Source of the DNA: Phycisphaerae bacterium
GTDB taxonomy: Bacteria > Planctomycetota > Phycisphaerae > Phycisphaerales > SM1A02
Length of the DNA: 64,000 nucleotides
Assembly: GCA_002709295.1 (NCBI GenBank)
Contig: PAQL01000008.1
Coordinates: 49,733-113,732, forward strand
Direction: 5' to 3'
In this document: positions 1 through 64,000 of the stretch, in pieces
Layout of the letters: every line of letters begins with the position of its first letter
Position numbering within the stretch: the first letter of the stretch is position 1
Translations under genes and position numbers: made by a program
The notes under the pieces: model-generated
The model's database searches: none
What the model was told of the DNA's origin: nothing
What the model saw: only the letters and a program-made list of their open reading frames with translations

Positions 1-1500
1 CTCCGGGTGATCCGCGTGGTCGCTCCGGATCATCCGATCGAGATCGTGCTCCCGGACCGCTACGAGACCGGCTACGGACTCTCCGCGCAGGGGTTGTTGG
101 CGATGCGGGAGGAGGGGGTGGATCTGGTGATCGCGGTCGACTGCGGCATCACCGCCCATGAGGCGATCGAGGCGGGGAATCAGGTCGGTCTCGAGACGAT
201 GGTGCTCGATCATCACACCATTCCACGACACGAGGACGACTCCTTCGATCTGCCTCCGGCCTCGGTCGTGGTGCATCCTCATCTGCCGCTCACCCCGGAC
301 GGCCCCGAGCCGGATCGGGAGGCGTGCGGAGCCGCGATCGCCTTCAAGGTCTCCTGGGCCCTGATCGCCACTCGTTTCGGAATGGTGAAAGATTCACCCG
401 AAGTCGTGAAGCGCGAATGGAGAGAGGCCGTGATCCTCGCCGGACTCGGCACGATCGCGGACGTCATGCCGCTGGTGGGGGAGAACAGGGTTCTGGCGGC
501 GCTCGCCCTACAGCGTCTCGGCACCACCGGATTGCCCGGCCTGCAGGCATTGCTCGAGATCTGCGGCCATGAGCCCGATGCGGGCACCGTCCACGAGGAG
601 ACGGTGCAGTTCCAGCTCGCGCCGCGGGTCAATGCCCTTGGACGACTGGGTTCGGCGATGCCGGCGGTCGAGCTGCTGTGCGAGGCCGATCCGGCTCGGG
701 CAAAGGTGCTTGCGACCGCGATCGATGCCGCGAATGAAAGTCGACGCGAGGAGGAACGCCGCATCGTGGCCGAGGCTGCGGAGCGGGTGGAGTCCGAAGG
801 TCATTCGGCACCGGATCACCCGGTGATCGTGCTGGCGGATCCCGGCTGGCGTCGGGGGCTGGTGGGGCCGGCATGCGCCCGGCTCGCGGAGCGATACGGT
901 CGACCGGTGCTGCTGATGGAGGCGGGCGAGGACGGCATGGCCCGCGGGTCCGCTCGATCGATCCCCGACTACTCGATCCACGACGGACTGCTCGCCGTCG
1001 AGCATCTGCTCGAGCGTTTCGGCGGCCACGCCGCCGCGGCGGGGTTCACCCTGCAGTCGGACCGCGTCGACGATCTCCGGCAGGCCCTCGTCGAGCATGC
1101 CCGTTCGACGATGAGCACCGAGCGGGAACTGGTCTCCACGGTGGACATCGACATCGAGGCGGAGGTCGACGAACTGGTCGAGGTGAAGAACCTGCGCAAG
1201 CTTCGTCTGCTCGCCCCCTTCGGACAGGGGCATCCCCGGCCGGTGGTGTTGATCAGCGGAGTCCGGCCGATCGAGATCCGCTGGGTCGGGGGGAACAAGG
1301 ACACCCTGCAGCTGCAGATGGCCGGACCGGGGCGACGGATCCTCAAGGCGGTCTGGTTCCGCGTGGGGGATCATCGTGCCGAGATCGAGCAGGCCCTGGG
1401 GGCGGGGCCGGTCGACCTGGTGGGCAGCCCCGACATCGATCGATGGCGGGGTCGCGAACAGCCGAAACTGATGATCCAGGATCTCCGTGCCAGCGGCTGA
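1..1500 (+). CDS. recJ: Single-stranded-DNA-specific exonuclease RecJ, 5' end cut by the window edge
   Basis: RecJ is a 5'-3' single-strand DNA exonuclease used in recombinational and mismatch repair. The frame is open through base 1, so the gene begins upstream and the first DHH-family metal motif is missing. What remains shows a VDCG motif, a DHH triplet (about bases 205-213) and an RVNALGR segment (about 625-645). It also has the glycine-rich FGGH motif of the DHHA1 domain (about 1018-1030) and a C-terminal OB-like region ending in a PKLMIQDLR-type tail, as in RecJ. About 497 residues are visible of a usual 560-600. The downstream gene is convergent. The family assignment is firm; only the true start is unknown. 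Confidence 0.93.
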   Translation, partial: LRVIRVVAPDHPIEIVLPDRYETGYGLSAQGLLAMREEGVDLVIAVDCGITAHEAIEAGNQVGLETMVLDHHTIPRHEDDSFDLPPASVVVHPHLPLTPDGPEPDREACGAAIAFKVSWALIATRFGMVKDSPEVVKREWREAVILAGLGTIADVMPLVGENRVLAALALQRLGTTGLPGLQALLEICGHEPDAGTVHEETVQFQLAPRVNALGRLGSAMPAVELLCEADPARAKVLATAIDAANESRREEERRIVAEAAERVESEGHSAPDHPVIVLADPGWRRGLVGPACARLAERYGRPVLLMEAGEDGMARGSARSIPDYSIHDGLLAVEHLLERFGGHAAAAGFTLQSDRVDDLRQALVEHARSTMSTERELVSTVDIDIEAEVDELVEVKNLRKLRLLAPFGQGHPRPVVLISGVRPIEIRWVGGNKDTLQLQMAGPGRRILKAVWFRVGDHRAEIEQALGAGPVDLVGSPDIDRWRGREQPKLMIQDLRASG

Positions 1501-1536
1501 TGCTGCCTCGCGAACGGGGAGTCCGGCGGGCCGGCA

Positions 1537-2958
1537 TCAGAGGATGAGATCCTCGCCGGCGTTCATCTGGGGGAGGCTTCGACCGTCCAGATCCCGGGCC
1601 TCCAGAGCGGTGGCGGCGGCGATCTCGATCCGTCCCTCCACCACGCCTTCGCTCGAACGTGGAATCTCCACCCCTGCACGCTCCAGCCAGCGGGCGGCGC
1701 GTTCGGTCTGCAGCCCGCTGCTGCTCACTGCGCTGTCCGTGCCCTCGGCGTTCTTGATCGGGGCGAATTCCTCGACGCGATCGGTCTCCTGAACCAGTCC
1801 CGCCTCGGCGAAGTGGAGCGCGTCGAAGACGAACATCTCGAACTTCGTCGCGTTGGGCTCGGTCGGGGCGATGCTCTCTCCGGTGGCGGGGTTCCAGTAC
1901 GGGACCTTCTTCCTCGCCCGGTGGAAGGGCAGACCGGCCTCGGTGGACCCGTTGGTGAGTCGATCGATGAAGTCCACGCCGAGAACGTGGATCGCGATCG
2001 AGCCCGCATTGAAGCGAAGACGACCATCGGCATCGGTCGCTTCGGCGAGATCCGCGGGGAGGTCGCTGTACTCGATGACCTCGGTGCGCCCGTCGATCCG
2101 GCAGAAGACCCCGACCTTCTCCGCGGCGTTCGCCTTGGGGACCATCTTGCTGGACATCTCGGCGCTGGAGTCGGGGTGCCCGACGTGGAGGCCGAGGAAC
2201 ACCGGATCGATGGTCCGCACGGTGGGATTGTCGACCTGGAAGTAGGAGAGGTGCCTGACGCCGCGACTCCGGGCGTGTCCGAGGGCGCCGCTTCGCTGCA
2301 GGGCCCGGAGCGAACCACCGTGGCCGTCGGGATTGACCGCGAGGACCCCCGGCGCAGCGAGCATCATCCGACCGTCGTCGTCGATCGCGGGCATGACTCC
2401 CTGCGGGAACATCAGGATGGAGTCGGGGTCTCGCCCGAACCAGTTGTTGTCGAGAAAGAAGGACCGGGTGTCCGCGTCGTTCAGCGGACTGGTCATGAGG
2501 TACCAGGGCGTGACCGTTCCGTATCGGGCGTCGATCGCGGAGAGCTGTTCGGCGAAGACCCTGAACAGCGGCTTGCCGGTGATCGGAGTCGCGGGGTAGG
2601 TCCCCTTGGGACCGTTCCAGCCGAGTCGGGTGCCCTGGCCCCCGGCGACGGTGAAGGCGGCGACGCCACCCTCCCGGATCAGAGCCTCGCCGGCCTGCCG
2701 GAAATCCTCCTCGCCCTCGGGATCTCTTGCGACCACGTGGGCCGGTTCGATCCTCCGATCGTCACCGGAGTCCGCCGGACCGGTAGTGGCGATGAGGGTC
2801 GCGATCTCATCGAGGTCGATCGATTCGACCTGGCTCACGAAGCCCTCCACCATCACGTCATCGCTTCGATCGAGGCCTTCCAGCAGCTGGGACTGGCGAT
2901 GGGCGTCGAGTGCCGCGGTGACGGCATCGAGACGAGCGGAGAGCGACTCGTTCTTCAT
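1537..2958 (-). CDS. UDPGP-family nucleotidyltransferase (UDP-N-acetylglucosamine pyrophosphorylase-like)
   Basis: A 473-residue member of the UAP1/UDP-sugar pyrophosphorylase family, which joins UTP to a sugar 1-phosphate to make a UDP-sugar for envelope synthesis. The nucleotide-binding loop AGGQGTRLG followed by GPKG lies at residues 105-119. Further on are a MFPQGVMPA segment, an NPDGHGG motif and a YFQVDNP motif, which are the hallmarks of the eukaryote-type UAP1 fold rather than bacterial GlmU. The ATG is preceded by a strong Shine-Dalgarno sequence (GGAGGATCC directly before ATG). The exact sugar (GlcNAc, GalNAc or Glc) cannot be read from the sequence. A phosphohexomutase gene lies 2.2 kb away and could supply the sugar 1-phosphate. 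Confidence 0.85.
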   Translation of the reverse strand: MKNESLSARLDAVTAALDAHRQSQLLEGLDRSDDVMVEGFVSQVESIDLDEIATLIATTGPADSGDDRRIEPAHVVARDPEGEEDFRQAGEALIREGGVAAFTVAGGQGTRLGWNGPKGTYPATPITGKPLFRVFAEQLSAIDARYGTVTPWYLMTSPLNDADTRSFFLDNNWFGRDPDSILMFPQGVMPAIDDDGRMMLAAPGVLAVNPDGHGGSLRALQRSGALGHARSRGVRHLSYFQVDNPTVRTIDPVFLGLHVGHPDSSAEMSSKMVPKANAAEKVGVFCRIDGRTEVIEYSDLPADLAEATDADGRLRFNAGSIAIHVLGVDFIDRLTNGSTEAGLPFHRARKKVPYWNPATGESIAPTEPNATKFEMFVFDALHFAEAGLVQETDRVEEFAPIKNAEGTDSAVSSSGLQTERAARWLERAGVEIPRSSEGVVEGRIEIAAATALEARDLDGRSLPQMNAGEDLIL

Positions 2959-2994
2959 GGATCCTCCGAGGGTTTTCCGGGTGTGCCCTGGGGT

Positions 2995-3687
2995 TCAGGT
3001 CGAGACATCGGGGTTCTGCGGTTCGGTCCAGCCGTCGGGATCATGGCGGACGATCTTCCCCGTCTCGAGGTAGATCACCTGCTCGCAGATGTTGGTGCAA
3101 TGGTCCGCGATCCGTTCCATCGACTTGGTCACTGCAAGCACGCGGAAGGCTCCGTCCACCGCGAGGTCGCCGCCGGCGACCCGATCCTGGGTGTGACGAA
3201 GGATCTCGTGCGTGAACTCGGTCACGGTGTCGTCGAAGGCGAGCACCCGGCGGGCGAGACCCGCATCCCGATCGGCGAGGGCCTTGTTCGCGTCTCGCAG
3301 CATTCCGAGGATGCTGTTGGCCATCACCCGGAAGGTGTCGGGGAGATTCGAACCCTGACGCCTGGGATCAAGGGTGGTCTCGGCGATCGAATCGGCGTTG
3401 TCCCCGATCCGCTCGTACTCGTTGTTGATCTTCACGATGGTGAGGACCGACCGGATCGCGTACTCGTCGGTCTGGCCCATGCCCAGGAGGGGGATCGAAC
3501 GTCGTTCGATCTCCACATCGACCCGATCGACCTCGGCCTCCATGGCCGCGGCCTCCCGGGCGAGTTCCGGATCGTGGTCGAAATAGGCGTCCACGGCCTT
3601 GGTGGCCTGTTCGAGGACACGCCGTCCCTGGCCCACGATGTCCTCGTGGAGCTGGCCGAGGCGGATCTTGAAGTCGGAGTCGTTCAC
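2995..3687 (-). CDS. phoU: Phosphate-specific transport accessory protein PhoU
   Basis: PhoU is a cytoplasmic, all-helical regulator of phosphate uptake (Pst transporter) and of the PhoR sensor. This 230-residue protein has the two three-helix PhoU repeats. Signature segments are NNEYERIGDNADSIAE in the first and KSMERIADHCTNICEQVIY near the C-terminus. The chosen start is a GTG at 3687, which gives the usual length. The longer open frame would run into the divergent pdxJ gene. A -10-like TATACT lies upstream at 3726-3731. No pst or phoB/phoR genes are in the window, but polyphosphate kinase is 3.4 kb away, so phosphate handling is locally represented. Confidence 0.92.
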   Translation of the reverse strand: MNDSDFKIRLGQLHEDIVGQGRRVLEQATKAVDAYFDHDPELAREAAAMEAEVDRVDVEIERRSIPLLGMGQTDEYAIRSVLTIVKINNEYERIGDNADSIAETTLDPRRQGSNLPDTFRVMANSILGMLRDANKALADRDAGLARRVLAFDDTVTEFTHEILRHTQDRVAGGDLAVDGAFRVLAVTKSMERIADHCTNICEQVIYLETGKIVRHDPDGWTEPQNPDVST

Positions 3688-3725
3688 GCGCAGACGGTCT
3701 CGGCGGGAGGGCGACGGACGAGGGA

Positions 3726-3731
3726 AGTATA
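3726..3731 (-). promoter_or_regulatory. Possible -10 element for phoU
   Basis: Read on the minus strand this is TATACT, five of six matches to the sigma-70 -10 consensus, 39 bases before the phoU GTG. No -35 consensus is visible at the expected spacing. That position is occupied by a C-rich (plus-strand G-rich) tract. Confidence 0.35.
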
Positions 3732-3737
3732 CGACCC

Positions 3738-3760
3738 GGAGGGGGGGGGAGAGGGGGGGA
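3738..3760. repeat. Poly-G tracts (G9 and G7) between divergent phoU and pdxJ
   Basis: The plus strand carries a run of nine G and a run of seven G separated by AGA. It sits in the 118-base gap between two divergent genes, where the phoU -35 region would be. Such homopolymer runs can slip in replication or fold into quadruplex structures; neither is shown here. Confidence 0.6.
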
Positions 3761-3796
3761 TCTGCCGGAATCGAACGGTGGAAGGCCGGGACCGTG

Positions 3797-3802
3797 TAGC
3801 AT
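3797..3802 (+). promoter_or_regulatory. Possible -10 element immediately before pdxJ (leaderless-type)
   Basis: TAGCAT ends 6 bases before the pdxJ ATG at 3809, which would place the transcript start on or near the start codon. No -35 element is evident. The same arrangement is seen before the queD-like gene. Confidence 0.3.
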
Positions 3803-3805
3803 CGG

Positions 3806-4570
3806 GTGATGATCGAACTTGGCGTGAACATCGACCACGTCGCCACCGTGCGGCAGGCCCGCCGGACCTGGGAGCCGGACCCGGTCTGGGCCGCCGTCGA
3901 GGCGCACCTCGGAGGAGCCGACGGGATCACCGTCCACCTCCGCGAGGATCGTCGTCACATCCAGGACGAGGACCTCAGGCGGCTCAAGGAGCTCGTCCAG
4001 ATCAAGCTGAACCTCGAGATGGCCGCGACCGACGAGATGGTCGGGATCGCCACCGCGATCCGGCCTCAGGTGGTGATGCTGGTCCCTGAGGGACGGCAGG
4101 AGGTCACCACGGAGGGTGGACTGGACGTGGTCGGCTCCATGGACCGTCTCCGAGGGGTGGTGGGACGGCTGGCCGAGCAGGGGATTCCGGTCTCCGCCTT
4201 CATCGATCCCGATCCCCGGCAGGTCGAGGCCGCGGCGGCCTGCGGCTTCGCGGTCTGCGAGGTCCACACCGGGCCCTACGCCCACGCCTTTCACGAGCAC
4301 GGTCGGGATGCCGATGCACCCGCGGTCCGGGAGGCCCTTCGGGAGGTCGAGGCGGCGGGTCGGGCGATCGTCGCCGCTGGCATGCGTTTCAACGCCGGCC
4401 ATGCCCTGAACTACTTCAATGTCCAGCCCGTGGCGGCCCTTCCGGACATCCGGGAGCTCCACATCGGGCATGCCGTCGTGAGTCGGGCGGTCTTCATCGG
4501 TCTTCGGGAGGCGGTCCGCGAGATGAAGCGGCTTCTTCGCGAGGCCGCAGCGCCGGGAGACGATCGATGA
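3806..4570 (+). CDS. pdxJ: Pyridoxine 5'-phosphate synthase PdxJ
   Basis: PdxJ condenses 3-amino-2-oxopropyl phosphate with 1-deoxyxylulose 5-phosphate to make pyridoxine 5'-phosphate, the last ring-forming step of DXP-dependent vitamin B6 synthesis. The protein begins with the family signature (M)[17 protein letters not shown]. It continues with [23 protein letters not shown], a CEVHTGPYA segment and a C-terminal [14 protein letters not shown] phosphate-binding region. The length of about 254 residues is normal for the family. Either the GTG at 3806 or the ATG at 3809 could be the start. The 3' end overlaps the next gene by four bases (ATGA), so the two are probably translated together. No shine-dalgarno is obvious. 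Confidence 0.96.
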
Positions 4571-5121
4571 GTGGTCTGCATGATCAACGCTACGAACCCA
4601 CGAATCTTCCCTATCGGATGGCGGTGCTCTGCTATCTGTGGACGGAGGACGACCGTCTCCTGATGCTGCATCGCTGCAGGGAGCCCAATCCGGGTCGCTT
4701 CTCGCCGATCGGCGGCAAGATGGAGATCTCCGAGGGCGAGACGCCTCACGAGTGCGCGCGTCGGGAGATCATGGAGGAGGCGGGCATCGAGATTCCCGAG
4801 AAGGACATCCGCATGACCGCTCTGGTGGCCGAGAAGGCCTACCAGTTCCAGATGCACTGGATGTTGTTCTGCTTCGAGGTCACCCGGAGGATCGATCCCG
4901 ACGAGCTGCCTCGCACCGAGTTCGAGGAGGGCACCCTCGAGTGGATTCCGGTCGAGGAGGTCGAGCATCGGAATCTTCCCGAAACCGATCAGAAGGTCCT
5001 CTGGCCGCTGATCAAGCCCCGCCGCCACCAGCCGGGCTTCCTCATGGTCGAGATCGACTGTGGTGGTGACGAACTGGCCTGGAAGATCGTCGAGGACACC
5101 ACCGTGCCGGTGGGAGGCTGA
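4567..5121 (+). CDS. Nudix hydrolase
   Basis: A 184-residue Nudix hydrolase, a family that cleaves nucleoside diphosphates linked to another moiety. The Nudix box runs from about residue 50: GGK, then E-x-E-x7 to the REIMEEAGI helix, matching GX5EX7REUXEEXGU. The N-terminus resembles 8-oxo-dGTP/MutT-type members (beta strand, then [11 protein letters not shown]). Its start codon overlaps the pdxJ stop, so it is the second gene of a two-gene unit. It ends 3 bases before the stop of the convergent phosphohexomutase gene. The substrate cannot be assigned from sequence. Confidence 0.88.
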
Positions 5122-5124
5122 GCT

Positions 5125-6525
5125 TCAGCCGATCCCGGCGGCGGCCGCGGCCTCTCCGGCGATCGCCTCGACCGATGCCTCGTCGGGGGCCTCCGCGATC
5201 AGACGCATGATCGGTTCGGTGTTGCTGGGACGCACGTGGACCCAGCGGTCTCCGATGTCCACCCGGACTCCGTCGGCATCGTTGACGGTGCCGTCGGGCC
5301 AGTGGGTGCGGACGCGTTCGAGGATGCCGTCGACGGCCTCGCGGCCTCCGATCGCGGTCAGATCCCACTTCCGCTTGATCATCGAGTAGCGGGGGAGGTC
5401 GTCGACGATGGCGGACAGCGGTCGCTTCCCGGGGTCGGTGGCCAGCAGTTCGAGCACGAGGGCCATCGCGGAGAGGGAGTCCCGGATGAAGCAGACCTCG
5501 GGAACGATCACTCCTCCGTTGCCCTCGCCGCCGATGGCTCCACCGCTGGAACGGATGCCCTGGACGACGTTGGCCTCTCCGACCGCGGTCCGAACCACCT
5601 CGGCTCCGTCGAAGCCGGCGCAGACGTCGTCGATCATGCGGCTGGTGGAGAGGTTCGCGGCGATCGGTCCGCCGCCGCGTCGCTGCAGCATGCGCAGTCC
5701 GGCGAGGACGAGGGGGTATTCCTCGCCGATGTAGCGGCCGTTCTCGTCGATGATCGCCAGCCGATCCGCGTCGGGATCCTGGGCGAAGCCGATGACCGCG
5801 GCCTCGTCCTCGCGGGTGGCACCGGCGAGCTCCCGAAGATTCGCCTCGGTGGGCTCGGGGACGTGGGGGAAGATGCCGGTCGGCTCTCCGTGAATATGGT
5901 TCACCGAGCATCCCATGCTCTCGAGGAGCATCCGCCCCGATCGACATCCGGAAGCCGCCACCGAGTCCAGCACCACGTGGAATCCACGCGCGGCGATCGT
6001 CTCACGCTCGACGAGGCCGGCGGCCCGGGCCACGTGAATCTCGTCGGCGTCGGTTCGATGGGAGACCGTCCCGCACGCGGCGCCCTCCACCCAGTCGACC
6101 CGGTTCTCCCGGAACCGGGAGATGATCCGGTCCGCGATGGGACCGGGGGGGGCGAGTCCGTCGGAGTCCAGGCACTTGACGCCGTTCCATTCGATGGGAT
6201 TGTGGCTGGCGGTCACGTTGATCCCGCCGTCACACTCGAGTTCTCCGATCATCACGCCGACCGTGGGAGTGGTGGTGATTCCGAGGGCGACGACATCGCA
6301 GCCGACGCCCGCCAGCCCGGACACCGCGGCGGCGGCGAGAGAACCACCGGATCGTCGGCCGTCGCAGCCGACCGCGAGCCGGGGAGGTCGCTCGGTCATG
6401 GTCTCCCGCAGCATCGAACCGAAGGCTCCGGCGTATCGGGCGACCGTCTCGGGCGTCATCGAGGCACCGACGATTCCCCGGGCGCCGGAGATCGAAAGCA
6501 TGAGTGGGGCATCGGACTGGGGCAC
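5125..6525 (-). CDS. glmM: Phosphohexomutase (phosphoglucosamine mutase / phosphomannomutase family)
   Basis: Alpha-D-phosphohexomutase of 466 residues, interconverting hexose 6-phosphates and 1-phosphates. The catalytic phosphoserine motif VTASHNP is at residues 104-110 (Ser107). The N-terminal SGARGIVG, the metal-binding DPDADRLA and the C-terminal phosphate-binding PSNTEPIMR loop are all present. GlmM (glucosamine 6-P to 1-P, feeding UDP-GlcNAc) is the most likely role because the nearby UAP1-type enzyme needs a sugar 1-phosphate, but phosphomannomutase activity cannot be excluded. The gene is convergent with the Nudix gene and divergent from the QueD-like gene. Confidence 0.82.
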   Translation of the reverse strand: MPQSDAPLMLSISGARGIVGASMTPETVARYAGAFGSMLRETMTERPPRLAVGCDGRRSGGSLAAAAVSGLAGVGCDVVALGITTTPTVGVMIGELECDGGINVTASHNPIEWNGVKCLDSDGLAPPGPIADRIISRFRENRVDWVEGAACGTVSHRTDADEIHVARAAGLVERETIAARGFHVVLDSVAASGCRSGRMLLESMGCSVNHIHGEPTGIFPHVPEPTEANLRELAGATREDEAAVIGFAQDPDADRLAIIDENGRYIGEEYPLVLAGLRMLQRRGGGPIAANLSTSRMIDDVCAGFDGAEVVRTAVGEANVVQGIRSSGGAIGGEGNGGVIVPEVCFIRDSLSAMALVLELLATDPGKRPLSAIVDDLPRYSMIKRKWDLTAIGGREAVDGILERVRTHWPDGTVNDADGVRVDIGDRWVHVRPSNTEPIMRLIAEAPDEASVEAIAGEAAAAAGIG

Positions 6526-6595
6526 GGTCGTCCTTCCGGATCACATCGAGGAGAGTCTGAAGTATCGAGAATCGGTCGCATCCCGCCAGGCTCGC

Positions 6596-6601
6596 TAGTA
6601 T
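6596..6601 (+). promoter_or_regulatory. Possible -10 element before the QueD-like gene
   Basis: TAGTAT ends 7 bases before the ATG at 6609, with no convincing -35 hexamer. As before pdxJ, the spacing would produce a leaderless or nearly leaderless transcript. Confidence 0.3.
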
Positions 6602-6608
6602 CGCAGTC

Positions 6609-6986
6609 ATGTTCGAGATCGAAGTCAGTCACCGGTTCTCAGCAGCCCACCGGGTCTCGGTGGGAGGTGTGATGGAGGAGCTTCATGGCCACGACTGGCG
6701 GGTCACCGTCGTCCTCGCCGGGCCACGGCTGGACGATGAGGATCTCCTCCTCGACTTCCACGCCCTCGAGAGCTCGCTGAAGGCCTCCCTGGAGCCTTTC
6801 GCGGGCCGGACCATGAACGGGGTTCCACCCTTCGATCGGGTCCATCCGACCGCTGAACGGCTTGCAGAGCACGTGGGTTCGGTGCTGGAAGCGGGGGTTC
6901 CGGCGGGTGCTCGATTGGTATCGGTCTCGGTGGAGGAGGCCCCAGGCTGCATTGCCCGCTGGATTCCGGGCGATCAGGCCTCCTGA
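6609..6986 (+). CDS. 6-pyruvoyl-tetrahydropterin synthase / QueD family protein
   Basis: A 125-residue protein of the PTPS/QueD fold, whose members act on 7,8-dihydroneopterin triphosphate in queuosine, folate or biopterin routes. Zinc ligands are visible as SAAHR (residues 11-15) and HGHDW (residues 26-30). A late VSVEEAPGC segment holds the conserved acidic residue. In QueD a catalytic Cys sits four residues before HGH; here the stretch reads MEEL, so Cys is replaced and Glu residues are nearby. Some PTPS-III-type enzymes use Glu in this role, so the protein may follow that branch (folate bypass) rather than true QueD. No other queuosine gene is in the window. Confidence 0.8.
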   Translation: MFEIEVSHRFSAAHRVSVGGVMEELHGHDWRVTVVLAGPRLDDEDLLLDFHALESSLKASLEPFAGRTMNGVPPFDRVHPTAERLAEHVGSVLEAGVPAGARLVSVSVEEAPGCIARWIPGDQAS

Positions 6987-7091
6987 AGGCCGATTTCGGA
7001 CCTGCCGGGCCGGGAATACGTCAGAATGGGGGGTCTGATCCGATCTTCGCCCGTCCGTTCCTGATTCGCTCCGATTCCACCCTCTGATCCC

Positions 7092-9251
7092 ATGTCCAAG
7101 ACTCCAGCCACGAGCACTGAAGCCGCCATCAGTCGGACTCGATCCGACTTCGAGGATCCGGGGAAGATCGGTCTGGAGGATCGGGCCAGATTCCTCAACC
7201 GCGACCTGCAGTGGCTGGAGTTCAACCGTCGGGTGCTCTTCCAGGCCATCGATCCACGGAATCCCCTGCTTGAAAGGGTGCGGTTCCTCGCGATCACCTC
7301 GAGCAACCTCGACGAGTTCTTCATGAAGCGGATCGGCGGCCTCAAGCGCCGGCGGTCGATGGGTCTGGGGGGACAGGCATGGGAGCCTCTCCCCCCGGAG
7401 AAGCAGCTCACGGAGCTGAGGAGGGTGGTGCTCGAGCTGGTGGATCTGCAGAGACGCTGCCTTCGCGACGACGTCCTGCCCCAGCTCTCCGAGGAGGGGA
7501 TCGAGCTCCTCGACTGGGAGGATCTCACCGAGGACGAACGCATCGAGGCGGAGTCCTGGTACCGCGCCAACGTCTTTCCCATCCTCACCCCGCTCGCGGT
7601 CGATCCCGGTCATCGCTTTCCGTTCATCTCGAACCTCAGCGTCTCGATCGGGGTGATGGTCAGGCGGGTGGGCGAGACCGAGGAGCTCTTCGCCCGAGTG
7701 AAGGTCCCCGAGGTGCCGACCCGTCTCTACGACCTCGGCGACGGTCGGCGCTTCGTACCGGTCCAGCAGATCATCGAGCACAACCTCGACGATCTCTTCC
7801 CGGGGATGGAGATCCTTCGGATCATGCCCTTCCGGGTCACCCGGAACGCCGACCTGGAACAGGACAGCGAGGATGCCGAGGACCTTCTCCAGCACATCCA
7901 GCAGCAACTCCGGGAGCGACGCTTCGCCCGGTCGGTGCGTCTGGAAGTCGGCAGCCGCCCCGACCCCCGCATGGTGCGTCTGATCCTGGACGAGCTCGAT
8001 CTCGACGAGGAGGATCTCTACCAGACCGACACCCTGCTGGACTACGGAATCCTCGGGGGCATCGCGGACATCGACCAGCCCGACCTCCGCTTCCCGGCCT
8101 GGAGACCGAAGATCCCCCGGGCTCTGGATGGCGACGAGGACGCCGACATTCTCGCGGCGACCCGCCGCGGCGATCTTCTGGTCCACATGCCCTATGAATC
8201 GTTCGATGCATCGGTCGAGCGTTTCGTGGAGCAGGCGGCCGCCGACCCGCGGGTGCTCTGCATCAAGCAGACGCTCTACCGGACTTCGGGCGACAGTCCG
8301 TTCATCCCCTCGCTCATCAAGGCGGCGGAGAGTGGCAAGCAGGTGGCGGTGCTCGTTGAGCTCCGGGCCCGCTTCGACGAGGCTCGCAACATCCACTGGG
8401 CCCGGAAGCTCGAGGACGCCGGCGTGCACGTCGCATACGGCGTGGTCGGCCTCAAGACGCACACCAAGACCGTCCTGGTGGTTCGGCAGGAGGCGGCCGG
8501 CATTCGCTGTTACGCCTACGTCGGCACAGGAAACTTCAACTCCAAGACCGCCAAGCTCTACGAGGATCTCGGCCTGTTCACCTCCGATCCGGCGATCACC
8601 GAGGACCTGGTCTCGCTGTTCAACTACATGACGGGTCGAAGTCGTCAGCGCGAGTACAACAAGATGCTCGTCGCTCCGACCACCATGAAGACCAGTTTTC
8701 TTGAACTGATCGACCGAGAGATCCTTCTCGCCGAATCCGGCCGCCCGGCGCGGATCATCTGCAAGATGAACCAGCTCGAGGACCGGGAGGTCACCGACGC
8801 CCTCTATCGCGCCTCTCAGGCGGGGGTGCAGATCGACTGCATCGTTCGAGGATTCTGCTGTCTTCGAGCCGGGGTTCCGGGACTCAGCGACAACATCAGG
8901 GTCTCATCGATCATCGGCCGCTTCCTCGAACACAGTCGGATCTTCTGGTTCAGCGGCGGTCGAGAGGACCCCCTCGACGGCGACTTCTACATCGGAAGCG
9001 CCGACTGGATGTATCGCAACCTCCACAATCGTGTCGAGGCGACCGTGCCGGTCGAGGCCCGACCGCTTCGCGAGCGTCTCTGGGAGATCCTCCAGATCGA
9101 ACTCCAGGATCACCGTCAGGCCTGGGACATGCGTCCGGACGGGACCTATGCCCTTCGCGACGCCGGCGGCCTTGATCCCGAGGATCCGCGTCTGGAGGGC
9201 ACCCACGCGGCGCTCATGCGATTGACCCGCGATCGCATCGAGGGGGATTGA
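7092..9251 (+). CDS. ppk1: Polyphosphate kinase 1
   Basis: PPK1 makes long-chain polyphosphate from ATP. The 719-residue length is typical. The N-terminal domain opens with RFLNRDLQWLEFNRRVL, followed by TSSNLDEFFMKR. The catalytic histidine region GLKTHTKT (His near residue 457) is followed by YVGTGNFN and KTAKLYEDLGLFT. The second phospholipase-D-like half contains the HNRVEATVPV motif near the C-terminus. The start codon was chosen because it precedes the first conserved block by about 33 residues, a normal spacing. Together with phoU upstream it suggests a phosphate storage theme. A short GGGGG/CCCCC hairpin just after the stop (about 9251-9268) could be a weak terminator. Confidence 0.96.
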   Translation: MSKTPATSTEAAISRTRSDFEDPGKIGLEDRARFLNRDLQWLEFNRRVLFQAIDPRNPLLERVRFLAITSSNLDEFFMKRIGGLKRRRSMGLGGQAWEPLPPEKQLTELRRVVLELVDLQRRCLRDDVLPQLSEEGIELLDWEDLTEDERIEAESWYRANVFPILTPLAVDPGHRFPFISNLSVSIGVMVRRVGETEELFARVKVPEVPTRLYDLGDGRRFVPVQQIIEHNLDDLFPGMEILRIMPFRVTRNADLEQDSEDAEDLLQHIQQQLRERRFARSVRLEVGSRPDPRMVRLILDELDLDEEDLYQTDTLLDYGILGGIADIDQPDLRFPAWRPKIPRALDGDEDADILAATRRGDLLVHMPYESFDASVERFVEQAAADPRVLCIKQTLYRTSGDSPFIPSLIKAAESGKQVAVLVELRARFDEARNIHWARKLEDAGVHVAYGVVGLKTHTKTVLVVRQEAAGIRCYAYVGTGNFNSKTAKLYEDLGLFTSDPAITEDLVSLFNYMTGRSRQREYNKMLVAPTTMKTSFLELIDREILLAESGRPARIICKMNQLEDREVTDALYRASQAGVQIDCIVRGFCCLRAGVPGLSDNIRVSSIIGRFLEHSRIFWFSGGREDPLDGDFYIGSADWMYRNLHNRVEATVPVEARPLRERLWEILQIELQDHRQAWDMRPDGTYALRDAGGLDPEDPRLEGTHAALMRLTRDRIEGD

Positions 9252-9403
9252 GGGGGCGGACTCCCCCGATCGGAGACCGACCCTGTCGGCGCACATCATC
9301 GGTCATTCACTTGATGTGTCGATCATGGAAATCGTCCCTCGAAAACGGGACTCCGCAGTCGCAGGCTCTCCGGGCCGGGGTCGATCATGATGTTCGATGC
9401 GAC

Positions 9404-9988
9404 TCAGAACGCTTCGAGACGGGGCATGGCGGAACCGACCAGTCGGATGCGGCGGGCCCGGTCGCCCTCGATCTCGAGATCGATCACGTCATCGGGTTCG
9501 ACGCTGAGATCGATGGACGCCCGGTAGAGGCGTCGTCCCTGTTCGAACTCCAGAGTGAATGGTTCGAGCAGATTGCCCTGATCGTCCTCGGTGCCGACCA
9601 CGCCGTCGAGCAGCTCGACCGGAGCCCGGCCCTCGATCTGATAGGTCAGGACCTCGTTGGCCCGATCCCAGCGGATGGTGACCACCTCGTCCTCCTGGGT
9701 CCGGAACTCGATGTAGTCGGAGCGGATCCGGCTGACTCGCGGATCGGCGGGATAGGGGCCGAAATCGGTGCCGGTGCGCACCAGCGTGAGCATCCGGTGC
9801 ATGACGATTCTTCCGATCGACTGGGTCGAGACCTCCTCGGTCGTCGACTGGTACGCACGAATGCTCGCATCAAGCGCCACCAGGGTGGCGGTGAGCAGCG
9901 CCGCCGTGATCGCCATGGCGATCAGGACCTCGACGAGGTTGAAGCCTCGTCGTCGGGTGATCGATCGTCGGCGTCGTCTGTCGATCAT
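9404..9988 (-). CDS. PilW/GspJ-like minor pilin
   Basis: A 194-residue prepilin-like protein. After a basic leader it carries the type III signal-peptide motif RRRGFNLVEVLIA, to be cut by a prepilin peptidase after the Gly, with the conserved Glu at +5 and a hydrophobic helix. The rest is a beta-rich globular domain, as in PilW/GspJ minor pilins that prime pilus assembly. Its ATG overlaps the stop of the upstream PilX-like gene by four bases, so it is the last gene of the pilT-pilC-pilV-pilX-pilW unit. No prepilin peptidase gene is in the window. Confidence 0.82.
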   Translation of the reverse strand: MIDRRRRRSITRRRGFNLVEVLIAMAITAALLTATLVALDASIRAYQSTTEEVSTQSIGRIVMHRMLTLVRTGTDFGPYPADPRVSRIRSDYIEFRTQEDEVVTIRWDRANEVLTYQIEGRAPVELLDGVVGTEDDQGNLLEPFTLEFEQGRRLYRASIDLSVEPDDVIDLEIEGDRARRIRLVGSAMPRLEAF

Positions 9989-12372
9989 CGAATGCCCTCC
10001 CGATAGCTGGCCGCGACGGGTTCGGCGACGATCGGCCAGGGGATGCCGTCGGGAAGGACGACGTCCGGGTCGTATTCGAGGACGATCTCACCGAACCCGG
10101 TGAAGGACGGATCAAGGGGATCCGATCCCTCTCCGTCACCGTCGTCGGGACCGAAGTAGCCGATCGTGGTGTTGAAGGCGTCGGCCTGCCCGTCGTAGTA
10201 GAGGGGGCCTTGGCCGGGAATCGGCTGGAAGGTCATCAGCAGGGTGCCCTTGACCAGGGCCGTGCCCCGGACGTCGAGGATCCCGGCAACGATCACGCCG
10301 CGAAGATCGGCCCGAGGGGTCGCATCGAGGTCGCCCGCGTCGACCTCGTTGGTGAACGAACCCACGTCCACCGACCATCCCGGCATCATGATCGAACTCT
10401 TCTGCATCTCGACCAGCTGCTCGTCGGGGAGATCCTCGAGAAGCCCCTGAAGCTGCTCGCCATCGGGCTGGGCGAGGAGATCCTCGTCCGTGGGATCGCT
10501 GAAGAACCGGCTGGTACCGGTCACCTGGATCTTGTTCCGCCAGTGGGTGTATTCACCGGGGGTGTCGCCGGCGATCGATCCCAGGAAGGTGCAGTCCTCG
10601 AACCGGAGATTGTTGCTGAGCAGCTTGCTGTCCGGCACCTCGCCAAGCACCGGGTGGTTCGCGATCAGACCTTCGAAGCGGGTCCGGATCAGGAAGCCCT
10701 CGTCGGGGTCGGCATCCTCGAGGGCTCCCGCGTAGTTCCAGTTCGGATCGGTGCAGAGGGCCTCGGAACGGACGTAGGTCACCCCGACGAAGGTGCAGTC
10801 CTCGAACAGGGCGTTGGTCCCGACGGGGATCATCACGTTCTCGAATGTGATGCCACGGTAGATGGGACGAAGGTAGAGGTCGTAGGGGTTCGAGCTTCCC
10901 AGAGGAGTGGTCTCGTATCCGGGATGTTCGGGATCGTCGGGAAGGATCGCGGCACCACCGGCCGCGACTCCGGCGAGGACCTGCTGTTCGAAGTCATCAC
11001 CGGCATCAGCCACTTCCAGGAAGTATCCGGCGCTGTCGGCGAACATGTCCGTGGTGACCACGCGGAGGCTTTCGTCGTCGAGACCGAAGCTCATCGCGGC
11101 CTCGTCGACGTCGGTTCGCACGGATCCCCGCACGACCGTGCGGACGGAACCCCCGTGCTCCTCCTCCCACGAAGCCCGCTCGACCGCGAAGGCGAGCCTG
11201 CCCTGGACCTTGGCGTACCGGTCCCAGGAGTCGAGGATGCCGTCTCGATATCCGAGGGCGGTGTCGTCGTCGTCGATCACTCCGTCCTCGTTGCGGTCGG
11301 GCATCGCATTGTCGAGGAGATGAGCGAACTGATCGTCCACGCCCTCGAATTCCGAGGTGGCCCCACCCGAGAGTTCCGTGTCGTAGACGACGCCGCCGCT
11401 CTCGTCGAGATCGAAGGCGTCGAGGAACAGGTCGAACTCGTCGACGAACTCGTCACCGTCGAGATCGACGAAGTCGGGTTCGAGGTCGTCACCCTCGACG
11501 GGATGTCCCGGGCGGAGCCTTCCGTCGTCGTCGACGTCGTTGGCGACCACCAGTTCCTCGAAGCGGTCGAGGGCGTCATCGAGATCCGCGGAGAGCCATC
11601 GGATGTCGCTCCGCATGTCGAGGGGGTCGCCGTTTCCACCGTTCAGCTCGCCCGCGTTCTCTCCGTATCGCGTGCCGAGGGGGCCGATGATCATCACGTT
11701 CTTTCCGATCATGAGCCGGTTGGGACTGACGATCGCGTAATCGATCCTCTTGTCGAGTGCGACCTCGATCGAGAGGGTGCGTCGCACTTCGCGGTCCACG
11801 CCTTCGCTGATCACTCGAATGGCGTTCCGTTCGGGGATCGGTTCGTAGCGAAGACGGAACCACGCGGCATTCGCGTCGGGTGAGACGCGGATGGGCCGGA
11901 CATCGAGGGTGCCGTCTTCGGCGATGTCGGGAAGGCCGGCATCTCCGAGTTCGATCACCTCGGAGTGGTCTCCGGCGAGGTGCGCATCCCGGACCGCCTC
12001 CGCGATGCTGGCGGCGGGGGAGTCGACCACATACCCCTCCGGATCGAGGATCTCGACTGAACCCTGCTCGCCGACGTTCCAGCTGCCGTTCCAGAGGTCG
12101 GTCGCGAATTCGGCGTCGATCTCGCCCTTCATGACGACGAATCGACGTGCTTCACGTTCCAGCACCCAGGTTCCGTAGACCAGACCCGTCTCCGCTGCAC
12201 TGGTCGCCCGGCTCACCCGGAGGGAGACGTCCGCGGTGCGGAGGTTGCCGCTGGCCACGACCGCCATGGCGGCGGCCAGAGATCCGAAGATGACGAGGAA
12301 CATCATCGCGAGAACGCTGGCGACGCCTCGTCGATTCCGGGTCGTGACTTGCGTCGATCGCGACTGCTTCAT
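9985..12372 (-). CDS. Giant PilX-like minor pilin with EF-hand-like loops
   Basis: A 795-residue protein with a PilX-type N-terminus: NRRGVASVLAMMF and a transmembrane helix at about residues 17-40, without the Glu5 of ordinary pilins. PilX proteins are usually only about 160-200 residues. The start at 12372 is favoured by a GGAG 7 bases upstream. Residues 279-370 contain several EF-hand/dockerin-like calcium loops: DVDDDG at 279, a D-x-D-x-D...D..D loop at 303-314 and another at 359-370. The C-terminal half has repeated FEDCTF units suggesting a right-handed beta-helix. It lies between PilV-like and PilW-like genes. It probably is a pilus-tip or surface protein; the adhesin role is inferred. 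Confidence 0.72.
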   Translation of the reverse strand: MKQSRSTQVTTRNRRGVASVLAMMFLVIFGSLAAAMAVVASGNLRTADVSLRVSRATSAAETGLVYGTWVLEREARRFVVMKGEIDAEFATDLWNGSWNVGEQGSVEILDPEGYVVDSPAASIAEAVRDAHLAGDHSEVIELGDAGLPDIAEDGTLDVRPIRVSPDANAAWFRLRYEPIPERNAIRVISEGVDREVRRTLSIEVALDKRIDYAIVSPNRLMIGKNVMIIGPLGTRYGENAGELNGGNGDPLDMRSDIRWLSADLDDALDRFEELVVANDVDDDGRLRPGHPVEGDDLEPDFVDLDGDEFVDEFDLFLDAFDLDESGGVVYDTELSGGATSEFEGVDDQFAHLLDNAMPDRNEDGVIDDDDTALGYRDGILDSWDRYAKVQGRLAFAVERASWEEEHGGSVRTVVRGSVRTDVDEAAMSFGLDDESLRVVTTDMFADSAGYFLEVADAGDDFEQQVLAGVAAGGAAILPDDPEHPGYETTPLGSSNPYDLYLRPIYRGITFENVMIPVGTNALFEDCTFVGVTYVRSEALCTDPNWNYAGALEDADPDEGFLIRTRFEGLIANHPVLGEVPDSKLLSNNLRFEDCTFLGSIAGDTPGEYTHWRNKIQVTGTSRFFSDPTDEDLLAQPDGEQLQGLLEDLPDEQLVEMQKSSIMMPGWSVDVGSFTNEVDAGDLDATPRADLRGVIVAGILDVRGTALVKGTLLMTFQPIPGQGPLYYDGQADAFNTTIGYFGPDDGDGEGSDPLDPSFTGFGEIVLEYDPDVVLPDGIPWPIVAEPVAASYREGIR

Positions 12373-12449
12373 GATCGAACTCCGTCGAATGCGGATGCCG
12401 GACACCCGCTCGCTCGAGAAGCCTCCGGGCCGATGTCGGATCCCTTCTT

Positions 12450-13007
12450 TCATCGGGGCTGGATCCATGTGAGACGCGTGATCTCGGAAGGTTCCAGATC
12501 GTCCGCGCCCTGGTATTCGACGAAGACGGTCACTCGAAGCATGTCGCTGGTGCCGTCGGGGACCGTGGTGTTCAGATCGAAGGGATCGACGTTCACCACC
12601 ACCGCTCGTTGCCGCCAACCCTCGAATCCCGGCAGGGTCTCGCGAAGGGCGTTGATGGGTCCGTTGCCGATGTCCGCACTGAAGACCGCGCCATCGAGGT
12701 CGTCGACGTCATCCCAGTCGACGAGATCCGGTTCCTCGGCCTCGGGTCCCCAGAACTCGACTCCGGTGACCGGGTCGTGGCGGGGGAGGTTGATGGCCAT
12801 CTCGCGGATCTCGCCGGCCAGCCGCATCGCGACCGCGGATTGCTGGGCCCAGTCGTTCTGTCTGTGGAAGGTCTGCTGCGCGAGGACGATCGCCAGAACA
12901 CCGGTTCCCACGATGACGGTGGCCAGTGCGGCCTCGATGAGTGTGAAGCCCCTTCTTCCGTCCCTCCGGAGGAGAGCATTCCGACGATGTGCGTGGATTC
13001 GATCCAT
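12450..13007 (-). CDS. PilV/GspI-like minor pilin
   Basis: A 185-residue prepilin. The leader MDRIHAHRRNALLRRDGRRG is followed by the processed N-terminus FTLIEAALATVIVGTGVLAI, with Glu at +5. PilV and GspI proteins show this FTLIEA form. The ATG at 13007 was chosen because a strong GGAGGAACC Shine-Dalgarno precedes it. It follows pilC by 26 bases and precedes the PilX-like gene by 77 bases in the same direction. The C-terminal domain is acidic and unrecognised. Likely a minor pilin that helps form the priming complex. Confidence 0.82.
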   Translation of the reverse strand: MDRIHAHRRNALLRRDGRRGFTLIEAALATVIVGTGVLAIVLAQQTFHRQNDWAQQSAVAMRLAGEIREMAINLPRHDPVTGVEFWGPEAEEPDLVDWDDVDDLDGAVFSADIGNGPINALRETLPGFEGWRQRAVVVNVDPFDLNTTVPDGTSDMLRVTVFVEYQGADDLEPSEITRLTWIQPR

Positions 13008-13033
13008 CGGTTCCTCCCTCCGCGTCCGACCGG

Positions 13034-14257
13034 TCAGTTCGTCACGAGGCTGCTCATCTTGAAGATGGGCAGGATGATGGCCATGGCGATGAAACCGACG
13101 ACTGAACCCATGATCACGATCATGAGTGGTTCGATCATGCTGGTCACCGACTTGATCGCATCGCGAAGCAGTCGGTGGTAGTAGTCGGAGACCTCGTCGA
13201 GCACCTCGCCGAGCTTGCCCGAGTCCTCGCCCGCGGCGACCATCTGGACGACGCTGCGGGGGAGAAGGCTCGACTTGCCCAGTTGCGACTGGATCTTCCG
13301 CCCCTGTCGGACGGAGGAGTGGACGTTTCGCCACATCCGTCGGAACAGTCGGTTGCCGGAGATGTCGCCGGTGATCGCGAGCGTGTCGAGCATGGGGACG
13401 CCGGCGTTGAGCAGTTCGCCCATGGTGTGGAGGGAACGGCTGATGTAGAGGGCTCGGAACATCCTCCTGGCGATCGGCATCGAGAGCTTCAGGCGATCCC
13501 ACCAGAAGCCGCCGAGATCGGTCCGGATGAAAACGAGGAATCCGGCGATCAGTCCCGCGGCCGCGATCAGGATGACCCACCATGACTGAACCATGAAGTC
13601 CGAGACGGACATGAGGAACCTGGTCGGTCCGGGAAGAGCCTCCTCCTTGCCCTCGAACACGCCCGCGAAGCGGGGGAGGACGAAGGTGAGCAGGAACACC
13701 GTGACCCCGATCGCCATCGTGGCGATGATGCCGGGATAGATGCTGGCTCCGACGACCATCTTCCGGGTCTCCAGTTCCTGCTGGAGGTAGGCCGCGATCC
13801 GATCGAGCATGCGTGCGAAGGCACCACTCATCTCGGAGGCCCTCACCATGCTGATGTACAGCGGTCCGAAGAGCTTCGGATGCCTTGAGATCGCTTCGGA
13901 GAACTGACGGCCGCTCTCGATGTCGGCCTTGATCTCCTGGAGGATGGACTTGAACTTCGCGTTGGTGGTCTGCTCGGAGATCCCGTCAAGGGCCTGACGA
14001 ATGCTGATTCCGGCCCGGATCATGACCGCAAGCTGGGTCGTGAAGTCGAGGATGTCCTTCTTAGAGGGCCCGCTGGACCAGTTGAGGACGGAGGACAGGT
14101 TCCTGAGGCCTGAACCGCCGACCGCGGGTGCGAGCTGCATCACGTGCAGACCCTTCCCCCGGAGCATCGCCGCCGCGGTGGCGGCATCGACCGCCGCGAG
14201 CGCGCCGTCCTCGACGCCTCCGGTCCCGTTCCTTGCCTGGTAGCGATACTGCGGCAT
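13034..14257 (-). CDS. pilC: Type IV pilus inner-membrane platform protein PilC (GspF family)
   Basis: A 407-residue GspF/PilC-family protein, the polytopic platform that couples the assembly/retraction ATPases to pilin polymerisation. It starts with the family form YRYQARNGTG and has two homologous cytoplasmic helical domains (about residues 70-190 and 270-395). The FTTQLAVMIRAGISIRQAL segment marks the first. Three membrane helices lie at about 168-190, 220-240 and 375-397. It follows pilT by 19 bases and belongs to the same unit. A second, diverged GspF is encoded at 32491-33702, so the two systems have separate platforms. Confidence 0.92.
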   Translation of the reverse strand: MPQYRYQARNGTGGVEDGALAAVDAATAAAMLRGKGLHVMQLAPAVGGSGLRNLSSVLNWSSGPSKKDILDFTTQLAVMIRAGISIRQALDGISEQTTNAKFKSILQEIKADIESGRQFSEAISRHPKLFGPLYISMVRASEMSGAFARMLDRIAAYLQQELETRKMVVGASIYPGIIATMAIGVTVFLLTFVLPRFAGVFEGKEEALPGPTRFLMSVSDFMVQSWWVILIAAAGLIAGFLVFIRTDLGGFWWDRLKLSMPIARRMFRALYISRSLHTMGELLNAGVPMLDTLAITGDISGNRLFRRMWRNVHSSVRQGRKIQSQLGKSSLLPRSVVQMVAAGEDSGKLGEVLDEVSDYYHRLLRDAIKSVTSMIEPLMIVIMGSVVGFIAMAIILPIFKMSSLVTN

Positions 14258-14276
14258 CGTTGGTGTTCCATCCGCC

Positions 14277-15332
14277 TCAGGCGGCGATCATCCGTTCGAT
14301 CTTCTCGGGGTGGGCGGACTGGGCGATCGCATCCTCGCGGCTGATCATGCCGTTGAAGAACAGCTCGGCGATCGCGTTGTCGAGACTGATCATGCCCAGC
14401 TGGCGATTCGTCTCGATGACGTTCGGAATCTCGAAGGTCCGGGCCTCCCGGATGATGTTCCGGACGGCCGGGGTGCAGAGCATGATCTCGATGGCGGGAA
14501 CCATGCCGGGCCGGTCGATGCGGCTGAACAGCGTCTGGCTGACGACGGCTTCGAGGGTGTTCGCCAGCATGGAGCGGATCTGGTTCTGCTGTCCCGCGGG
14601 ATACATGTCGATGATCCGCTCGACGGTCTGAGAAGCGTCGACGGTGTGCAGGGTCGAAAGCACCAGGTGTCCCGTCTCCGCTGCGCTGATCGCGAGAGCG
14701 GTGGTCTCCAGATCCCGCATCTCGCCGACGAGGATGATGTCCGGGTCCTGTCGGAGCGCGTGCTTGAGGCCGCTTGAGAAGCTCGGCATGTCCGAACCGA
14801 GCTCTCGCTGTTCGATCAGCGACTTGTCGCTCTCGAACACGTACTCGACCGGATCCTCGAGGGTCATGATGTGCTTGCGATACCGCTCGTTCATCGCCTG
14901 GATCATGGCGGCGAGGGTGGTCGACTTGCCCGACCCCGTGTCTCCGGTCACGAGCACCAGCCCGCGGGGGAGATAGGTGAGGCGGGAGATCACTTCGGGA
15001 AGGTTCAGTTCAGCGAGCGGTGGGACCGAGGTCTTGATGCCTCGAAGGGCCATGGCGACCTTGCCCTTCTGCATGTGGGCGTTGACGCGGTAGCGTTGAA
15101 GCTCTGCGACCTCGTAGGAGAAGTCGAGATCCGACTGATCGTCGAAGGTGGCGAGCTGGGCCGGGCTGACCATCTGCTCGAGGGCTCGTCGAAGGCCGTC
15201 TCCGGTCAGGGCGGGGCATTCCATCGGCTGCATGACCGTGTGCACCCGCATCATGGGCGGATGATCCGCCACCAGATGGATGTCGGACGCGTCATGCTCG
15301 AACGCCTGTCGAAGAATGTCGTTGAGATGCAT
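14277..15332 (-). CDS. pilT: Type IV pilus retraction ATPase PilT
   Basis: Hexameric secretion ATPase of the PilT group, driving pilus retraction. The protein is 351 residues from the ATG at 15332, which has GGAG 10 bases upstream. Walker A GDTGSGKST is at residues 130-138. The Asp box TLEDPVEYV, Walker B DIILVGEMRD and His box STLHTVDA follow. The tail lacks the tetracysteine zinc motif of GspE/PilB, which supports PilT. Its neighbours are PilC and three minor pilins. The partner PilB ATPase is not in this unit; the only extension-type ATPase seen here is GspE at 33709-35388. Confidence 0.93.
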   Translation of the reverse strand: MHLNDILRQAFEHDASDIHLVADHPPMMRVHTVMQPMECPALTGDGLRRALEQMVSPAQLATFDDQSDLDFSYEVAELQRYRVNAHMQKGKVAMALRGIKTSVPPLAELNLPEVISRLTYLPRGLVLVTGDTGSGKSTTLAAMIQAMNERYRKHIMTLEDPVEYVFESDKSLIEQRELGSDMPSFSSGLKHALRQDPDIILVGEMRDLETTALAISAAETGHLVLSTLHTVDASQTVERIIDMYPAGQQNQIRSMLANTLEAVVSQTLFSRIDRPGMVPAIEIMLCTPAVRNIIREARTFEIPNVIETNRQLGMISLDNAIAELFFNGMISREDAIAQSAHPEKIERMIAA

Positions 15333-15459
15333 CGGCCGCTCCGTCCCCGGGGTCGAAATCGACACCCGACAGTCTGGGCATCGGCCGATGGAGCGACCGT
15401 ATTGACCCGGAGATGGCCATTCAGCGCAAAGAGGGGGGTTGTGGGGTGAACACCCGGAC

Positions 15460-16056
15460 TCAGGGAGCGGGATTGGACGTCTGACCCGAGGCGGGACCGG
15501 TTTCCGGTCCTTCGGGAGCGTCTTCTCCGTCGGTCGTTTCCGGTGCTGCGGGTCGCACGATCTGGAAGGTCCCGGAACCTGAGAACGACTGGGTCGGCCG
15601 GCGAACCCCTGCATCGAAGAGGATCTGCCCGATCAGGCCCGGGGCCCGGTATCGGACGCCACCCTCGATCCGCCAGTCGATGTCCTGATCGAGGTCGATT
15701 CGTTCCCCGAGGTCCGCCGGCAGCAGGGTGGATGCGGGGATCGTCATGATCGCGGATCGGCCCGGGGGAAGGGTTCGGAAGGCCGCCCACCGTCCCTCGA
15801 ATCGCCCGACGTTCTTGACGGTGAAGATGTATTCGAACCGTTCGAGAGGCATGTCCTCGGCGCTGGGATTCAGCACCTCGAGTTCGATCCGGTATCCAGC
15901 GGCGTCCGGAGCGCCCTGGGCTCCAGCGACCACGACCGGGCGGGCGTCAAGGGCTCGCACCTCGGGCGCGGATCCGCAGCCAGCCAGACAGAGGACCCCC
16001 GTCAGGAGGGCCGGCAGGAGACGGGAGAGGGGGCGATCGCGGTGGTCGACGGGCAT
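15460..16056 (-). CDS. LEA14-like (WHy domain) lipoprotein
   Basis: A 198-residue predicted lipoprotein. The signal peptide ends in the lipobox LAGC (Cys at about residue 27). The mature part has an immunoglobulin-like pattern (RIELEVLNPSAEDMPLERFEY) typical of LEA type 2/WHy domains. The C-terminus is a proline/glycine-rich tail. It lies upstream of pilT on the same strand, separated by about 128 bases, and is divergent from the PQQ-propeller gene. Its function is unknown; it may be an outer-membrane-anchored periplasmic protein. Confidence 0.68.
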   Translation of the reverse strand: MPVDHRDRPLSRLLPALLTGVLCLAGCGSAPEVRALDARPVVVAGAQGAPDAAGYRIELEVLNPSAEDMPLERFEYIFTVKNVGRFEGRWAAFRTLPPGRSAIMTIPASTLLPADLGERIDLDQDIDWRIEGGVRYRAPGLIGQILFDAGVRRPTQSFSGSGTFQIVRPAAPETTDGEDAPEGPETGPASGQTSNPAP

Positions 16057-16061
16057 TGGCG

Positions 16062-16068
16062 TACTGTA
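16062..16068. promoter_or_regulatory. Symmetric GTACTGTAC, possible divergent -10 region
   Basis: The sequence GTACTGTAC at 16061-16069 is a perfect palindrome about its central T/A. It gives TACAGT on the minus strand 6 bases before the lipoprotein ATG (16056). On the plus strand it gives TACTGT about 49 bases before the PQQ-protein ATG (16116). Either strand could use it as a -10 element; no -35 is obvious. Confidence 0.3.
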
Positions 16069-16115
16069 CCTCTGTCCAGCCGCCCGCCCGGGCGGCCCCC
16101 TCGTGCGGTCTGCCC

Positions 16116-19100
16116 ATGAACCCGATGTATCGTCAGAATCGAGCTCGTCCGATCCTCCTTCGCCTCGGGGCGGTGGGAACCCTGTTTCTGAGCGGGCTCG
16201 CTCCAGCCCAGGTCGACGAGCTGGCCCCGGTGGCCCTGGACGACTCGCCCGCCGCCCAGCTGGCTCTTGACGAGGCTCGAGCCCAGGCCGCCGACAACCC
16301 GGAGCGAACCGCGGAACTGGCCGCGGAACTGCTTGATCAGTACGCCGATCGAGTCGTGGCTCGGGACGATGCCTCAGAGTTGTTCGAGTCGGTTCGATCC
16401 AGTGTGATCGGACTTCTGGAATCGGATCCCGGAGTGCTGGCGGCGTGGCGACGAGCGGAGACCGGGCCGGCGAATGCGATGCTGGTCGAGGACGGGATCG
16501 AGGCCGCCTTTCAGAGAAGGCCGCTGACCACGGCGGGTCTCGAGGCCGGGCTTCGACTCGCCCAGCGGATGATCGAATCAGGACGTCCCTATGCCGGACT
16601 GCGGCTCATCGATTCGCTGGCGAACTGGCAGGGAACGGTCCGAACGGCGTCGCGGATCGATCTGCTTCGGGCCCTCGCACTGATCGATCTGGTTCGAAGG
16701 CCGGGATCGGATGATTCGGTCGCCATGGAGCTCGACCGGGCGATCGAGCTCGTCGCCGCTGAATCACCCTCCCGGGCCGAGGCCCTCGTCACGCTTCGGG
16801 AGGACCTCGCCGCGGATCCGCCGACCGGGATGCCGGTCGATCTCGAGTCCTTGAAGAAGCTCGACTGGACGCCGCTCTGGGATGTGGAGATGGGGGATGC
16901 CCTGTTCCGTCGGAAGACGACCAACATGGCGACCGGACGGGTGTTGTCGGTGGCCAGTCAGACGAGAGCCTTCGAAGCCGGTTCCTACCTGGTCTCGATC
17001 CCCGCGGTCTTCGAGGATCTCGTTCTGGTCAACGAGGGCTACCTGCTCGAGGCACTGGACCGTTTCACCGGCCGACTGGTCTGGTATCGCGATCACGGGC
17101 TGGCCCGCGGAATCACCCCGAGCGGTCTTCCCGGCGACCCGAACGAGGTCGTTCTGGCCGATGGGGAGGCCTACACCGTCCTCGGGCACTACTTCCCGAA
17201 CGGTCGCGGAGGCGACGGGATCGTGACTCGCTTCGACCCGCTCACCGGGATCGATCGGTGGAGCATCCGTCCGGACCGGATGGACGACGATCCACTGCTC
17301 GAGGGAGCCCAGCCGGCGGGACCTCCGCTGGTGGTGGGCGATCTCCTGGTGGTTCCTCTGCGCAAGTGGACGCCGAGGCTCGAGACCATCGACATGGTGC
17401 TCGCCGTGGACCGGGCCGATGGTGGGTACAGGTGGCTTCGCACCATCGCATCCAGTGGAAAGATCCGATCCAACACGGGCAGACCGCTGGCCACCCTTGC
17501 CGAGATCGATGGCGACGTGCTGGTGGCCAGTCCCGCGGGGGCGATGGCGAGGCTGGACGGGCGGACCGGAAGCATCCGATGGCTGCGACGCGACGAGGTT
17601 CCGCTGCGGATGTCCGTCAACACCGGTTTCGCATGGCAGATCTCCGGGCCGGTGGTCTGCGGGCAGGGCGTGGCGGCCATCGATGCCTCTCGCCGCCATT
17701 GGGTGATCCTCGATCCCGAAACCGGCGAGGAACTCGTTCGAAAGCCTCTGGGAGCGGGATCCGTGGCTGGTGCCGCCAGCTGGTTGATGGCGGCATCGGT
17801 TCCGGACGCCGGGCCCGATCTGCTGCTGGCGATCGGAAGCAACGACATCGTCGCGATCGATCCGTCCCGACCTGATCGGAGAGTCTGGAGTCTTCGGGAT
17901 CGATGCAACGAGGTGGGAATGTCCCTGGGCACCCAGCTGGCCTCCGGGATACGTGGACGTGTCTTTCCCATCGATGACGGCATCGTGGTGCCGGTCGTGG
18001 ACCGCCTCTACCTGGTCGACACCACCACCGGAACCCCGAGTCGTCTCGCGGACATGCCGGGACCGACCAATCCGCTGGTGACCTCTGATGCGATCTATGC
18101 CTGCGGTTCGGATTCCGTGCAGGCCCTGATGCCGATCGGCAACGCCATCGCCGCTCTGGAGGCCCGGATTCGAGCCACCCCCGATGCGATTCCCCAGGCC
18201 CTTGCACTCATGGAACTCTCCGAGCGCATCGGTCGGCGTGAGCTTCTGGTCCTTGCCGCACGCTCTGCAGTCGAGGCATCGCTTCGACGCGAAGATGCAC
18301 GCTGGAACGAGGAGGTTCTCGATCGGATCCTCGAGGTGCTCGGACGCACCGGTCCGGATGACGGAGCCGTGCTCGTCGAGCTGGCGGGGTCCGTGATCGC
18401 CGATCCCATGGGACGTGCGAAGCTGGAACTGGTCCGAGGCGACTGGCTTGCCGGTCTGGGGCGCGGTCTGGAGGCGACCGAGGCATGGATGGCGATCCTC
18501 GACGACGAGGACGTGGGTTCGACTCCTGTGCCCATCGACGACGAGCTCGAAGGTGCGGCGAGCATCGCCGCGCTCTCCCGTCTGCAATCGCTCATGGAGG
18601 GTGATGACGAGCTGAAGAAGGAGCTGGAGCGGCGGGGCGGAAGGCTCGTGGAGGAGGCGATCCGGGATCGCGCCTCGGCGGACGATCTTGTGAAGCTGGC
18701 TCGCCGTTATGGAGGGACCGATGCCGCCCTTGCGGCGGGGGCTCGTGCGGTGGAGATCCTGCGCGATGAGAGGCGACCTCGGCAGGCGGCCTTCGTGGCC
18801 ATGGTGATCGGCAGGGGGTTCCCCGCACGGCATCCGGGGCGGCAGGCACTGATGTCTCTGGCGATCGATTCGGTTCGGGAGCTCGGCCGCGAGGATCTCG
18901 CCGAGCCCCTCTCGAGCATGTCGATGGCGGGATCGTCGGGAGGGGATCGGAAGAGCAGCGGTGGACGGCGTCCCGTCCTCGACGGTGTTCCCGACCGGAT
19001 CGAGATCCTCGACGGGATTCCCGTTCCGGTCGCGACCGAGGTCGCGGTCGAGGCACCGACCGATGGGATCCCCATGATCGAGGATTCCTCCCTGGTCTGG

Positions 19101-20267
19101 AGAGGTGGTCGGGATCTCAAGCCGCTCTGGACGATCCCCCTCGAGTCGAGAGATGCCGAGATCATCGGATTCGACCCTCGGCTTCTCGTCTGGGAGGGGG
19201 GCGATCTTCGTGAACCCCGTCTGAGAGCGATCGACATCAGTGACGGAAGCACGGTGTGGGCGACGCCTAGGATCTCGGATCTGCTTCCTCCCCGCGACCG
19301 GCCGAACGATGATGCGAACGCCTTTCTCCCGGACGGGTCGCCGTTCATCCCTCATCAGGTCATTCCGGTCAGGGTGGGGGATGGCGTCCTGCTGGTGCGT
19401 CGGGACGGCGCCCTGTCCTTCGTGGACGCAGCAGACGGACGATCGGTGCGATGGAGCATGGATCGTCTGATGGATCGGGTCTTCGACGCGACGATGGCGG
19501 GCGGGATGCTCCACCTCACGGGCTCCGAGGTCGATGCCGATGGCGAGCGGGTCGGGGTCACGGTGAGTCTCGATCCGGGGACCGGTCGACGGCTGCACCG
19601 ATCGGTCCACGAGACCGGAGAGGTCCGGATGGCGATCGGTGACGATGCCGGCAGGCTGGCGGTGGTGACCAAGGGAGGGGTGTCGATGGTCGATCCCGCG
19701 GGGGCCGCGCTCGGCCATGCCGGAGGATGGACCTGTCGTGATCCCGTGCTTTCGTTCGCACCCTTCGCCTGGTTGATCGAGGATGATCTGGTCATGGTCG
19801 ACGAGGATGGGCTGGTCCGCACCCTCGAGGCCGATCTCGGGCTCGAACGGCCCGGGGGTTGGAGTGCGTCGCCCGACGGCGATCGCTCACCCGGAAGGCT
19901 GGAGGAGGTGGTCCGCCTCGGAGATCGGTGGCTTTTCCGACATGCCTCCCGGTTGTTCCTCCATGACCGCTTCGGCACCATGGTGGGCGCCGATGGGATC
20001 GCTCGTCCCGATCTTCAGAACGTCGCGGTCGTTCCGGTGTCCGACGGCCTGCTGCTCCTCTCGAGGAACGCCCAGCGCCGGATTCACAGGGTCCATCGTC
20101 TTGATGAGAAACGCGGCCTCTTCGCGGTCGGGTCACCCTTCGACTACGCGAGTCCGGGGCGGTTCGAGGGTGTTCGCGCCATCGATGGCTGGTTGCTCCT
20201 CAGACAAGGGGAGGACACCCACGCTCTTCCCATGTCCTCTTCCGGGAAGAGCGCCCCCGACCCTTGA
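16116..20267 (+). CDS. Large secreted PQQ-type beta-propeller protein
   Basis: A 1383-residue protein with a signal peptide ending near APAQ (about residue 32). After a helical N-terminal region it shows PQQ-binding-like propeller repeats. Examples are LEALDRFTGRLVWYRDHGLA, LAVDRADGGYRWLR and LVASPAGAMARLDGRTGSIRW (about residues 300-640). A helical, TPR-like middle section (about 670-960) follows, then a second propeller set (about 1000-1375) with a SDGSTVW-type repeat. BamB-like or quinoprotein-like propellers are common in Planctomycetota, but no catalytic residues of alcohol dehydrogenases are evident. The ATG at 16116 is preferred to 16125 or 16056 because it gives a standard signal peptide. 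Its role is unknown, possibly envelope assembly or scaffolding. Confidence 0.72.
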   Translation: MNPMYRQNRARPILLRLGAVGTLFLSGLAPAQVDELAPVALDDSPAAQLALDEARAQAADNPERTAELAAELLDQYADRVVARDDASELFESVRSSVIGLLESDPGVLAAWRRAETGPANAMLVEDGIEAAFQRRPLTTAGLEAGLRLAQRMIESGRPYAGLRLIDSLANWQGTVRTASRIDLLRALALIDLVRRPGSDDSVAMELDRAIELVAAESPSRAEALVTLREDLAADPPTGMPVDLESLKKLDWTPLWDVEMGDALFRRKTTNMATGRVLSVASQTRAFEAGSYLVSIPAVFEDLVLVNEGYLLEALDRFTGRLVWYRDHGLARGITPSGLPGDPNEVVLADGEAYTVLGHYFPNGRGGDGIVTRFDPLTGIDRWSIRPDRMDDDPLLEGAQPAGPPLVVGDLLVVPLRKWTPRLETIDMVLAVDRADGGYRWLRTIASSGKIRSNTGRPLATLAEIDGDVLVASPAGAMARLDGRTGSIRWLRRDEVPLRMSVNTGFAWQISGPVVCGQGVAAIDASRRHWVILDPETGEELVRKPLGAGSVAGAASWLMAASVPDAGPDLLLAIGSNDIVAIDPSRPDRRVWSLRDRCNEVGMSLGTQLASGIRGRVFPIDDGIVVPVVDRLYLVDTTTGTPSRLADMPGPTNPLVTSDAIYACGSDSVQALMPIGNAIAALEARIRATPDAIPQALALMELSERIGRRELLVLAARSAVEASLRREDARWNEEVLDRILEVLGRTGPDDGAVLVELAGSVIADPMGRAKLELVRGDWLAGLGRGLEATEAWMAILDDEDVGSTPVPIDDELEGAASIAALSRLQSLMEGDDELKKELERRGGRLVEEAIRDRASADDLVKLARRYGGTDAALAAGARAVEILRDERRPRQAAFVAMVIGRGFPARHPGRQALMSLAIDSVRELGREDLAEPLSSMSMAGSSGGDRKSSGGRRPVLDGVPDRIEILDGIPVPVATEVAVEAPTDGIPMIEDSSLVWRGGRDLKPLWTIPLESRDAEIIGFDPRLLVWEGGDLREPRLRAIDISDGSTVWATPRISDLLPPRDRPNDDANAFLPDGSPFIPHQVIPVRVGDGVLLVRRDGALSFVDAADGRSVRWSMDRLMDRVFDATMAGGMLHLTGSEVDADGERVGVTVSLDPGTGRRLHRSVHETGEVRMAIGDDAGRLAVVTKGGVSMVDPAGAALGHAGGWTCRDPVLSFAPFAWLIEDDLVMVDEDGLVRTLEADLGLERPGGWSASPDGDRSPGRLEEVVRLGDRWLFRHASRLFLHDRFGTMVGADGIARPDLQNVAVVPVSDGLLLLSRNAQRRIHRVHRLDEKRGLFAVGSPFDYASPGRFEGVRAIDGWLLLRQGEDTHALPMSSSGKSAPDP

Positions 20268-20356
20268 CGACTGGACGGGGATAGGGCATCCTTTCGCCTC
20301 AGACCGGCGATCCGGCCGGCGACCCTCGGAACCACGCGTGAGGCTGGAATCCTCCG

Positions 20357-20788
20357 ATGATCACATCTCTCGAAGAATCACCCGAACGTCACCCTGCGAT
20401 AATCGCCTTCACCGGTCTCGGATCGGGAGAAGGGACCTCCGAGGCCGTCCTCGAGCCGCCTGTCCGCAGCCTCGAACCCGGAGAATCTGCGCCTCCGCTG
20501 GTCGCCTGGGGTGATGACGAGGAGGATGACTACGACGGGTTCTACGACGACGACGACGAGGATGAGGACGACGGGGAGATCGAGGACGACGACGACGACG
20601 ACAAGGATGACGACGACGACGAGGAGAAGAACGAATTCGAGGACGAGGAGGATGGTGAGGAAGAGGACGAGGACGGCTTCGGCGACGACAAGGAAGACGA
20701 CCGGATGGCCGACGACTACCTCGCGGGTGGCGAGGGCGACGATGACGACGACGACGACGACGGTGACGAAGAGGACGAGGTCTTCTGA
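20357..20788 (+). CDS. Small extremely acidic protein of unknown function
   Basis: A 143-residue protein. The first 50 residues are of ordinary composition. About 64 of the last 92 are Asp or Glu, arranged as runs of up to eight Asp. No signal peptide, membrane segment or known motif is seen. The DNA is a GAC/GAT/GAG-rich low-complexity stretch, and the alternative frames translate to implausible runs. It stands alone, 89 bases after the PQQ-propeller gene and convergent with the lipoprotein gene. Acidic tails of this kind can bind calcium or basic proteins; that is speculation here. Confidence 0.55.
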   Translation: MITSLEESPERHPAIIAFTGLGSGEGTSEAVLEPPVRSLEPGESAPPLVAWGDDEEDDYDGFYDDDDEDEDDGEIEDDDDDDKDDDDDEEKNEFEDEEDGEEEDEDGFGDDKEDDRMADDYLAGGEGDDDDDDDDGDEEDEVF

Positions 20789-20842
20789 TCGGTTGCGGAG
20801 GCGTTCCTGAGGAGCGGATGCGACGGGGTCGCCCCCCATGGA

Positions 20843-22039
20843 TCATGACGCCTCTTCGGACTCCTCGGGAAGCTCGCCGATCATCACTTCGTACCGCCCG
20901 GCGTTCGGTCTCAGCAGGATGAACCGTGACGACCCTTCGGTCTCCCCGATTCTTCGTGGAATCGCGGTCTCTTCCGCCAGATTGAGCGAGGAGGGAGGGC
21001 GTCCGATGCCGTCCGAGAGGCGAACAAGCTCGATTCCCGACCGGGTGGCGGCGATCGCGGAGTCGTCATCGAGCATCGTCGCGTTGATCGTTCCTTCCGG
21101 GAACGGTCGTGCGAGGTCGTTTTCCGGGCTCCACTCCACGAGGCGACCGAGATCCGGGTGAAGAAAGACGATCCTCGCACGGGAGCCGGGGGGTGATGCG
21201 GTACCGACCTGTGGGGCGAGCATCGCATGAACCCGGCGGGGCGTGGTCCGGATCGAGATCGGATGAGTGCTGATCCCGTCACGAAACCGTGATTCATCCG
21301 TGGTTCGCGTCCAGGCCATCTCCACGGTTCCGTCTCCGCGACAGAGGGCGAAGAGCGTTCTGCCGTCGGGGGCGAGGACCGGATCGATCCATGAACGTTC
21401 CCATCGGCTCGGCACGACCCAGGTACCCGAACCGTCTCCCCGGCGAAGCACGAGTTCGAAGGCCCGGTCGTCGAGGCCTCGTCGACTGTAGGCAAGGTCG
21501 CCTCCCGGGCCGATGTCGGCGAAAGCGGCGACGTCACCATCGTCCACGAGCCAGGTCACGTCGCCGGATCGCCAGTCGACCCTGCCGATCCGACGCGCCC
21601 CACCCTGGAGTGGCTCCTCGACGAGGAATCCCTGCTCATCGGCGTTGCGGCCCAGCAGCCAGGGACCGCGGACCTGCTTGTGGGTCCTAAGGCCGCTTGA
21701 ATCATCGACTTCGTGAATCGTGAAGGTCGCGGTCGGGATCGGCGTGCTTCCCGGCTCCGCAAGGACCTCCTCCCATCCGGGGGGGGCTCCCGACCGGGAG
21801 ACGAGCCAGGTTCCGTCCGGGGAGAGAAGTGGAATGGTGAAGTCGTCGTACTCGACGAGTCCCAACGAGTTCCAGCGAAACCGCGCTCCGCGATCCCCGG
21901 TGTTGGAAGCCTCCCGGGAGGCGGGGTCCGGGAGGATGAAGCGGGAGGAGCGACGATCCACTCGTTCACTGACGCAGCCCGCGAGGATCAGGGCGAGCGC
22001 CGTCGACCAGGTCGTCGTCAGCAGTCTTCCCGCGATCAC
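20843..22039 (-). CDS. TolB-like beta-propeller lipoprotein at the end of the secretion operon
   Basis: A 398-residue predicted lipoprotein with the lipobox LAGC near residue 22. The mature protein has repeated propeller-like blades (LSPDGTWLVSRSG, LAPDGRTLFALCRGDG) of the WD40/TolB type. The GTG start at 22039 overlaps the gspD stop by four bases (GTGA). This makes it the last translationally coupled gene of the T2SS-like operon. An outer-membrane accessory role, such as secretin pilotin or assembly factor, is possible from context but not shown by sequence. Confidence 0.7.
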   Translation of the reverse strand: MIAGRLLTTTWSTALALILAGCVSERVDRRSSRFILPDPASREASNTGDRGARFRWNSLGLVEYDDFTIPLLSPDGTWLVSRSGAPPGWEEVLAEPGSTPIPTATFTIHEVDDSSGLRTHKQVRGPWLLGRNADEQGFLVEEPLQGGARRIGRVDWRSGDVTWLVDDGDVAAFADIGPGGDLAYSRRGLDDRAFELVLRRGDGSGTWVVPSRWERSWIDPVLAPDGRTLFALCRGDGTVEMAWTRTTDESRFRDGISTHPISIRTTPRRVHAMLAPQVGTASPPGSRARIVFLHPDLGRLVEWSPENDLARPFPEGTINATMLDDDSAIAATRSGIELVRLSDGIGRPPSSLNLAEETAIPRRIGETEGSSRFILLRPNAGRYEVMIGELPEESEEAS

Positions 22040-24621
22040 TCGTCGGTCTTCTCCTCCGCGGCGCCGTTGCTGCCGTCTTCGTCCTCCTCGTCCTCCATGC
22101 GATCGAAGAAGGTGGTGCCGACGAGATCCGCGGCCATGTCGTCGAGGGGCTTGCTCAGCTCCTCGAGTCGGCGGACATCCTCGGCGTTGAAGTTCTCGTC
22201 GTTCTCGTCGGGATTGTCGACAACGATCGGGGTGACGAAGATGACGAGCTCCGAGAGCTGCTTCTGCTTCTCGGTGCTGGTGAAGAGGGCTCCGAGTCCG
22301 GGGATGTCGCCCAGAAGCGGCACCTTGCGGACGACGTCCTGGTCGTCCTCCTTGCGGATGCCGCTGATCACGATCGTCTGGTTGTTCTTGACCGTCACGC
22401 TGGTGGTGGTCTGTCGACGGTTGACGATCGGGTTCTGGTTGATCGAGGCGGTCGCGAGGGTCGAGAGGAGGACCTCGACCTCGAGCGCCACGTTGCGTTC
22501 CTTGGTGATGCGGGGCCGCACGTTCAGACCGATGCCGATCGCCTCCTGTTCGAAGGCGGTGGTGGTTCCGGAATCGTTGGTGGTGCTCCCGGTCTGGAAG
22601 GTCACGTCCTGGCCGGAGAAGAACTTGGCCTCGCGGTTGTCGCTGGTGAAGACCCGCGGTCTCTGGAGGATTCTGACGTTGTTCGCCTCACTCAGGGCGG
22701 AGATGACCCAGTCGACGTTCGTGTTCACATCGAGGACCGAGGTGTCGAACCACGGCGATGCGAAGTTCTCGCCACCGACGCCGCCCTCGTCGCCCTTGGC
22801 GAGATCGAGTCCGAGGGAGCCCTGGATGATGTTGTCGCCGGAGGTCTTGCCCGTCAGACCGGAACCGATTCGGACACCGAGAGTCAGACCGTCTCCGAGT
22901 GTCACCTCCGCGAGCGTGGTCGTGATCATGACCTGACGGCCGGGACGGTCGAGGTCCTCGATGATGCCGAGCAGCGCCTCCTGGATCTCGGGCGTCGCGA
23001 GCACCAGAAGCGAGTTCTGGCCGGGGTTCGGGACCACTCGGCTCTTGCCCACCAGTGCCGACACCTCCGCCGCCTCGTCGCCCTGGCCGCCACGGCCGGA
23101 CTGCCAGGGGAAGGTGATCTCCTCGCTCTGCTGACCGTCGTTGGTGCCACCACCCTCGCCGCCACCGGCGCTGGCGAAGTCGATGCCGCTGAGGCCTTCT
23201 TCGGGAAGCCGGATGCCTCGCCCACCGCCACCCGCCTGGGCGAGCAGGGTGTTGAGGATGTCCGCGACGTCGATGGCGCTGGCGTGCTTGAGCTCGACGT
23301 TCACCGGCAGGCCGACGCTCAGAGGCTGGTCGATCTGCTCGATCATGCCGTCGAGCCAGTCGAAGTTGTCGGGCGTCTTGGAGATCACGATCAGGCGGTT
23401 GGAGTCGGGGTACGCCTCGATCCGGAAGATGTCGGCGACCGCCGCGTCCGCTCCACTGGCGGCCGCATTGCCTCCGGTTCTGCCGCTGGGACGGTTGTTT
23501 CCGCCTCCGCCGGTCTCCAGCAGGGTGGCAAGGAGGTTCTTGACCTTGACCGGGTCGGTGTAGCGGAGGTCGTACAGCCGGAAGATGTTCCCTTCGCGGC
23601 TCGGGGGGATGTCCCACGCGGTGTCGATCAGGAATCGGATGTCGTTCAGAATCTCCGGCTCCGCCCGCACCGTGACCGAGTTGGTCTGCGGGAGGACGCT
23701 GACCTGAAGCTGTTCGCTGGTGCCGACCTGGGGGAGTTCCTGGTTCTGTGACGCCTGCGGGGTCCGTCCACGGGTCTGCGTGGTCCGCGTGGTTCGAGAG
23801 GTCCGGCTTCCGGATGCGTTGGGATTCGGACTGAAGAGCTCGAGCACGATGTCCGCGATGGTCTGGGCATCGGCATAGGCGAGTCGGAACGTCTCGGTCT
23901 TCACCGCGAGGAACGGCTGGACGTCGAGAAGGTCGAGGAGCCGCTGGACCCGCTTGGCCCAGGCGACGTCGCCCTCGATGATCAGCTGGTTGGAGTTCAC
24001 GTCCGAGGTGATGTTCGCGTAGGTGGGACGAGTCCCCTCGATCTGGCCTTCGATGTCGGCGGCCTTGGCGTACTTCAGACGGAAGACCTTGGTGACGATC
24101 TGGCCGTCCTCGTCGAGCTGGGAGACATCGACCTCGGGGCCGAGGATGAGACCGGGCTGGAGGTTGGTGAGTTCTCCGGTCAGGGAGTCGATCATGACCA
24201 TGTCGGCCGTCTCGACCACGCCGATGCCGTTGAGCCTGAATGCCTGGAAGATGAGGTTCAACGCCTCGTGCTTGGTGACGAGCCGCTCGCTCTGGATCGA
24301 GATCTTTCCGGCTCCGGCACCGATCGCCTGGGCGCGGTTGATCACGGCCTTGCCGGTGTAGTCGACGATCAGCGGAATGAAGTCGTCGACCGTTCGATCC
24401 TTGAAGTTGATCGGAACGAGTTCGTCATCCAGCTCCGGGCGGGTGCCCGTGAGTCCGTTCCCGTTGGCTTCCTGCGCGGTTCGCGAGGGGCTGACCGGAG
24501 CCGCGGCTCCGTCCCGATCGGGGGCGCCGTCGTCCTGGGCATGCGACATGGCCGTGAGGACCAGCAGCATGCAGGTGGTGACGAAGAGGTGAAGGGCCCG
24601 GTAGGTCGTTCGAGTGTTCAC
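22036..24621 (-). CDS. gspD: Secretin GspD (type II secretion outer-membrane channel)
   Basis: Outer-membrane secretin of 861 residues from a GTG at 24621. That start has GAGG 8 bases upstream and gives a clean signal peptide (about residues 1-29, ending SHAQ). An ATG at 24708 or 24705 is an alternative and would overlap the previous gene by about 10 bases. The N0-type domain (VPINFKDRTVDDFIPLI) comes first. The N1-N3 repeats follow, with TSDVNSNQLIIEGD, an NNRPSGRTGG linker and YPDSNRLIVISKT. The C-terminal secretin domain contains VPNPGQNSLLVLATP and VPLLGDIPGLGALFTS. A glycine-rich insert (about residues 480-510) lies in the N3 region. Confidence 0.93.
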   Translation of the reverse strand: MNTRTTYRALHLFVTTCMLLVLTAMSHAQDDGAPDRDGAAAPVSPSRTAQEANGNGLTGTRPELDDELVPINFKDRTVDDFIPLIVDYTGKAVINRAQAIGAGAGKISIQSERLVTKHEALNLIFQAFRLNGIGVVETADMVMIDSLTGELTNLQPGLILGPEVDVSQLDEDGQIVTKVFRLKYAKAADIEGQIEGTRPTYANITSDVNSNQLIIEGDVAWAKRVQRLLDLLDVQPFLAVKTETFRLAYADAQTIADIVLELFSPNPNASGSRTSRTTRTTQTRGRTPQASQNQELPQVGTSEQLQVSVLPQTNSVTVRAEPEILNDIRFLIDTAWDIPPSREGNIFRLYDLRYTDPVKVKNLLATLLETGGGGNNRPSGRTGGNAAASGADAAVADIFRIEAYPDSNRLIVISKTPDNFDWLDGMIEQIDQPLSVGLPVNVELKHASAIDVADILNTLLAQAGGGGRGIRLPEEGLSGIDFASAGGGEGGGTNDGQQSEEITFPWQSGRGGQGDEAAEVSALVGKSRVVPNPGQNSLLVLATPEIQEALLGIIEDLDRPGRQVMITTTLAEVTLGDGLTLGVRIGSGLTGKTSGDNIIQGSLGLDLAKGDEGGVGGENFASPWFDTSVLDVNTNVDWVISALSEANNVRILQRPRVFTSDNREAKFFSGQDVTFQTGSTTNDSGTTTAFEQEAIGIGLNVRPRITKERNVALEVEVLLSTLATASINQNPIVNRRQTTTSVTVKNNQTIVISGIRKEDDQDVVRKVPLLGDIPGLGALFTSTEKQKQLSELVIFVTPIVVDNPDENDENFNAEDVRRLEELSKPLDDMAADLVGTTFFDRMEDEEDEDGSNGAAEEKTDE

Positions 24622-24697
24622 GCGAGATCCTCGGGTCGACGCCGTCGGCGTCTCGGGTCGGTGTTCCGGTCTGTTTCGTCGGATTTCGAAGTCGATT

Positions 24698-25822
24698 TCA
24701 GCCATCATTCGACTGCCCCCTCAAGATGTCGTTGATCAATCGCAGCTCTGTTTCGAGGCCGTCTCGCATCTCATCGCCCAGTTCGGGTCGGTTGAGAATC
24801 TCGGTCAGCTGGTAGTGCCTGGATTCCAGCTGGGCGTTGCTCATGTTGCGGAGGGTCTCCGCGAGGTTCGGGGAGACGTCCTCGTCGGAGAGGGGTTCCT
24901 CGTCGACGCCGCCGTCGTCGTCGATCGGCGGGACCATGTCGTCCGGTGCCTCGCCCATCTCGATGACCTGCGATTCATCGATGCGCTGGAACACCGCCCG
25001 GCCGTCGATCTCGCCCCGAACGACCATCGATCTGCCCTTGCCGTCTCCGCCTCGCCCCAGATACTGGATGCGACCGAAGATGGTCCGGTCCTCTCCCCGG
25101 TCGTTGAACGTCACCTTCACGGCCGAGCCGCGCTGGGGCGACCAGGGTTCGCTCACCGCCGCCGGTGCGGTCGATGCGACCGACTCCGACGGTTCAGACG
25201 GTTCAGACGGTTCCGGTTCCCCGGCCCCTTCGGGAGCCTTGCCGAGAACGCCGGGATCGATCGAGTCCGAGAAGGGCTTGAAGATCGTGGAGAAGTCGTC
25301 ATCGAGGAAGTTGACTTCGTAGGTTCCACCCTTGTGTCCGAGGCGGACGGCGGTGGGACCGATGATCGCGAGGACCTTGACGCCGTTCTTCTCCTGCCCG
25401 AGGGGGATCTGGTCGTTCGATCCGAAGAACACGAGGGTTCCGGCCACTCCGGTGGGTGCCGGTCCCGTGTAGGTGCTCGGGGGTCCCGGGTCGACCTTCG
25501 GTGGTTCCGGACGTGGCTCCGGCTTCGGCCTCTCCGGGCGAGGCTTCGGAGCCGCGGGTCGCGTCTGCGGACGGCCGGGCACCACGAACGGCGATCGCCC
25601 GAGGAACCGGCGGGAGCTCACCTCGGCCTGCCGATCGTGAGCCTGTTCCAGCGATGCGAAGATGTCGTCGTCGTTTCCGTCCCAGGAGGGGGAGGAGATC
25701 GCACCGATCAGGGTCGGGATCCCGGTGGCGAGGACCACCCCGGCGATGCCGATGGCGAGAACGCTCGTCACGAGCGGTCCCGACCAGCGATGGGTGCCGA
25801 GCCTGCTGCGAAGATCACTCAT
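24698..25822 (-). CDS. PilP/GspC-like inner-membrane clamp protein (tentative)
   Basis: A 374-residue protein with one N-terminal membrane helix (about residues 16-38), then a proline- and charge-rich linker (about 75-115) of the kind that crosses the periplasm. A small beta domain (TLVFFGSNDQIPLG, VKVLAIIGPTAVRLG) follows. This layout fits GspC or PilP, which connect the inner-membrane platform to the secretin. The sequence itself is not clearly either, so the call rests on architecture and position just before gspD. The ATG at 25822 overlaps the previous stop by four bases. The C-terminus is helical and acidic. Confidence 0.55.
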   Translation of the reverse strand: MSDLRSRLGTHRWSGPLVTSVLAIGIAGVVLATGIPTLIGAISSPSWDGNDDDIFASLEQAHDRQAEVSSRRFLGRSPFVVPGRPQTRPAAPKPRPERPKPEPRPEPPKVDPGPPSTYTGPAPTGVAGTLVFFGSNDQIPLGQEKNGVKVLAIIGPTAVRLGHKGGTYEVNFLDDDFSTIFKPFSDSIDPGVLGKAPEGAGEPEPSEPSEPSESVASTAPAAVSEPWSPQRGSAVKVTFNDRGEDRTIFGRIQYLGRGGDGKGRSMVVRGEIDGRAVFQRIDESQVIEMGEAPDDMVPPIDDDGGVDEEPLSDEDVSPNLAETLRNMSNAQLESRHYQLTEILNRPELGDEMRDGLETELRLINDILRGQSNDG

Positions 25823-26442
25823 GAGCGACCTCCCCGGGTCGGGACGACCCACGCTTCGATCGACAGGGTGACCTCCAGCTGGGGTCCGTCGTCGATGCGT
25901 TCGAGACGAAGGGACGAGATCGATTCGATCTCGGGTTCCGCTTCGAGTTCACGGATCACGTTGATGAGCGTGTCCGGGGTGGTCTTGAAGTCCAGCTCGC
26001 AGACCAGACGCTGGACCCGTCCGCCGGCGACCTCGCTGATCGGGCTGGCGCTGGCGAGCCGACTTCCCGTTCTTGCATCGATCTTGGGGACGATTCCGTT
26101 GCCCTCGAGGATCGTGCCCACCGTCTCCTCGAGTCGGGTCGCGCCGGGCGAGGCCGATCGAGGCACCTCGATGGGGCCGAGCGCGGTCGCCACGATCTGG
26201 ATCTTGCGATCGATGGTGGCTTCCAGATTCTGGCTCTGATCGATGATCCTGGAGATCCGGTCGGATTCCTCGTTCCATGCATCCGCGGTGGGCCAGACGT
26301 AGTCGTCCGCCACGAGGAAGACCAGTGCGATGACCGCCGCCGTCACGGCGAAGCGCCAGATGGCGGGCAGGGCCAGGAACCGGTCCACGAGATCTGACTT
26401 CGAGCTCTCGGAGCTTTCGGGGGTGTTCATCGCATCACTCAC
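25819..26442 (-). CDS. PilO/GspM-like inner-membrane protein
   Basis: A 207-residue bitopic protein: one helix (about residues 30-50), a coiled-coil stretch (DRISRIIDQSQNLEATIDRK) and a ferredoxin-like periplasmic domain. The domain has an LVCELDFKTTPDTLINVIRE pattern, as in PilO/GspM. It starts with GTG at 26442, overlapping the upstream PilM/N fusion stop by four bases, and its own stop overlaps the next start. The GspL-GspM or PilN-PilO pair forms the inner-membrane alignment complex, and this arrangement matches it. Confidence 0.68.
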   Translation of the reverse strand: MSDAMNTPESSESSKSDLVDRFLALPAIWRFAVTAAVIALVFLVADDYVWPTADAWNEESDRISRIIDQSQNLEATIDRKIQIVATALGPIEVPRSASPGATRLEETVGTILEGNGIVPKIDARTGSRLASASPISEVAGGRVQRLVCELDFKTTPDTLINVIRELEAEPEIESISSLRLERIDDGPQLEVTLSIEAWVVPTRGGRS

Positions 26443-28457
26443 GGGTTCGTCTCCCGGATGCGGTTCAGCAGGGAGTCCCACTCGTCCTTGAGGGCCTTCT
26501 TCTGTTCCTCGGTCGCGTTCGGAGCATTTCGGGCGCCGGCGATCTTGGCGAGTCGGGCCTTCGCCTCCGCGTTGCTGAGGGTCTCGATCTCCTCGGAGCT
26601 CAGGGGTTCCGGAATCTCGATGACCCGGGAACGGATCGAACTTCGGGAGGCCGGTCCGTCCGAGGACCCGCCCTCTCTCGAGCTCTCGCGATCCCGACCG
26701 CTGCTGGAGGCTCGGTCTCGGGAACGGGTCGATTCACGGGACGGCTCCCGGGAGGTCCGGGCATCCGCGATGTCGGTCTCGGTCTCCTCGCTCGAGGCCC
26801 GGCTCGAACTCGAGGAGGTTCGCTCGGAAGGCGGCGTCGAGGATCCGGCATCGGCGCGTGATGAGGATGGTGCCTCGGAAGAGGAGGAGGGGGCCGCCTC
26901 CATCGCGGGCAGCGGCTTGCTGAGGTCGATTCCCCGCGCGATCATCGCGTCGAGTCGTTCCTGCCGGGCATCGGGATCGACGATCAGGTAGCCGTCGTCA
27001 TCGACCGGGCCGTAGCGGCGATCCCGGTAGGACAGGACGGCGTAGTCGTTCTCGGGTCTCGGCTGCACCGGTCGGAGGGGGTCGTCGAGCACCGCGGTGA
27101 GCTTGAACTCCGTGTAGCCGCGGGCATCCGGTTGTTCGATCGAGGGCACGGGGCCGTAGTCGAGGAAGAGCTTGCTTTCCCGAAGCCTTCGGTTGAAGTC
27201 GAAGACGATGTCCGTTCCGCTCATGTCCGCATCGCGCTTGGCCACGCCCATGACGGTGATGGGTTCGCCGTGGGTCAGGGTCATCGAGAGCAGTTCGATC
27301 TGCTCGGGCATCAGGTTGGACACGTCACCGAGCAGCTTGGTGATCGACCACGCCTGGCGGTCGAGCTCCCGGTAGACCTTCTCGAGATTCTCCACCCGAC
27401 GGACTCGTTCCTCGAGGGAGGCGAGGTCGTCGACCTTGCTCCTCATGATCATCAATCGGATTCCCGAGAACGCCAGCGGGGAGAGGATCATCATGATCAG
27501 GGCGAAGGTGGCGATCGCGACGGCGGTCCGGCCATCCGAGAGTCGATGGGTCATCGCTCCCAGGAAGCTCGGCTTCTCGAAGTGCTCGTGTCGCCGAAGC
27601 CCGGCGAGATCGGCATTGTCGCCACGGGATGCGGCCAGGGCACCGAGCAGGAGTCTGGCCGATGCGGCATCGATCCCGCTGAACCGGGTGATGTCCTGAT
27701 CGACCAGCTGATCGACTCCCGATTCGTCATCGGTGGGGATAAGCAGGGCGCCATCGATCAGTCGCCCGTCGATGCCGCTCAGAAGCGATCTCACCGACTG
27801 CTCGACCGTCGAGGGATCGATGTCCTCACCAAGGAGGGATTCCGCCACGAGGGGGCGGAGTCGATCCTCGGGCGAGGTCGAGGGGATTCCACGGGTGGCT
27901 CGGTAGACGGGCCCCTTGGGGGTCGGAACCACCGCGGCGGTCGAGCCGTCACCATCGATGACGGCGGCCAGGCTCGTGGGGGTGTCTCCGGCCAGGATGG
28001 CGAGGCAGGCGATCTCCGGGATCCAGGTCACGTCGATCTCGGGGGCGAGCTCGGGCAGCCCCGGATCGAGACCGTCGGGCCAGGAGACGATGAGACCGGT
28101 GGGGGTGGGCCCCTCGATTCCAATGAGCCCGAGACCGCTTCGGTGGGCTGAAGCGGAGCCCAGCAGCCTTGATTCCGCCTCGATTCGGATCGCTGATTCG
28201 ACCTGGAGGGTGCCTCCGGAGGGGACATGGACGGTCCTCACCAGGGTCGCCGTGGAGGGCAGGATCGCCAGAACTCGGCCGCAGCGGGCGTCCAGAATCC
28301 GGGATTCCAGCCCCTCCGGGGGGCATGTGAACTCCTCCACGACCCGGGAAGGGGTTCTGGAGCCCTGCTCCTGGACCAGGAGGACGCAGACATCGTCTCC
28401 CCGTCGGCGACAGAGGGCGATGAGATCGGGTTCAAGCTCGGTTCTGCGACGTGCCAT
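26439..28457 (-). CDS. PilM-PilN (GspL-type) fusion protein with Ser/Arg-rich linker
   Basis: A 672-residue protein. Residues 1-300 have an actin-like PilM/GspL pattern, a cytoplasmic nucleotide-binding fold. A membrane helix at about 317-338 and a coiled coil (about 340-375) with a ferredoxin-like PilN domain (about 375-460) follow. After residue 500 comes a 90-residue Ser/Arg/Glu-rich low-complexity stretch, then a helical C-terminal segment (SSEEIETLSNAEAKARLAKI). GspL is naturally a PilM+PilN fusion, so the N-terminal 460 residues match GspL. The low-complexity extension is not part of that family. The gene sits between gspK and the PilO-like gene. Confidence 0.68.
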   Translation of the reverse strand: MARRRTELEPDLIALCRRRGDDVCVLLVQEQGSRTPSRVVEEFTCPPEGLESRILDARCGRVLAILPSTATLVRTVHVPSGGTLQVESAIRIEAESRLLGSASAHRSGLGLIGIEGPTPTGLIVSWPDGLDPGLPELAPEIDVTWIPEIACLAILAGDTPTSLAAVIDGDGSTAAVVPTPKGPVYRATRGIPSTSPEDRLRPLVAESLLGEDIDPSTVEQSVRSLLSGIDGRLIDGALLIPTDDESGVDQLVDQDITRFSGIDAASARLLLGALAASRGDNADLAGLRRHEHFEKPSFLGAMTHRLSDGRTAVAIATFALIMMILSPLAFSGIRLMIMRSKVDDLASLEERVRRVENLEKVYRELDRQAWSITKLLGDVSNLMPEQIELLSMTLTHGEPITVMGVAKRDADMSGTDIVFDFNRRLRESKLFLDYGPVPSIEQPDARGYTEFKLTAVLDDPLRPVQPRPENDYAVLSYRDRRYGPVDDDGYLIVDPDARQERLDAMIARGIDLSKPLPAMEAAPSSSSEAPSSSRADAGSSTPPSERTSSSSSRASSEETETDIADARTSREPSRESTRSRDRASSSGRDRESSREGGSSDGPASRSSIRSRVIEIPEPLSSEEIETLSNAEAKARLAKIAGARNAPNATEEQKKALKDEWDSLLNRIRETNP

Positions 28458-28529
28458 CGTGGTCCTGAGGATCCGAAACGGTGTGAGCCTTCGCTGATCG
28501 AGCCCCGCCCGACCAGAGACCGGCCCTCA

Positions 28530-29963
28530 CTACTCCTCGCGATAGGCGAGAATTCGGACCGGCAGGGATGAACGATCGAGAACGACGTGGATTTCCACTT
28601 CCTGCCCGTTCTCCGAGGTTCCTCGGCTGCAGACCGAGAACGTCCAGCCTGTGACGTCCAATTGGGAGGAAAGTCCGGAAAGTGTCTCCGGCTGGACCCT
28701 TCGCACGTCGAGGAGGTCCACGATACTCGTGATTCCCTCGGCTCGCGACTGCCTCAGAGCCATGATCGAGTCGGCCACGCCGGAGTCACCCTCGAACATG
28801 ATTCGAAGGACCTCCGGACCGGCGGTGTTCAGATTGATCTTCCCGGGGGGGAGGTAGGGGCCGGAAAAATCGGTCAGGGTGCATTCGGCGAAGACGGCGG
28901 CGAGCTGCTCCTTGGAGAGGGGGGTGACCGGTTCCGGTTCGTTGCTGTTGTTCCGGCTGAAGGACCGGCCCGTCGATCGACCGGAGCTCGAACTGGGGGC
29001 TCCGACGAGTTCTCCGAGTTCGACCGCCAGGAGGGCTCCCAGGGTGGCGTTCTCCGAGCTTCCGTACTCGACGAGGGCCTCGGCCTGTCGTTCATCGACC
29101 GGAAGCACGTCCAGGAGGTCATCCACCGAGGCGGCCCGGAGATCGATCCGGGGGTATCCGGAAAGCCCCAGCGGAGAGTCCACCGACCTCGCGGTCAGAT
29201 AGCCCGCCCATCCGGGATCGAGCTCCCCGTCGCGGTCATCGCTCGGGGCGGCGGTGTCTCCGTCGTTCTCGTTGGGATCGAGGCGGTCGTTGAGGTTCCA
29301 GTCCTCGCCACGCACGTATTCGGGCCATGCTCCCGCCACGAGCTCGAGTTCGGCGATCGATCGGATCCGACCGTTTCTGGGCAGGTAACCCATGTCCCGG
29401 CCCTCGTAGAAGTCGGCTTCGGCGCCGATTCCCTGCACTTCATCGTCTTCGTCGATCCAGTCGAGGATCGCATCGGCGGTGTCGAGCGAGATGTCGGGCA
29501 GTTCGAGGAGCTGCAGCTTGGTGGCGGAATTGATGTTGAGCCGCGAGTGAAGATCCAGGGGGCCCTTGAGTTCGAGGCCCTCCTCGACATGACGTATGTC
29601 CCAGGCCCCGGTGTCGACGTTGCCGGCCCAGTCGTACTCGAGGTCTCGAAAGAGCGCCATGGGATCGTCGGGATCGGCGTTCTCCGTATTCCAGGCGAGG
29701 GTGGCGATCACCCTTTCGACCCCGGCCCGAGCCGCCCAGCGGGCCTGAACCCGGCCGATGGTGGCCCGACCGAGCGTGGCGGTCCGCCAGGTCACCAGCT
29801 GGGTCGCAGCCACGATGATCGCCGCGATCGCGATCGACCAGAGGACCACGATGGTCGCGGATCCCCGATGCGGTCGCGTGGCATGCCTGCTCAGCAGTTG
29901 TTTCATCGTGGTCGGCATGTGTGGTTGTGCGATGCGTTCGGAGGAGTCGCCCCTCAACGTCAT
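28530..29963 (-). CDS. gspK: General secretion pathway protein K (GspK)
   Basis: GspK is the large minor pseudopilin that caps the T2SS pseudopilus tip. This 477-residue protein has a basic leader and the GspK-type N-terminus (RGSATIVVLWSIAIA, without Glu5). Two helix-hairpin-helix/SAM-like parts follow (LHSRLNINSATKLQLLELPD and INLNTAGPEVLRIMF), which are characteristic of GspK. It is longer than the usual 310-340 residues because of an acidic insert around residues 215-250. The ATG at 29963 overlaps the gspJ stop by one base (TGATG). A later ATG (MKQLLS) is a possible alternative start. Confidence 0.88.
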   Translation of the reverse strand: MTLRGDSSERIAQPHMPTTMKQLLSRHATRPHRGSATIVVLWSIAIAAIIVAATQLVTWRTATLGRATIGRVQARWAARAGVERVIATLAWNTENADPDDPMALFRDLEYDWAGNVDTGAWDIRHVEEGLELKGPLDLHSRLNINSATKLQLLELPDISLDTADAILDWIDEDDEVQGIGAEADFYEGRDMGYLPRNGRIRSIAELELVAGAWPEYVRGEDWNLNDRLDPNENDGDTAAPSDDRDGELDPGWAGYLTARSVDSPLGLSGYPRIDLRAASVDDLLDVLPVDERQAEALVEYGSSENATLGALLAVELGELVGAPSSSSGRSTGRSFSRNNSNEPEPVTPLSKEQLAAVFAECTLTDFSGPYLPPGKINLNTAGPEVLRIMFEGDSGVADSIMALRQSRAEGITSIVDLLDVRRVQPETLSGLSSQLDVTGWTFSVCSRGTSENGQEVEIHVVLDRSSLPVRILAYREE

Positions 29964-31000
29964 CAGTCGAAGGTGCGGGCTCCGCCGGAGGAACTGCCGG
30001 CGCCGCTCTTGCCGCCGGTACTGTTCGTGGCCTCGAAGTTGCCCGGTCGTCCGCCACCGGATCCGGGTCGTCCGCCTCCGCCGAAGCCTCGACCGCCGGT
30101 GCTTCCGCCGCGACCACCGCTTCCGCCACGACTGCCGACGCCACCGGGAGCACGAATGCCGCCGGGGCCGCCGTCCTTGCCGCCGAATCCGCCCGCTCCG
30201 GCTCCGCCGGCGCCACCAGCGCCACCGACGCCGTCCTCGTCACCTTCGCCCATGGCACCCATCCCTTCCTCGTCCTCCTCGTCGGGTTCGACGTAGGGCG
30301 GGATGATCCGATCGATGGAGACATGGGTGCGCAGCACGACGAGGGTCTTCGGATCGATCTCCTCGAGGTCGCCCCGGGGGTTTCCAAGGCTGATCACCTC
30401 GACGCGGAAGCCCCAGGGCAGGCCGTCGACATCGGAGTCCCACTCCTCGAACCAGTCCTGGCCGTCGTAGGCCATGATGTCGATGCCGATCACGCCCTCC
30501 GCGATCGGTGTCGCGACGCCGCCGCCGTCCGGCCAGTCGTCGGGCACGGGATCACGCCGTTCCCAGAGCGCCACGCCGAACTGGTCCTCGTCGATTCTGA
30601 ACTGGGTCTCGTACTCGCCGCCTTCGCCGTTGTAGTCGATCTCGCCCAGAGGCTGGAGTCGGGTGTTGAAGACCAGCACCTCGTCACGGCCGACGTCGAT
30701 CCGCTCGCCGTCGGCGACCACGATCGATGAACCGTCGTAGAGCAGTACTCTGGAGTGGAAGAGATCGGCGTCCCGGAGCACGGACGTCAGATCACCTCGG
30801 ATCGCATCCAGTGCGGCATCGGCGCGCAGATGGGCCAGAAGTCTCGCACGTGAGACCTCCCTCGCCCGGCCGATCTGGGAGAGCGTCACCACGACGGTCA
30901 CCAGGACCATCGCGGCGATCATGCCCGCGAGCAGAAGCTCGACGAGGGTGAATCCCCGTCGCGGTGTCCTGCGTCGATCAGAAGCCATAGATCTCTTCAT
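29963..31000 (-). CDS. gspJ: GspJ-like pseudopilin with glycine-rich C-terminal tail
   Basis: A 345-residue prepilin-like protein. The leader MKRSMASDRRRTPRRG is followed by FTLVELLLAGMIAAMVLV with Glu at +5, then the beta-rich GspJ domain (about residues 20-245). From about residue 255 on, a 90-residue glycine-rich tail (GGAGGAGGAGAGGFGGKDGG and similar repeats) is appended. Ordinary GspJ is about 200 residues and has no such tail. The start at 31000 has a GAGAGG Shine-Dalgarno; the inner ATG at 30988 is an alternative. It overlaps both neighbours. Confidence 0.82.
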   Translation of the reverse strand: MKRSMASDRRRTPRRGFTLVELLLAGMIAAMVLVTVVVTLSQIGRAREVSRARLLAHLRADAALDAIRGDLTSVLRDADLFHSRVLLYDGSSIVVADGERIDVGRDEVLVFNTRLQPLGEIDYNGEGGEYETQFRIDEDQFGVALWERRDPVPDDWPDGGGVATPIAEGVIGIDIMAYDGQDWFEEWDSDVDGLPWGFRVEVISLGNPRGDLEEIDPKTLVVLRTHVSIDRIIPPYVEPDEEDEEGMGAMGEGDEDGVGGAGGAGGAGAGGFGGKDGGPGGIRAPGGVGSRGGSGGRGGSTGGRGFGGGGRPGSGGGRPGNFEATNSTGGKSGAGSSSGGARTFD

Positions 31001-31442
31001 AACGAGCCTCTCGATCAATCGGTTCCTCGGGGTAGCGGACGGGATCCGGCTCCTCCCCGAGCTTGGCGGCGATCAGCGTCTCACAACGATACGAGCGGCC
31101 GGTCAGGTGAGTCACCTCGACCGAGACCGAATACGGTTCCCCCTCGCCGGGGTCCTGTATGTTGACCCGATACTCGAACTGTTCATAGGGAAATTCCCCC
31201 TGTCCGCTCACCGGGTGCAGGTCCGGATAGTCCGCAGGGCCCTCCAGAAGGACCATGGACAGGATGTTGTCCATCATTCCTGCGGCCATCACCTCGATCT
31301 CGCCCCTCCGCTGAAGGTCGAGGGAGCGGCTGGTAAGCATGAAGATCATCGTCAGGCCGATGGCGAGGACCACGCCGGCGATGATGGCATCGACCAGTGC
31401 GAAGCCGCTGCGACGTCGGGATGATCCCTTCGAGGTGCTCAT
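30978..31442 (-). CDS. gspI: GspI-like pseudopilin
   Basis: A 154-residue pseudopilin. The leader is followed by the cleavage site SG/FALVDAIIAGVVLAIGLTMIF. The residue at +5 is Asp rather than the usual Glu, a conservative but uncommon change. The ATG at 31442 overlaps the stop of the previous gene (TGATG); a GTG at 31445 also reads in frame. Position between GspH-like and GspJ-like genes fits GspI. GspI, J and K form the pseudopilus tip. Confidence 0.8.
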   Translation of the reverse strand: MSTSKGSSRRRSGFALVDAIIAGVVLAIGLTMIFMLTSRSLDLQRRGEIEVMAAGMMDNILSMVLLEGPADYPDLHPVSGQGEFPYEQFEYRVNIQDPGEGEPYSVSVEVTHLTGRSYRCETLIAAKLGEEPDPVRYPEEPIDREARYEEIYGF

Positions 31443-32014
31443 CACCAGCTCTCCCGATCCGCGCCCATCTCGTCGAGATCGGCGGCCTCGCGGATGGTCG
31501 GCGCCGTGGGGTCTCCGTCACGAATGATCTGAGGACCGAGGCCGTGCGAGGTCAGCACGATGTCGGCTCCTTCACCTCCCTCGCTCTCGAGACGGAGCCT
31601 GAGGTCGGGGCGCTTTCCTCCGGGCAGGGAGGAGACGAACCAGTCGCGAGGATCCAGAAGAGCGCCGTCCGCGGTGACTCGCGTGAACACGATGTCCTCG
31701 GGGAGGATGATCGACGGTGCCATCGTCATCGGATTCCACTCACCGTCCTCGCCGAGGACCAGCACGTCGACGCGACCGTTGGATTCCAGATGGGCGATCG
31801 CCACCACGCGTTCGTCCGTGGCCTCCTGGAAGGCGAAGGCCGCGACCGCCGAGGCCACGCCCTCGGTCGTGGTCATGAACCTGCCCTTGTTGACGCCGAC
31901 CATTCTCGGAACCGCGATCGTTCCGATCACCAGAAGCAGCGCCGCGACGAGGATCACCTCGAGAAGGGTGAAGCCTCGCCGGGTCGCGATTCGGTTTGTG
32001 GACCGGAGTTCCAG
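31442..32014 (-). CDS. gspH: GspH-like pseudopilin, start codon apparently CTG
   Basis: The prepilin motif TRRGFTLLEVILVAALLLV is clearly encoded, but no ATG, GTG or TTG precedes it in frame before the upstream stop codon. The first conventional start is the GTG at 31957, which is inside the motif (after Glu5) and would destroy the leader. A CTG at 32014, 13 bases after the gspG stop, gives a 13-residue basic leader before the cleavage Gly; ATC codons are also present. From CTG the protein is 190 residues, with a beta-rich C-terminal domain. Order in the operon fits GspH, the minor pseudopilin next to GspG. Confidence 0.72.
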   Translation of the reverse strand: MELRSTNRIATRRGFTLLEVILVAALLLVIGTIAVPRMVGVNKGRFMTTTEGVASAVAAFAFQEATDERVVAIAHLESNGRVDVLVLGEDGEWNPMTMAPSIILPEDIVFTRVTADGALLDPRDWFVSSLPGGKRPDLRLRLESEGGEGADIVLTSHGLGPQIIRDGDPTAPTIREAADLDEMGADRESW

Positions 32015-32027
32015 AGGTCGATTCCGT

Positions 32028-32447
32028 TCAGTTCTTGCCGTTCACGATGTCGTCGTCACCACCCGGCTTCCCGTCGGCGCCGTAGCTGATGATGTCGAAG
32101 TCGAGGTTCTGTTCCCCGGGGATGATGATCTCGTAGTTGTTGCCCCAGGGGTCGATGAGATCCTCGGGGTTGTTCAGATAGGGATCGCTGCCGTCGAGCA
32201 GCATGTCGAGCCGGAAGTCGTCGGTCAGGGTCCCCGTGGTCTCGCTGGCCATGTACAGCTTGACGGTGTTGGCGAGGCTGTTCACCTCGGCGACCGCCTT
32301 GTTCTCGTTGGCTCCGGAGAGGAACCTGGTCAGTCGGGGGACGACGAGCGTCGCCAGCAGCGCGATGATGCTGACCGCGATGATGACTTCGAGAAGGCTG
32401 AAGCCGCGGCGGGGCTGCATGCGTCGAGTGTGGTTTGGGCGGTTCAT
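32028..32447 (-). CDS. gspG: Major pseudopilin GspG
   Basis: GspG is the main subunit of the T2SS pseudopilus. The 139-residue protein has the leader ending PRRG and the mature start FSLLEVIIAVSIIALLATLVVPRL. The signature DPWGNNYE (about residues 102-109) and the late DIISYGADGKPGGDDDI calcium-binding loop confirm GspG. The start at 32447 gives a 15-residue leader; the internal ATG (MQPRRG) would give a shorter 6-residue one. It follows gspF by 43 bases and precedes the GspH-like gene. Confidence 0.94.
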   Translation of the reverse strand: MNRPNHTRRMQPRRGFSLLEVIIAVSIIALLATLVVPRLTRFLSGANENKAVAEVNSLANTVKLYMASETTGTLTDDFRLDMLLDGSDPYLNNPEDLIDPWGNNYEIIIPGEQNLDFDIISYGADGKPGGDDDIVNGKN

Positions 32448-32490
32448 TGATCTTTTCCAGAGAGGTGCGTGACTTCGTCGGTCACGATGT

Positions 32491-33702
32491 TCATCGGGTG
32501 TTGGAGATCGCCTCCTGCATTTCCAGCAGGGGCAGGAGGATCGCCGAGAGCACGAACGCGGCGATCGCGGCCATGATCACGAGGAGGAAGGGCGGAAGAG
32601 CCTTGGTGAACACCTTGAGGCTGTTGTTGACCTGGCGGTCGAATGCCGAGGCGGCGTGCATGAGCATGCCTTCCAGACGGCCGGAACGCTCGCCGATGTT
32701 GACGATCTGCACGAGGAGCGGGGGAAAATGCCCGCAGCGTTCGAGAGGGGTGGCGAGCGATCCTCCCGTCGTGACGCGTTCACGGACCTCGTCGATCGCG
32801 TCCATCATCACCGTGTTGCCGAGGGTGTCCCTCACGATCGAGAGTGCGGTGAGAATCGGGACTCCCGCGGAACTGAGGGTGCCCAGGGTCCGCGTGAACC
32901 TCGCCACCGCGATGTCGCGCAGGAGGTTGCCGAGGACCGGGATCCGGAGCAGCAGGCCGTCAACGATCCTCTGATTGGAGGGAACCCTGGACCACCCCCT
33001 CCAGACCAGCACTCCGACGACGACCACGCCGATCATCGCCCACCACCAGGCGCCGATGAAATCGGCGATCCCGAGCAGGACGCTGGTCGGCCACGGAAGC
33101 TCGACACCCTGCTGCTGGAGGGGGACCATCAGTTTCGGAAGCAGGATCGTCACGAAGATCGCGACGGAGATGCCCATGATGGAGAGGACGATCATGGGGT
33201 AGATCGTGGCACCCACGAGTTCCCGTCGGAGCTCGAGACTCCTTTCGAGGAGATCGGCGAGCTGATGGAGGACCTCGTGCATCCGTCCCGATGCATCCGC
33301 GGCCCGGATCATGCCCACGATCATGTCGTCGAACGGGGCCCCGTATTCACGGCACGCCTCGTGAAGAGGTCGGCCGGCCTCCACCTTCTCGATGAGGAAG
33401 TCGAGGATCACCGCCTGCTTCTGACCAGTCGACTGGCGACGGACGGTGACCAGACTCTGCATCAGGGGCAGGCCCGCCTCGATTCCGGTGGCGAGCTCCC
33501 GCATCAGGGCGGCCACCTCGCTGGCGGGGATCGTGGGCCTGGAGGCCGAAGCCGCCATGTCCCCGTCCGCTTCCACGACCTCGGTGGGCGTCCGGCCGAG
33601 GTCTCGAACCGAGTTCATCGCGGCGTCACGGCTGGAAGCCATCACGGTTCCCGACACGGAACGGCCGTTGCCGTCGATGGCCTGATAGGCGAAGGATCGC
33701 AT
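32491..33702 (-). CDS. gspF: T2SS inner-membrane platform protein GspF
   Basis: A 403-residue GspF/PilC-family protein with two related cytoplasmic domains (MRELATGIEAGLPLMQSLVT at about residue 67 and FTRTLGTLSSAGVPILTALSI at about 270) and three membrane segments. It lies directly after gspE (6-base gap), the usual gspE-gspF order. It is clearly diverged from PilC at 13034-14257, so each system has its own platform protein. Confidence 0.94.
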   Translation of the reverse strand: MRSFAYQAIDGNGRSVSGTVMASSRDAAMNSVRDLGRTPTEVVEADGDMAASASRPTIPASEVAALMRELATGIEAGLPLMQSLVTVRRQSTGQKQAVILDFLIEKVEAGRPLHEACREYGAPFDDMIVGMIRAADASGRMHEVLHQLADLLERSLELRRELVGATIYPMIVLSIMGISVAIFVTILLPKLMVPLQQQGVELPWPTSVLLGIADFIGAWWWAMIGVVVVGVLVWRGWSRVPSNQRIVDGLLLRIPVLGNLLRDIAVARFTRTLGTLSSAGVPILTALSIVRDTLGNTVMMDAIDEVRERVTTGGSLATPLERCGHFPPLLVQIVNIGERSGRLEGMLMHAASAFDRQVNNSLKVFTKALPPFLLVIMAAIAAFVLSAILLPLLEMQEAISNTR

Positions 33703-33708
33703 GCTTGA

Positions 33709-35388
<1,680 letters not shown>

Positions 35389-35427
35389 TGAAGTGGTCCT
35401 GCCTCGTGGTGGGAGAGACGTCTTCGA

Positions 35428-36810
35428 TCAGTCCTGGGATGCGCCGCCGCGTCGAGAGCCCTTGGCACTCCCGTCGCCCTGGTTGTCGGTGGGATCCAGA
35501 CGCTTCGGCCTCTGGCTCTGGTTTCCACTCTGGCCTTCGCTGGCGCTCGAGGGGAGGATCTTCGGAGGCTGCTTCAGGAACCGGTTCGCACCGCGTCCGC
35601 TGATTCCCTGAGTGGAGCTCCCGTTCCGGGAACCGGGATCGTCGAGTCGGGGCGTGGTCTTGCCGGGCAGCTCGTTGGTCTGGTCGGGGGTGAGGATGGC
35701 CAGGATCTCGCGACGGGTCTTGTCGACGAGGTCGTTCTTCCTGGCGATGAGCTTGTCGACCTCGCTCGGTTCACGGTCGATGCGTTCGCCGTTCCGGCGG
35801 GCGATGAGCCGCTCGACCCGGCGACGGGCCTCGCCCGGCTCGATCTCGCGGATCATGTCCACGATCTGCTGCTCGAGCGTGCCGAGCGCCGCGTCGAATC
35901 GGGCCTCGATGTCGTTCAAGGCCGCGATCTGCTCGTTGCTCAGGTCGGGCAGGCTGCGGACCGATTCCAGGAGCCGCGGGATCGCGGTCGGTCGGAAGGC
36001 CTTGGGATATCCACGTTCGAGGGCGTTTCGACGGAAGGTCACCCCGTACTCGGGGGGAAGCTCGCTGGAGATCCGGTCGATCCAGGTGTCCTGGACGCTC
36101 CGGACCGCGACGCGTGACCGCATGATCTTCTCAGTGGCATCGAGACCCTTGTCGAAGTCCATCGCGGTCATGGCCTCCTTCATCTCCTCCTGGAGGGAGT
36201 CCATCCGCTGGCGTCGAGCCTCCAGCACCTGGTCGAGGGCGAGCTCGTACTGGACCAGGAGCGGATCGACGGATTCCTCGGTCTCGTAGGGCATCCGAAG
36301 GGTCCGGAAGACCGTGTAGAGATCGACCGACTCGCCGCTGAGCTCGCCCTTGGGCAGTTCCTTCTCACGCCTCAGGCTTCGCTCGAATCTCGGCCAGCGG
36401 TTCATCTGCTCGGTGGAGAGCTGAGCCTTGACGTTGATCAGGAAGTCGTCGCGGAGAACCCGGCGCTGCTGGTCCCAGTCGCTGATCGGCTCGAGGATCA
36501 GCTTCATCGCATCCTCGTTGCGGCTGGAGTTGCTGATGGTCATGGCATGCTGACGCATCCGTTCCTTGACCTCCTCGACACCACCCTCGAACGCGATCGC
36601 ATAGTCCTGAAGGAGGATCTCGATGACCGGACGCTGCCATTCCTCGAGCTGGAGCTGCTCGACGAAGAGGGGCATGTCTCGATCGAGGAACTCGGGACGG
36701 AAGGCGTCGGCGAACCCGGCGGAGCCGAACTGAGCCCGTGCTTCAGTCGCACCCAGCAGCGGGCACAGGATGGCGACGATGAGGGCGATGGTGGTTCGTC
36801 GAATGGACAT
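35428..36810 (-). CDS. Secreted helical protein with LTxxQ-like motifs, first gene of the T2SS operon
   Basis: A 460-residue protein with a signal peptide (about residues 1-27, ending ARAQ) and long charged helices typical of coiled coils. Three LTxxQ-like motifs are visible: LSTEQ at 131-135, LSNEQ at 290-294 and LTPDQ at 373-377, as in Spy/CpxP-type periplasmic chaperones. The C-terminal 80 residues are disordered and basic. An RPEFLxRD motif near residue 38 recurs in the protein at 55087-56871. It lies 39 bases upstream of gspE on the same strand. A chaperone or scaffold role in secretion is inferred from motifs and position; no named family is recognised. Confidence 0.62.
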   Translation of the reverse strand: MSIRRTTIALIVAILCPLLGATEARAQFGSAGFADAFRPEFLDRDMPLFVEQLQLEEWQRPVIEILLQDYAIAFEGGVEEVKERMRQHAMTISNSSRNEDAMKLILEPISDWDQQRRVLRDDFLINVKAQLSTEQMNRWPRFERSLRREKELPKGELSGESVDLYTVFRTLRMPYETEESVDPLLVQYELALDQVLEARRQRMDSLQEEMKEAMTAMDFDKGLDATEKIMRSRVAVRSVQDTWIDRISSELPPEYGVTFRRNALERGYPKAFRPTAIPRLLESVRSLPDLSNEQIAALNDIEARFDAALGTLEQQIVDMIREIEPGEARRRVERLIARRNGERIDREPSEVDKLIARKNDLVDKTRREILAILTPDQTNELPGKTTPRLDDPGSRNGSSTQGISGRGANRFLKQPPKILPSSASEGQSGNQSQRPKRLDPTDNQGDGSAKGSRRGGASQD

Positions 36811-37056
36811 GGCGATGCAGGCCTCCGGGTCACGTGCCTGGCTGGTCGAGAGGTGCCATCCGGGCGTGCGGGTGTGGGTGAACAGGGATCCGTCCCCCCG
36901 CGATGGGTCAGGATCCGGGATTTCAACGCGGCAGAGGGGAGAATATGGCAGCAAAAAGCCCGGGCTCCGGGGACTCCGCCGATTCTCGGCCGGAAGACCC
37001 TCTGGAGAGGCTGGTTGGGCCGTTTCGGCGGGTCATCCGGCCCACAGGAGAGCCGT

Positions 37057-37755
37057 TCACCCGCTCTGGACGGTTCGCTGTTCGATTCGCTTCTCGGACG
37101 TTGTCACCACGATCCGATCGATGAAGATCCCCGGGGTGTGGATCTGGTCGGGATCCAGCTCGCCGATCTCGACCAGTTCCTCGACCTCGGCCACGGTCCT
37201 TCGCCCGCAGGAGGCCACCATCGGGTTGAAGTTCCTGGCGGTCTTTCGGAAGACGAGATTGCCCGATCGATCCGCCTTCCAGGCCTTGACCAGGGAGAGA
37301 TCGGCCCGGATGCCTCGCTCCATCACGTAGGTGTCGCCATCGAACTCCCGGGTCTCCTTGCCTTCGGCCACCTGGGTGCCGACCCCGGTCCGGGTGTAGA
37401 AGGCGGGAATTCCCGCCCCTCCGGCCCGCATTCGTTCAGCGAGGGTGCCCTGCGGGTTGAACTCCACCTCCAACTCGCCGGCCATGAACTGTCGTTCGAA
37501 TTCCGCGTTCTCACCCACGTAGCTCGAGACCATCTTCCGGATCTGCCGGGTCTCGAGCAGCAGCCCCAGCCCCCAGTCGTCGACCCCTGCATTGTTGCTG
37601 ACCGCGACGAGGTCCTTCGCACCGGTCTCCCGCAGGGCCATGATCAGCTGCTCGGGAATGCCGCACAGTCCGAAGCCACCGACCGCCACGATCATGCCGT
37701 CCTCGACCAGGCCGTCGAGGGCGGCGGATGCGTTGTCACAGACCTTGTCGATCAT
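37057..37755 (-). CDS. scoA: 3-oxoacid CoA-transferase subunit A (no subunit B nearby)
   Basis: Alpha subunit of a succinyl-CoA:3-ketoacid or acetoacetate CoA-transferase, 232 residues. It carries the family glycine-rich segment [14 protein letters not shown] at about residues 25-38. [15 protein letters not shown] and a [16 protein letters not shown] motif follow. The enzyme normally needs a beta subunit holding the catalytic Glu, almost always encoded next door. Here the downstream side is a 246-base gap followed by the helical protein, and the upstream neighbour is a divergent transporter. A short CCCGG/CCGGG hairpin followed by TTTTT (minus strand, near 36952-36970) may terminate it. Confidence 0.9.
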
Positions 37756-37853
37756 TCGAGGAGGACTCCCGCGGGTGATTCTGGGATGATCCGGGACCGG
37801 ATCGAGAACCGTAGTCTATCGGGCGTCGGCTGGCCGGTCCGGCCTCCGGCGGT

Positions 37854-39185
37854 ATGCTCGACCGGGATTCACCGCTCCGAGCAACCTCGAGCCGACCAGT
37901 GCACGCCACTTCCATCGATACCGGTGCCGACGACGATTCCGGCGCCCCGCCCGACGTGCCGGGAGGGCGGTTGCAGTTTCGTGTGCTCCTCATGGTGTCG
38001 GTGCTGCTGGTCCTCACCGCGCTTCCCGACGCGATGGTCGTTCCGATCCTCGAGGAGATCCTCGTCGAGCGGTACGACGTCGGACCGGGAATCGCCCACG
38101 CCTTCCTGGCCGTGAATCTGATCGGTGGTCTCTGCGCGATTCCGATCCTCGGCTGGACCGCCACTCGAGGACGGCCCATCATGGCCGTAGGGGTCGCGGC
38201 CGCCGTCGATGCGGCACTCCTCACGGCGATGTGGCTGCCCATCGGGTTCGGGCCGACGATCGTGCTGCGGGCGATGGAGGGAGTGGCGGACGTCATCGTC
38301 TTCGCGGTGATCTTCGATCTGGTCGGCCGCGCGGGTGGACGGCGGGCCACCGGCTTGCGCTACGGACTGGCGGCTGCGCTTCTCTCGGTCGCCCTCGGCG
38401 GGGGAGCGATTCTCGGAGGGCAGGTCGCCAGCTGGGAGAAGACGACTTCGGGCATCGAGGCTTCGGTGTTCCTCATCGGGGGAGGCGCGTGTCTGCTCGC
38501 GGCGATCCTTGCGGTCCTGTGGCGTGAACCCCTTCGTCGGTTGAAGGGCATTCGGATGGTCGAGGAGAAACCCTCCGCAATGACCCGACCCGTTCATCGG
38601 GCTCCGCTCTGGCCTCTGCTTCTGATCGCGGCGAGCGATCGGGCGGCGGGGGGGCTCCTCACCGGCACGCTCGGCATCTTCCTCGCTTCAGCCATCGGTC
38701 TGGAGCCGGCGATTCGCGGCGGCCTGGTCGGCTCGGTGCTCCTTCTCATGGGACTGGGCGCCCTGCCGGCGGGGGTTGTCGGGGATCTCTTCGGGGCCTT
38801 GCGGGTCAGACTGATCGGTTCCATCGTCTTCGGCCTCGGCCTGGTCATCCTTCCCCAGGTGGCGGAGGTGCTTCCACTGCTGGTCGGGGTCATGTGCGTC
38901 ATGGGAATCGGTGGCGCCGTGCTGCTGCCGACGTCGCTCTCGCTGCTGGACCGTCTGCACGGTGGTCTGGTCGGCATGGGTGGTTTCCGCGCCGCCGGCG
39001 ACATCGGTTTCCTGGTCGGCGTCACGGTGGCGGGCATTCTGGTGGCGACCCTGGTCCGACCGGACACGGCGGAGACGGCCACGTCGGCGTACGGGCTGAT
39101 CTTCGCGGGTTTCGGTGCCATTCATCTCGCGGTCACCGCTGTCGCGGTGCCCACGCTGGCCATGTCCTCCATGCATTCAACGTGA
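37854..39185 (+). CDS. Major facilitator superfamily transporter
   Basis: A 443-residue membrane protein with about 12 hydrophobic segments. A membrane segment at about residues 47-70 (LLMVSVLLVLTALPDAMVVP) is followed by the MFS pattern of two six-helix halves with a charged central loop (about 215-240). A cytoplasmic GWTATRGRP-like loop after helix 2 resembles motif A. The substrate cannot be predicted. The start is uncertain: the ATG at 37854 lies inside a TATGCT that itself looks like a -10 element. A GTG at 37899 is therefore possible and would still include all helices. Confidence 0.82.
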   Translation: MLDRDSPLRATSSRPVHATSIDTGADDDSGAPPDVPGGRLQFRVLLMVSVLLVLTALPDAMVVPILEEILVERYDVGPGIAHAFLAVNLIGGLCAIPILGWTATRGRPIMAVGVAAAVDAALLTAMWLPIGFGPTIVLRAMEGVADVIVFAVIFDLVGRAGGRRATGLRYGLAAALLSVALGGGAILGGQVASWEKTTSGIEASVFLIGGGACLLAAILAVLWREPLRRLKGIRMVEEKPSAMTRPVHRAPLWPLLLIAASDRAAGGLLTGTLGIFLASAIGLEPAIRGGLVGSVLLLMGLGALPAGVVGDLFGALRVRLIGSIVFGLGLVILPQVAEVLPLLVGVMCVMGIGGAVLLPTSLSLLDRLHGGLVGMGGFRAAGDIGFLVGVTVAGILVATLVRPDTAETATSAYGLIFAGFGAIHLAVTAVAVPTLAMSSMHST

Positions 39186-39212
39186 CCGCCCCCCGGTTGA
39201 ACCGGGGGGCGG
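39186..39212. terminator. Bidirectional hairpin between convergent MFS and sigma-factor genes
   Basis: An 11-bp GC stem (39186-39196 with 39202-39212) with a 5-base loop TTGAA, directly after the MFS stop and 45 bases from the sigma-factor stop. There is no clear T run, so it may end transcription weakly in either direction. Confidence 0.6.
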
Positions 39213-39256
39213 GGGTCCGAAGCCGTGACTTCGGTTCGTCCTGAAGAAGAGGAGAT

Positions 39257-40351
39257 TCAGTTCTTGGTGAGGGGGGCGTCGTCGATCGGACGCCCGCTGT
39301 CGATCACGGCTCTCAGTTTCGCAAGAGCCTTGTTCTGGATCTGGCGTACCCGTTCCTTGGTCACCCCGATCAACTGACCCACCTGTTCGAGAGTGAGCGG
39401 GGGCGCCTGGGGAGAGGTGCCGATGCCGAACCGGTGAAGGATGACCGTTCGCTCCACCGATGAGAGCTCGGCACTGTTCTTGTCCATGATGTGTCGGACC
39501 TCCTCGGCGGAGTCGGCGATCTGTTCGGCACGTCGCTTCTCGACGAAGTCGGACTTCTCGAACGCCGGGTCGAAGTCGGTGGGAAATCGTTGCCGGTGGC
39601 GGGTGCTCTTCATGCCGTGACGGCTGAAGGCCTTCAGGATGGCCCGGCAGGCGTAGGTCGAGAACTTGAACCCACGGCCGCAGTCGAACTTGTCCACCGA
39701 TCGCATCAGGGCCATGTTTCCTTCGCTGACCAGATCGGCGAACTCGCCGTCCATGATCCGGATCCGCTTGGCCATCGCCAGCACCAGCGCCAGATTCGTC
39801 TCGGCGATCTGCTCGCGGAAGCCCTCGGCGATCGCGTGCCAGTGCAGGATCTCCCTCGCCTGCGGGAGGGAGGGCCGGCGTCCGTCGAGTTCGAGCTGGA
39901 CCGATCTCATCCTGAAGCGGGCGTAGTTGAACTTCAGGAAGAGAATCCTCTCCTGGGCGGCGGTGAGCAGGACCGACTTCCCCTGGCGAGGCGTCTCGAG
40001 ACGGCCTCGGCTCGGGATCAGGTCCTCCATGAGCGGCCGGTACCAGGAAACGTCCGGTCTCTCGACCTCCTCGAGTCCGTAGACGTAGCTCTCCGCATCC
40101 GACTGCTGGAAGACATCGGAATCGATGTAGTCGATCTCACGGGCGAGGATCTCGTTGAGCACCCTTTCCTCCCGGCGGGAGAGGGGACGGGTGTCGCGAG
40201 GACGGGACGCACGTCCGCCCCGAGCACGGGGGGTCGCGGCCTTGGTGGTTCGGATCGGGGATTGACCGACCGCGGTCCGGGCTCGGGAACGAACCCGATC
40301 CAGAGGCGAGTTGCGGCCGATCAGCGGGTTGGTCTGGCGGTGTGCAGGCAT
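39257..40351 (-). CDS. Sigma-70 family RNA polymerase sigma factor
   Basis: A 364-residue sigma factor. Region 2 is recognised from ETNLALVLAMAKRI, DLVSEGNMALMRSVDKFD and FKFSTYACRAILKAFSRHG. Region 4 is the C-terminal helix-turn-helix LTLEQVGQLIGVTKERVRQIQNKALAKLR, very close to primary-sigma region 4.2. The N-terminal 65 residues are basic and unrelated to region 1.1. The middle (region 3) is short, with RQRFPTDFDPAFEKSDF. It is probably an alternative, group 2/3-type factor. Its targets are unknown; the local -10-like elements could be read by it or by the primary factor. Confidence 0.88.
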   Translation of the reverse strand: MPAHRQTNPLIGRNSPLDRVRSRARTAVGQSPIRTTKAATPRARGGRASRPRDTRPLSRREERVLNEILAREIDYIDSDVFQQSDAESYVYGLEEVERPDVSWYRPLMEDLIPSRGRLETPRQGKSVLLTAAQERILFLKFNYARFRMRSVQLELDGRRPSLPQAREILHWHAIAEGFREQIAETNLALVLAMAKRIRIMDGEFADLVSEGNMALMRSVDKFDCGRGFKFSTYACRAILKAFSRHGMKSTRHRQRFPTDFDPAFEKSDFVEKRRAEQIADSAEEVRHIMDKNSAELSSVERTVILHRFGIGTSPQAPPLTLEQVGQLIGVTKERVRQIQNKALAKLRAVIDSGRPIDDAPLTKN

Positions 40352-40801
40352 GCTCTTCGTTCAGCCGTCGGAGCGGCTTCGACCCCCTAGATTTCGAGCC
40401 CCTCGAGATCCGGTCTGGTTTCGACCGGTGATCCGGGTCCTTCCCCGAACCGGATCGTCATGCCCGTGGCATCCAGAAGGACGCGGATGGAGGCTCGGTC
40501 ATGGGTCGACCGGCACCAACCATCTCCGAGGCACGGTGAACCGGATGTTCGGGACCGCACCGGACGGACACAGGGAATGCGACACACTGCAATACGTTTC
40601 GATCCGCTTCATGGTTCGGATTCCCCCTCTCCCAATACCGGGATCGATGAAAACGGTTGCCGGATCGTTGATTCCAGACTCCGAAGAGGGGCTCGAGTGG
40701 AGAGGAATCGATCCTCAGGTCGCGAAAAAGAGGCCTCGCGGCAAGCCGCGAGGCCTCGATTCATCTGTTCTCAGGGGGAGGGATTCTCCCGGTGCGTCAA
40801 C
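40352..40801. other. 450-base intergenic region between the sigma-factor gene and ndk
   Basis: No supported open frame is present. It must hold the promoter of the sigma-factor gene (minus) and it contains the ndk terminator (40725-40756). Short repeats of CCGG-type sequence occur between 40400 and 40570, but I see no clear operator, RNA gene or consensus promoter. Confidence 0.5.
40725..40756 (-). terminator. Intrinsic terminator downstream of ndk
   Basis: Twelve-bp perfect stem (AGGCCTCGCGGC with its complement, loop of 2) followed on the minus strand by CTTTTTCGCG. It lies 45 bases after the ndk stop and is the best intrinsic terminator in the window. Confidence 0.85.
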
Positions 40802-41272
40802 CTATTCGGGGTCGCCGGAGCTCATGTCGTAGACCCAGCTCTGGATGGCCGGAGTCCAGTCGAGCACCTCGCCGTCGTTGAAGAACAGTTCGAGTTCGCG
40901 GGTGGCGGCCTCGGGGCTGTCCGAGCCGTGGATCAGGTTGAAGGAGCTCGAGACTCCGAAATCACCCCGGATCGTGCCCGCGTCGGCCTTGAACCCGAAG
41001 GTGGCGCCCATCATGGATCGACAGACCGCGATGGCGCCGTTGCCTCGCAGTGCGAGGACCAGCACCGGGGAGGAGGTCATGAAGGAGACCAGCCCCGCGT
41101 AGAACGGCTTTTCCTTGTGGTCCGCGTAGTGACGGGCCGCGAGATCCTGGCTGATCTGCGTGAACTTGGCCCCGACGACCTGGAGGCCCTTGTCCTCGAA
41201 GCGGCTGATGATGCGTCCCATGATGCCTCTCTGGACGGCATCGGGCTTGAGGATGATGAGAGTGGTCTCCAT
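40802..41272 (-). CDS. ndk: Nucleoside diphosphate kinase
   Basis: NDK transfers the gamma phosphate between nucleoside triphosphates and diphosphates through a phosphohistidine. From the ATG at 41272 the protein starts with METTLIILKPDAVQRG, and the active-site motif NLIHGSDS has His at residue 115. At 156 residues it is slightly longer than the usual 140-150. It stands alone between a terminator and the divergent topoisomerase VI operon. The 93-base gap to base 41365 and beyond contains the start region of both. Confidence 0.96.
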   Translation of the reverse strand: METTLIILKPDAVQRGIMGRIISRFEDKGLQVVGAKFTQISQDLAARHYADHKEKPFYAGLVSFMTSSPVLVLALRGNGAIAVCRSMMGATFGFKADAGTIRGDFGVSSSFNLIHGSDSPEAATRELELFFNDGEVLDWTPAIQSWVYDMSSGDPE

Positions 41273-41416
41273 GGTGTTCCGCGTGCTCCTGGGCTGTCTG
41301 CAGAGGGGTGATTCGAGCCGTCGTTCACGGCCGCTGAAGGGTCGGGACGATACCGGAAGCGACGGCCTCCGGTGTGCAGATCCCGACGATCCGCCCGCTC
41401 CGGCGGCCACATCCGC

Positions 41417-41422
41417 TAGCGT
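41417..41422 (+). promoter_or_regulatory. Possible -10 element upstream of the topoisomerase VI operon
   Basis: TAGCGT lies 81 bases before the proposed ATG at 41503. It resembles the TAnnnT elements before other transcription units in this window; no -35 is evident. Confidence 0.25.
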
Positions 41423-41502
41423 GTTCGTGGTCCGCCAGGATGACGGACCGGCTCCCAGCCCCAGAATCGGGCCCGGGACCGCCATTTCAAGAGAGCGATG
41501 GA

Positions 41503-43353
41503 ATGCCTCCAACCTTGACGCCTCCCGCCAAGAAGAAGTCCGGTTCGAAGACCTCGGCTCGTGGCAGCAAGCGAGCGACCGCCGAGGAGATGGCCTCCCG
41601 ACAGCGGGAGATCTCGGTCTCGGAGTTCTTTGCCAAGAACCGTCATCTTCTCGGGTTCGACAATCCGAGGAAGGCCCTCCTGACCACGGTCAAGGAGGCG
41701 GTCGACAATGCGCTCGACGCCTGCGAGGAGGCGGGCATCCTCCCCGAGATCCGGGTCGAGCTGCTGCAGCTGGCGGAGACCCGGTTCAAGGTCACGATCC
41801 GGGACAACGGCCCCGGCATCGTTCGCAAGCAGATCGAGAACATCTTCGGCAAGCTTCTCTACGGCTCGAAGTTCCACCGCATGAAGATGAGTCGGGGTCA
41901 GCAGGGCATCGGGATCTCGGCCGCCGGCATGTACGGCCTCATGACCACCGGGCAGCCGGTGGTCATCATCTCCAAGACCGGGAGACGCAAGCCCTCGCAC
42001 GAGGTGGTGCTCAAGATGGACACCGCCCGCAACCGGGCGGAGGTCATCAGCGAGACCGAGCATCCCGAGGACGACGTGCTGTTCCCCGAGGGCCACGGCA
42101 CGCAGGTGACCGTCGAGCTGGAGGGTCGCTATCAGAAGGGACGGGCGTCGGTCGACGAGTACCTCGAACAGACGGCGATCGCCAACCCCCATGCGAAGTT
42201 CACCTACCTCGCGCCGACGAACGAGGACCTGGAATACCCCCGGGCGGTCAACGAGCTCCCGCCGGAGGCGAAGGAGATCAAGCCCCACCCGAAGGGGATC
42301 GAGCTCGGCACCCTCATCCAGATGCTGGAGCGCACCGAGAAGAACCAGCTCGGCGCCTTCTTCAAGGAGGAGTTCTGCCGGGTCGGACCCAGGGTCGCGA
42401 AGGAGATATGCACGAAGGCCGATCTCACAAGTCGCACCTGGGTCAAGCAGGTGGGGCACGATGATGCCGAACGTCTGTTCAAGGCGATTCAGGACGTCCG
42501 GATCATGGCGCCTCCCACCGACTGCCTCGTGCCGATCGGGACGAAGGCGATGCTGGCGGGTCTGCTGAAGGAGGTCAAGGCGGAGTTCTTCGCGGCGAGC
42601 AGTCGGCCGGCCGCGGTCTATCGCGGCAATCCGTTCCTCATCGAGGTCGGCATCGCCTATGGCGGCCAGCTCGCCGGAGACGATCTCGGCCGGGTGATCC
42701 GTTTCGCGAACCGCGTCCCTCTGCTCTACCAGCAGTCGGCATGCTGTTCCTTCAAGGCGGTCGTGGAGACCGGCTGGCGGAACTACGGCATGCAGCAGGC
42801 GAGGGGCGCCCTGCCGACCGGTCCTCTGGTCGTGATGATCCACATGGCGAGCACCTGGGTCCCCTTCACCAGCGAATCCAAGGAGGCGATCGCCGACTAC
42901 GACGAGATCCGCAAGGAGATGAAGCTCGCCCTCCAGGAGTGCGGTCGGAAGCTCGGGACGTATCTTCGTCGTCGGCAGAGAATGCGGCGGGAGAGCGAAC
43001 GCCGTCACGTCTTCGCCCGCTACATCGGCGAGATCGCGATGGCCTGCGAGCGGATCACGGGTTCGAATGCGGGAGAAATCAAGACCGCCCTCGAGGAGAT
43101 CGCGGCCAGCAAGACCGCGGAGGCGGATCACCAGCTCGACGACGAGGGTCGTGTGATCGACGACGGCGGTCGGCTCGCCGGTGATGACGACGTCATCATC
43201 CTCGACGAGGACGGTGGCGGATCGGTCGAGGAGGGTGAATCGGGACTTCTCTTCGAGCAGGACGAACCGGCTCGGAAGAAGAAGGTGAAGAAGAAGGTGA
43301 AGAAGAAGAAGAAGAAGACGGCTCGCAAGGCCGCGAACGGGAGGACCCGCTGA
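41503..43353 (+). CDS. top6B: DNA topoisomerase VI subunit B with lysine-rich C-terminal tail
   Basis: The ATPase subunit of topoisomerase VI, which with subunit A passes one DNA duplex through another. The 616-residue protein has the GHKL ATP-binding motifs: KEAVDNALDA (residues 64-73), DNGPGI (101-106), FGKLLYGSKF (115-124) and RGQQGIGIS (131-139). An H2TH/transducer region with GTKAML follows (switch lysine near residue 348). The start at 41503 has GAGAG 7 bases upstream. The tail (about residues 590-616) is unusual: an acidic stretch, then about a dozen Lys in three KKK clusters. Topoisomerase VI is typical of archaea and plants and sporadic in bacteria. Confidence 0.94.
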   Translation: MPPTLTPPAKKKSGSKTSARGSKRATAEEMASRQREISVSEFFAKNRHLLGFDNPRKALLTTVKEAVDNALDACEEAGILPEIRVELLQLAETRFKVTIRDNGPGIVRKQIENIFGKLLYGSKFHRMKMSRGQQGIGISAAGMYGLMTTGQPVVIISKTGRRKPSHEVVLKMDTARNRAEVISETEHPEDDVLFPEGHGTQVTVELEGRYQKGRASVDEYLEQTAIANPHAKFTYLAPTNEDLEYPRAVNELPPEAKEIKPHPKGIELGTLIQMLERTEKNQLGAFFKEEFCRVGPRVAKEICTKADLTSRTWVKQVGHDDAERLFKAIQDVRIMAPPTDCLVPIGTKAMLAGLLKEVKAEFFAASSRPAAVYRGNPFLIEVGIAYGGQLAGDDLGRVIRFANRVPLLYQQSACCSFKAVVETGWRNYGMQQARGALPTGPLVVMIHMASTWVPFTSESKEAIADYDEIRKEMKLALQECGRKLGTYLRRRQRMRRESERRHVFARYIGEIAMACERITGSNAGEIKTALEEIAASKTAEADHQLDDEGRVIDDGGRLAGDDDVIILDEDGGGSVEEGESGLLFEQDEPARKKKVKKKVKKKKKKTARKAANGRTR

Positions 43354-43370
43354 CCGCGGGTCGTCTGCAC

Positions 43371-44600
43371 ATGGCCACCAAGAAGACGGCATCCAAGAAG
43401 AAGAAGAAGAAGAAGGTCTCGGCATCCGGTTCGACCAAGAAGTCGCCGCTTCGCCGCAAGCGGACAAGGTCCTCCACCGCGTCCTCCGCGGAGGCGCCCA
43501 GCAAGGCGGAGCAGGATGCAAGGACCGTCAGGAGCATCGAGGGTCTCGCGGACGGTGTCGTCCGGCAGAGCCTCGGCCATCGGGATCCGTCGTTCGATGT
43601 TCCGACCCGATCCCGCTCGAACGTCCATTTCGACAAGAAGGCCCGGGTGCTCCGGATGGGCGATGCCGCCCAGCAGCGGCTGCTCTTCAACCTCGGACAG
43701 GCCAAGAAGTTCATGCAGACCATCCTCGTCGCCGACGGGTGTCGGGATCTGGTCCGGGCCGGCAAGACGCTGAGCCTTCGAGGCATGTATTACAAGAGCC
43801 TGCACACCATCGAGGGCACCAAGGAGAAGACCTTCGAGGGTCAGGAGGAGTCAGATGCCGTCCTCGAGGACCTCGAGGTCACCCTGGACGCGCTGCGTGA
43901 GAACCTGCATGTCTTCGCCAAGAAGCGGGGCACCATGGTCGGAAACATCACCGTCTTCGACAATGGTGACGAGATCGACTGCCGCCGGATGGGGACGGGG
44001 GGGTACGCGATCCCCTCGATATGCGAGCCCAGTGTGATCCAGTTCGGAAAGTGCGACGCCGATTTCGTGCTGCATGTCGAGAAGGACACGGTCTGGAGCC
44101 GTTTCAACGAGGACCGCTTCTGGGAGAAGCACAACTGCATCCTCACCGAGGGGTCCGGCCAGCCTCCGCGCGGCGTCCGACGACTGCTGCACCGATTGAA
44201 CTCCGAGCTCGGTCTTCCGGTGATCTGCCTTCTGGACTGCGACCCCTGGGGGCACTACATCTACAGCGTGATCAAGCAGGGGTCGATCAACCTTGCCTAC
44301 GAGAGCGGTCGGATGGCGATCCCCGACGCCCGGTTCCTCGGGATCAGGTCGGACGACTTCAATCGATGCGGTCTGAGCAACGACGTCAAGATCGAGCTTG
44401 ATGACCGGGACCGCAAGCGTGCGAGGGAGATCGCGGAATATCCCTGGTTCGCCGATCGCAAGCACTGGCAGAAGGAGATCAAGCAGATGCTCTCCAACGG
44501 CTTCAAGATGGAGGTCGAGTCCCTGATCACCAAGGACATCTCCTACGTGACCGAGACCTACGTCCCGGAGCGGCTGGCCGCGAAGGACTGGATCGACTGA
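43371..44600 (+). CDS. top6A: DNA topoisomerase VI subunit A with lysine-rich N-terminal tail
   Basis: The DNA-cleaving subunit (Spo11 relative), 409 residues, starting 17 bases after top6B. Catalytic Tyr is in SLRGMYYKSL (residues 135-144, most likely Tyr141). The Toprim metal residues are Glu237 in HVEKD and Asp289/Asp291 in LLDCDPWGHYIY, where the usual DGDPxG reads DCDPWG. The first 45 residues are Lys/Ser/Arg-rich (MATKKTASKKKKKKKVSA) and are not part of the family fold. Such tails resemble nucleic-acid-binding extensions. Both key catalytic sets are complete, so the enzyme is probably active. Confidence 0.94.
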   Translation: MATKKTASKKKKKKKVSASGSTKKSPLRRKRTRSSTASSAEAPSKAEQDARTVRSIEGLADGVVRQSLGHRDPSFDVPTRSRSNVHFDKKARVLRMGDAAQQRLLFNLGQAKKFMQTILVADGCRDLVRAGKTLSLRGMYYKSLHTIEGTKEKTFEGQEESDAVLEDLEVTLDALRENLHVFAKKRGTMVGNITVFDNGDEIDCRRMGTGGYAIPSICEPSVIQFGKCDADFVLHVEKDTVWSRFNEDRFWEKHNCILTEGSGQPPRGVRRLLHRLNSELGLPVICLLDCDPWGHYIYSVIKQGSINLAYESGRMAIPDARFLGIRSDDFNRCGLSNDVKIELDDRDRKRAREIAEYPWFADRKHWQKEIKQMLSNGFKMEVESLITKDISYVTETYVPERLAAKDWID

Positions 44601-45491
44601 TCAGGAGCTCGGAACCGGCGATTCATCGGAATCCCCCTCCTCGTTCGCCCGGTCCGACGGCAGGACCACCACGAAATCACTGCCTCGCCCCTCGAGGACC
44701 TCGAGTTCGATCCTTCCTCCGTGCTCCTCGACGATCCTCCGCGCGGTCGGCAGGCCCAGGCCGGTTCCCCCGGTGGTGCTCGAGACGTAGGGATGGAAGA
44801 TCTTCTCCCGATCCTCGGTCGGCACTCCGGGGCCGGAATCGATCACGTGGATGGCGACCGAGTCCTCCGAGGTGTTCAGTCGAACCAGCAGCTCCCGGGG
44901 TCGATCGGGGGGGTTCGACTCCATGGCGTGGACGGCGTTGATCATCAGATTGAGCAGGGCCTGCTTGAGCAGGGCCGCATCGATCGCGACCTGGATCTCC
45001 CGGGGAGGAAGATCGGCTCTCAGGACCACCCCGGCGGCGTCGGCCTGCGGATGAAAGAAGTCGACGAGATCCTCGACCACGTTGCGGAGATCCCGGGGCT
45101 CCTGATCCAGTCTCACCCGCCCGGCGAACTGCAGGAAGTCGGTGAGGATCGTTCGAAGTCTCTCGGCCTCGCGAACCAGGGCCTCGGAACGGCGGACCAC
45201 CGATTCCTTCTCGTCCTCGGGGGCCTCGAGCTCCCGCATCGCCTCTTCGACCAGCTGTGCGTTGAGCACGACCGAGGAGAGTGGGTTCTTGATCTCATGG
45301 GCCAGTCCGCTGGTCAGCGAACCGAGCTCCGCCAGTCGCTCGGCGTCGGCGGCCCGTCGTTCCGCCTCGCGGACGCGGGCCTCGCGCTTGCGCTGGGACT
45401 GGAAGGTGATGAGGAGACTGACCGCGATCCCGAACAGACCCAGAGCCAGCCCAGTCGTGATGTCAGCGGAAAGGACTGACCAGATCAACAT
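44601..45491 (-). CDS. Membrane-anchored sensor histidine kinase
   Basis: A 296-residue kinase with one N-terminal hydrophobic segment (residues 8-30) and a short coiled coil. The H box is AHEIKNPLSS (His65). The C-terminal HATPase domain has the N box NLMINAVHAM, G1 VIDSGPGVP, an F box and the GGTGLGLPTARRIVEEHGG G2 box. It lacks any periplasmic sensor domain. Its stop codon abuts that of top6A (44600/44601). No response regulator is adjacent, so it is an orphan kinase; the signal is unknown. Confidence 0.92.
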   Translation of the reverse strand: MLIWSVLSADITTGLALGLFGIAVSLLITFQSQRKREARVREAERRAADAERLAELGSLTSGLAHEIKNPLSSVVLNAQLVEEAMRELEAPEDEKESVVRRSEALVREAERLRTILTDFLQFAGRVRLDQEPRDLRNVVEDLVDFFHPQADAAGVVLRADLPPREIQVAIDAALLKQALLNLMINAVHAMESNPPDRPRELLVRLNTSEDSVAIHVIDSGPGVPTEDREKIFHPYVSSTTGGTGLGLPTARRIVEEHGGRIELEVLEGRGSDFVVVLPSDRANEEGDSDESPVPSS

Positions 45492-45540
45492 GGGTTCATC
45501 GGTTCAGTGATCGGAGTTCGGTCGGAAGGCGACCCGCCGG

Positions 45541-45837
45541 TCAGGAGCTGGTGTCGGCCGGCTCCGGCGTCTGGGGCTTGGTCTCGGTGGCGGTGGAGGT
45601 CTTCTGGCGTTCGTGCAGAGATCTCGCCCGGGTGGCGGACCACCCCTTGTCGCCATCGTTGGCGTCGTAGACGATTCTTTCACCGTCCCGGAAAGTTCTG
45701 AAGCCCTCATCCTGCTCGATCACGGAGAAATGGACGAAGATGTCCTGGCCCTCCGGGCCGATGATGAAGCCGTAACCTTTACGGGGATCGAACCACTTGA
45801 TCTCCCCCTCGATCTCGACAAGACTTGATTCAGGCAT
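45541..45837 (-). CDS. csp: Cold-shock domain protein
   Basis: A 98-residue protein with a single S1-like cold-shock domain: GEIKWFDPRKGYGFI (RNP1, residues 11-25) and DIFVHFSVIE (RNP2, about 32-41). It binds single-stranded RNA or DNA. The family length is about 65-70, and here a disordered Thr/Glu/Pro-rich tail of about 25 residues is added. A 389-base non-coding region lies upstream, consistent with a long leader as in many csp genes. It is a separate unit, 49 bases before the histidine-kinase start in the same direction. Confidence 0.9.
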   Translation of the reverse strand: MPESSLVEIEGEIKWFDPRKGYGFIIGPEGQDIFVHFSVIEQDEGFRTFRDGERIVYDANDGDKGWSATRARSLHERQKTSTATETKPQTPEPADTSS

Positions 45838-46226
45838 GTCTGAGATTAGCTCCGGGGTGCGGCCTGACGGCCTGATCCTTCGAACTGGCCCGAGGTTTCC
45901 TCAGGCCTCGCCGATCGAAGTGATCGGCACGGCGACGACCGTGTTCGACGCCTCAATTGAAAAGGGGCAGGGTCCCCGGCAGCCGTCCTTTCTCAGGACT
46001 TCTGCCGATCGCAGACTCCACCCCAGTCTCAATGATTGTCGATGCGGGACTCGTCTTTCGCAACCCTTCAAGGGGAACAATTCCCGGAAGGGGCTCAGGT
46101 CTAGGCGCAAGATCAACGCGAAACGCCATTTACGAGCTTTCGACAGGATGTGCCCCGAAAGCAGACGCCCCCCTCGGAACGGCTGGTTCCGAGAGGGGCG
46201 GGGGTCCTTGAAGGGGATTATCGGGG
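45838..46226. other. 389-base non-coding region between csp and pnp
   Basis: No supported protein gene. It contains the putative pnp terminator (46167-46199) and the leader region of csp. A 7-bp stem-loop (GCCGATC with GATCGGC, loop 5, at 45910-45928) lies about 70 bases upstream of csp on the minus strand and may be part of its 5' untranslated region. I see no tRNA or known regulatory RNA. Confidence 0.5.
46167..46199 (-). terminator. Hairpin downstream of pnp
   Basis: A stem CTCGGAAC/GTTCCGAG with a 5-base loop (GGCTG), extended by CCCC/GGGG on its outer side around one bulge, 28 bases after the pnp stop. The following minus-strand bases (GTCTGCTTTC) are only modestly T-rich. Confidence 0.55.
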
Positions 46227-48449
46227 TCAGTCGTCGTTGTTGCGACGCCGGCCGCGACCACCGCCACCACGAGAGTGGCCGGCGGGTTCGCCTTCTTCGC
46301 CACCTTCGCCATCGGCCGGGGGCTCGATGAGGGCGCGACGGGAAAGCTTGATCCTTCCGGTGTCGTCGACGTTGATGACCTTGACCTTCACGGTGTCACC
46401 GATCGAGACGATGTCGCCGACCGACTTCACGTAGCCATGATCGAGTTCGGAGATGTGGCACATGCCGTCGGTGCCGGGAGCAAGTTCGATGAAGGCACCG
46501 AAGTCCTTGACCGAGACGACCTTGCCGTCGTAGATGGTGCCGACGCGGATCTCCGCACCCAGTGCCTCGACCTCGGCCTTGCACTGCTCGCCCATCTCGC
46601 CGTCGGTCGAACCGATGAGGACGGTGCCGTCCTCCTCGACGTCGATGGAGCAGCCGGTCCGCTCCTGGATGCCGCGGATGGTCTTGCCGCCGGGGCCGAT
46701 GAGCTTGCCGATCTTGTCGGGATCGATCTTGACGGTGATGATCCGCGGGGCGTACTTGGAGATGTCCTCCCGGGGAGCCGCGAGGACCGATTCCATCTGC
46801 TCGATGATCTGCAGTCGACCTTCCCTGGCCTGGGCGAAGATCGTCTCGATCTCGTCCACGCCGAGGCCGAGGGCCTTGAGGTCGAGCTGGATGCCGGTGA
46901 TGCCTTCACGGGTGCCGGAGACCTTGAAGTCCATCTCGCCGAAGAAGTCCTCTTCGCCGAGGATGTCGGTGACGTGGGTGACCTTGCCGTCGGCGGAGGT
47001 GAATCGACCGACCGAGATGCCGGCACAGGTGTTCCGGATCGGGACACCCGCATCCATCAGGGCGAGGCAGCCACCGCAGACCGAAGCCATGCTCGAGGAG
47101 CCGTTGGACTCGGTGATGTCGCTGACAAGGCGGATGGTGTAGGGGAAGTCCTCGGTGCTGGGGATGATGCCCAGGAGCGAACGCTCCGCGAGGGCTCCGT
47201 GACCCACCTCACGACGACCGGGACCCATGATCCTGCCGGCTTCGCCGACGCAGAACGGGGGGAAGTTGTAGTGCAGGTAGAACTTCTTGGCGTACTCGGG
47301 AAGGAGTCCGTCGACGATCTGCTCGGCCTTGTTGGTGCCGAGAGCACAGGTCACGAGGGACTGGGTCTCGCCACGCTGGAAGAAGGCGGAGCCATGGGTG
47401 CGGGCGAAGATGCCCGGTTCCATCTCGATCGGGCGGATCTCCTTCAGGCCGCGGCCGTCGGCACGGATGCCCTGCTCGGCCACGAGCATGTGGGTGACCT
47501 TCTTCTCGAGGGTCCGGAACGCGTCCTTGGCCTGTCCTCGACGTTCCTCGGCGGCCTTGTACTCGGCATAGGGAGCGTCCTGAGGCAGGGCGAAGCAGTC
47601 GTGAAGGACCTCTTCGCGAAGTTCGCCGACCGCGTCGTTCCGCTCCTTCTTGCCGTGGATCTTGCGGGCTTCGACGAGCCGGTCGTACACCTTGTCCTTG
47701 ACGGTCTGCATGACGTCGTCGGGCGGCAGGTGCAGGGTTCCGGCGTCGGCTTCGGGGGCGCCGCTCTTCTCACGAAGCTCGAGCACCAGTTCGATGATGG
47801 GCTTGATGCCCTCCTCGAGTCCGAAACGGATGGCATCGAGGACGACCTCGTCCTCGACCTCGGCGGCACCGACCTCGATCATGTTGATGCCGTTGGGGTG
47901 ACCCGAGAGCACCAGGTCGAGGTCGGAGTACTCCATCTGGGCGACGGTCGGGTTGAGGACGAAGGTCTCGCCGTCGTCGGTCATGATCCGGCCGACCCGG
48001 ACGGTGGCGACGGGGCCCATGAAGGGGGCGTCCGTGAGGCAGACCGCGGCCGAACCCGCGGTGCAGGCGAGCACGTCGGTGTCGTTCTGCCCGTCATGGC
48101 TCATGACCCACGCCTGGATCTGAATCTCGTCGATGAAGCCGTCGGGGAAGAGGGGGCGGATGGGACGGTCCATCATCCGCATGGTGAGGACTTCCTTCTC
48201 GTTGGGAGCGCCTTCTCGCTTGCGGAAGCCGCCGGGGAACTTGCCCGCCGCGGTGAGCTTCTCGCGATAATCGCACTGGAGAGGGAAGAAGTCGATGCCC
48301 GGACGGGGGTTGGACCTGACGCAGGTCGCCATGACGGTGGAGTCCGCGTAGCTGGCGATGACCGCGCCCGAGGCGAGCTTGGCGACGCGACCGGTCTCGA
48401 GTCGCATGATGCGACCGCCGATCTCTCGTTCAACAATGGTGACTGGCAT
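46227..48449 (-). CDS. pnp: Polynucleotide phosphorylase
   Basis: PNPase is the phosphorolytic 3'-5' exoribonuclease of the degradosome. The 740-residue protein has the first RNase PH domain (FFPLQCDYREKLTAAGKFPG, then KEVLTMRMMDRPIRPLFP). The helical middle and second PH domain follow, with ETQSLVTCALGT, MGPGRREVGHGALAERSL and GSSSMASVCGG. A KH domain (KIGKLIGPGGKTIRGI) and an S1 domain (GKVVSVKDFGAFIEL) come next. The C-terminus is a Gly/Arg tail ending RRRNNDD. Start codon ATG at 48449 is standard. It sits 161 bases after rpsO in the conserved rpsO-pnp pair. Confidence 0.97.
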   Translation of the reverse strand: MPVTIVEREIGGRIMRLETGRVAKLASGAVIASYADSTVMATCVRSNPRPGIDFFPLQCDYREKLTAAGKFPGGFRKREGAPNEKEVLTMRMMDRPIRPLFPDGFIDEIQIQAWVMSHDGQNDTDVLACTAGSAAVCLTDAPFMGPVATVRVGRIMTDDGETFVLNPTVAQMEYSDLDLVLSGHPNGINMIEVGAAEVEDEVVLDAIRFGLEEGIKPIIELVLELREKSGAPEADAGTLHLPPDDVMQTVKDKVYDRLVEARKIHGKKERNDAVGELREEVLHDCFALPQDAPYAEYKAAEERRGQAKDAFRTLEKKVTHMLVAEQGIRADGRGLKEIRPIEMEPGIFARTHGSAFFQRGETQSLVTCALGTNKAEQIVDGLLPEYAKKFYLHYNFPPFCVGEAGRIMGPGRREVGHGALAERSLLGIIPSTEDFPYTIRLVSDITESNGSSSMASVCGGCLALMDAGVPIRNTCAGISVGRFTSADGKVTHVTDILGEEDFFGEMDFKVSGTREGITGIQLDLKALGLGVDEIETIFAQAREGRLQIIEQMESVLAAPREDISKYAPRIITVKIDPDKIGKLIGPGGKTIRGIQERTGCSIDVEEDGTVLIGSTDGEMGEQCKAEVEALGAEIRVGTIYDGKVVSVKDFGAFIELAPGTDGMCHISELDHGYVKSVGDIVSIGDTVKVKVINVDDTGRIKLSRRALIEPPADGEGGEEGEPAGHSRGGGGRGRRRNNDD

Positions 48450-48610
48450 GATTGCTGCCTTCCTTGAGGTGGGTGGACCGCGCGGATCTCGATCCGGCGG
48501 GCCATTGAGTGGTACGGCCGCACCATGGGAGGCAGAGGACGGCGGACAGACCGGGGGCGTGGGCTGTCCACCGTCGACTGCCGCCGGAGCGACCGTCGTG
48601 GTGATTCGAC

Positions 48611-48880
48611 CTACTTGCGGAGGCCGAGCTTCTGAATGGTGCTGAAGTACTTCTCGCGGTTGGTCCGCTGGAGATAGCGGAGGAGCCGGTTGCGACGGCT
48701 GACCATGGCGAGAAGGCCTCGACGCGACGAGTGGTCGTGTCGATGATCCTCGAAGTGCGACTGAAGGGCCTTGATGCGGTCGGTGAGGACGGCGATCTGA
48801 ACCTCAGGGGAGCCGGAGTCGCCTTCGTGGCGCCCGTGTTCACCCTTGAGTTCGGCCTTGCGTGCGAGGGAGATGCTCAT
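48611..48880 (-). CDS. rpsO: 30S ribosomal protein S15
   Basis: S15 binds 16S rRNA early in small-subunit assembly. The 89-residue length is exact for the family. Recognised segments are GSPEVQIAVLTDRI, LQSHFEDHRHDHSSRRGLLAMVSRR and LLRYLQRTNREKY. The ATG at 48880 was chosen for the family length. It is followed by pnp, the usual bacterial arrangement. A GGACAG/CTGTCC stem in the intergenic region (about 48543-48568) could be an RNA-processing site. Confidence 0.97.
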   Translation of the reverse strand: MSISLARKAELKGEHGRHEGDSGSPEVQIAVLTDRIKALQSHFEDHRHDHSSRRGLLAMVSRRNRLLRYLQRTNREKYFSTIQKLGLRK

Positions 48881-48953
48881 GAGCTGGATGCTTCCTGGGA
48901 GGCGGTGGTCTGACCGCCGGGTCGTTCGTATGCTCGAAATCTGAGAATCGAGA

Positions 48954-48982
48954 AGTGTAGCGAACCCCTCGCAAGGCCTCAA
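48954..48982 (-). promoter_or_regulatory. Sigma-70-type promoter of rpsO-pnp
   Basis: On the minus strand TTGAGG (48977-48982) is separated by exactly 17 bases from TACACT (48954-48959). The hexamers match the -35 and -10 consensus at four of six positions each. The expected start near 48947 gives a leader of about 67 nt before rpsO, long enough for S15-type autoregulation. Confidence 0.6.
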
Positions 48983-49086
48983 GGGGCCTTTTCCTGCCCA
49001 TCACTTCCCGGACCCGCCCGGTATTCTCCCGGAAACCCGCCCATCCGGGCCCTCGACCTCCTTCAGCCCCGGAGAACCTCTCCTCC

Positions 49087-50718
49087 ATGCCCGCAGACGA
49101 CCTTCTGGCCGCGATCAAGGATTTCAAGGCCACCCAGGCCACCATCCGCCAGGGGGGTGGCCCGAAGGGGGTCGACCGTCAGCACCGACATGGGCGGCTG
49201 ACCGCCCGGGAGCGTATCGAGCGACTTCTGGACCCGGGGGCGGCTCGCTTCGAGTGCGGCCTCTTCGCCGCTCATGGCATGTACGAGGAGTATGGGGGGG
49301 CCCCCTCGGCCGGAGTGGTGACCGAGATCGGTCAGATCGGCGGCCGACCCTCCATGGTCATCGCCAACGACGCCACCGTGAAGGCAGGCGCCTTCTTCCC
49401 CATGACCTGCAAGAAGATCATCCGCGCCCAGGTCATCGCGGAACAGGCAAGACTGCCTCTGGTCTATCTCGTCGATTCCGCCGGTGTCTTCCTGCCCCTG
49501 CAGGAGGACGTCTTCCCCGACACCGACGACTTCGGCCGGATCTTCCGCAACAACGCGGTGTTGAGCGCGAAGGGCATCCCTCAGCTGGCGGCGATCATGG
49601 GGAACTGCGTCGCGGGAGGCGGCTATCTCCCGGTGCTCTGCGACACGCTACTGATGACCGAAGGCTCGGGCCTCTATCTCGCGGGCCCGGCTCTCGTGAA
49701 GGCCGCGATCGGTCAGGAGGTCGACGACGAGACGCTCGGCGGCGCATCCATGCATGCGGAGATCTCCGGAACCATCGACTTTCACGAATCGGACGACGAG
49801 GCGTGCCTCGAGCGGGTCCGTCGTCTGATGCTCGACTGCATGGCGGCACGGACGCGTCCGGAGCCTCCGTTCGCGGCGAGTGAACCGGGACGATCCGCAT
49901 CCGAGATCCCCGAGGTCTTCAGGCCCGAGCCCGGCGCCCAGTACGACATGAGGGATCTGCTGGCCTGCGTCGTGGACGAGGGTTCGGTCGACGAGTACAA
50001 GGCGGACTACGGTCGTTCACTCGTCTGCAGCTACGCCCGGATCGGAGGCTGGCCCTGCGGAATCGTCGCGAATCAGAGGTGCATGACCCGGCGGAGGATG
50101 CCCGGCGGCAAGGAGGGCCCCTCCGAAGCGGTCAACATGCCCGCCGTCATCTACGACGACGCCGCGGAGAAGACGGCGCGGTTCATCATGGACTGCAACC
50201 AGAAGCGGATCCCTCTGGTCTTCGTCCACGACACCACTGGCTTCATGGTCGGTCGGGACAGCGAGCAGGGGGGCATCATCCGTGCGGGGGCGAAGATGGT
50301 GAACGCCATGAGCAACTGCGTGGTCCCCAAGATCTCCCTGCTCGTGAATGCGAGCTATGGAGCAGGGAACTACGCGATGTGCGGTCGGGCATTCGACCCG
50401 TTCCTGACCCTCGCCTGGCCCGAGGCCCGCTGTGCGGTGATGGGCGCCGCCCAGGCCGCGAACGTGCTGCTTCAGATCGATCTCGCGGCTCGCAAGCGTC
50501 GTGGCGAAGAGATCGACGACGAGACCAGGAAGCAGCTTCTGGCCGCGATCACCGCGAGCTACACCGAGCAGCAGGACGTTCTCTACGGAGCGGCCCGTGG
50601 CTGGGTCGATCGGATGATCGATCCTCTCGAGACCCGCAGTGAACTCACCGAGGCGCTCATGCTCGCCTCGGGAGTCGATTCCAGCATGCCGTTCAGGACG
50701 GGCGTGCTTCAGACCTGA
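49087..50718 (+). CDS. Acyl-CoA carboxylase carboxyltransferase subunit (methylcrotonyl-CoA carboxylase beta type)
   Basis: The 543-residue biotin-dependent carboxyltransferase transfers carboxyl from biotin to an acyl-CoA. It has two crotonase-like halves. The N-terminal one has HRHGRLTARERIERLLDPG, FFPMTCKKIIRAQ and YLVDSAGVFLPLQ. The C-terminal one has CGIVANQ, RIPLVFVHDTTGFMVG and GAGNYAMCGRAFDP, followed by the AVMGAAQAANVL helix. These match methylcrotonyl-CoA carboxylase beta (leucine breakdown) better than propionyl-CoA carboxylase, but the substrate is not proven. The biotin carboxylase partner is not in the window. A TATTCT -10-like element is at 49022-49027. Confidence 0.9.
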   Translation: MPADDLLAAIKDFKATQATIRQGGGPKGVDRQHRHGRLTARERIERLLDPGAARFECGLFAAHGMYEEYGGAPSAGVVTEIGQIGGRPSMVIANDATVKAGAFFPMTCKKIIRAQVIAEQARLPLVYLVDSAGVFLPLQEDVFPDTDDFGRIFRNNAVLSAKGIPQLAAIMGNCVAGGGYLPVLCDTLLMTEGSGLYLAGPALVKAAIGQEVDDETLGGASMHAEISGTIDFHESDDEACLERVRRLMLDCMAARTRPEPPFAASEPGRSASEIPEVFRPEPGAQYDMRDLLACVVDEGSVDEYKADYGRSLVCSYARIGGWPCGIVANQRCMTRRRMPGGKEGPSEAVNMPAVIYDDAAEKTARFIMDCNQKRIPLVFVHDTTGFMVGRDSEQGGIIRAGAKMVNAMSNCVVPKISLLVNASYGAGNYAMCGRAFDPFLTLAWPEARCAVMGAAQAANVLLQIDLAARKRRGEEIDDETRKQLLAAITASYTEQQDVLYGAARGWVDRMIDPLETRSELTEALMLASGVDSSMPFRTGVLQT

Positions 50719-50869
50719 GGCCCTCGAGGCGTCTTCGACGCGACACGGGATGCCATCGGGAATCCGGGAGACCGGAAGGATGCCTCGCCGGTCAAGGCGT
50801 ACCATGGCGGTCGAGGGAATCCGATGACGGATCGGCCCATTCTCGACCGTCCACCCATGGAGAACGCCC

Positions 50870-51490
50870 GTGCCCGAGGTCCTGCTCGCCACTGGAAATC
50901 CGCACAAGCTCGAGGAGGTCCGGGCCGTGCTCGAGCCGATCGGCTGGCGGGTCCTCGGAATCGACGATCTCGATGGACCCTCGCCTCCAGAGCCGGTGGA
51001 GGACGCCGACACCTTCGAGGGGAACGCCCGCATCAAGGCGGTGGCCTATGCTCGGGCGACCGGACGCATGGCCCTCGCCGACGACAGCGGTCTCGAGGTG
51101 GATGCCCTGGGAGGGGCTCCGGGAGTCCTCAGTGCCCGGTTCTCGGGTGTCGACGGTGACCGGGAGACCCGGGATCGTGCGAACAACCGCTTGCTCGTGG
51201 AGCGACTCTCCGGGACCACCGAGGCGGAACGATCGGCCCGATTCGTCTGCTGCATGTGTCTGGCGACTCCCGAAGGGGAGGTCCTCGCGGAGACCCGCGG
51301 CACCTTCGACGGGCGGATCGTGCTCGAACCACGGGGCGTGAACGGGTTCGGATACGACCCGCATCTGCTCCTTCCCGACGAGGGGCGCACGAGTGCGGAG
51401 CTTGCTCCCGAGGAGAAGAACGCGCGAAGTCACCGGGGAGCGGCGACTCGCGCCATGGCGAAGGCGATGGCGGACCTGGAGCCTGCTTGA
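50870..51490 (+). CDS. rdgB: Non-canonical purine NTP pyrophosphatase (RdgB/HAM1)
   Basis: House-cleaning enzyme that hydrolyses dITP/XTP to monophosphates. The 206-residue protein has the family motifs LLATGNPHKLEEVRAVL at the start, DTFEGNARIKAVAYA, ADDSGLEVDALGGAPGVLSARF and NGFGYDPHLLLPD near the end, with SHRGAAT last. It uses a GTG start at 50870. Its stop and the next start share a base (TGATG at 51488-51492), so the two genes are coupled. Confidence 0.95.
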   Translation: MPEVLLATGNPHKLEEVRAVLEPIGWRVLGIDDLDGPSPPEPVEDADTFEGNARIKAVAYARATGRMALADDSGLEVDALGGAPGVLSARFSGVDGDRETRDRANNRLLVERLSGTTEAERSARFVCCMCLATPEGEVLAETRGTFDGRIVLEPRGVNGFGYDPHLLLPDEGRTSAELAPEEKNARSHRGAATRAMAKAMADLEPA

Positions 51491-52740
51491 TGGCCAAACG
51501 CGTCCCGCTCGAGATCCTCGACCTGCGCGAGCAGCACTACTCATGCCATGGATGCGGGGACTGCTGTCGCGACTTCAGCGTGCAGCTGAGGGATCGGGAT
51601 CTCGAACGTCTGGAGCGACAGGGCTGGGAGCAGGAGCTCGGAGAGACCGTGACCGTCGAGTTCCGGGGCCGTCGCTACCTGCGGCAGCGTCCCGATGGAT
51701 CGTGCCTCTTCCTTCAGGACGACGGTCTCTGTCTCATCCATGCCAGGCACGGATTCCATGAGAAGCCGGTGGCCTGTCGGCTCTTCCCCTTCAATCTCGC
51801 TCCGGATTCCAAGGGGACTCATGCCGGCCTCAACTTCGCCTGCCAGAGCGTGCGTGCCAATCGCGGTGCGACGCTGACGTCTCATCGTGAGGATCTGCAG
51901 CGGGCCCTTCGCGAGGTCCCGGAATCCTCGGCGATCGCTCCGCCCAGGCTGGCGGACTCGCTGCGGGCGGAGGGGCCGGAGGTCGATGCGATCTCTGATC
52001 GGATCGATGGATGGCTCGCGCGCGAGGAGGTGCCGCTGGTGATTCGAGCCGAAGGTTTCGCATGGCTGGCTCAGAGTCTCGGGGCGGCCTCGCTCGAGGA
52101 CGTTCGAGGGAGGAGGATCGCGGAGCTGCTGGACCTTCTCTGCAGCGCTCTTCCGGACGAACTGATCCACATCCCGGTGGAGCCGGCGGGCCGGGGCCAG
52201 ATGCGGCAGTTGCGACAGGCGGTGTTCGCTCGCATCGAGGATCCGAGGTTCACCGGGGACGAGCGCCGACCGAGGCTCTCGGCTCGGATCGAGCAGTGGA
52301 TCCGCAGCAGTCGATTCGCCCGGGGCCGTGGGGCCGTGCCGGGTCTCGCCCGAGGCTGGTCGGTTCCGGGGTCGTTCGCCGAGATCGATGCGATGCCTCG
52401 GGTCGAGGGTTCCCCCGAGGTCGCCGATCTCGTGGTCCGCTGGTTGCGATCGACGATCCGCGGAGGTCGGGCCTGGGGCGCCGGCTACTACGGCTGGTCG
52501 ATCGTCGACGGACTTCAGGCTCTGGCCCTGGACGTCGCCTGCCTGGGATGGCTGGCTCGAGCCCATGCCGCGGGCGAGGGGCTGGAGCAGGCCGGCATCG
52601 ATTCGGTGGGAGAGGCCATGGGACGCATCGACCGGGCTCGCGGTCGGGCGGTCTGGCTCGGTTCGGCGGGGGAGCGGCTTCGGCTTCGCTACTTCGCGGC
52701 CGACGAGGGCCTGCGAAGACTGGTGCGCGCCGGCTGGTAG
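51490..52740 (+). CDS. YkgJ-family cysteine-cluster protein
   Basis: A 416-residue protein whose N-terminus carries a cysteine cluster of the YkgJ family (putative zinc or iron chelation). CHGCGDCC gives Cys at residues 19, 22, 25 and 26. A second cluster near residue 75-105 has GSCLF, GLCLIH and ACRLFPFN. The remaining 300 residues are helical and not recognised, making it about three times longer than small YkgJ proteins. Translationally coupled to rdgB. The function is unknown; a metal-related or cofactor-maturation role is only a family-level guess. Confidence 0.75.
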   Translation: MAKRVPLEILDLREQHYSCHGCGDCCRDFSVQLRDRDLERLERQGWEQELGETVTVEFRGRRYLRQRPDGSCLFLQDDGLCLIHARHGFHEKPVACRLFPFNLAPDSKGTHAGLNFACQSVRANRGATLTSHREDLQRALREVPESSAIAPPRLADSLRAEGPEVDAISDRIDGWLAREEVPLVIRAEGFAWLAQSLGAASLEDVRGRRIAELLDLLCSALPDELIHIPVEPAGRGQMRQLRQAVFARIEDPRFTGDERRPRLSARIEQWIRSSRFARGRGAVPGLARGWSVPGSFAEIDAMPRVEGSPEVADLVVRWLRSTIRGGRAWGAGYYGWSIVDGLQALALDVACLGWLARAHAAGEGLEQAGIDSVGEAMGRIDRARGRAVWLGSAGERLRLRYFAADEGLRRLVRAGW

Positions 52741-52753
52741 GACCACGAGGCCC

Positions 52754-54010
52754 TCATTCCGTGGGCGGAGGCTCGGGGTGCGGGGTTCGGCCGAACGGCC
52801 ATGCGGGATAGCGTCGACCGCTCAGGACCAGCCCGATCGCGGTGTTCCGAACCAGCAGGTGATAGCTGAGCAGCAGCACGATCATCGTGAGTGTGATCGA
52901 GACGGTCATCTTCAGGAGGCCCGAGGTGTCCCAGTATCGGAAGAGGGCGGGGATGAAGATGGTCAACGGCATGTGAGCGAGATAGATCCAGTACGAGGCA
53001 TCGACCATGTACCGGATGAAGGGACGTTCCCGCTTCAGCAGGCGTCCACAGCAGCCCGCGAGGGCGAGGATCGTGGTCCAGCTTGCCGCGGCGGAGGTGA
53101 GCTGGACCATCAGGAAGACCGTCTCATCCTCTTCGCTCATGTACCAGGCCAGTGATCCGAAGGTCGCCAGCAGGAGCAGGGGCACGGCAAGTCCGAGGAG
53201 GATCCAGCACCATCGCTCGATCTCCGCGACCACCGTCCGGTGATACCAGACGAGCCAGCCCACCATGAACGGGAGGGAGTACGTGAGCAGGAGCTTCCAG
53301 TCGGGGTACCACGAGTCCGAGGTGTCGATCCCCGGTTCATCCATCGGGATCATGAGGAGGAACGAGAGGCCGATGAGCAGGACCGGGGTCACGAACCGGG
53401 CGGGGCCGAGGAGCATCCCCTTCACGACGGTTCCGAGGAATCGACTGACGGGTCCGAGTCGCACGAGGACCGGAGTGAGGATCACGGCTGCGGCATAGAA
53501 CCAGAGAAGGTCGTAGAGGAACCACAGCTGCATCGTGCTGAATTCCTTCCAGTCGACGCCGAAGTCCATCTCCTTGAAGCTGGCCAGGATCGAACCGATC
53601 GCTCCTCCGTTCTGGTCCGGTTTCGTGAACACATGGGTCCACGCGAAACCGATGCTCCAGGAGAAGAGTGGGAAGAGGATCAGTGATCCGACGACCAGGG
53701 GGATCGCGATCCGATCGAAACGGTGGCCGATGAACTTCCAGGCCCCTCTTCGCTGATACAGCATGGCTCCGAAGAAGCCCGCCATGACGAAGAACGCCGA
53801 CATCCTGAAGGTGTGGATGAACCACACGATCATGGGGGACCATTCGACGCTGTTCGGATCGGTGTAGATCCACCCTTCGGGCATGTAGACCAGAGCGGTG
53901 TGCAGGACCACGCCGAGCGACATCATCGAGGCTCGAACGAAGTCGAGTCCGTGGTATCTCGGCGGACCGATGTCCCGAGGGACGGGGGGTGCCTGGTGGT
54001 CGCTGTTCAT
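52754..54010 (-). CDS. OpgC/acyltransferase-3-like integral membrane protein
   Basis: A 418-residue protein with about ten hydrophobic segments. The N-terminal HGLDFVRASMMSLGVVLHTALVY matches the acyltransferase-3/OpgC start, including the conserved RxxxxxxVxxxH arrangement. SYWIYLAHMPLTIF near residue 330-345 is the typical late helix. Such enzymes move acyl groups (acetyl, succinyl) onto periplasmic glycans. The ATG at 54010 overlaps the ankyrin lipoprotein stop by four bases, so the two are translated together. Substrate unknown. Confidence 0.83.
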   Translation of the reverse strand: MNSDHQAPPVPRDIGPPRYHGLDFVRASMMSLGVVLHTALVYMPEGWIYTDPNSVEWSPMIVWFIHTFRMSAFFVMAGFFGAMLYQRRGAWKFIGHRFDRIAIPLVVGSLILFPLFSWSIGFAWTHVFTKPDQNGGAIGSILASFKEMDFGVDWKEFSTMQLWFLYDLLWFYAAAVILTPVLVRLGPVSRFLGTVVKGMLLGPARFVTPVLLIGLSFLLMIPMDEPGIDTSDSWYPDWKLLLTYSLPFMVGWLVWYHRTVVAEIERWCWILLGLAVPLLLLATFGSLAWYMSEEDETVFLMVQLTSAAASWTTILALAGCCGRLLKRERPFIRYMVDASYWIYLAHMPLTIFIPALFRYWDTSGLLKMTVSITLTMIVLLLSYHLLVRNTAIGLVLSGRRYPAWPFGRTPHPEPPPTE

Positions 54011-55011
54011 CTGGATTCGAGGATCCTGCCGCATTCCATGCGGCCGGTGTCGAGCGATTCCCTGTCCAATGGAATCATCATTGCATCCGCGATCGCCTTG
54101 GTGATCTGCCAGGGAATCAGCAGTGCCGTGTAGGACGTCGTTCCGTTTTCATCCGCGAGCGAGGGATCGGCACCGGCATCGAGCAGGGCCTCGAGGCAGT
54201 CCGCTCTGCCGAAGAAGGCGGCCCCCAGCACCGGGGTGCTTTCGTTTCCATTTCGGGCATTGGGATCGGCGCCGGCCGCCAGAAGCATCATGAGCGCCTC
54301 GAGCTGGCCGAAGTTCGCGGCGACTGCAAGCGGAGTCGTCCGGCCGATCGGATCCGGGGCGTTCACGTCGACGCCCTTGTCGAGGTTGGTCCGGAGCGCG
54401 TTCATCTCTCCGGTGGCTGCCGCGCCCCAGATGTCGAGCATGGGTGCAAGCAGACTCCAGCACTGCTCGCGGCCGTTCTCCAGAGCGGTGGGGGTCATCG
54501 GCATCTCCATGAGGTCCGCGATCCCCTTCGTCATCTCCCACGGAATCGCGAGGGCGCTGAACGCGGTGATGCCGTTCTCATCGGCAAGGCCGGGGTCCGC
54601 CCCGGCCTCCAACAGGACCTTCAGGCAGTCGGGACGTCCGAAGAAGGCGGCGCCGATGGCGGGGGTGCTCTGGTTCCCACTCCGGACATCGGGATCGGCG
54701 CCCGCAGCCAGCAGGATCCTGACCGCTTCGACCTGGCCGAAGTCGGCGGCATACGCGATGGCCGATCCCTGGAAGTCGGGATCGAGGGCGTTCACGTCCG
54801 CGCCGGCGTCGAGGCGCGACTTGAGGGTCCGGACGTCGCCGGTGGCGGCCGGAGTCCAGATGTCGGTCATCTTCGGCGTCCAGTCGGTGGACCGGGACGT
54901 GCTGTCGGGTGACGTGGTGGATGCCGATTCCGGAGCCTGCGAGTCCGAACCGCCGCATGCTGCGAGGATCGAGGTCAGGGTGACGGTCCAGATGGTCCGG
55001 GCGGTTCGCAT
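54007..55011 (-). CDS. Internally duplicated ankyrin-repeat lipoprotein
   Basis: A 334-residue predicted lipoprotein, lipobox LAAC (Cys at residue 19). After a Ser-rich spacer come two tandem copies of about 143 residues (50-192 and 193-334). Each begins DIWxxAATGxx, contains ankyrin repeats (LLAAGADPxxRxGNxSTPxxGAAFFGRxDCL) and ends in a non-ankyrin helical segment (ALxIPWxxTKxIAD). Ankyrin proteins bind other proteins. Its stop overlaps the start of the membrane acyltransferase, suggesting a shared complex or co-regulation. Its own upstream gap (74 bases) separates it from the helical protein gene transcribed the same way. Confidence 0.8.
   Translation of the reverse strand: MRTARTIWTVTLTSILAACGGSDSQAPESASTTSPDSTSRSTDWTPKMTDIWTPAATGDVRTLKSRLDAGADVNALDPDFQGSAIAYAADFGQVEAVRILLAAGADPDVRSGNQSTPAIGAAFFGRPDCLKVLLEAGADPGLADENGITAFSALAIPWEMTKGIADLMEMPMTPTALENGREQCWSLLAPMLDIWGAAATGEMNALRTNLDKGVDVNAPDPIGRTTPLAVAANFGQLEALMMLLAAGADPNARNGNESTPVLGAAFFGRADCLEALLDAGADPSLADENGTTSYTALLIPWQITKAIADAMMIPLDRESLDTGRMECGRILESR
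54010..54864 (-). repeat. In-gene tandem duplication (two units of about 429 bases)
   Basis: The two halves of the ankyrin lipoprotein gene (54436-54864 and 54010-54435) encode collinear, similar segments with few gaps. The DNA has diverged, so the duplication is not recent. Confidence 0.75.
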
Positions 55012-55086
55012 GGTGGCCTCGAATCTGTCGGTTGGATGAAATCGCGGCCGCAGGGGCCTGTGGTGACGATGGCCCCGGATGTGGGC

Positions 55087-56871
55087 TCACTTGCCGCCGG
55101 AGACGTTCCCGGCCCGCTTCGATCCCCGGCCCTTTCCGTCGGCTCCGGCACCACCGCCTCCCTTTGATTCGCCCTCGCCCTTGCCCTTTCCGTCCCATTT
55201 CCTCTCTTCCGGGAGCGTTCCCAGGGAACCATGGGGGGGAAGGGACGTGACGAGTTCGGGACCGAGGATGGCGAGCAGCTGCCGGCCGATCTCGTCATCG
55301 AGCCGGTCGAATCGTTCGAAGCCCGGTTCCCGCCAGGTCTCGTCGCCCATGCCCTTGGCGCTGGCGTAGTCGTCCTCAAGGCCATCCACCATGGCACGGC
55401 TCACACGAGGCTCGAGTTCGAGCCGTTCCTCGATGGCCCGGGCCTGAAGCTCGGTCAGACGTTCGATCACGTAGAACTGGAGCTCGAGAATCGCTTCGAT
55501 CACCTCGGGGTCGAGTTCAGGAATCAGGACCGCGGCCTCGATCGCCCGTTCGCACCAGCGTCTGCGCATCTGATCGGGAAAGCCGTCACGGCGCGCGATC
55601 CGAAGGAAGTCGGCGGCGAGTTCCGGATCCACCTCGACCAGGTTGGTGTGAATCAGGTTCATCTGTCCGAGGATGGCGTCCCGGACCGCGAGGCCCGCGG
55701 CGATCTCCCGATCGGCGGCGGTCATCACGGCCTTGGACCGCTGCGACATCCGGGCATCGTCGTTCTCGACTTCGGCGGCCAGCAGGCGTGCCGACATGGC
55801 CTCCCGCTCCACCCGGGCCGCGGTTCGCGCATCGATGAGATCGGCGATCACCGCGTTCGCCTCGATCATCTCCTCGAGAATCGCGGTCTCGGTCTCCATG
55901 GGAAGTTCGGTTCGCCGCACCGCCCGTTCGAGATCGATGTCGGAGCCACCGAACCGGGCATCGATCCGGCCGTGCTCCAGTCGGATGCGATCGAGGGCCG
56001 CCTCGATGTCCGGGGTCATCGTCTCGGCGATCACGGATTCGAGATTCGCCTCGAGCACCTGCCGCAGTTCGAGGCGGGCCTGGCGAAGCGCCGCCATCAT
56101 CGCCAGCAGTTCGCGGGCGCTGGGGGCGCCACCCTGGGCCTCGATCTCGGCGCTCCTGGCCGCGATGACCTCTCTCAGCTTCCGGACCCTGGTCTGCAGC
56201 GAGGAGATCATTCTGTTCGCCCAGTCGGCGACCATGGCCGGATCTCTGCGGCCGAGGCCCTTCTCGGCGTTCCAGACGTCCACCCGCCGATCGACCTCCT
56301 CCCTGCTCATCGGGACCTCGGGGATCAGGCTGAGGGTCTGGTCGACGAGGTCGAACTCGTAGCCGGCTCGAGCGAGGTCGAGGGAATCCTGGAACGCCCT
56401 GCTCTTCTCCTCGAACTCCCGCTGATAGTCCTCGAGGAGCGATTCGATCACCGCGATCATCGCGGGATCCTCGGCGACGGCTTCCGTCATCAGTTCGACG
56501 TCGCGGGGAAGGAACTCGGGGCGAAGCAGGGTGGTGAAGTCGCCGCCGTCCCGGACGATGAAGCGAGCGAAGGTCATGCCGCCGCGTCGCTTGTCATCCT
56601 CATCCATCTCCCTGCCGTCCTTGCCCTTGCCGTCGCCCTCGGCTCCCTTCTCCTCTCCGAACTGGAATTCGAGGATCTCGAAGTACATCTGCTCGGCCTG
56701 TTCATCGTCGAGAAGGCCGAACAGCCGTGCGGCCTTGAGCTCGCCTCCGAGCTGCTGGATGTCCTGCTTCCTCTGGGCGTCGTCCTGGGCGAACGCTTGA
56801 TTCGTCCAGCCGAAGGTGGGGACGAGCAGGATTGTCAGCAGAAGGGGCAGCGATGCAAGGCATGGACGCAT
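55087..56871 (-). CDS. Secreted helical protein related to the one heading the T2SS operon
   Basis: A 594-residue protein from the ATG at 56871, with a signal peptide ending near residue 29 (AFAQ) and long charged helices. It contains LRPEFLPRDVEL (about 116-127), followed by VIESLLEDYQREFEE. The protein at 35428-36810 has FRPEFLDRDMPL and VIEILLQDYAIAFEG in the same order. The C-termini also correspond (LLAILGPELVTSLP against ILAILTPDQTNELP). Both end in basic disordered tails, here Gly/Lys-rich. They are diverged paralogues. Function unknown; a periplasmic scaffold or chaperone is possible. Confidence 0.65.
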   Translation of the reverse strand: MRPCLASLPLLLTILLVPTFGWTNQAFAQDDAQRKQDIQQLGGELKAARLFGLLDDEQAEQMYFEILEFQFGEEKGAEGDGKGKDGREMDEDDKRRGGMTFARFIVRDGGDFTTLLRPEFLPRDVELMTEAVAEDPAMIAVIESLLEDYQREFEEKSRAFQDSLDLARAGYEFDLVDQTLSLIPEVPMSREEVDRRVDVWNAEKGLGRRDPAMVADWANRMISSLQTRVRKLREVIAARSAEIEAQGGAPSARELLAMMAALRQARLELRQVLEANLESVIAETMTPDIEAALDRIRLEHGRIDARFGGSDIDLERAVRRTELPMETETAILEEMIEANAVIADLIDARTAARVEREAMSARLLAAEVENDDARMSQRSKAVMTAADREIAAGLAVRDAILGQMNLIHTNLVEVDPELAADFLRIARRDGFPDQMRRRWCERAIEAAVLIPELDPEVIEAILELQFYVIERLTELQARAIEERLELEPRVSRAMVDGLEDDYASAKGMGDETWREPGFERFDRLDDEIGRQLLAILGPELVTSLPPHGSLGTLPEERKWDGKGKGEGESKGGGGAGADGKGRGSKRAGNVSGGK

Positions 56872-57004
56872 GGGGGGCTTCCTGGGTCGTGGTCCGTCGA
56901 AACGTGGGATTTCCACGGTAAGGCAGACGTATTGGAACCGCATCCTCCTCGGAGGGGTGCGATGGCACCGAGAAATGCGAAAGATTTCGTGTCCGACCCT
57001 TGAA

Positions 57005-57757
57005 TCAGCGTCTGCCGAATCGTCGGGTGCGACGCCACTCTCGAATGATCGCCGCGATCGCGGCCACGCCATCCCGAAAGCCGATCTTCTTGCCCTGGGC
57101 GAAGGATCGCGGTTCATAGGCCACCGGCACCTCGATGACCCGGGCGTGGTGACGGGCGAGGGCGGCGGCAAGCTGGGGTTCGATGGCGAAGCGGTCCTCG
57201 TCGAGATCGGGAAGAAGCGTTCGCAGCATCGGGATGCGGATCACCTTGTAACAGCACTCCATGTCGTTGACGGAGAGGCCGGTCAGGGCGTTGGAGAGCA
57301 TGGTGAGGAGGCGGTTGCCGAGTCGGTGGACCCGGCGGATCGTCGAGGCCTGACGATCGTTCCAGCGGTTTCCGAAGGCCGCATCCGCCGGAGGGTCCGA
57401 CCGTCGGATCTCCTCGACGATCGTGACCAGATCGCCGGGGTCGTATTCCAGATCCGCATCCTGGATCGCCACCAGATCCTCGTCGTCGGCGGATCCGATG
57501 ATCGCTTCGAAACCGGAGCGAAGGGCGGCTCCCTTGCCCCGGTTCACGTCGTGTCGAATCAGGGTGATCGGCGGTTCGGTCCGGTCCGCGGCGAGTGCGG
57601 CTGCCGCCTCCGCCGCGGAACTGCCGCTGCCGTCGTCGACGAGGACGATCCTGCCGGACCAGTCATCGGGCCAGGCGCAGGCATCCAGTCTCGACACGAT
57701 GCTCTCGAGCGTCGATTCCTCGTCGAGGAAGGGGATGACCACGTGAATCACGGGCAC
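57005..57757 (-). CDS. Family 2 glycosyltransferase
   Basis: A 250-residue GT-A glycosyltransferase starting with GTG at 57757. The fold shows VIPFLDEESTLE, the nucleotide-binding VLVDDGSGSSA, HDVNRGKGAALRSGF and the metal-binding AIQDADLEYDP (DAD motif). It closely resembles the dolichyl-phosphate mannose synthase/polyprenyl-phosphate sugar synthase subgroup in length and motifs. The C-terminus has no membrane helices. A late RSFAQGKKIGFRDG segment matches that subgroup. The acceptor is unknown. It is downstream of floA and may be part of the same unit. Confidence 0.9.
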   Translation of the reverse strand: MPVIHVVIPFLDEESTLESIVSRLDACAWPDDWSGRIVLVDDGSGSSAAEAAAALAADRTEPPITLIRHDVNRGKGAALRSGFEAIIGSADDEDLVAIQDADLEYDPGDLVTIVEEIRRSDPPADAAFGNRWNDRQASTIRRVHRLGNRLLTMLSNALTGLSVNDMECCYKVIRIPMLRTLLPDLDEDRFAIEPQLAAALARHHARVIEVPVAYEPRSFAQGKKIGFRDGVAAIAAIIREWRRTRRFGRR

Positions 57758-57784
57758 GGCGTTCTCCGAGCGGACGCCGTGGGA

Positions 57785-58798
57785 TCACTCGCCGCCCTGA
57801 GCGTCGTCTTCCGCGACGGTGTTGCGCATCGCGGTGTCGGCCACCACGTTCTGCATGCGGTAGTAGTCCATGATGCCCATGTTCCCGTCCCGGAACGCAC
57901 CGGCCATCGCCTTGGGCACTTCGCTTTCCGCGAGGATCACGAGAGCGCGGTTCTTCGCGGCGTCGGCGTTGTGTTCCGCCTCCTGAGCCACCGCGAGCGC
58001 ACGCCTCTGCTCCGCCTCGGCCTGGTACCGCTTGGTGTCGGCCTCGGCCTGGTCGGTCTGGAGCTGGGCACCGATGTTGGCACCGACGTCCACGTCCGCG
58101 ATGTCGATCGAGAGGATCTCGAAGGCGGTGCCGGAGTCGAGGCCCTTCTCGAGCACCGTCTTGGAGATCCGGTCGGGGTTCTCCAGCACCTTCTTGTGGC
58201 TCTCGGCCGAACCGATGGTGGAGATGATGCCCTCGCCGACTCGGGCGATGATCGTCTCCTCCGTGGCACCACCCACGAGACGGGCGATGTTGGTCCGGAC
58301 GGTGACCCGTGCCCGGGCCTTCAGCTGGATGCCGTCGCCGGCCACCGCGTCGATCGTGTTCCGGGTCGAGCTCAGACTCGGGCAGTCGATGACCTTCGGG
58401 TCGACCGAGGTCCGGACCGCTTCGAGGATGTCCCGGCCCGCGAGATCGATGGCGGTGGCCCGGTCCCAGGGAAGATCGATCTTCGCCTTGTCGGCGGCGA
58501 TCATGGCTCGCACCACGCGTTCGATGTTGCCACCGGCGAGGAAGTGTGCCTCGAGCGGCGCGGTACCGAGTTCAAGACCGGCCTTCTTGGCCGAGATCCG
58601 ATTGAGCACGATGACCGAGGGCTGGACCTTCCGCAGTCTCATCATGAAGAGATCGAGGAGGCCGACCGGAGCGCCGGACACGATGGACTGGATCCAGATG
58701 CCGACGAAGCGGCCCAGCACCGCGAGGGCGATGAGGAGGATCAGACCGGTGACGACGATGGTGGCGATCAGCCAGGGGTCCATGGCGAGCGTGAGCAT
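57785..58798 (-). CDS. floA: Flotillin-like protein FloA
   Basis: FloA scaffolds membrane microdomains. The 337-residue protein has an N-terminal hydrophobic hairpin (about residues 10-40). The SPFH region has the FloA signature [26 protein letters not shown], a [24 protein letters not shown] stretch and the helical [20 protein letters not shown] tail. It follows the two nfeD genes on the same strand; floA-nfeD pairing is widespread in bacteria. Confidence 0.95.
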
Positions 58799-58831
58799 GA
58801 CGCGGATCCTTGAAGGTGAGTTCCGGGGATT

Positions 58832-59476
58832 CTAGTCGGTCGCGTGATCGGAAGGGCCGGGCACCCGGACCTTGATCTGGTTATCCACGACGGCCACGAT
58901 CTCGACCTCCACGCCCTCCTCGATGATGCCCGCCTCCGAGAGGGCGTCCAGCCGGCGGCCTTCGAAGCGGATGATCCCGACCGGGCGGAGCGGGGTCGCG
59001 GTGGTCGCCATACGACCGATCATGGCGTCGTCGTTTCGACGGGAGGAGGCCGCCATGGCCTCGACCCGGTCCTCGACCTCCTGATCATCGAGGCCTCTGC
59101 CGTCCACGGTGTCGGTGCCTCCGAGGATCAGTCTGCGTCCTATCGGGCTGTGCGACCAGAGTTTCACTCCGTAGACGAGGAGGAACGGGGTCGCGACCAG
59201 GTAGACCAGGATCGCGAAGCCGCCTGCGGAGGAGGAGTGCTGGAAGAAGGCGACGATGGAGGCGATTGCGCAGATGCCGCAGAGGATGCCGACCATGCCG
59301 GCGGTCGGGATGAAGATCTCGACCGCGAAGAGCATCAGGGCGAGAAAGCCCAGCCCCAGGCCGATCGCCAGCCAGGTGGCGTCGTTTCCGGAGTCTCCGC
59401 CGGCGGTCCCGTTCTGAAGGGCGAGCAGCGACAGCGATGCGGTGCCGCCGGAGGCGACCGACGTGATCAGGTTCAT
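58832..59476 (-). CDS. NfeD-family membrane protein (short form)
   Basis: A 214-residue protein with about four hydrophobic segments (for example LAIGLGLGFLALMLFAVEIF) and a soluble C-terminal OB-like domain (about residues 150-210). That domain, with TPLRPVGIIRFEGRRLDALSE, is the NfeD fold. Its ATG overlaps the long NfeD stop by four bases, and floA follows 33 bases later. NfeD proteins are FloA partners. Confidence 0.88.
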   Translation of the reverse strand: MNLITSVASGGTASLSLLALQNGTAGGDSGNDATWLAIGLGLGFLALMLFAVEIFIPTAGMVGILCGICAIASIVAFFQHSSSAGGFAILVYLVATPFLLVYGVKLWSHSPIGRRLILGGTDTVDGRGLDDQEVEDRVEAMAASSRRNDDAMIGRMATTATPLRPVGIIRFEGRRLDALSEAGIIEEGVEVEIVAVVDNQIKVRVPGPSDHATD

Positions 59477-61224
59477 GAGTCCGCAGCCTCCACGACGACG
59501 CCGAATCGATCCGATTCCACCACGCGGACCGGCATGTCCGATTCGATGAACGCGCCGGTGCTTCGTGCGTCGACGAGACGATCGCCGATCTTCACACGTC
59601 CCGCAGTGCGAAGCGGGGTCGCACTGCGCCCGATCGTACCCACCTCGATGGGGTGATCGCCGCCCCCGGTCCTTCGAGGCAGCAGGGGCGGTCCGCCCCG
59701 GCCGCCGATCTCGGCGGCGAGGACGAATCTGCGTCCGAAGGCGGAATTGGGGATGAAACGCCAGGCCAGCCAGATCCCGGCCCCTGCAGCGAGGAAACCG
59801 ATGGAGGTGGCCGCAAGGCCGCGGAAGAGATCCATGCGGGCATCGGGCGACAGGGGATTTCCGCTCACGAAGGTGCCGACGAGTCCGGCGAACATGAGAA
59901 CGCCGCCGATGATCCCCGGAGCCCCGAGTCCGGGGAGGAGGAAGATCTCCACCGCGACCAGTCCGAGGCCGAGCAGCACCGCAAGCACGGTCCACCATTC
60001 GCTGAGTCCTGCGAGCAGCGGGGCGCCCAGCAGCATGGCGAGGCTGACCAGTGCGATGAGCCCGAAGACGCCGTATCCCGGGGCGGCGGTCTCGATGAAG
60101 AAGCCGATCAGCAGGGTCGCGATGAGGACGGCTCTCACCGGCCACAGGGTCAGGAATCTGACCAGTCCCTCGGACCATGATTCCTCGACCCGAAATGAGC
60201 TGGACGCGCCGAAGAATCCGAGGAGTTCATCCTCGTTCGAGATCTCACCGCTGCTGAATCCGTAGGCGATCGCCTCGTCCGATCGCAGAACGAGGAGTTC
60301 CTCCGAGGAGATGACCTGTCCGAGCGGTATCCAGTCCGCTGCATTCTCGGGGCCGAGCACCGGACGCTGGGACGGGAGCTCCTGGACGAACTCGATCGCC
60401 AGATCCCGTTCCTCGATCGTGCGTGGAGCCTCCCCCCGGGTCACCTTCGCGGCGGACTGCAGAAGTCCGGAGCCCTCGTCTCGTGCGGGTGGTGCGGGCA
60501 GACGCTGGATCTTGGTCGCGACTGGTGCTTCGCCGTATATCCGCTCGTATTCGGCGGCATCGACGAACAGCCGCTCGCCGGTCTTCAGGTTTCGAATCAA
60601 CCAGAGTTCCACATCGACGGCGACGAAGGCCTGGACGAGCTTCTCGTCCCAGCCCTGACGGCGGGCATCCGAGACCAGCTCCGAGAGAAGCGGTGCCTCG
60701 ATCTTGGCCCGCTCCGCGGCAGGCAGCTGCTGAAGTCCGGCGAGCGGGACGGCCTGGATCGGGGCGGCGTCTCCGAAGACGCCGGTCGGAGTCGTGATGA
60801 TCTCGCGGGTCGCCAGAGCGATGATGGTTCCGGCGCTGAACGCCTTCGGACGCACCCAGGCCACGGTGTTCGGCGGCGCCTCGGTCCTGATGAGTTCCAG
60901 GATCTCGAAGGTGGAGTCGAGGGCTCCTCCGGGAGTGTCGAGTTCGAGCACCACCGCATCGGCGCCTCGATCACGGGCGACTCGGAGTCGGCGTTCGAGC
61001 GAGACGAGGGTGACGTTGTCGATGGGGCCGTGGATCGGAAGGATCGCTACGGTGCTGGCCTTGCGTCCGGCGGGCACGGCACGGGTCGGAGCCGGCTCGC
61101 CGGCCTCCTCCTGGACTCCGGGAAGACCGGCTGCAAGAGCGAGCATGGAGAACAGCACGAGGGCCGGGCCTCTGGAGCGGCGGCGGGGTGCCGGGGGGGC
61201 CGATTCGAATCCTGCCGGGGTCAT
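59473..61224 (-). CDS. NfeD-family protein with ClpP-like serine protease domain (long form)
   Basis: A 583-residue membrane protein. After the signal/anchor segment, residues 50-270 form a ClpP-type protease domain: VAILPIHGPIDNVT, VLELDTPGGAL and the nucleophile segment KAFSAGTIIALA. The rest has about six membrane helices (about 370-510) and a C-terminal NfeD OB domain (TPLRTAGRVKIGDRLVDA). This is the long NfeD1b-type, which pairs with FloA. The ATG at 61224 was chosen because the alternative GTG at 61251 lies inside a terminator hairpin. Its stop overlaps the next gene. Confidence 0.9.
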   Translation of the reverse strand: MTPAGFESAPPAPRRRSRGPALVLFSMLALAAGLPGVQEEAGEPAPTRAVPAGRKASTVAILPIHGPIDNVTLVSLERRLRVARDRGADAVVLELDTPGGALDSTFEILELIRTEAPPNTVAWVRPKAFSAGTIIALATREIITTPTGVFGDAAPIQAVPLAGLQQLPAAERAKIEAPLLSELVSDARRQGWDEKLVQAFVAVDVELWLIRNLKTGERLFVDAAEYERIYGEAPVATKIQRLPAPPARDEGSGLLQSAAKVTRGEAPRTIEERDLAIEFVQELPSQRPVLGPENAADWIPLGQVISSEELLVLRSDEAIAYGFSSGEISNEDELLGFFGASSSFRVEESWSEGLVRFLTLWPVRAVLIATLLIGFFIETAAPGYGVFGLIALVSLAMLLGAPLLAGLSEWWTVLAVLLGLGLVAVEIFLLPGLGAPGIIGGVLMFAGLVGTFVSGNPLSPDARMDLFRGLAATSIGFLAAGAGIWLAWRFIPNSAFGRRFVLAAEIGGRGGPPLLPRRTGGGDHPIEVGTIGRSATPLRTAGRVKIGDRLVDARSTGAFIESDMPVRVVESDRFGVVVEAADS

Positions 61225-61248
61225 CGACACATGGTACGCAGGAAGAGA

Positions 61249-61278
61249 CACCGCCCGCGGCCGAGGCCGCGGGCGGTG
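61249..61278 (-). terminator. Strong hairpin between the pilin-like gene and the nfeD operon
   Basis: A 13-bp GC-rich stem (61249-61261 with 61266-61278) with loop CGAG, 34 bases after the pilin-like stop. A short T/C-rich stretch (TCTCTTCC) follows on the minus strand. It separates the pilin pair from the nfeD-floA unit. Confidence 0.65.
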
Positions 61279-61311
61279 GTTGTGACGGTCGATCGGATGT
61301 CCGATCGGGAA

Positions 61312-62166
61312 TCAGTCCCAGGTCTCGGCGTGGACGTAGTCGTCCGGTTCGCCGTTGCCTGCGCTTCCGCCGTTGGTCACGCAGAGATAGACGTCACCGC
61401 CGTCAAGGCCGTTGGTGTCGTCATCGAGCGAGAACAGGCCGTCTTCGATGCCGCCCCCGATCGTCTCGAGCGTTTCGGGGAAGAAGGTGTTGTGGAGCTC
61501 GGTGTGGCCGTCTCCGTAGCAGACGTTGCCGACCCAGTTCTTGCGGCCGCCGTGGATCTGCAGGGTCTTCGAGGACAGGTAGTCGCTGTCCGCGTAGCTG
61601 GAGTCCTCGACGCCCCGGTTGCCGACGAGGGCGTGGCGGGAGTTGAGGCTGTTGGACCAGTTGCGAGCCTTTCGCTCACCGGTCAGGGCCATGGTGCCGT
61701 AGCTGGTGTGCGAGGTTTCGGTGAGATCGGTCTTGAACTCGCCGACGCCGTCGTCCCAGTACACGTCCTGAGCGGGGGAGAACCGCTCGATGTCGTAGAT
61801 CGGGTTCGCGATGACGAAGCCCGAGGCCTCCGACGGACTCACGAGGATGTTGGGGTTGTAGTACTCGGCAGTGATGCACGCCGCATGCATGTTGTCATGC
61901 GTGTTCTGCCGGAGATCCTCCTTGCCACGGCCGGGGTTGGCGCCGACTCGGTTGACGAGTCCGGGGCAGGGAAGGGAATCCTCGTTGTTGTCGACGGCCC
62001 AGACGAGCCATCCCTTGTAGATCTGGTTGAGCTGGGTGCCGTCCTTCACCTGACGGGCCGTGGCACGAGCCTTGGCGAGGGCAGGGAGAAGAAGGCCGAG
62101 CAGCAGGGCGATGATGGCCATCACCACCAGGAGCTCGATGAGCGTGAAGCCTTGTCGCTTTCGCAT
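61312..62166 (-). CDS. Pilin-like protein with prepilin N-terminus (planctomycete type), copy 2
   Basis: A 284-residue protein with the short leader MRKRQG and mature start FTLIELLVVMAIIALLLGLLLPAL. This is the prepilin-type N-terminal cleavage/methylation form common in Planctomycetota. The globular part has a GDGHTELH motif (about residue 228), related to the GDNHVEYS of the neighbouring gene. GGAG lies about 10 bases before the ATG. It is the second gene of a tandem pair; a terminator follows it. Probably a secreted or fibre-associated pseudopilin; function unknown. Confidence 0.83.
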   Translation of the reverse strand: MRKRQGFTLIELLVVMAIIALLLGLLLPALAKARATARQVKDGTQLNQIYKGWLVWAVDNNEDSLPCPGLVNRVGANPGRGKEDLRQNTHDNMHAACITAEYYNPNILVSPSEASGFVIANPIYDIERFSPAQDVYWDDGVGEFKTDLTETSHTSYGTMALTGERKARNWSNSLNSRHALVGNRGVEDSSYADSDYLSSKTLQIHGGRKNWVGNVCYGDGHTELHNTFFPETLETIGGGIEDGLFSLDDDTNGLDGGDVYLCVTNGGSAGNGEPDDYVHAETWD

Positions 62167-62237
62167 GTGAATTGACTCCGATTGAATCGGGAAGAGATTG
62201 CTTTCGTGAAGACGCGCCGGCTCGTGGCCGGATCAGG

Positions 62238-63227
<990 letters not shown>

Positions 63228-63678
63228 GGTGATTGGCCTCCGTAGAGCCGAAGAGGGGAGTGAGGATCTGTTGAGCCGTTGTCACGGCCATGAAATCAAC
63301 GGTGAAACGCCGATGGATCGGCGTGGAACGAACCGGGTGCGGGAAGGGTGTGCCTGCCACGTGGAAGGACCCGCTCGATCACGCGAGGATCCGGAGCGTC
63401 ATGGGATCGTCACCGCAGGGGCGACTGATCGGGACGAGGTGCCACATCGGTCGGAGAGCGAGCCTCTTGGCCGGAGACCACGCAGGGCGTGATGTCGTCT
63501 CTTCAAGCGGAATGCTCGCGATTCATCTTCCTGAACGCCCGAACCCGGTTTCCAGGGAGGATCCCTGAAAGGCCGGAAGGGGTGTCGACGGAAGGTGACC
63601 GTCCATGCACCGAACTCCGAGATCGAAATCACATGATGACGATCCGGGTCGGAATGTCCTGGGCGGCGGCTCATGACT

Positions 63679-63694
63679 GCCGGAGATCTCCGGC
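63679..63694. repeat. Perfect 16-bp palindrome GCCGGAGATCTCCGGC
   Basis: A perfect inverted repeat without spacer in the leader/promoter region of the pilin pair. It could be an operator for a dimeric regulator or simply a hairpin in the leader RNA. Confidence 0.4.
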
Positions 63695-63854
63695 GTATGA
63701 GTGCGGGGTGAGCATGGTCGGGGCCGGTCGGCCCGTTCCCTGGTGACTGGTGATTCCAGACACCGCTCGAATGAATGGTCGAAAAACGACCAGTATGGAC
63801 CTGCCGCGGCCCAGCAATTGTCATCGACGCCCTGCAAATACAGAGCGACGACAT

Positions 63855-63882
63855 ACGGTATTGCGCTCGAACCCCCTGTCAA
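63855..63882 (-). promoter_or_regulatory. Sigma-70-like promoter, minus strand
   Basis: A perfect TTGACA (63877-63882) is followed after 16 bases by TACCGT (63855-63860). It is the only exact -35 consensus hexamer I noticed in a non-coding region. Transcription would start near 63848, giving a leader of about 620 nt before the pilin-like gene at 63227. Confidence 0.5.
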
Positions 63883-63968
63883 GTTCCTTCGGATTCATGA
63901 AAACCGAGAACTTCTCTTCCAACGGTCCCTTGAGGGGGGGGGAGGCGCCACATCGCTCCTGATGAACT

Positions 63969-63990
63969 AAAATGGGGGTTTTCGACCCCC
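63969..63990 (-). terminator. Intrinsic terminator of a gene lying beyond the window
   Basis: A 6-bp stem GGGGGT/ACCCCC (63974-63979 with 63985-63990) with a 5-base loop, followed on the minus strand by CATTTTAG. This implies that a minus-strand gene ends just past base 64000. Confidence 0.6.
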
Positions 63991-64000
63991 TGAAACCGCT

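Follow-up and report, generated by a model that had tools for sequence, protein, structure and literature searches.

Locus and Gene Order

The window is a stretch of 64,000 nucleotides from contig PAQL01000008.1 of a Phycisphaerae bacterium, and all genes described here lie on its minus strand. A giant minor pilin is encoded at 9985..12372, with an ATG at 12372, a stop at 9985 and the 795 residues given in the original prediction. It is part of a type IV pilus operon. Before it, in the direction of reading, come a PilT-type retraction ATPase (14277..15323; TIGR01420, 440 bits with a cut-off of 319), a PilC/GspF platform protein (13034..14257; PF00482, E 2.5e-59) and a PilV/GspI-like minor pilin (12450..13007; TIGR02523, E 5.5e-5, which is under the cut-off of that model). 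It is followed by a PilW/GspJ-like minor pilin (9404..9988; N_methyl above cut-off, TIGR02532), whose gene overlaps that of the giant pilin by 4 bases. Gene order was compared in 28 loci, of which L037 and L053 start within the giant pilin gene and L039 within the PilV-like gene. The order T-C-V-X-W, where X is the giant pilin, was present in 25/25 loci with sufficient flank.

Both neighboring minor pilins carry Glu at mature position 5. In the giant pilin this position is Leu21, and Glu was absent there from all 68 family members whose sequence covers the column. The subunit without Glu5 caps the tip complex, as set out in a review (PMC10191384). Going by gene order and sequence, the giant pilin is most likely a K-type tip cap, itself lacking Glu5 and flanked by I and J type subunits that have it.

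A second, separate cluster of type II secretion type lies near the pilus operon, at about 20843-35388 or, more narrowly bounded, 22036-35388. It includes a secretin, a GspK-like protein with HHH (gene at 28530-29963), a platform protein and a GspE with an MshEN domain, along with several large ORFs without a Pfam match at E up to 0.001. In the whole genome 15 secretion/pilus ATPase family matches and 37 prepilin N-terminal motif matches were obtained at E up to 1, a predicted type IV filament gene set of large size.

Predicted Fold of the Giant Pilin

The protein begins with a prepilin-type N-terminal hydrophobic helix, recognized from the sequence (residues 16-75; 12148..12327). The AlphaFold2 model and structure alignment place the start of a beta-solenoid at residues 209-251 (11620..11748). 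An inserted module bearing the calcium-type loops follows (residues 252-394; 11191..11619); it is missing in distant homologues. The remaining solenoid and its helices occupy residues 395-770 (10063..11190), and the ice-binding-protein fold was aligned over residues 209-770. The last strand in the predicted secondary structure (residues 779-785; 10018..10038) would be the final strand of the pilin sheet by analogy with ComZ (PMC6561018). The protein is very acidic, with 152 Asp+Glu to 59 Lys+Arg and only 9 Lys.

No Pfam or NCBIfam family matched the giant pilin at E up to 1, T2SSK models included. The PilY1 C-terminal beta-propeller PF05567 and PilX_N were likewise without a match in it, and PilX_N was absent from the 7 Pfam families found across 28 members. 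The protein had been described as a PilX-like minor pilin. Minor pilin stands; PilX was a loose label and is unsupported because the protein matches none of the Pfam or NCBIfam models. A tip subunit of the GspK/ComZ type is what the predicted structure and the gene order indicate.

The AlphaFold2 model, built with 28 sequences, had a mean pLDDT of 87.4 and a pTM of 0.84, with the blocks of the module mostly at about 90; its N-terminal 40 residues are unreliable. At E up to 1e-3, a Foldseek search of the PDB with the whole model matched only three chains, each of them from ComZ (E 2.9e-5). In VIA-align the whole model aligned to ice-binding proteins with Z 12.7 over 196 residues (rmsd 3.4) and to ComZ with Z 11.8 over 367 residues (rmsd 12.4), the next row standing at 7.0. 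The rmsd of 12.4 indicates that the domain angles of the model and of ComZ differ. A family missing from the VIA lists was not counted as evidence. A profile of the whole pilin family, run against PDB sequences, gave 3 matches at E up to 1 (best 0.25), none of which was ComZ.

Calcium-Type Loops

The module carries four EF-hand-like loops and one half-loop. Loop A (residues 279-293; 11494..11538) has Asp at positions 1, 3 and 5 within DVDDDG at residue 279, His at position 12 and an invariant E293. Loop B (residues 303-314; 11431..11466; DLDGDEFVDEFD) is canonical and leads into a helix that reaches residue 320. Loop C (residues 321-332; 11377..11412) has ligands at positions 1, 3 and 5, starting with DLDESG at residue 321; its position 12 is unconserved and lacks an acid. 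Loops B and C are 18 residues apart with the helix between them. Loop D (residues 359-370; 11263..11298; DRNEDGVIDDDD) is again canonical. Half-loop E (residues 373-384; 11221..11256) consists of positions 5, 9 and 12 only, which are D377, D381 and D384. Loops B and D have Asp/Asn at positions 1, 3, 5, 9 and 12, that is, the full oxygen-ligand pattern of a 12-residue EF-hand loop.

The original prediction had placed two canonical loops at 303-314 and 359-370, with partial ones in addition, at 11250-11550, which corresponds to residues about 275-374. Both canonical loops are present there with the Asp/Asn residues named, and the partial ones are those at 279 and 321. That prediction had overlooked the conserved half-loop at 377-384, as well as the presence of the module throughout the family.

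A loose 12-residue loop pattern matched twice in residues 275-390 and nowhere else in the protein. The loop region is Asp-rich (25 Asp per 92 residues), and shuffling residues 275-390 gave at least two such loops in 23/20,000 trials, so that chance composition was rejected as their source. A strict PROSITE-type EF-hand pattern (PS00018, with a hydrophobic residue at position 13) had no match in the giant pilin itself. No Pfam family matched its own module at E up to 0.1.

Structure prediction had been proposed as a check on the acidic residues. They lie in a confident loop-and-helix module, which reached a pLDDT of 88.2 when modeled alone and in which some loops are flanked by helices. All 50 of the 50 Foldseek matches listed for the module were EF-hand proteins or EF-hand fusions; these matches were weak (best E 0.31), as were the structural alignments, with Z at most 4.1 over 60 residues.

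Conservation and Distribution in Homologues

The pilin family was found in 50/61 genomes, including that of the organism itself. A set of 29 homologue loci came mostly from Phycisphaerales, Phycisphaerae or other planctomycetes. Wider searches matched 116/248 genomes of the class, many of these matches being partial, and 20/294 genomes of a draw from the phylum. Removing 7 duplicates and 2 short fragments reduced the proteins of 79 matched loci to 70, which were aligned. Conservation was measured on the 66 rows left when near-identical rows were removed.

The loose loop pattern occurred 1.66 times per protein across the 70 homologues compared to 0.028 in shuffled sequences, and the strict pattern 0.67 times compared to 0.007. 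At least one loose match was present in 66/70 proteins and at least two in 50/70. The complete ligand set was present in 64/70 homologues for loop B and in 60/70 for loop D. In the 66 non-redundant homologues the mean conservation of the 16 ligand columns was 0.87, and none of 20,000 random draws of 16 region columns equaled it; the remaining columns of the region averaged 0.56. Asp residues in the loops had a conservation of 0.89, and those lying outside residues 275-390 (n = 64) a mean of 0.50. By column, D279, D283 and E293 of loop A were present in 66/66, with position 281 being Asp in 56 and Asn in 9. In loop B, D303 and D314 were present in 66/66 and position 307 was Asp in 58 and Asn in 8. 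D359 and D370 of loop D were present in 63/66 and 57/66, respectively, and half-loop E had D384 in 66/66 and Asp at 377 in 59/66.

A distant set was hand-picked for spread from 20 of the 116 matching class genomes; the 20 loci gave 21 proteins. Nine of these kept loops B and C, with A and D unrecognizable. Within this group the pattern matched at both loops in seven proteins and at one only in two. The other 12 kept the pilin and the solenoid, and unrelated sequence replaced the module; one degenerate loose-pattern match was found in 4/12 and DxDxDG in none. In the loop-less proteins of loci L094-L104 the replacing stretch is a different insert in the same place, with a common motif like DENGNPMFDEYGNRIYS-DD; it is this motif that matches a degenerate loop pattern in the 4/12. 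Conservation of the loops, which had also been proposed as a check, held in the 66 homologues, and only more distant class members lack them. This absence is a clade-wise gain or loss.

A FastTree phylogeny was constructed from 91 proteins and 518 columns, with residues 235-480 excluded and midpoint rooting. The 12 loop-less proteins formed a clade (local support 1.0), as did the nine with loops B and C (0.999) and nine three-loop proteins (0.974). All proteins with loops A to C clustered together (0.999). The four-loop node, with L061 (degenerate loops) counted in its group, had a support of just 0.144. Stepwise accretion of loops, from B and C to A and then D, fits the midpoint-rooted tree; loss in the opposite direction is also compatible with it.

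In genome G025 a second copy of the pilin (L062) is missing the pilin helix. It has an apparent signal peptide and dockerin-like repeats, GDTDASGWVDIEDFL and GDVNGDGYVNIEDLL, followed by the usual body. This paralogue is possibly a pilin turned secreted protein.

Proposed Function and Comparison With Known Systems

The loops, their conservation, the predicted fold and the operon were established by computation, and from them we infer calcium binding, a position at the tip and adhesion. In the reading that we consider probable, the giant pilin is the Glu5-less K-type tip subunit of a type IV pilus driven by the PilT motor. It would have a ComZ-like modular architecture, a pilin stalk and a sheet bearing a large beta-solenoid, with the four loops and the half-loop inserted at an early turn of the solenoid (residues about 252-394). 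The extracellular loops would bind several Ca2+ ions, and the module would thereby be folded and stiffened. Jutting from the tip, it would form the face that contacts a ligand, probably in adhesion.

ComZ of Thermus thermophilus (PDB 6qvi) is the best fold match of the predicted model. In its GspK-like pilin fold, an inserted ice-binding-protein-like solenoid separates the final two strands, and the two proteins share a large beta-solenoid within a pilin fold. It binds DNA, and its authors argue for a location at the tip (PMC6561018). In contrast to ComZ, to which its sequence similarity is undetectable, the giant pilin is about 240 residues longer, is very acidic and bears the loop module; calcium has 0 occurrences in the main text of the ComZ paper (PMC6561018). 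In the main rival to an adhesin, the protein would, like ComZ, sit at the tip of a competence pilus and serve as its DNA receptor, and the calcium loops would stabilize it or bridge DNA phosphates. The one solved structure matched significantly, ComZ, is DNA-binding (PMC6561018), a PilT motor is encoded in the operon and ComEC-type genes are found in the same genome. However, the ComEC-type matches carry little weight because the family also matched 10/14 controls, the strongly acidic surface is poor for DNA and the PDB sequence-profile matches did not include ComZ. A DNA receptor is unlikely.

A true dockerin, tethering a partner with a cohesin to the pilus tip, is less likely still. Pfam Dockerin_1 weakly matched 12 of 28 module sequences (best 1.5e-5), and the spacing of loops B and C with their intervening helix would suit a dockerin. 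However, EF-hand_7 matched more of these sequences and matched them better (20/28, best E 8.8e-7). A cohesin was found in 9/61 genomes compared to the pilin in 50/61, and a dockerin-cohesin pairing is unsupported in the organism itself, whose genome gave no cohesin match. Of the original description of the loops as EF-hand or dockerin-like, EF-hand-like is retained, and the dockerin part is probably a resemblance in sequence only. A disordered or charge-rich acidic spacer, in which composition alone produced the loop patterns, would agree with the high Asp content and is hardly credible, as shuffles nearly never yield the loops, the ligand columns are conserved and the module is modeled at high confidence.

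For the tip adhesin preferred here, calcium in a tip pilin is already known from the GspK/XcpX precedent. XcpX, of the GspK type, has two canonical calcium sites and a third, with a Kd of 26 uM by ITC (PMC6211770). The role of a calcium-binding tip cap alongside I and J type subunits is a feature of GspK/XcpX and a prediction for the giant pilin. They differ in that the extra domain of GspK is described as alpha-helical and the giant pilin has no T2SSK match. PilY1, whose role at the pilus tip depends on calcium, has an EF-hand-like Dx[DN]xDGxxD loop (PMC8833165). The PilY1/PilC proteins share an EF-hand-like calcium-type loop with the giant pilin; PilY1, however, is a beta-propeller protein and not a pilin. 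PilY1-family searches gave no match in the organism's own genome and 0/199 in a wider set, and these do not establish absence because no control gave any match. PilY1 model matches were obtained in 2/61 genomes, one above the cut-off, so the model can give a match within the group. PilB of Streptococcus sanguinis is a modular pilin that likewise displays a foreign module, in its case a vWA domain at the C-terminus (PMC8179133); the module of the giant pilin is instead an insert inside the solenoid. No published account of the giant pilin was found by title or abstract start in the open-licence literature.

Surface waters are usually rich in calcium. For this reason we think that calcium is mainly a permanent structural ion here rather than a switch; a calcium-switched adhesin would be plausible. 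A further scenario, conceivable but doubtful, is that in Phycisphaerae, with hardly any recognizable PilY1, the tip pilin became a calcium-dependent adhesin. Its module would have been built within a ComZ-like solenoid, starting with loops B and C, followed by A and finally D, and calcium loading would license pilus assembly or adhesion.

If the preferred reading is true, this tip pilin would unite an EF-hand-like module and a beta-solenoid of the ComZ kind, in a group with hardly any recognizable PilY1. Homologues with no, two, three or four loops would then form a natural series for the stepwise study of calcium at the pilus tip.
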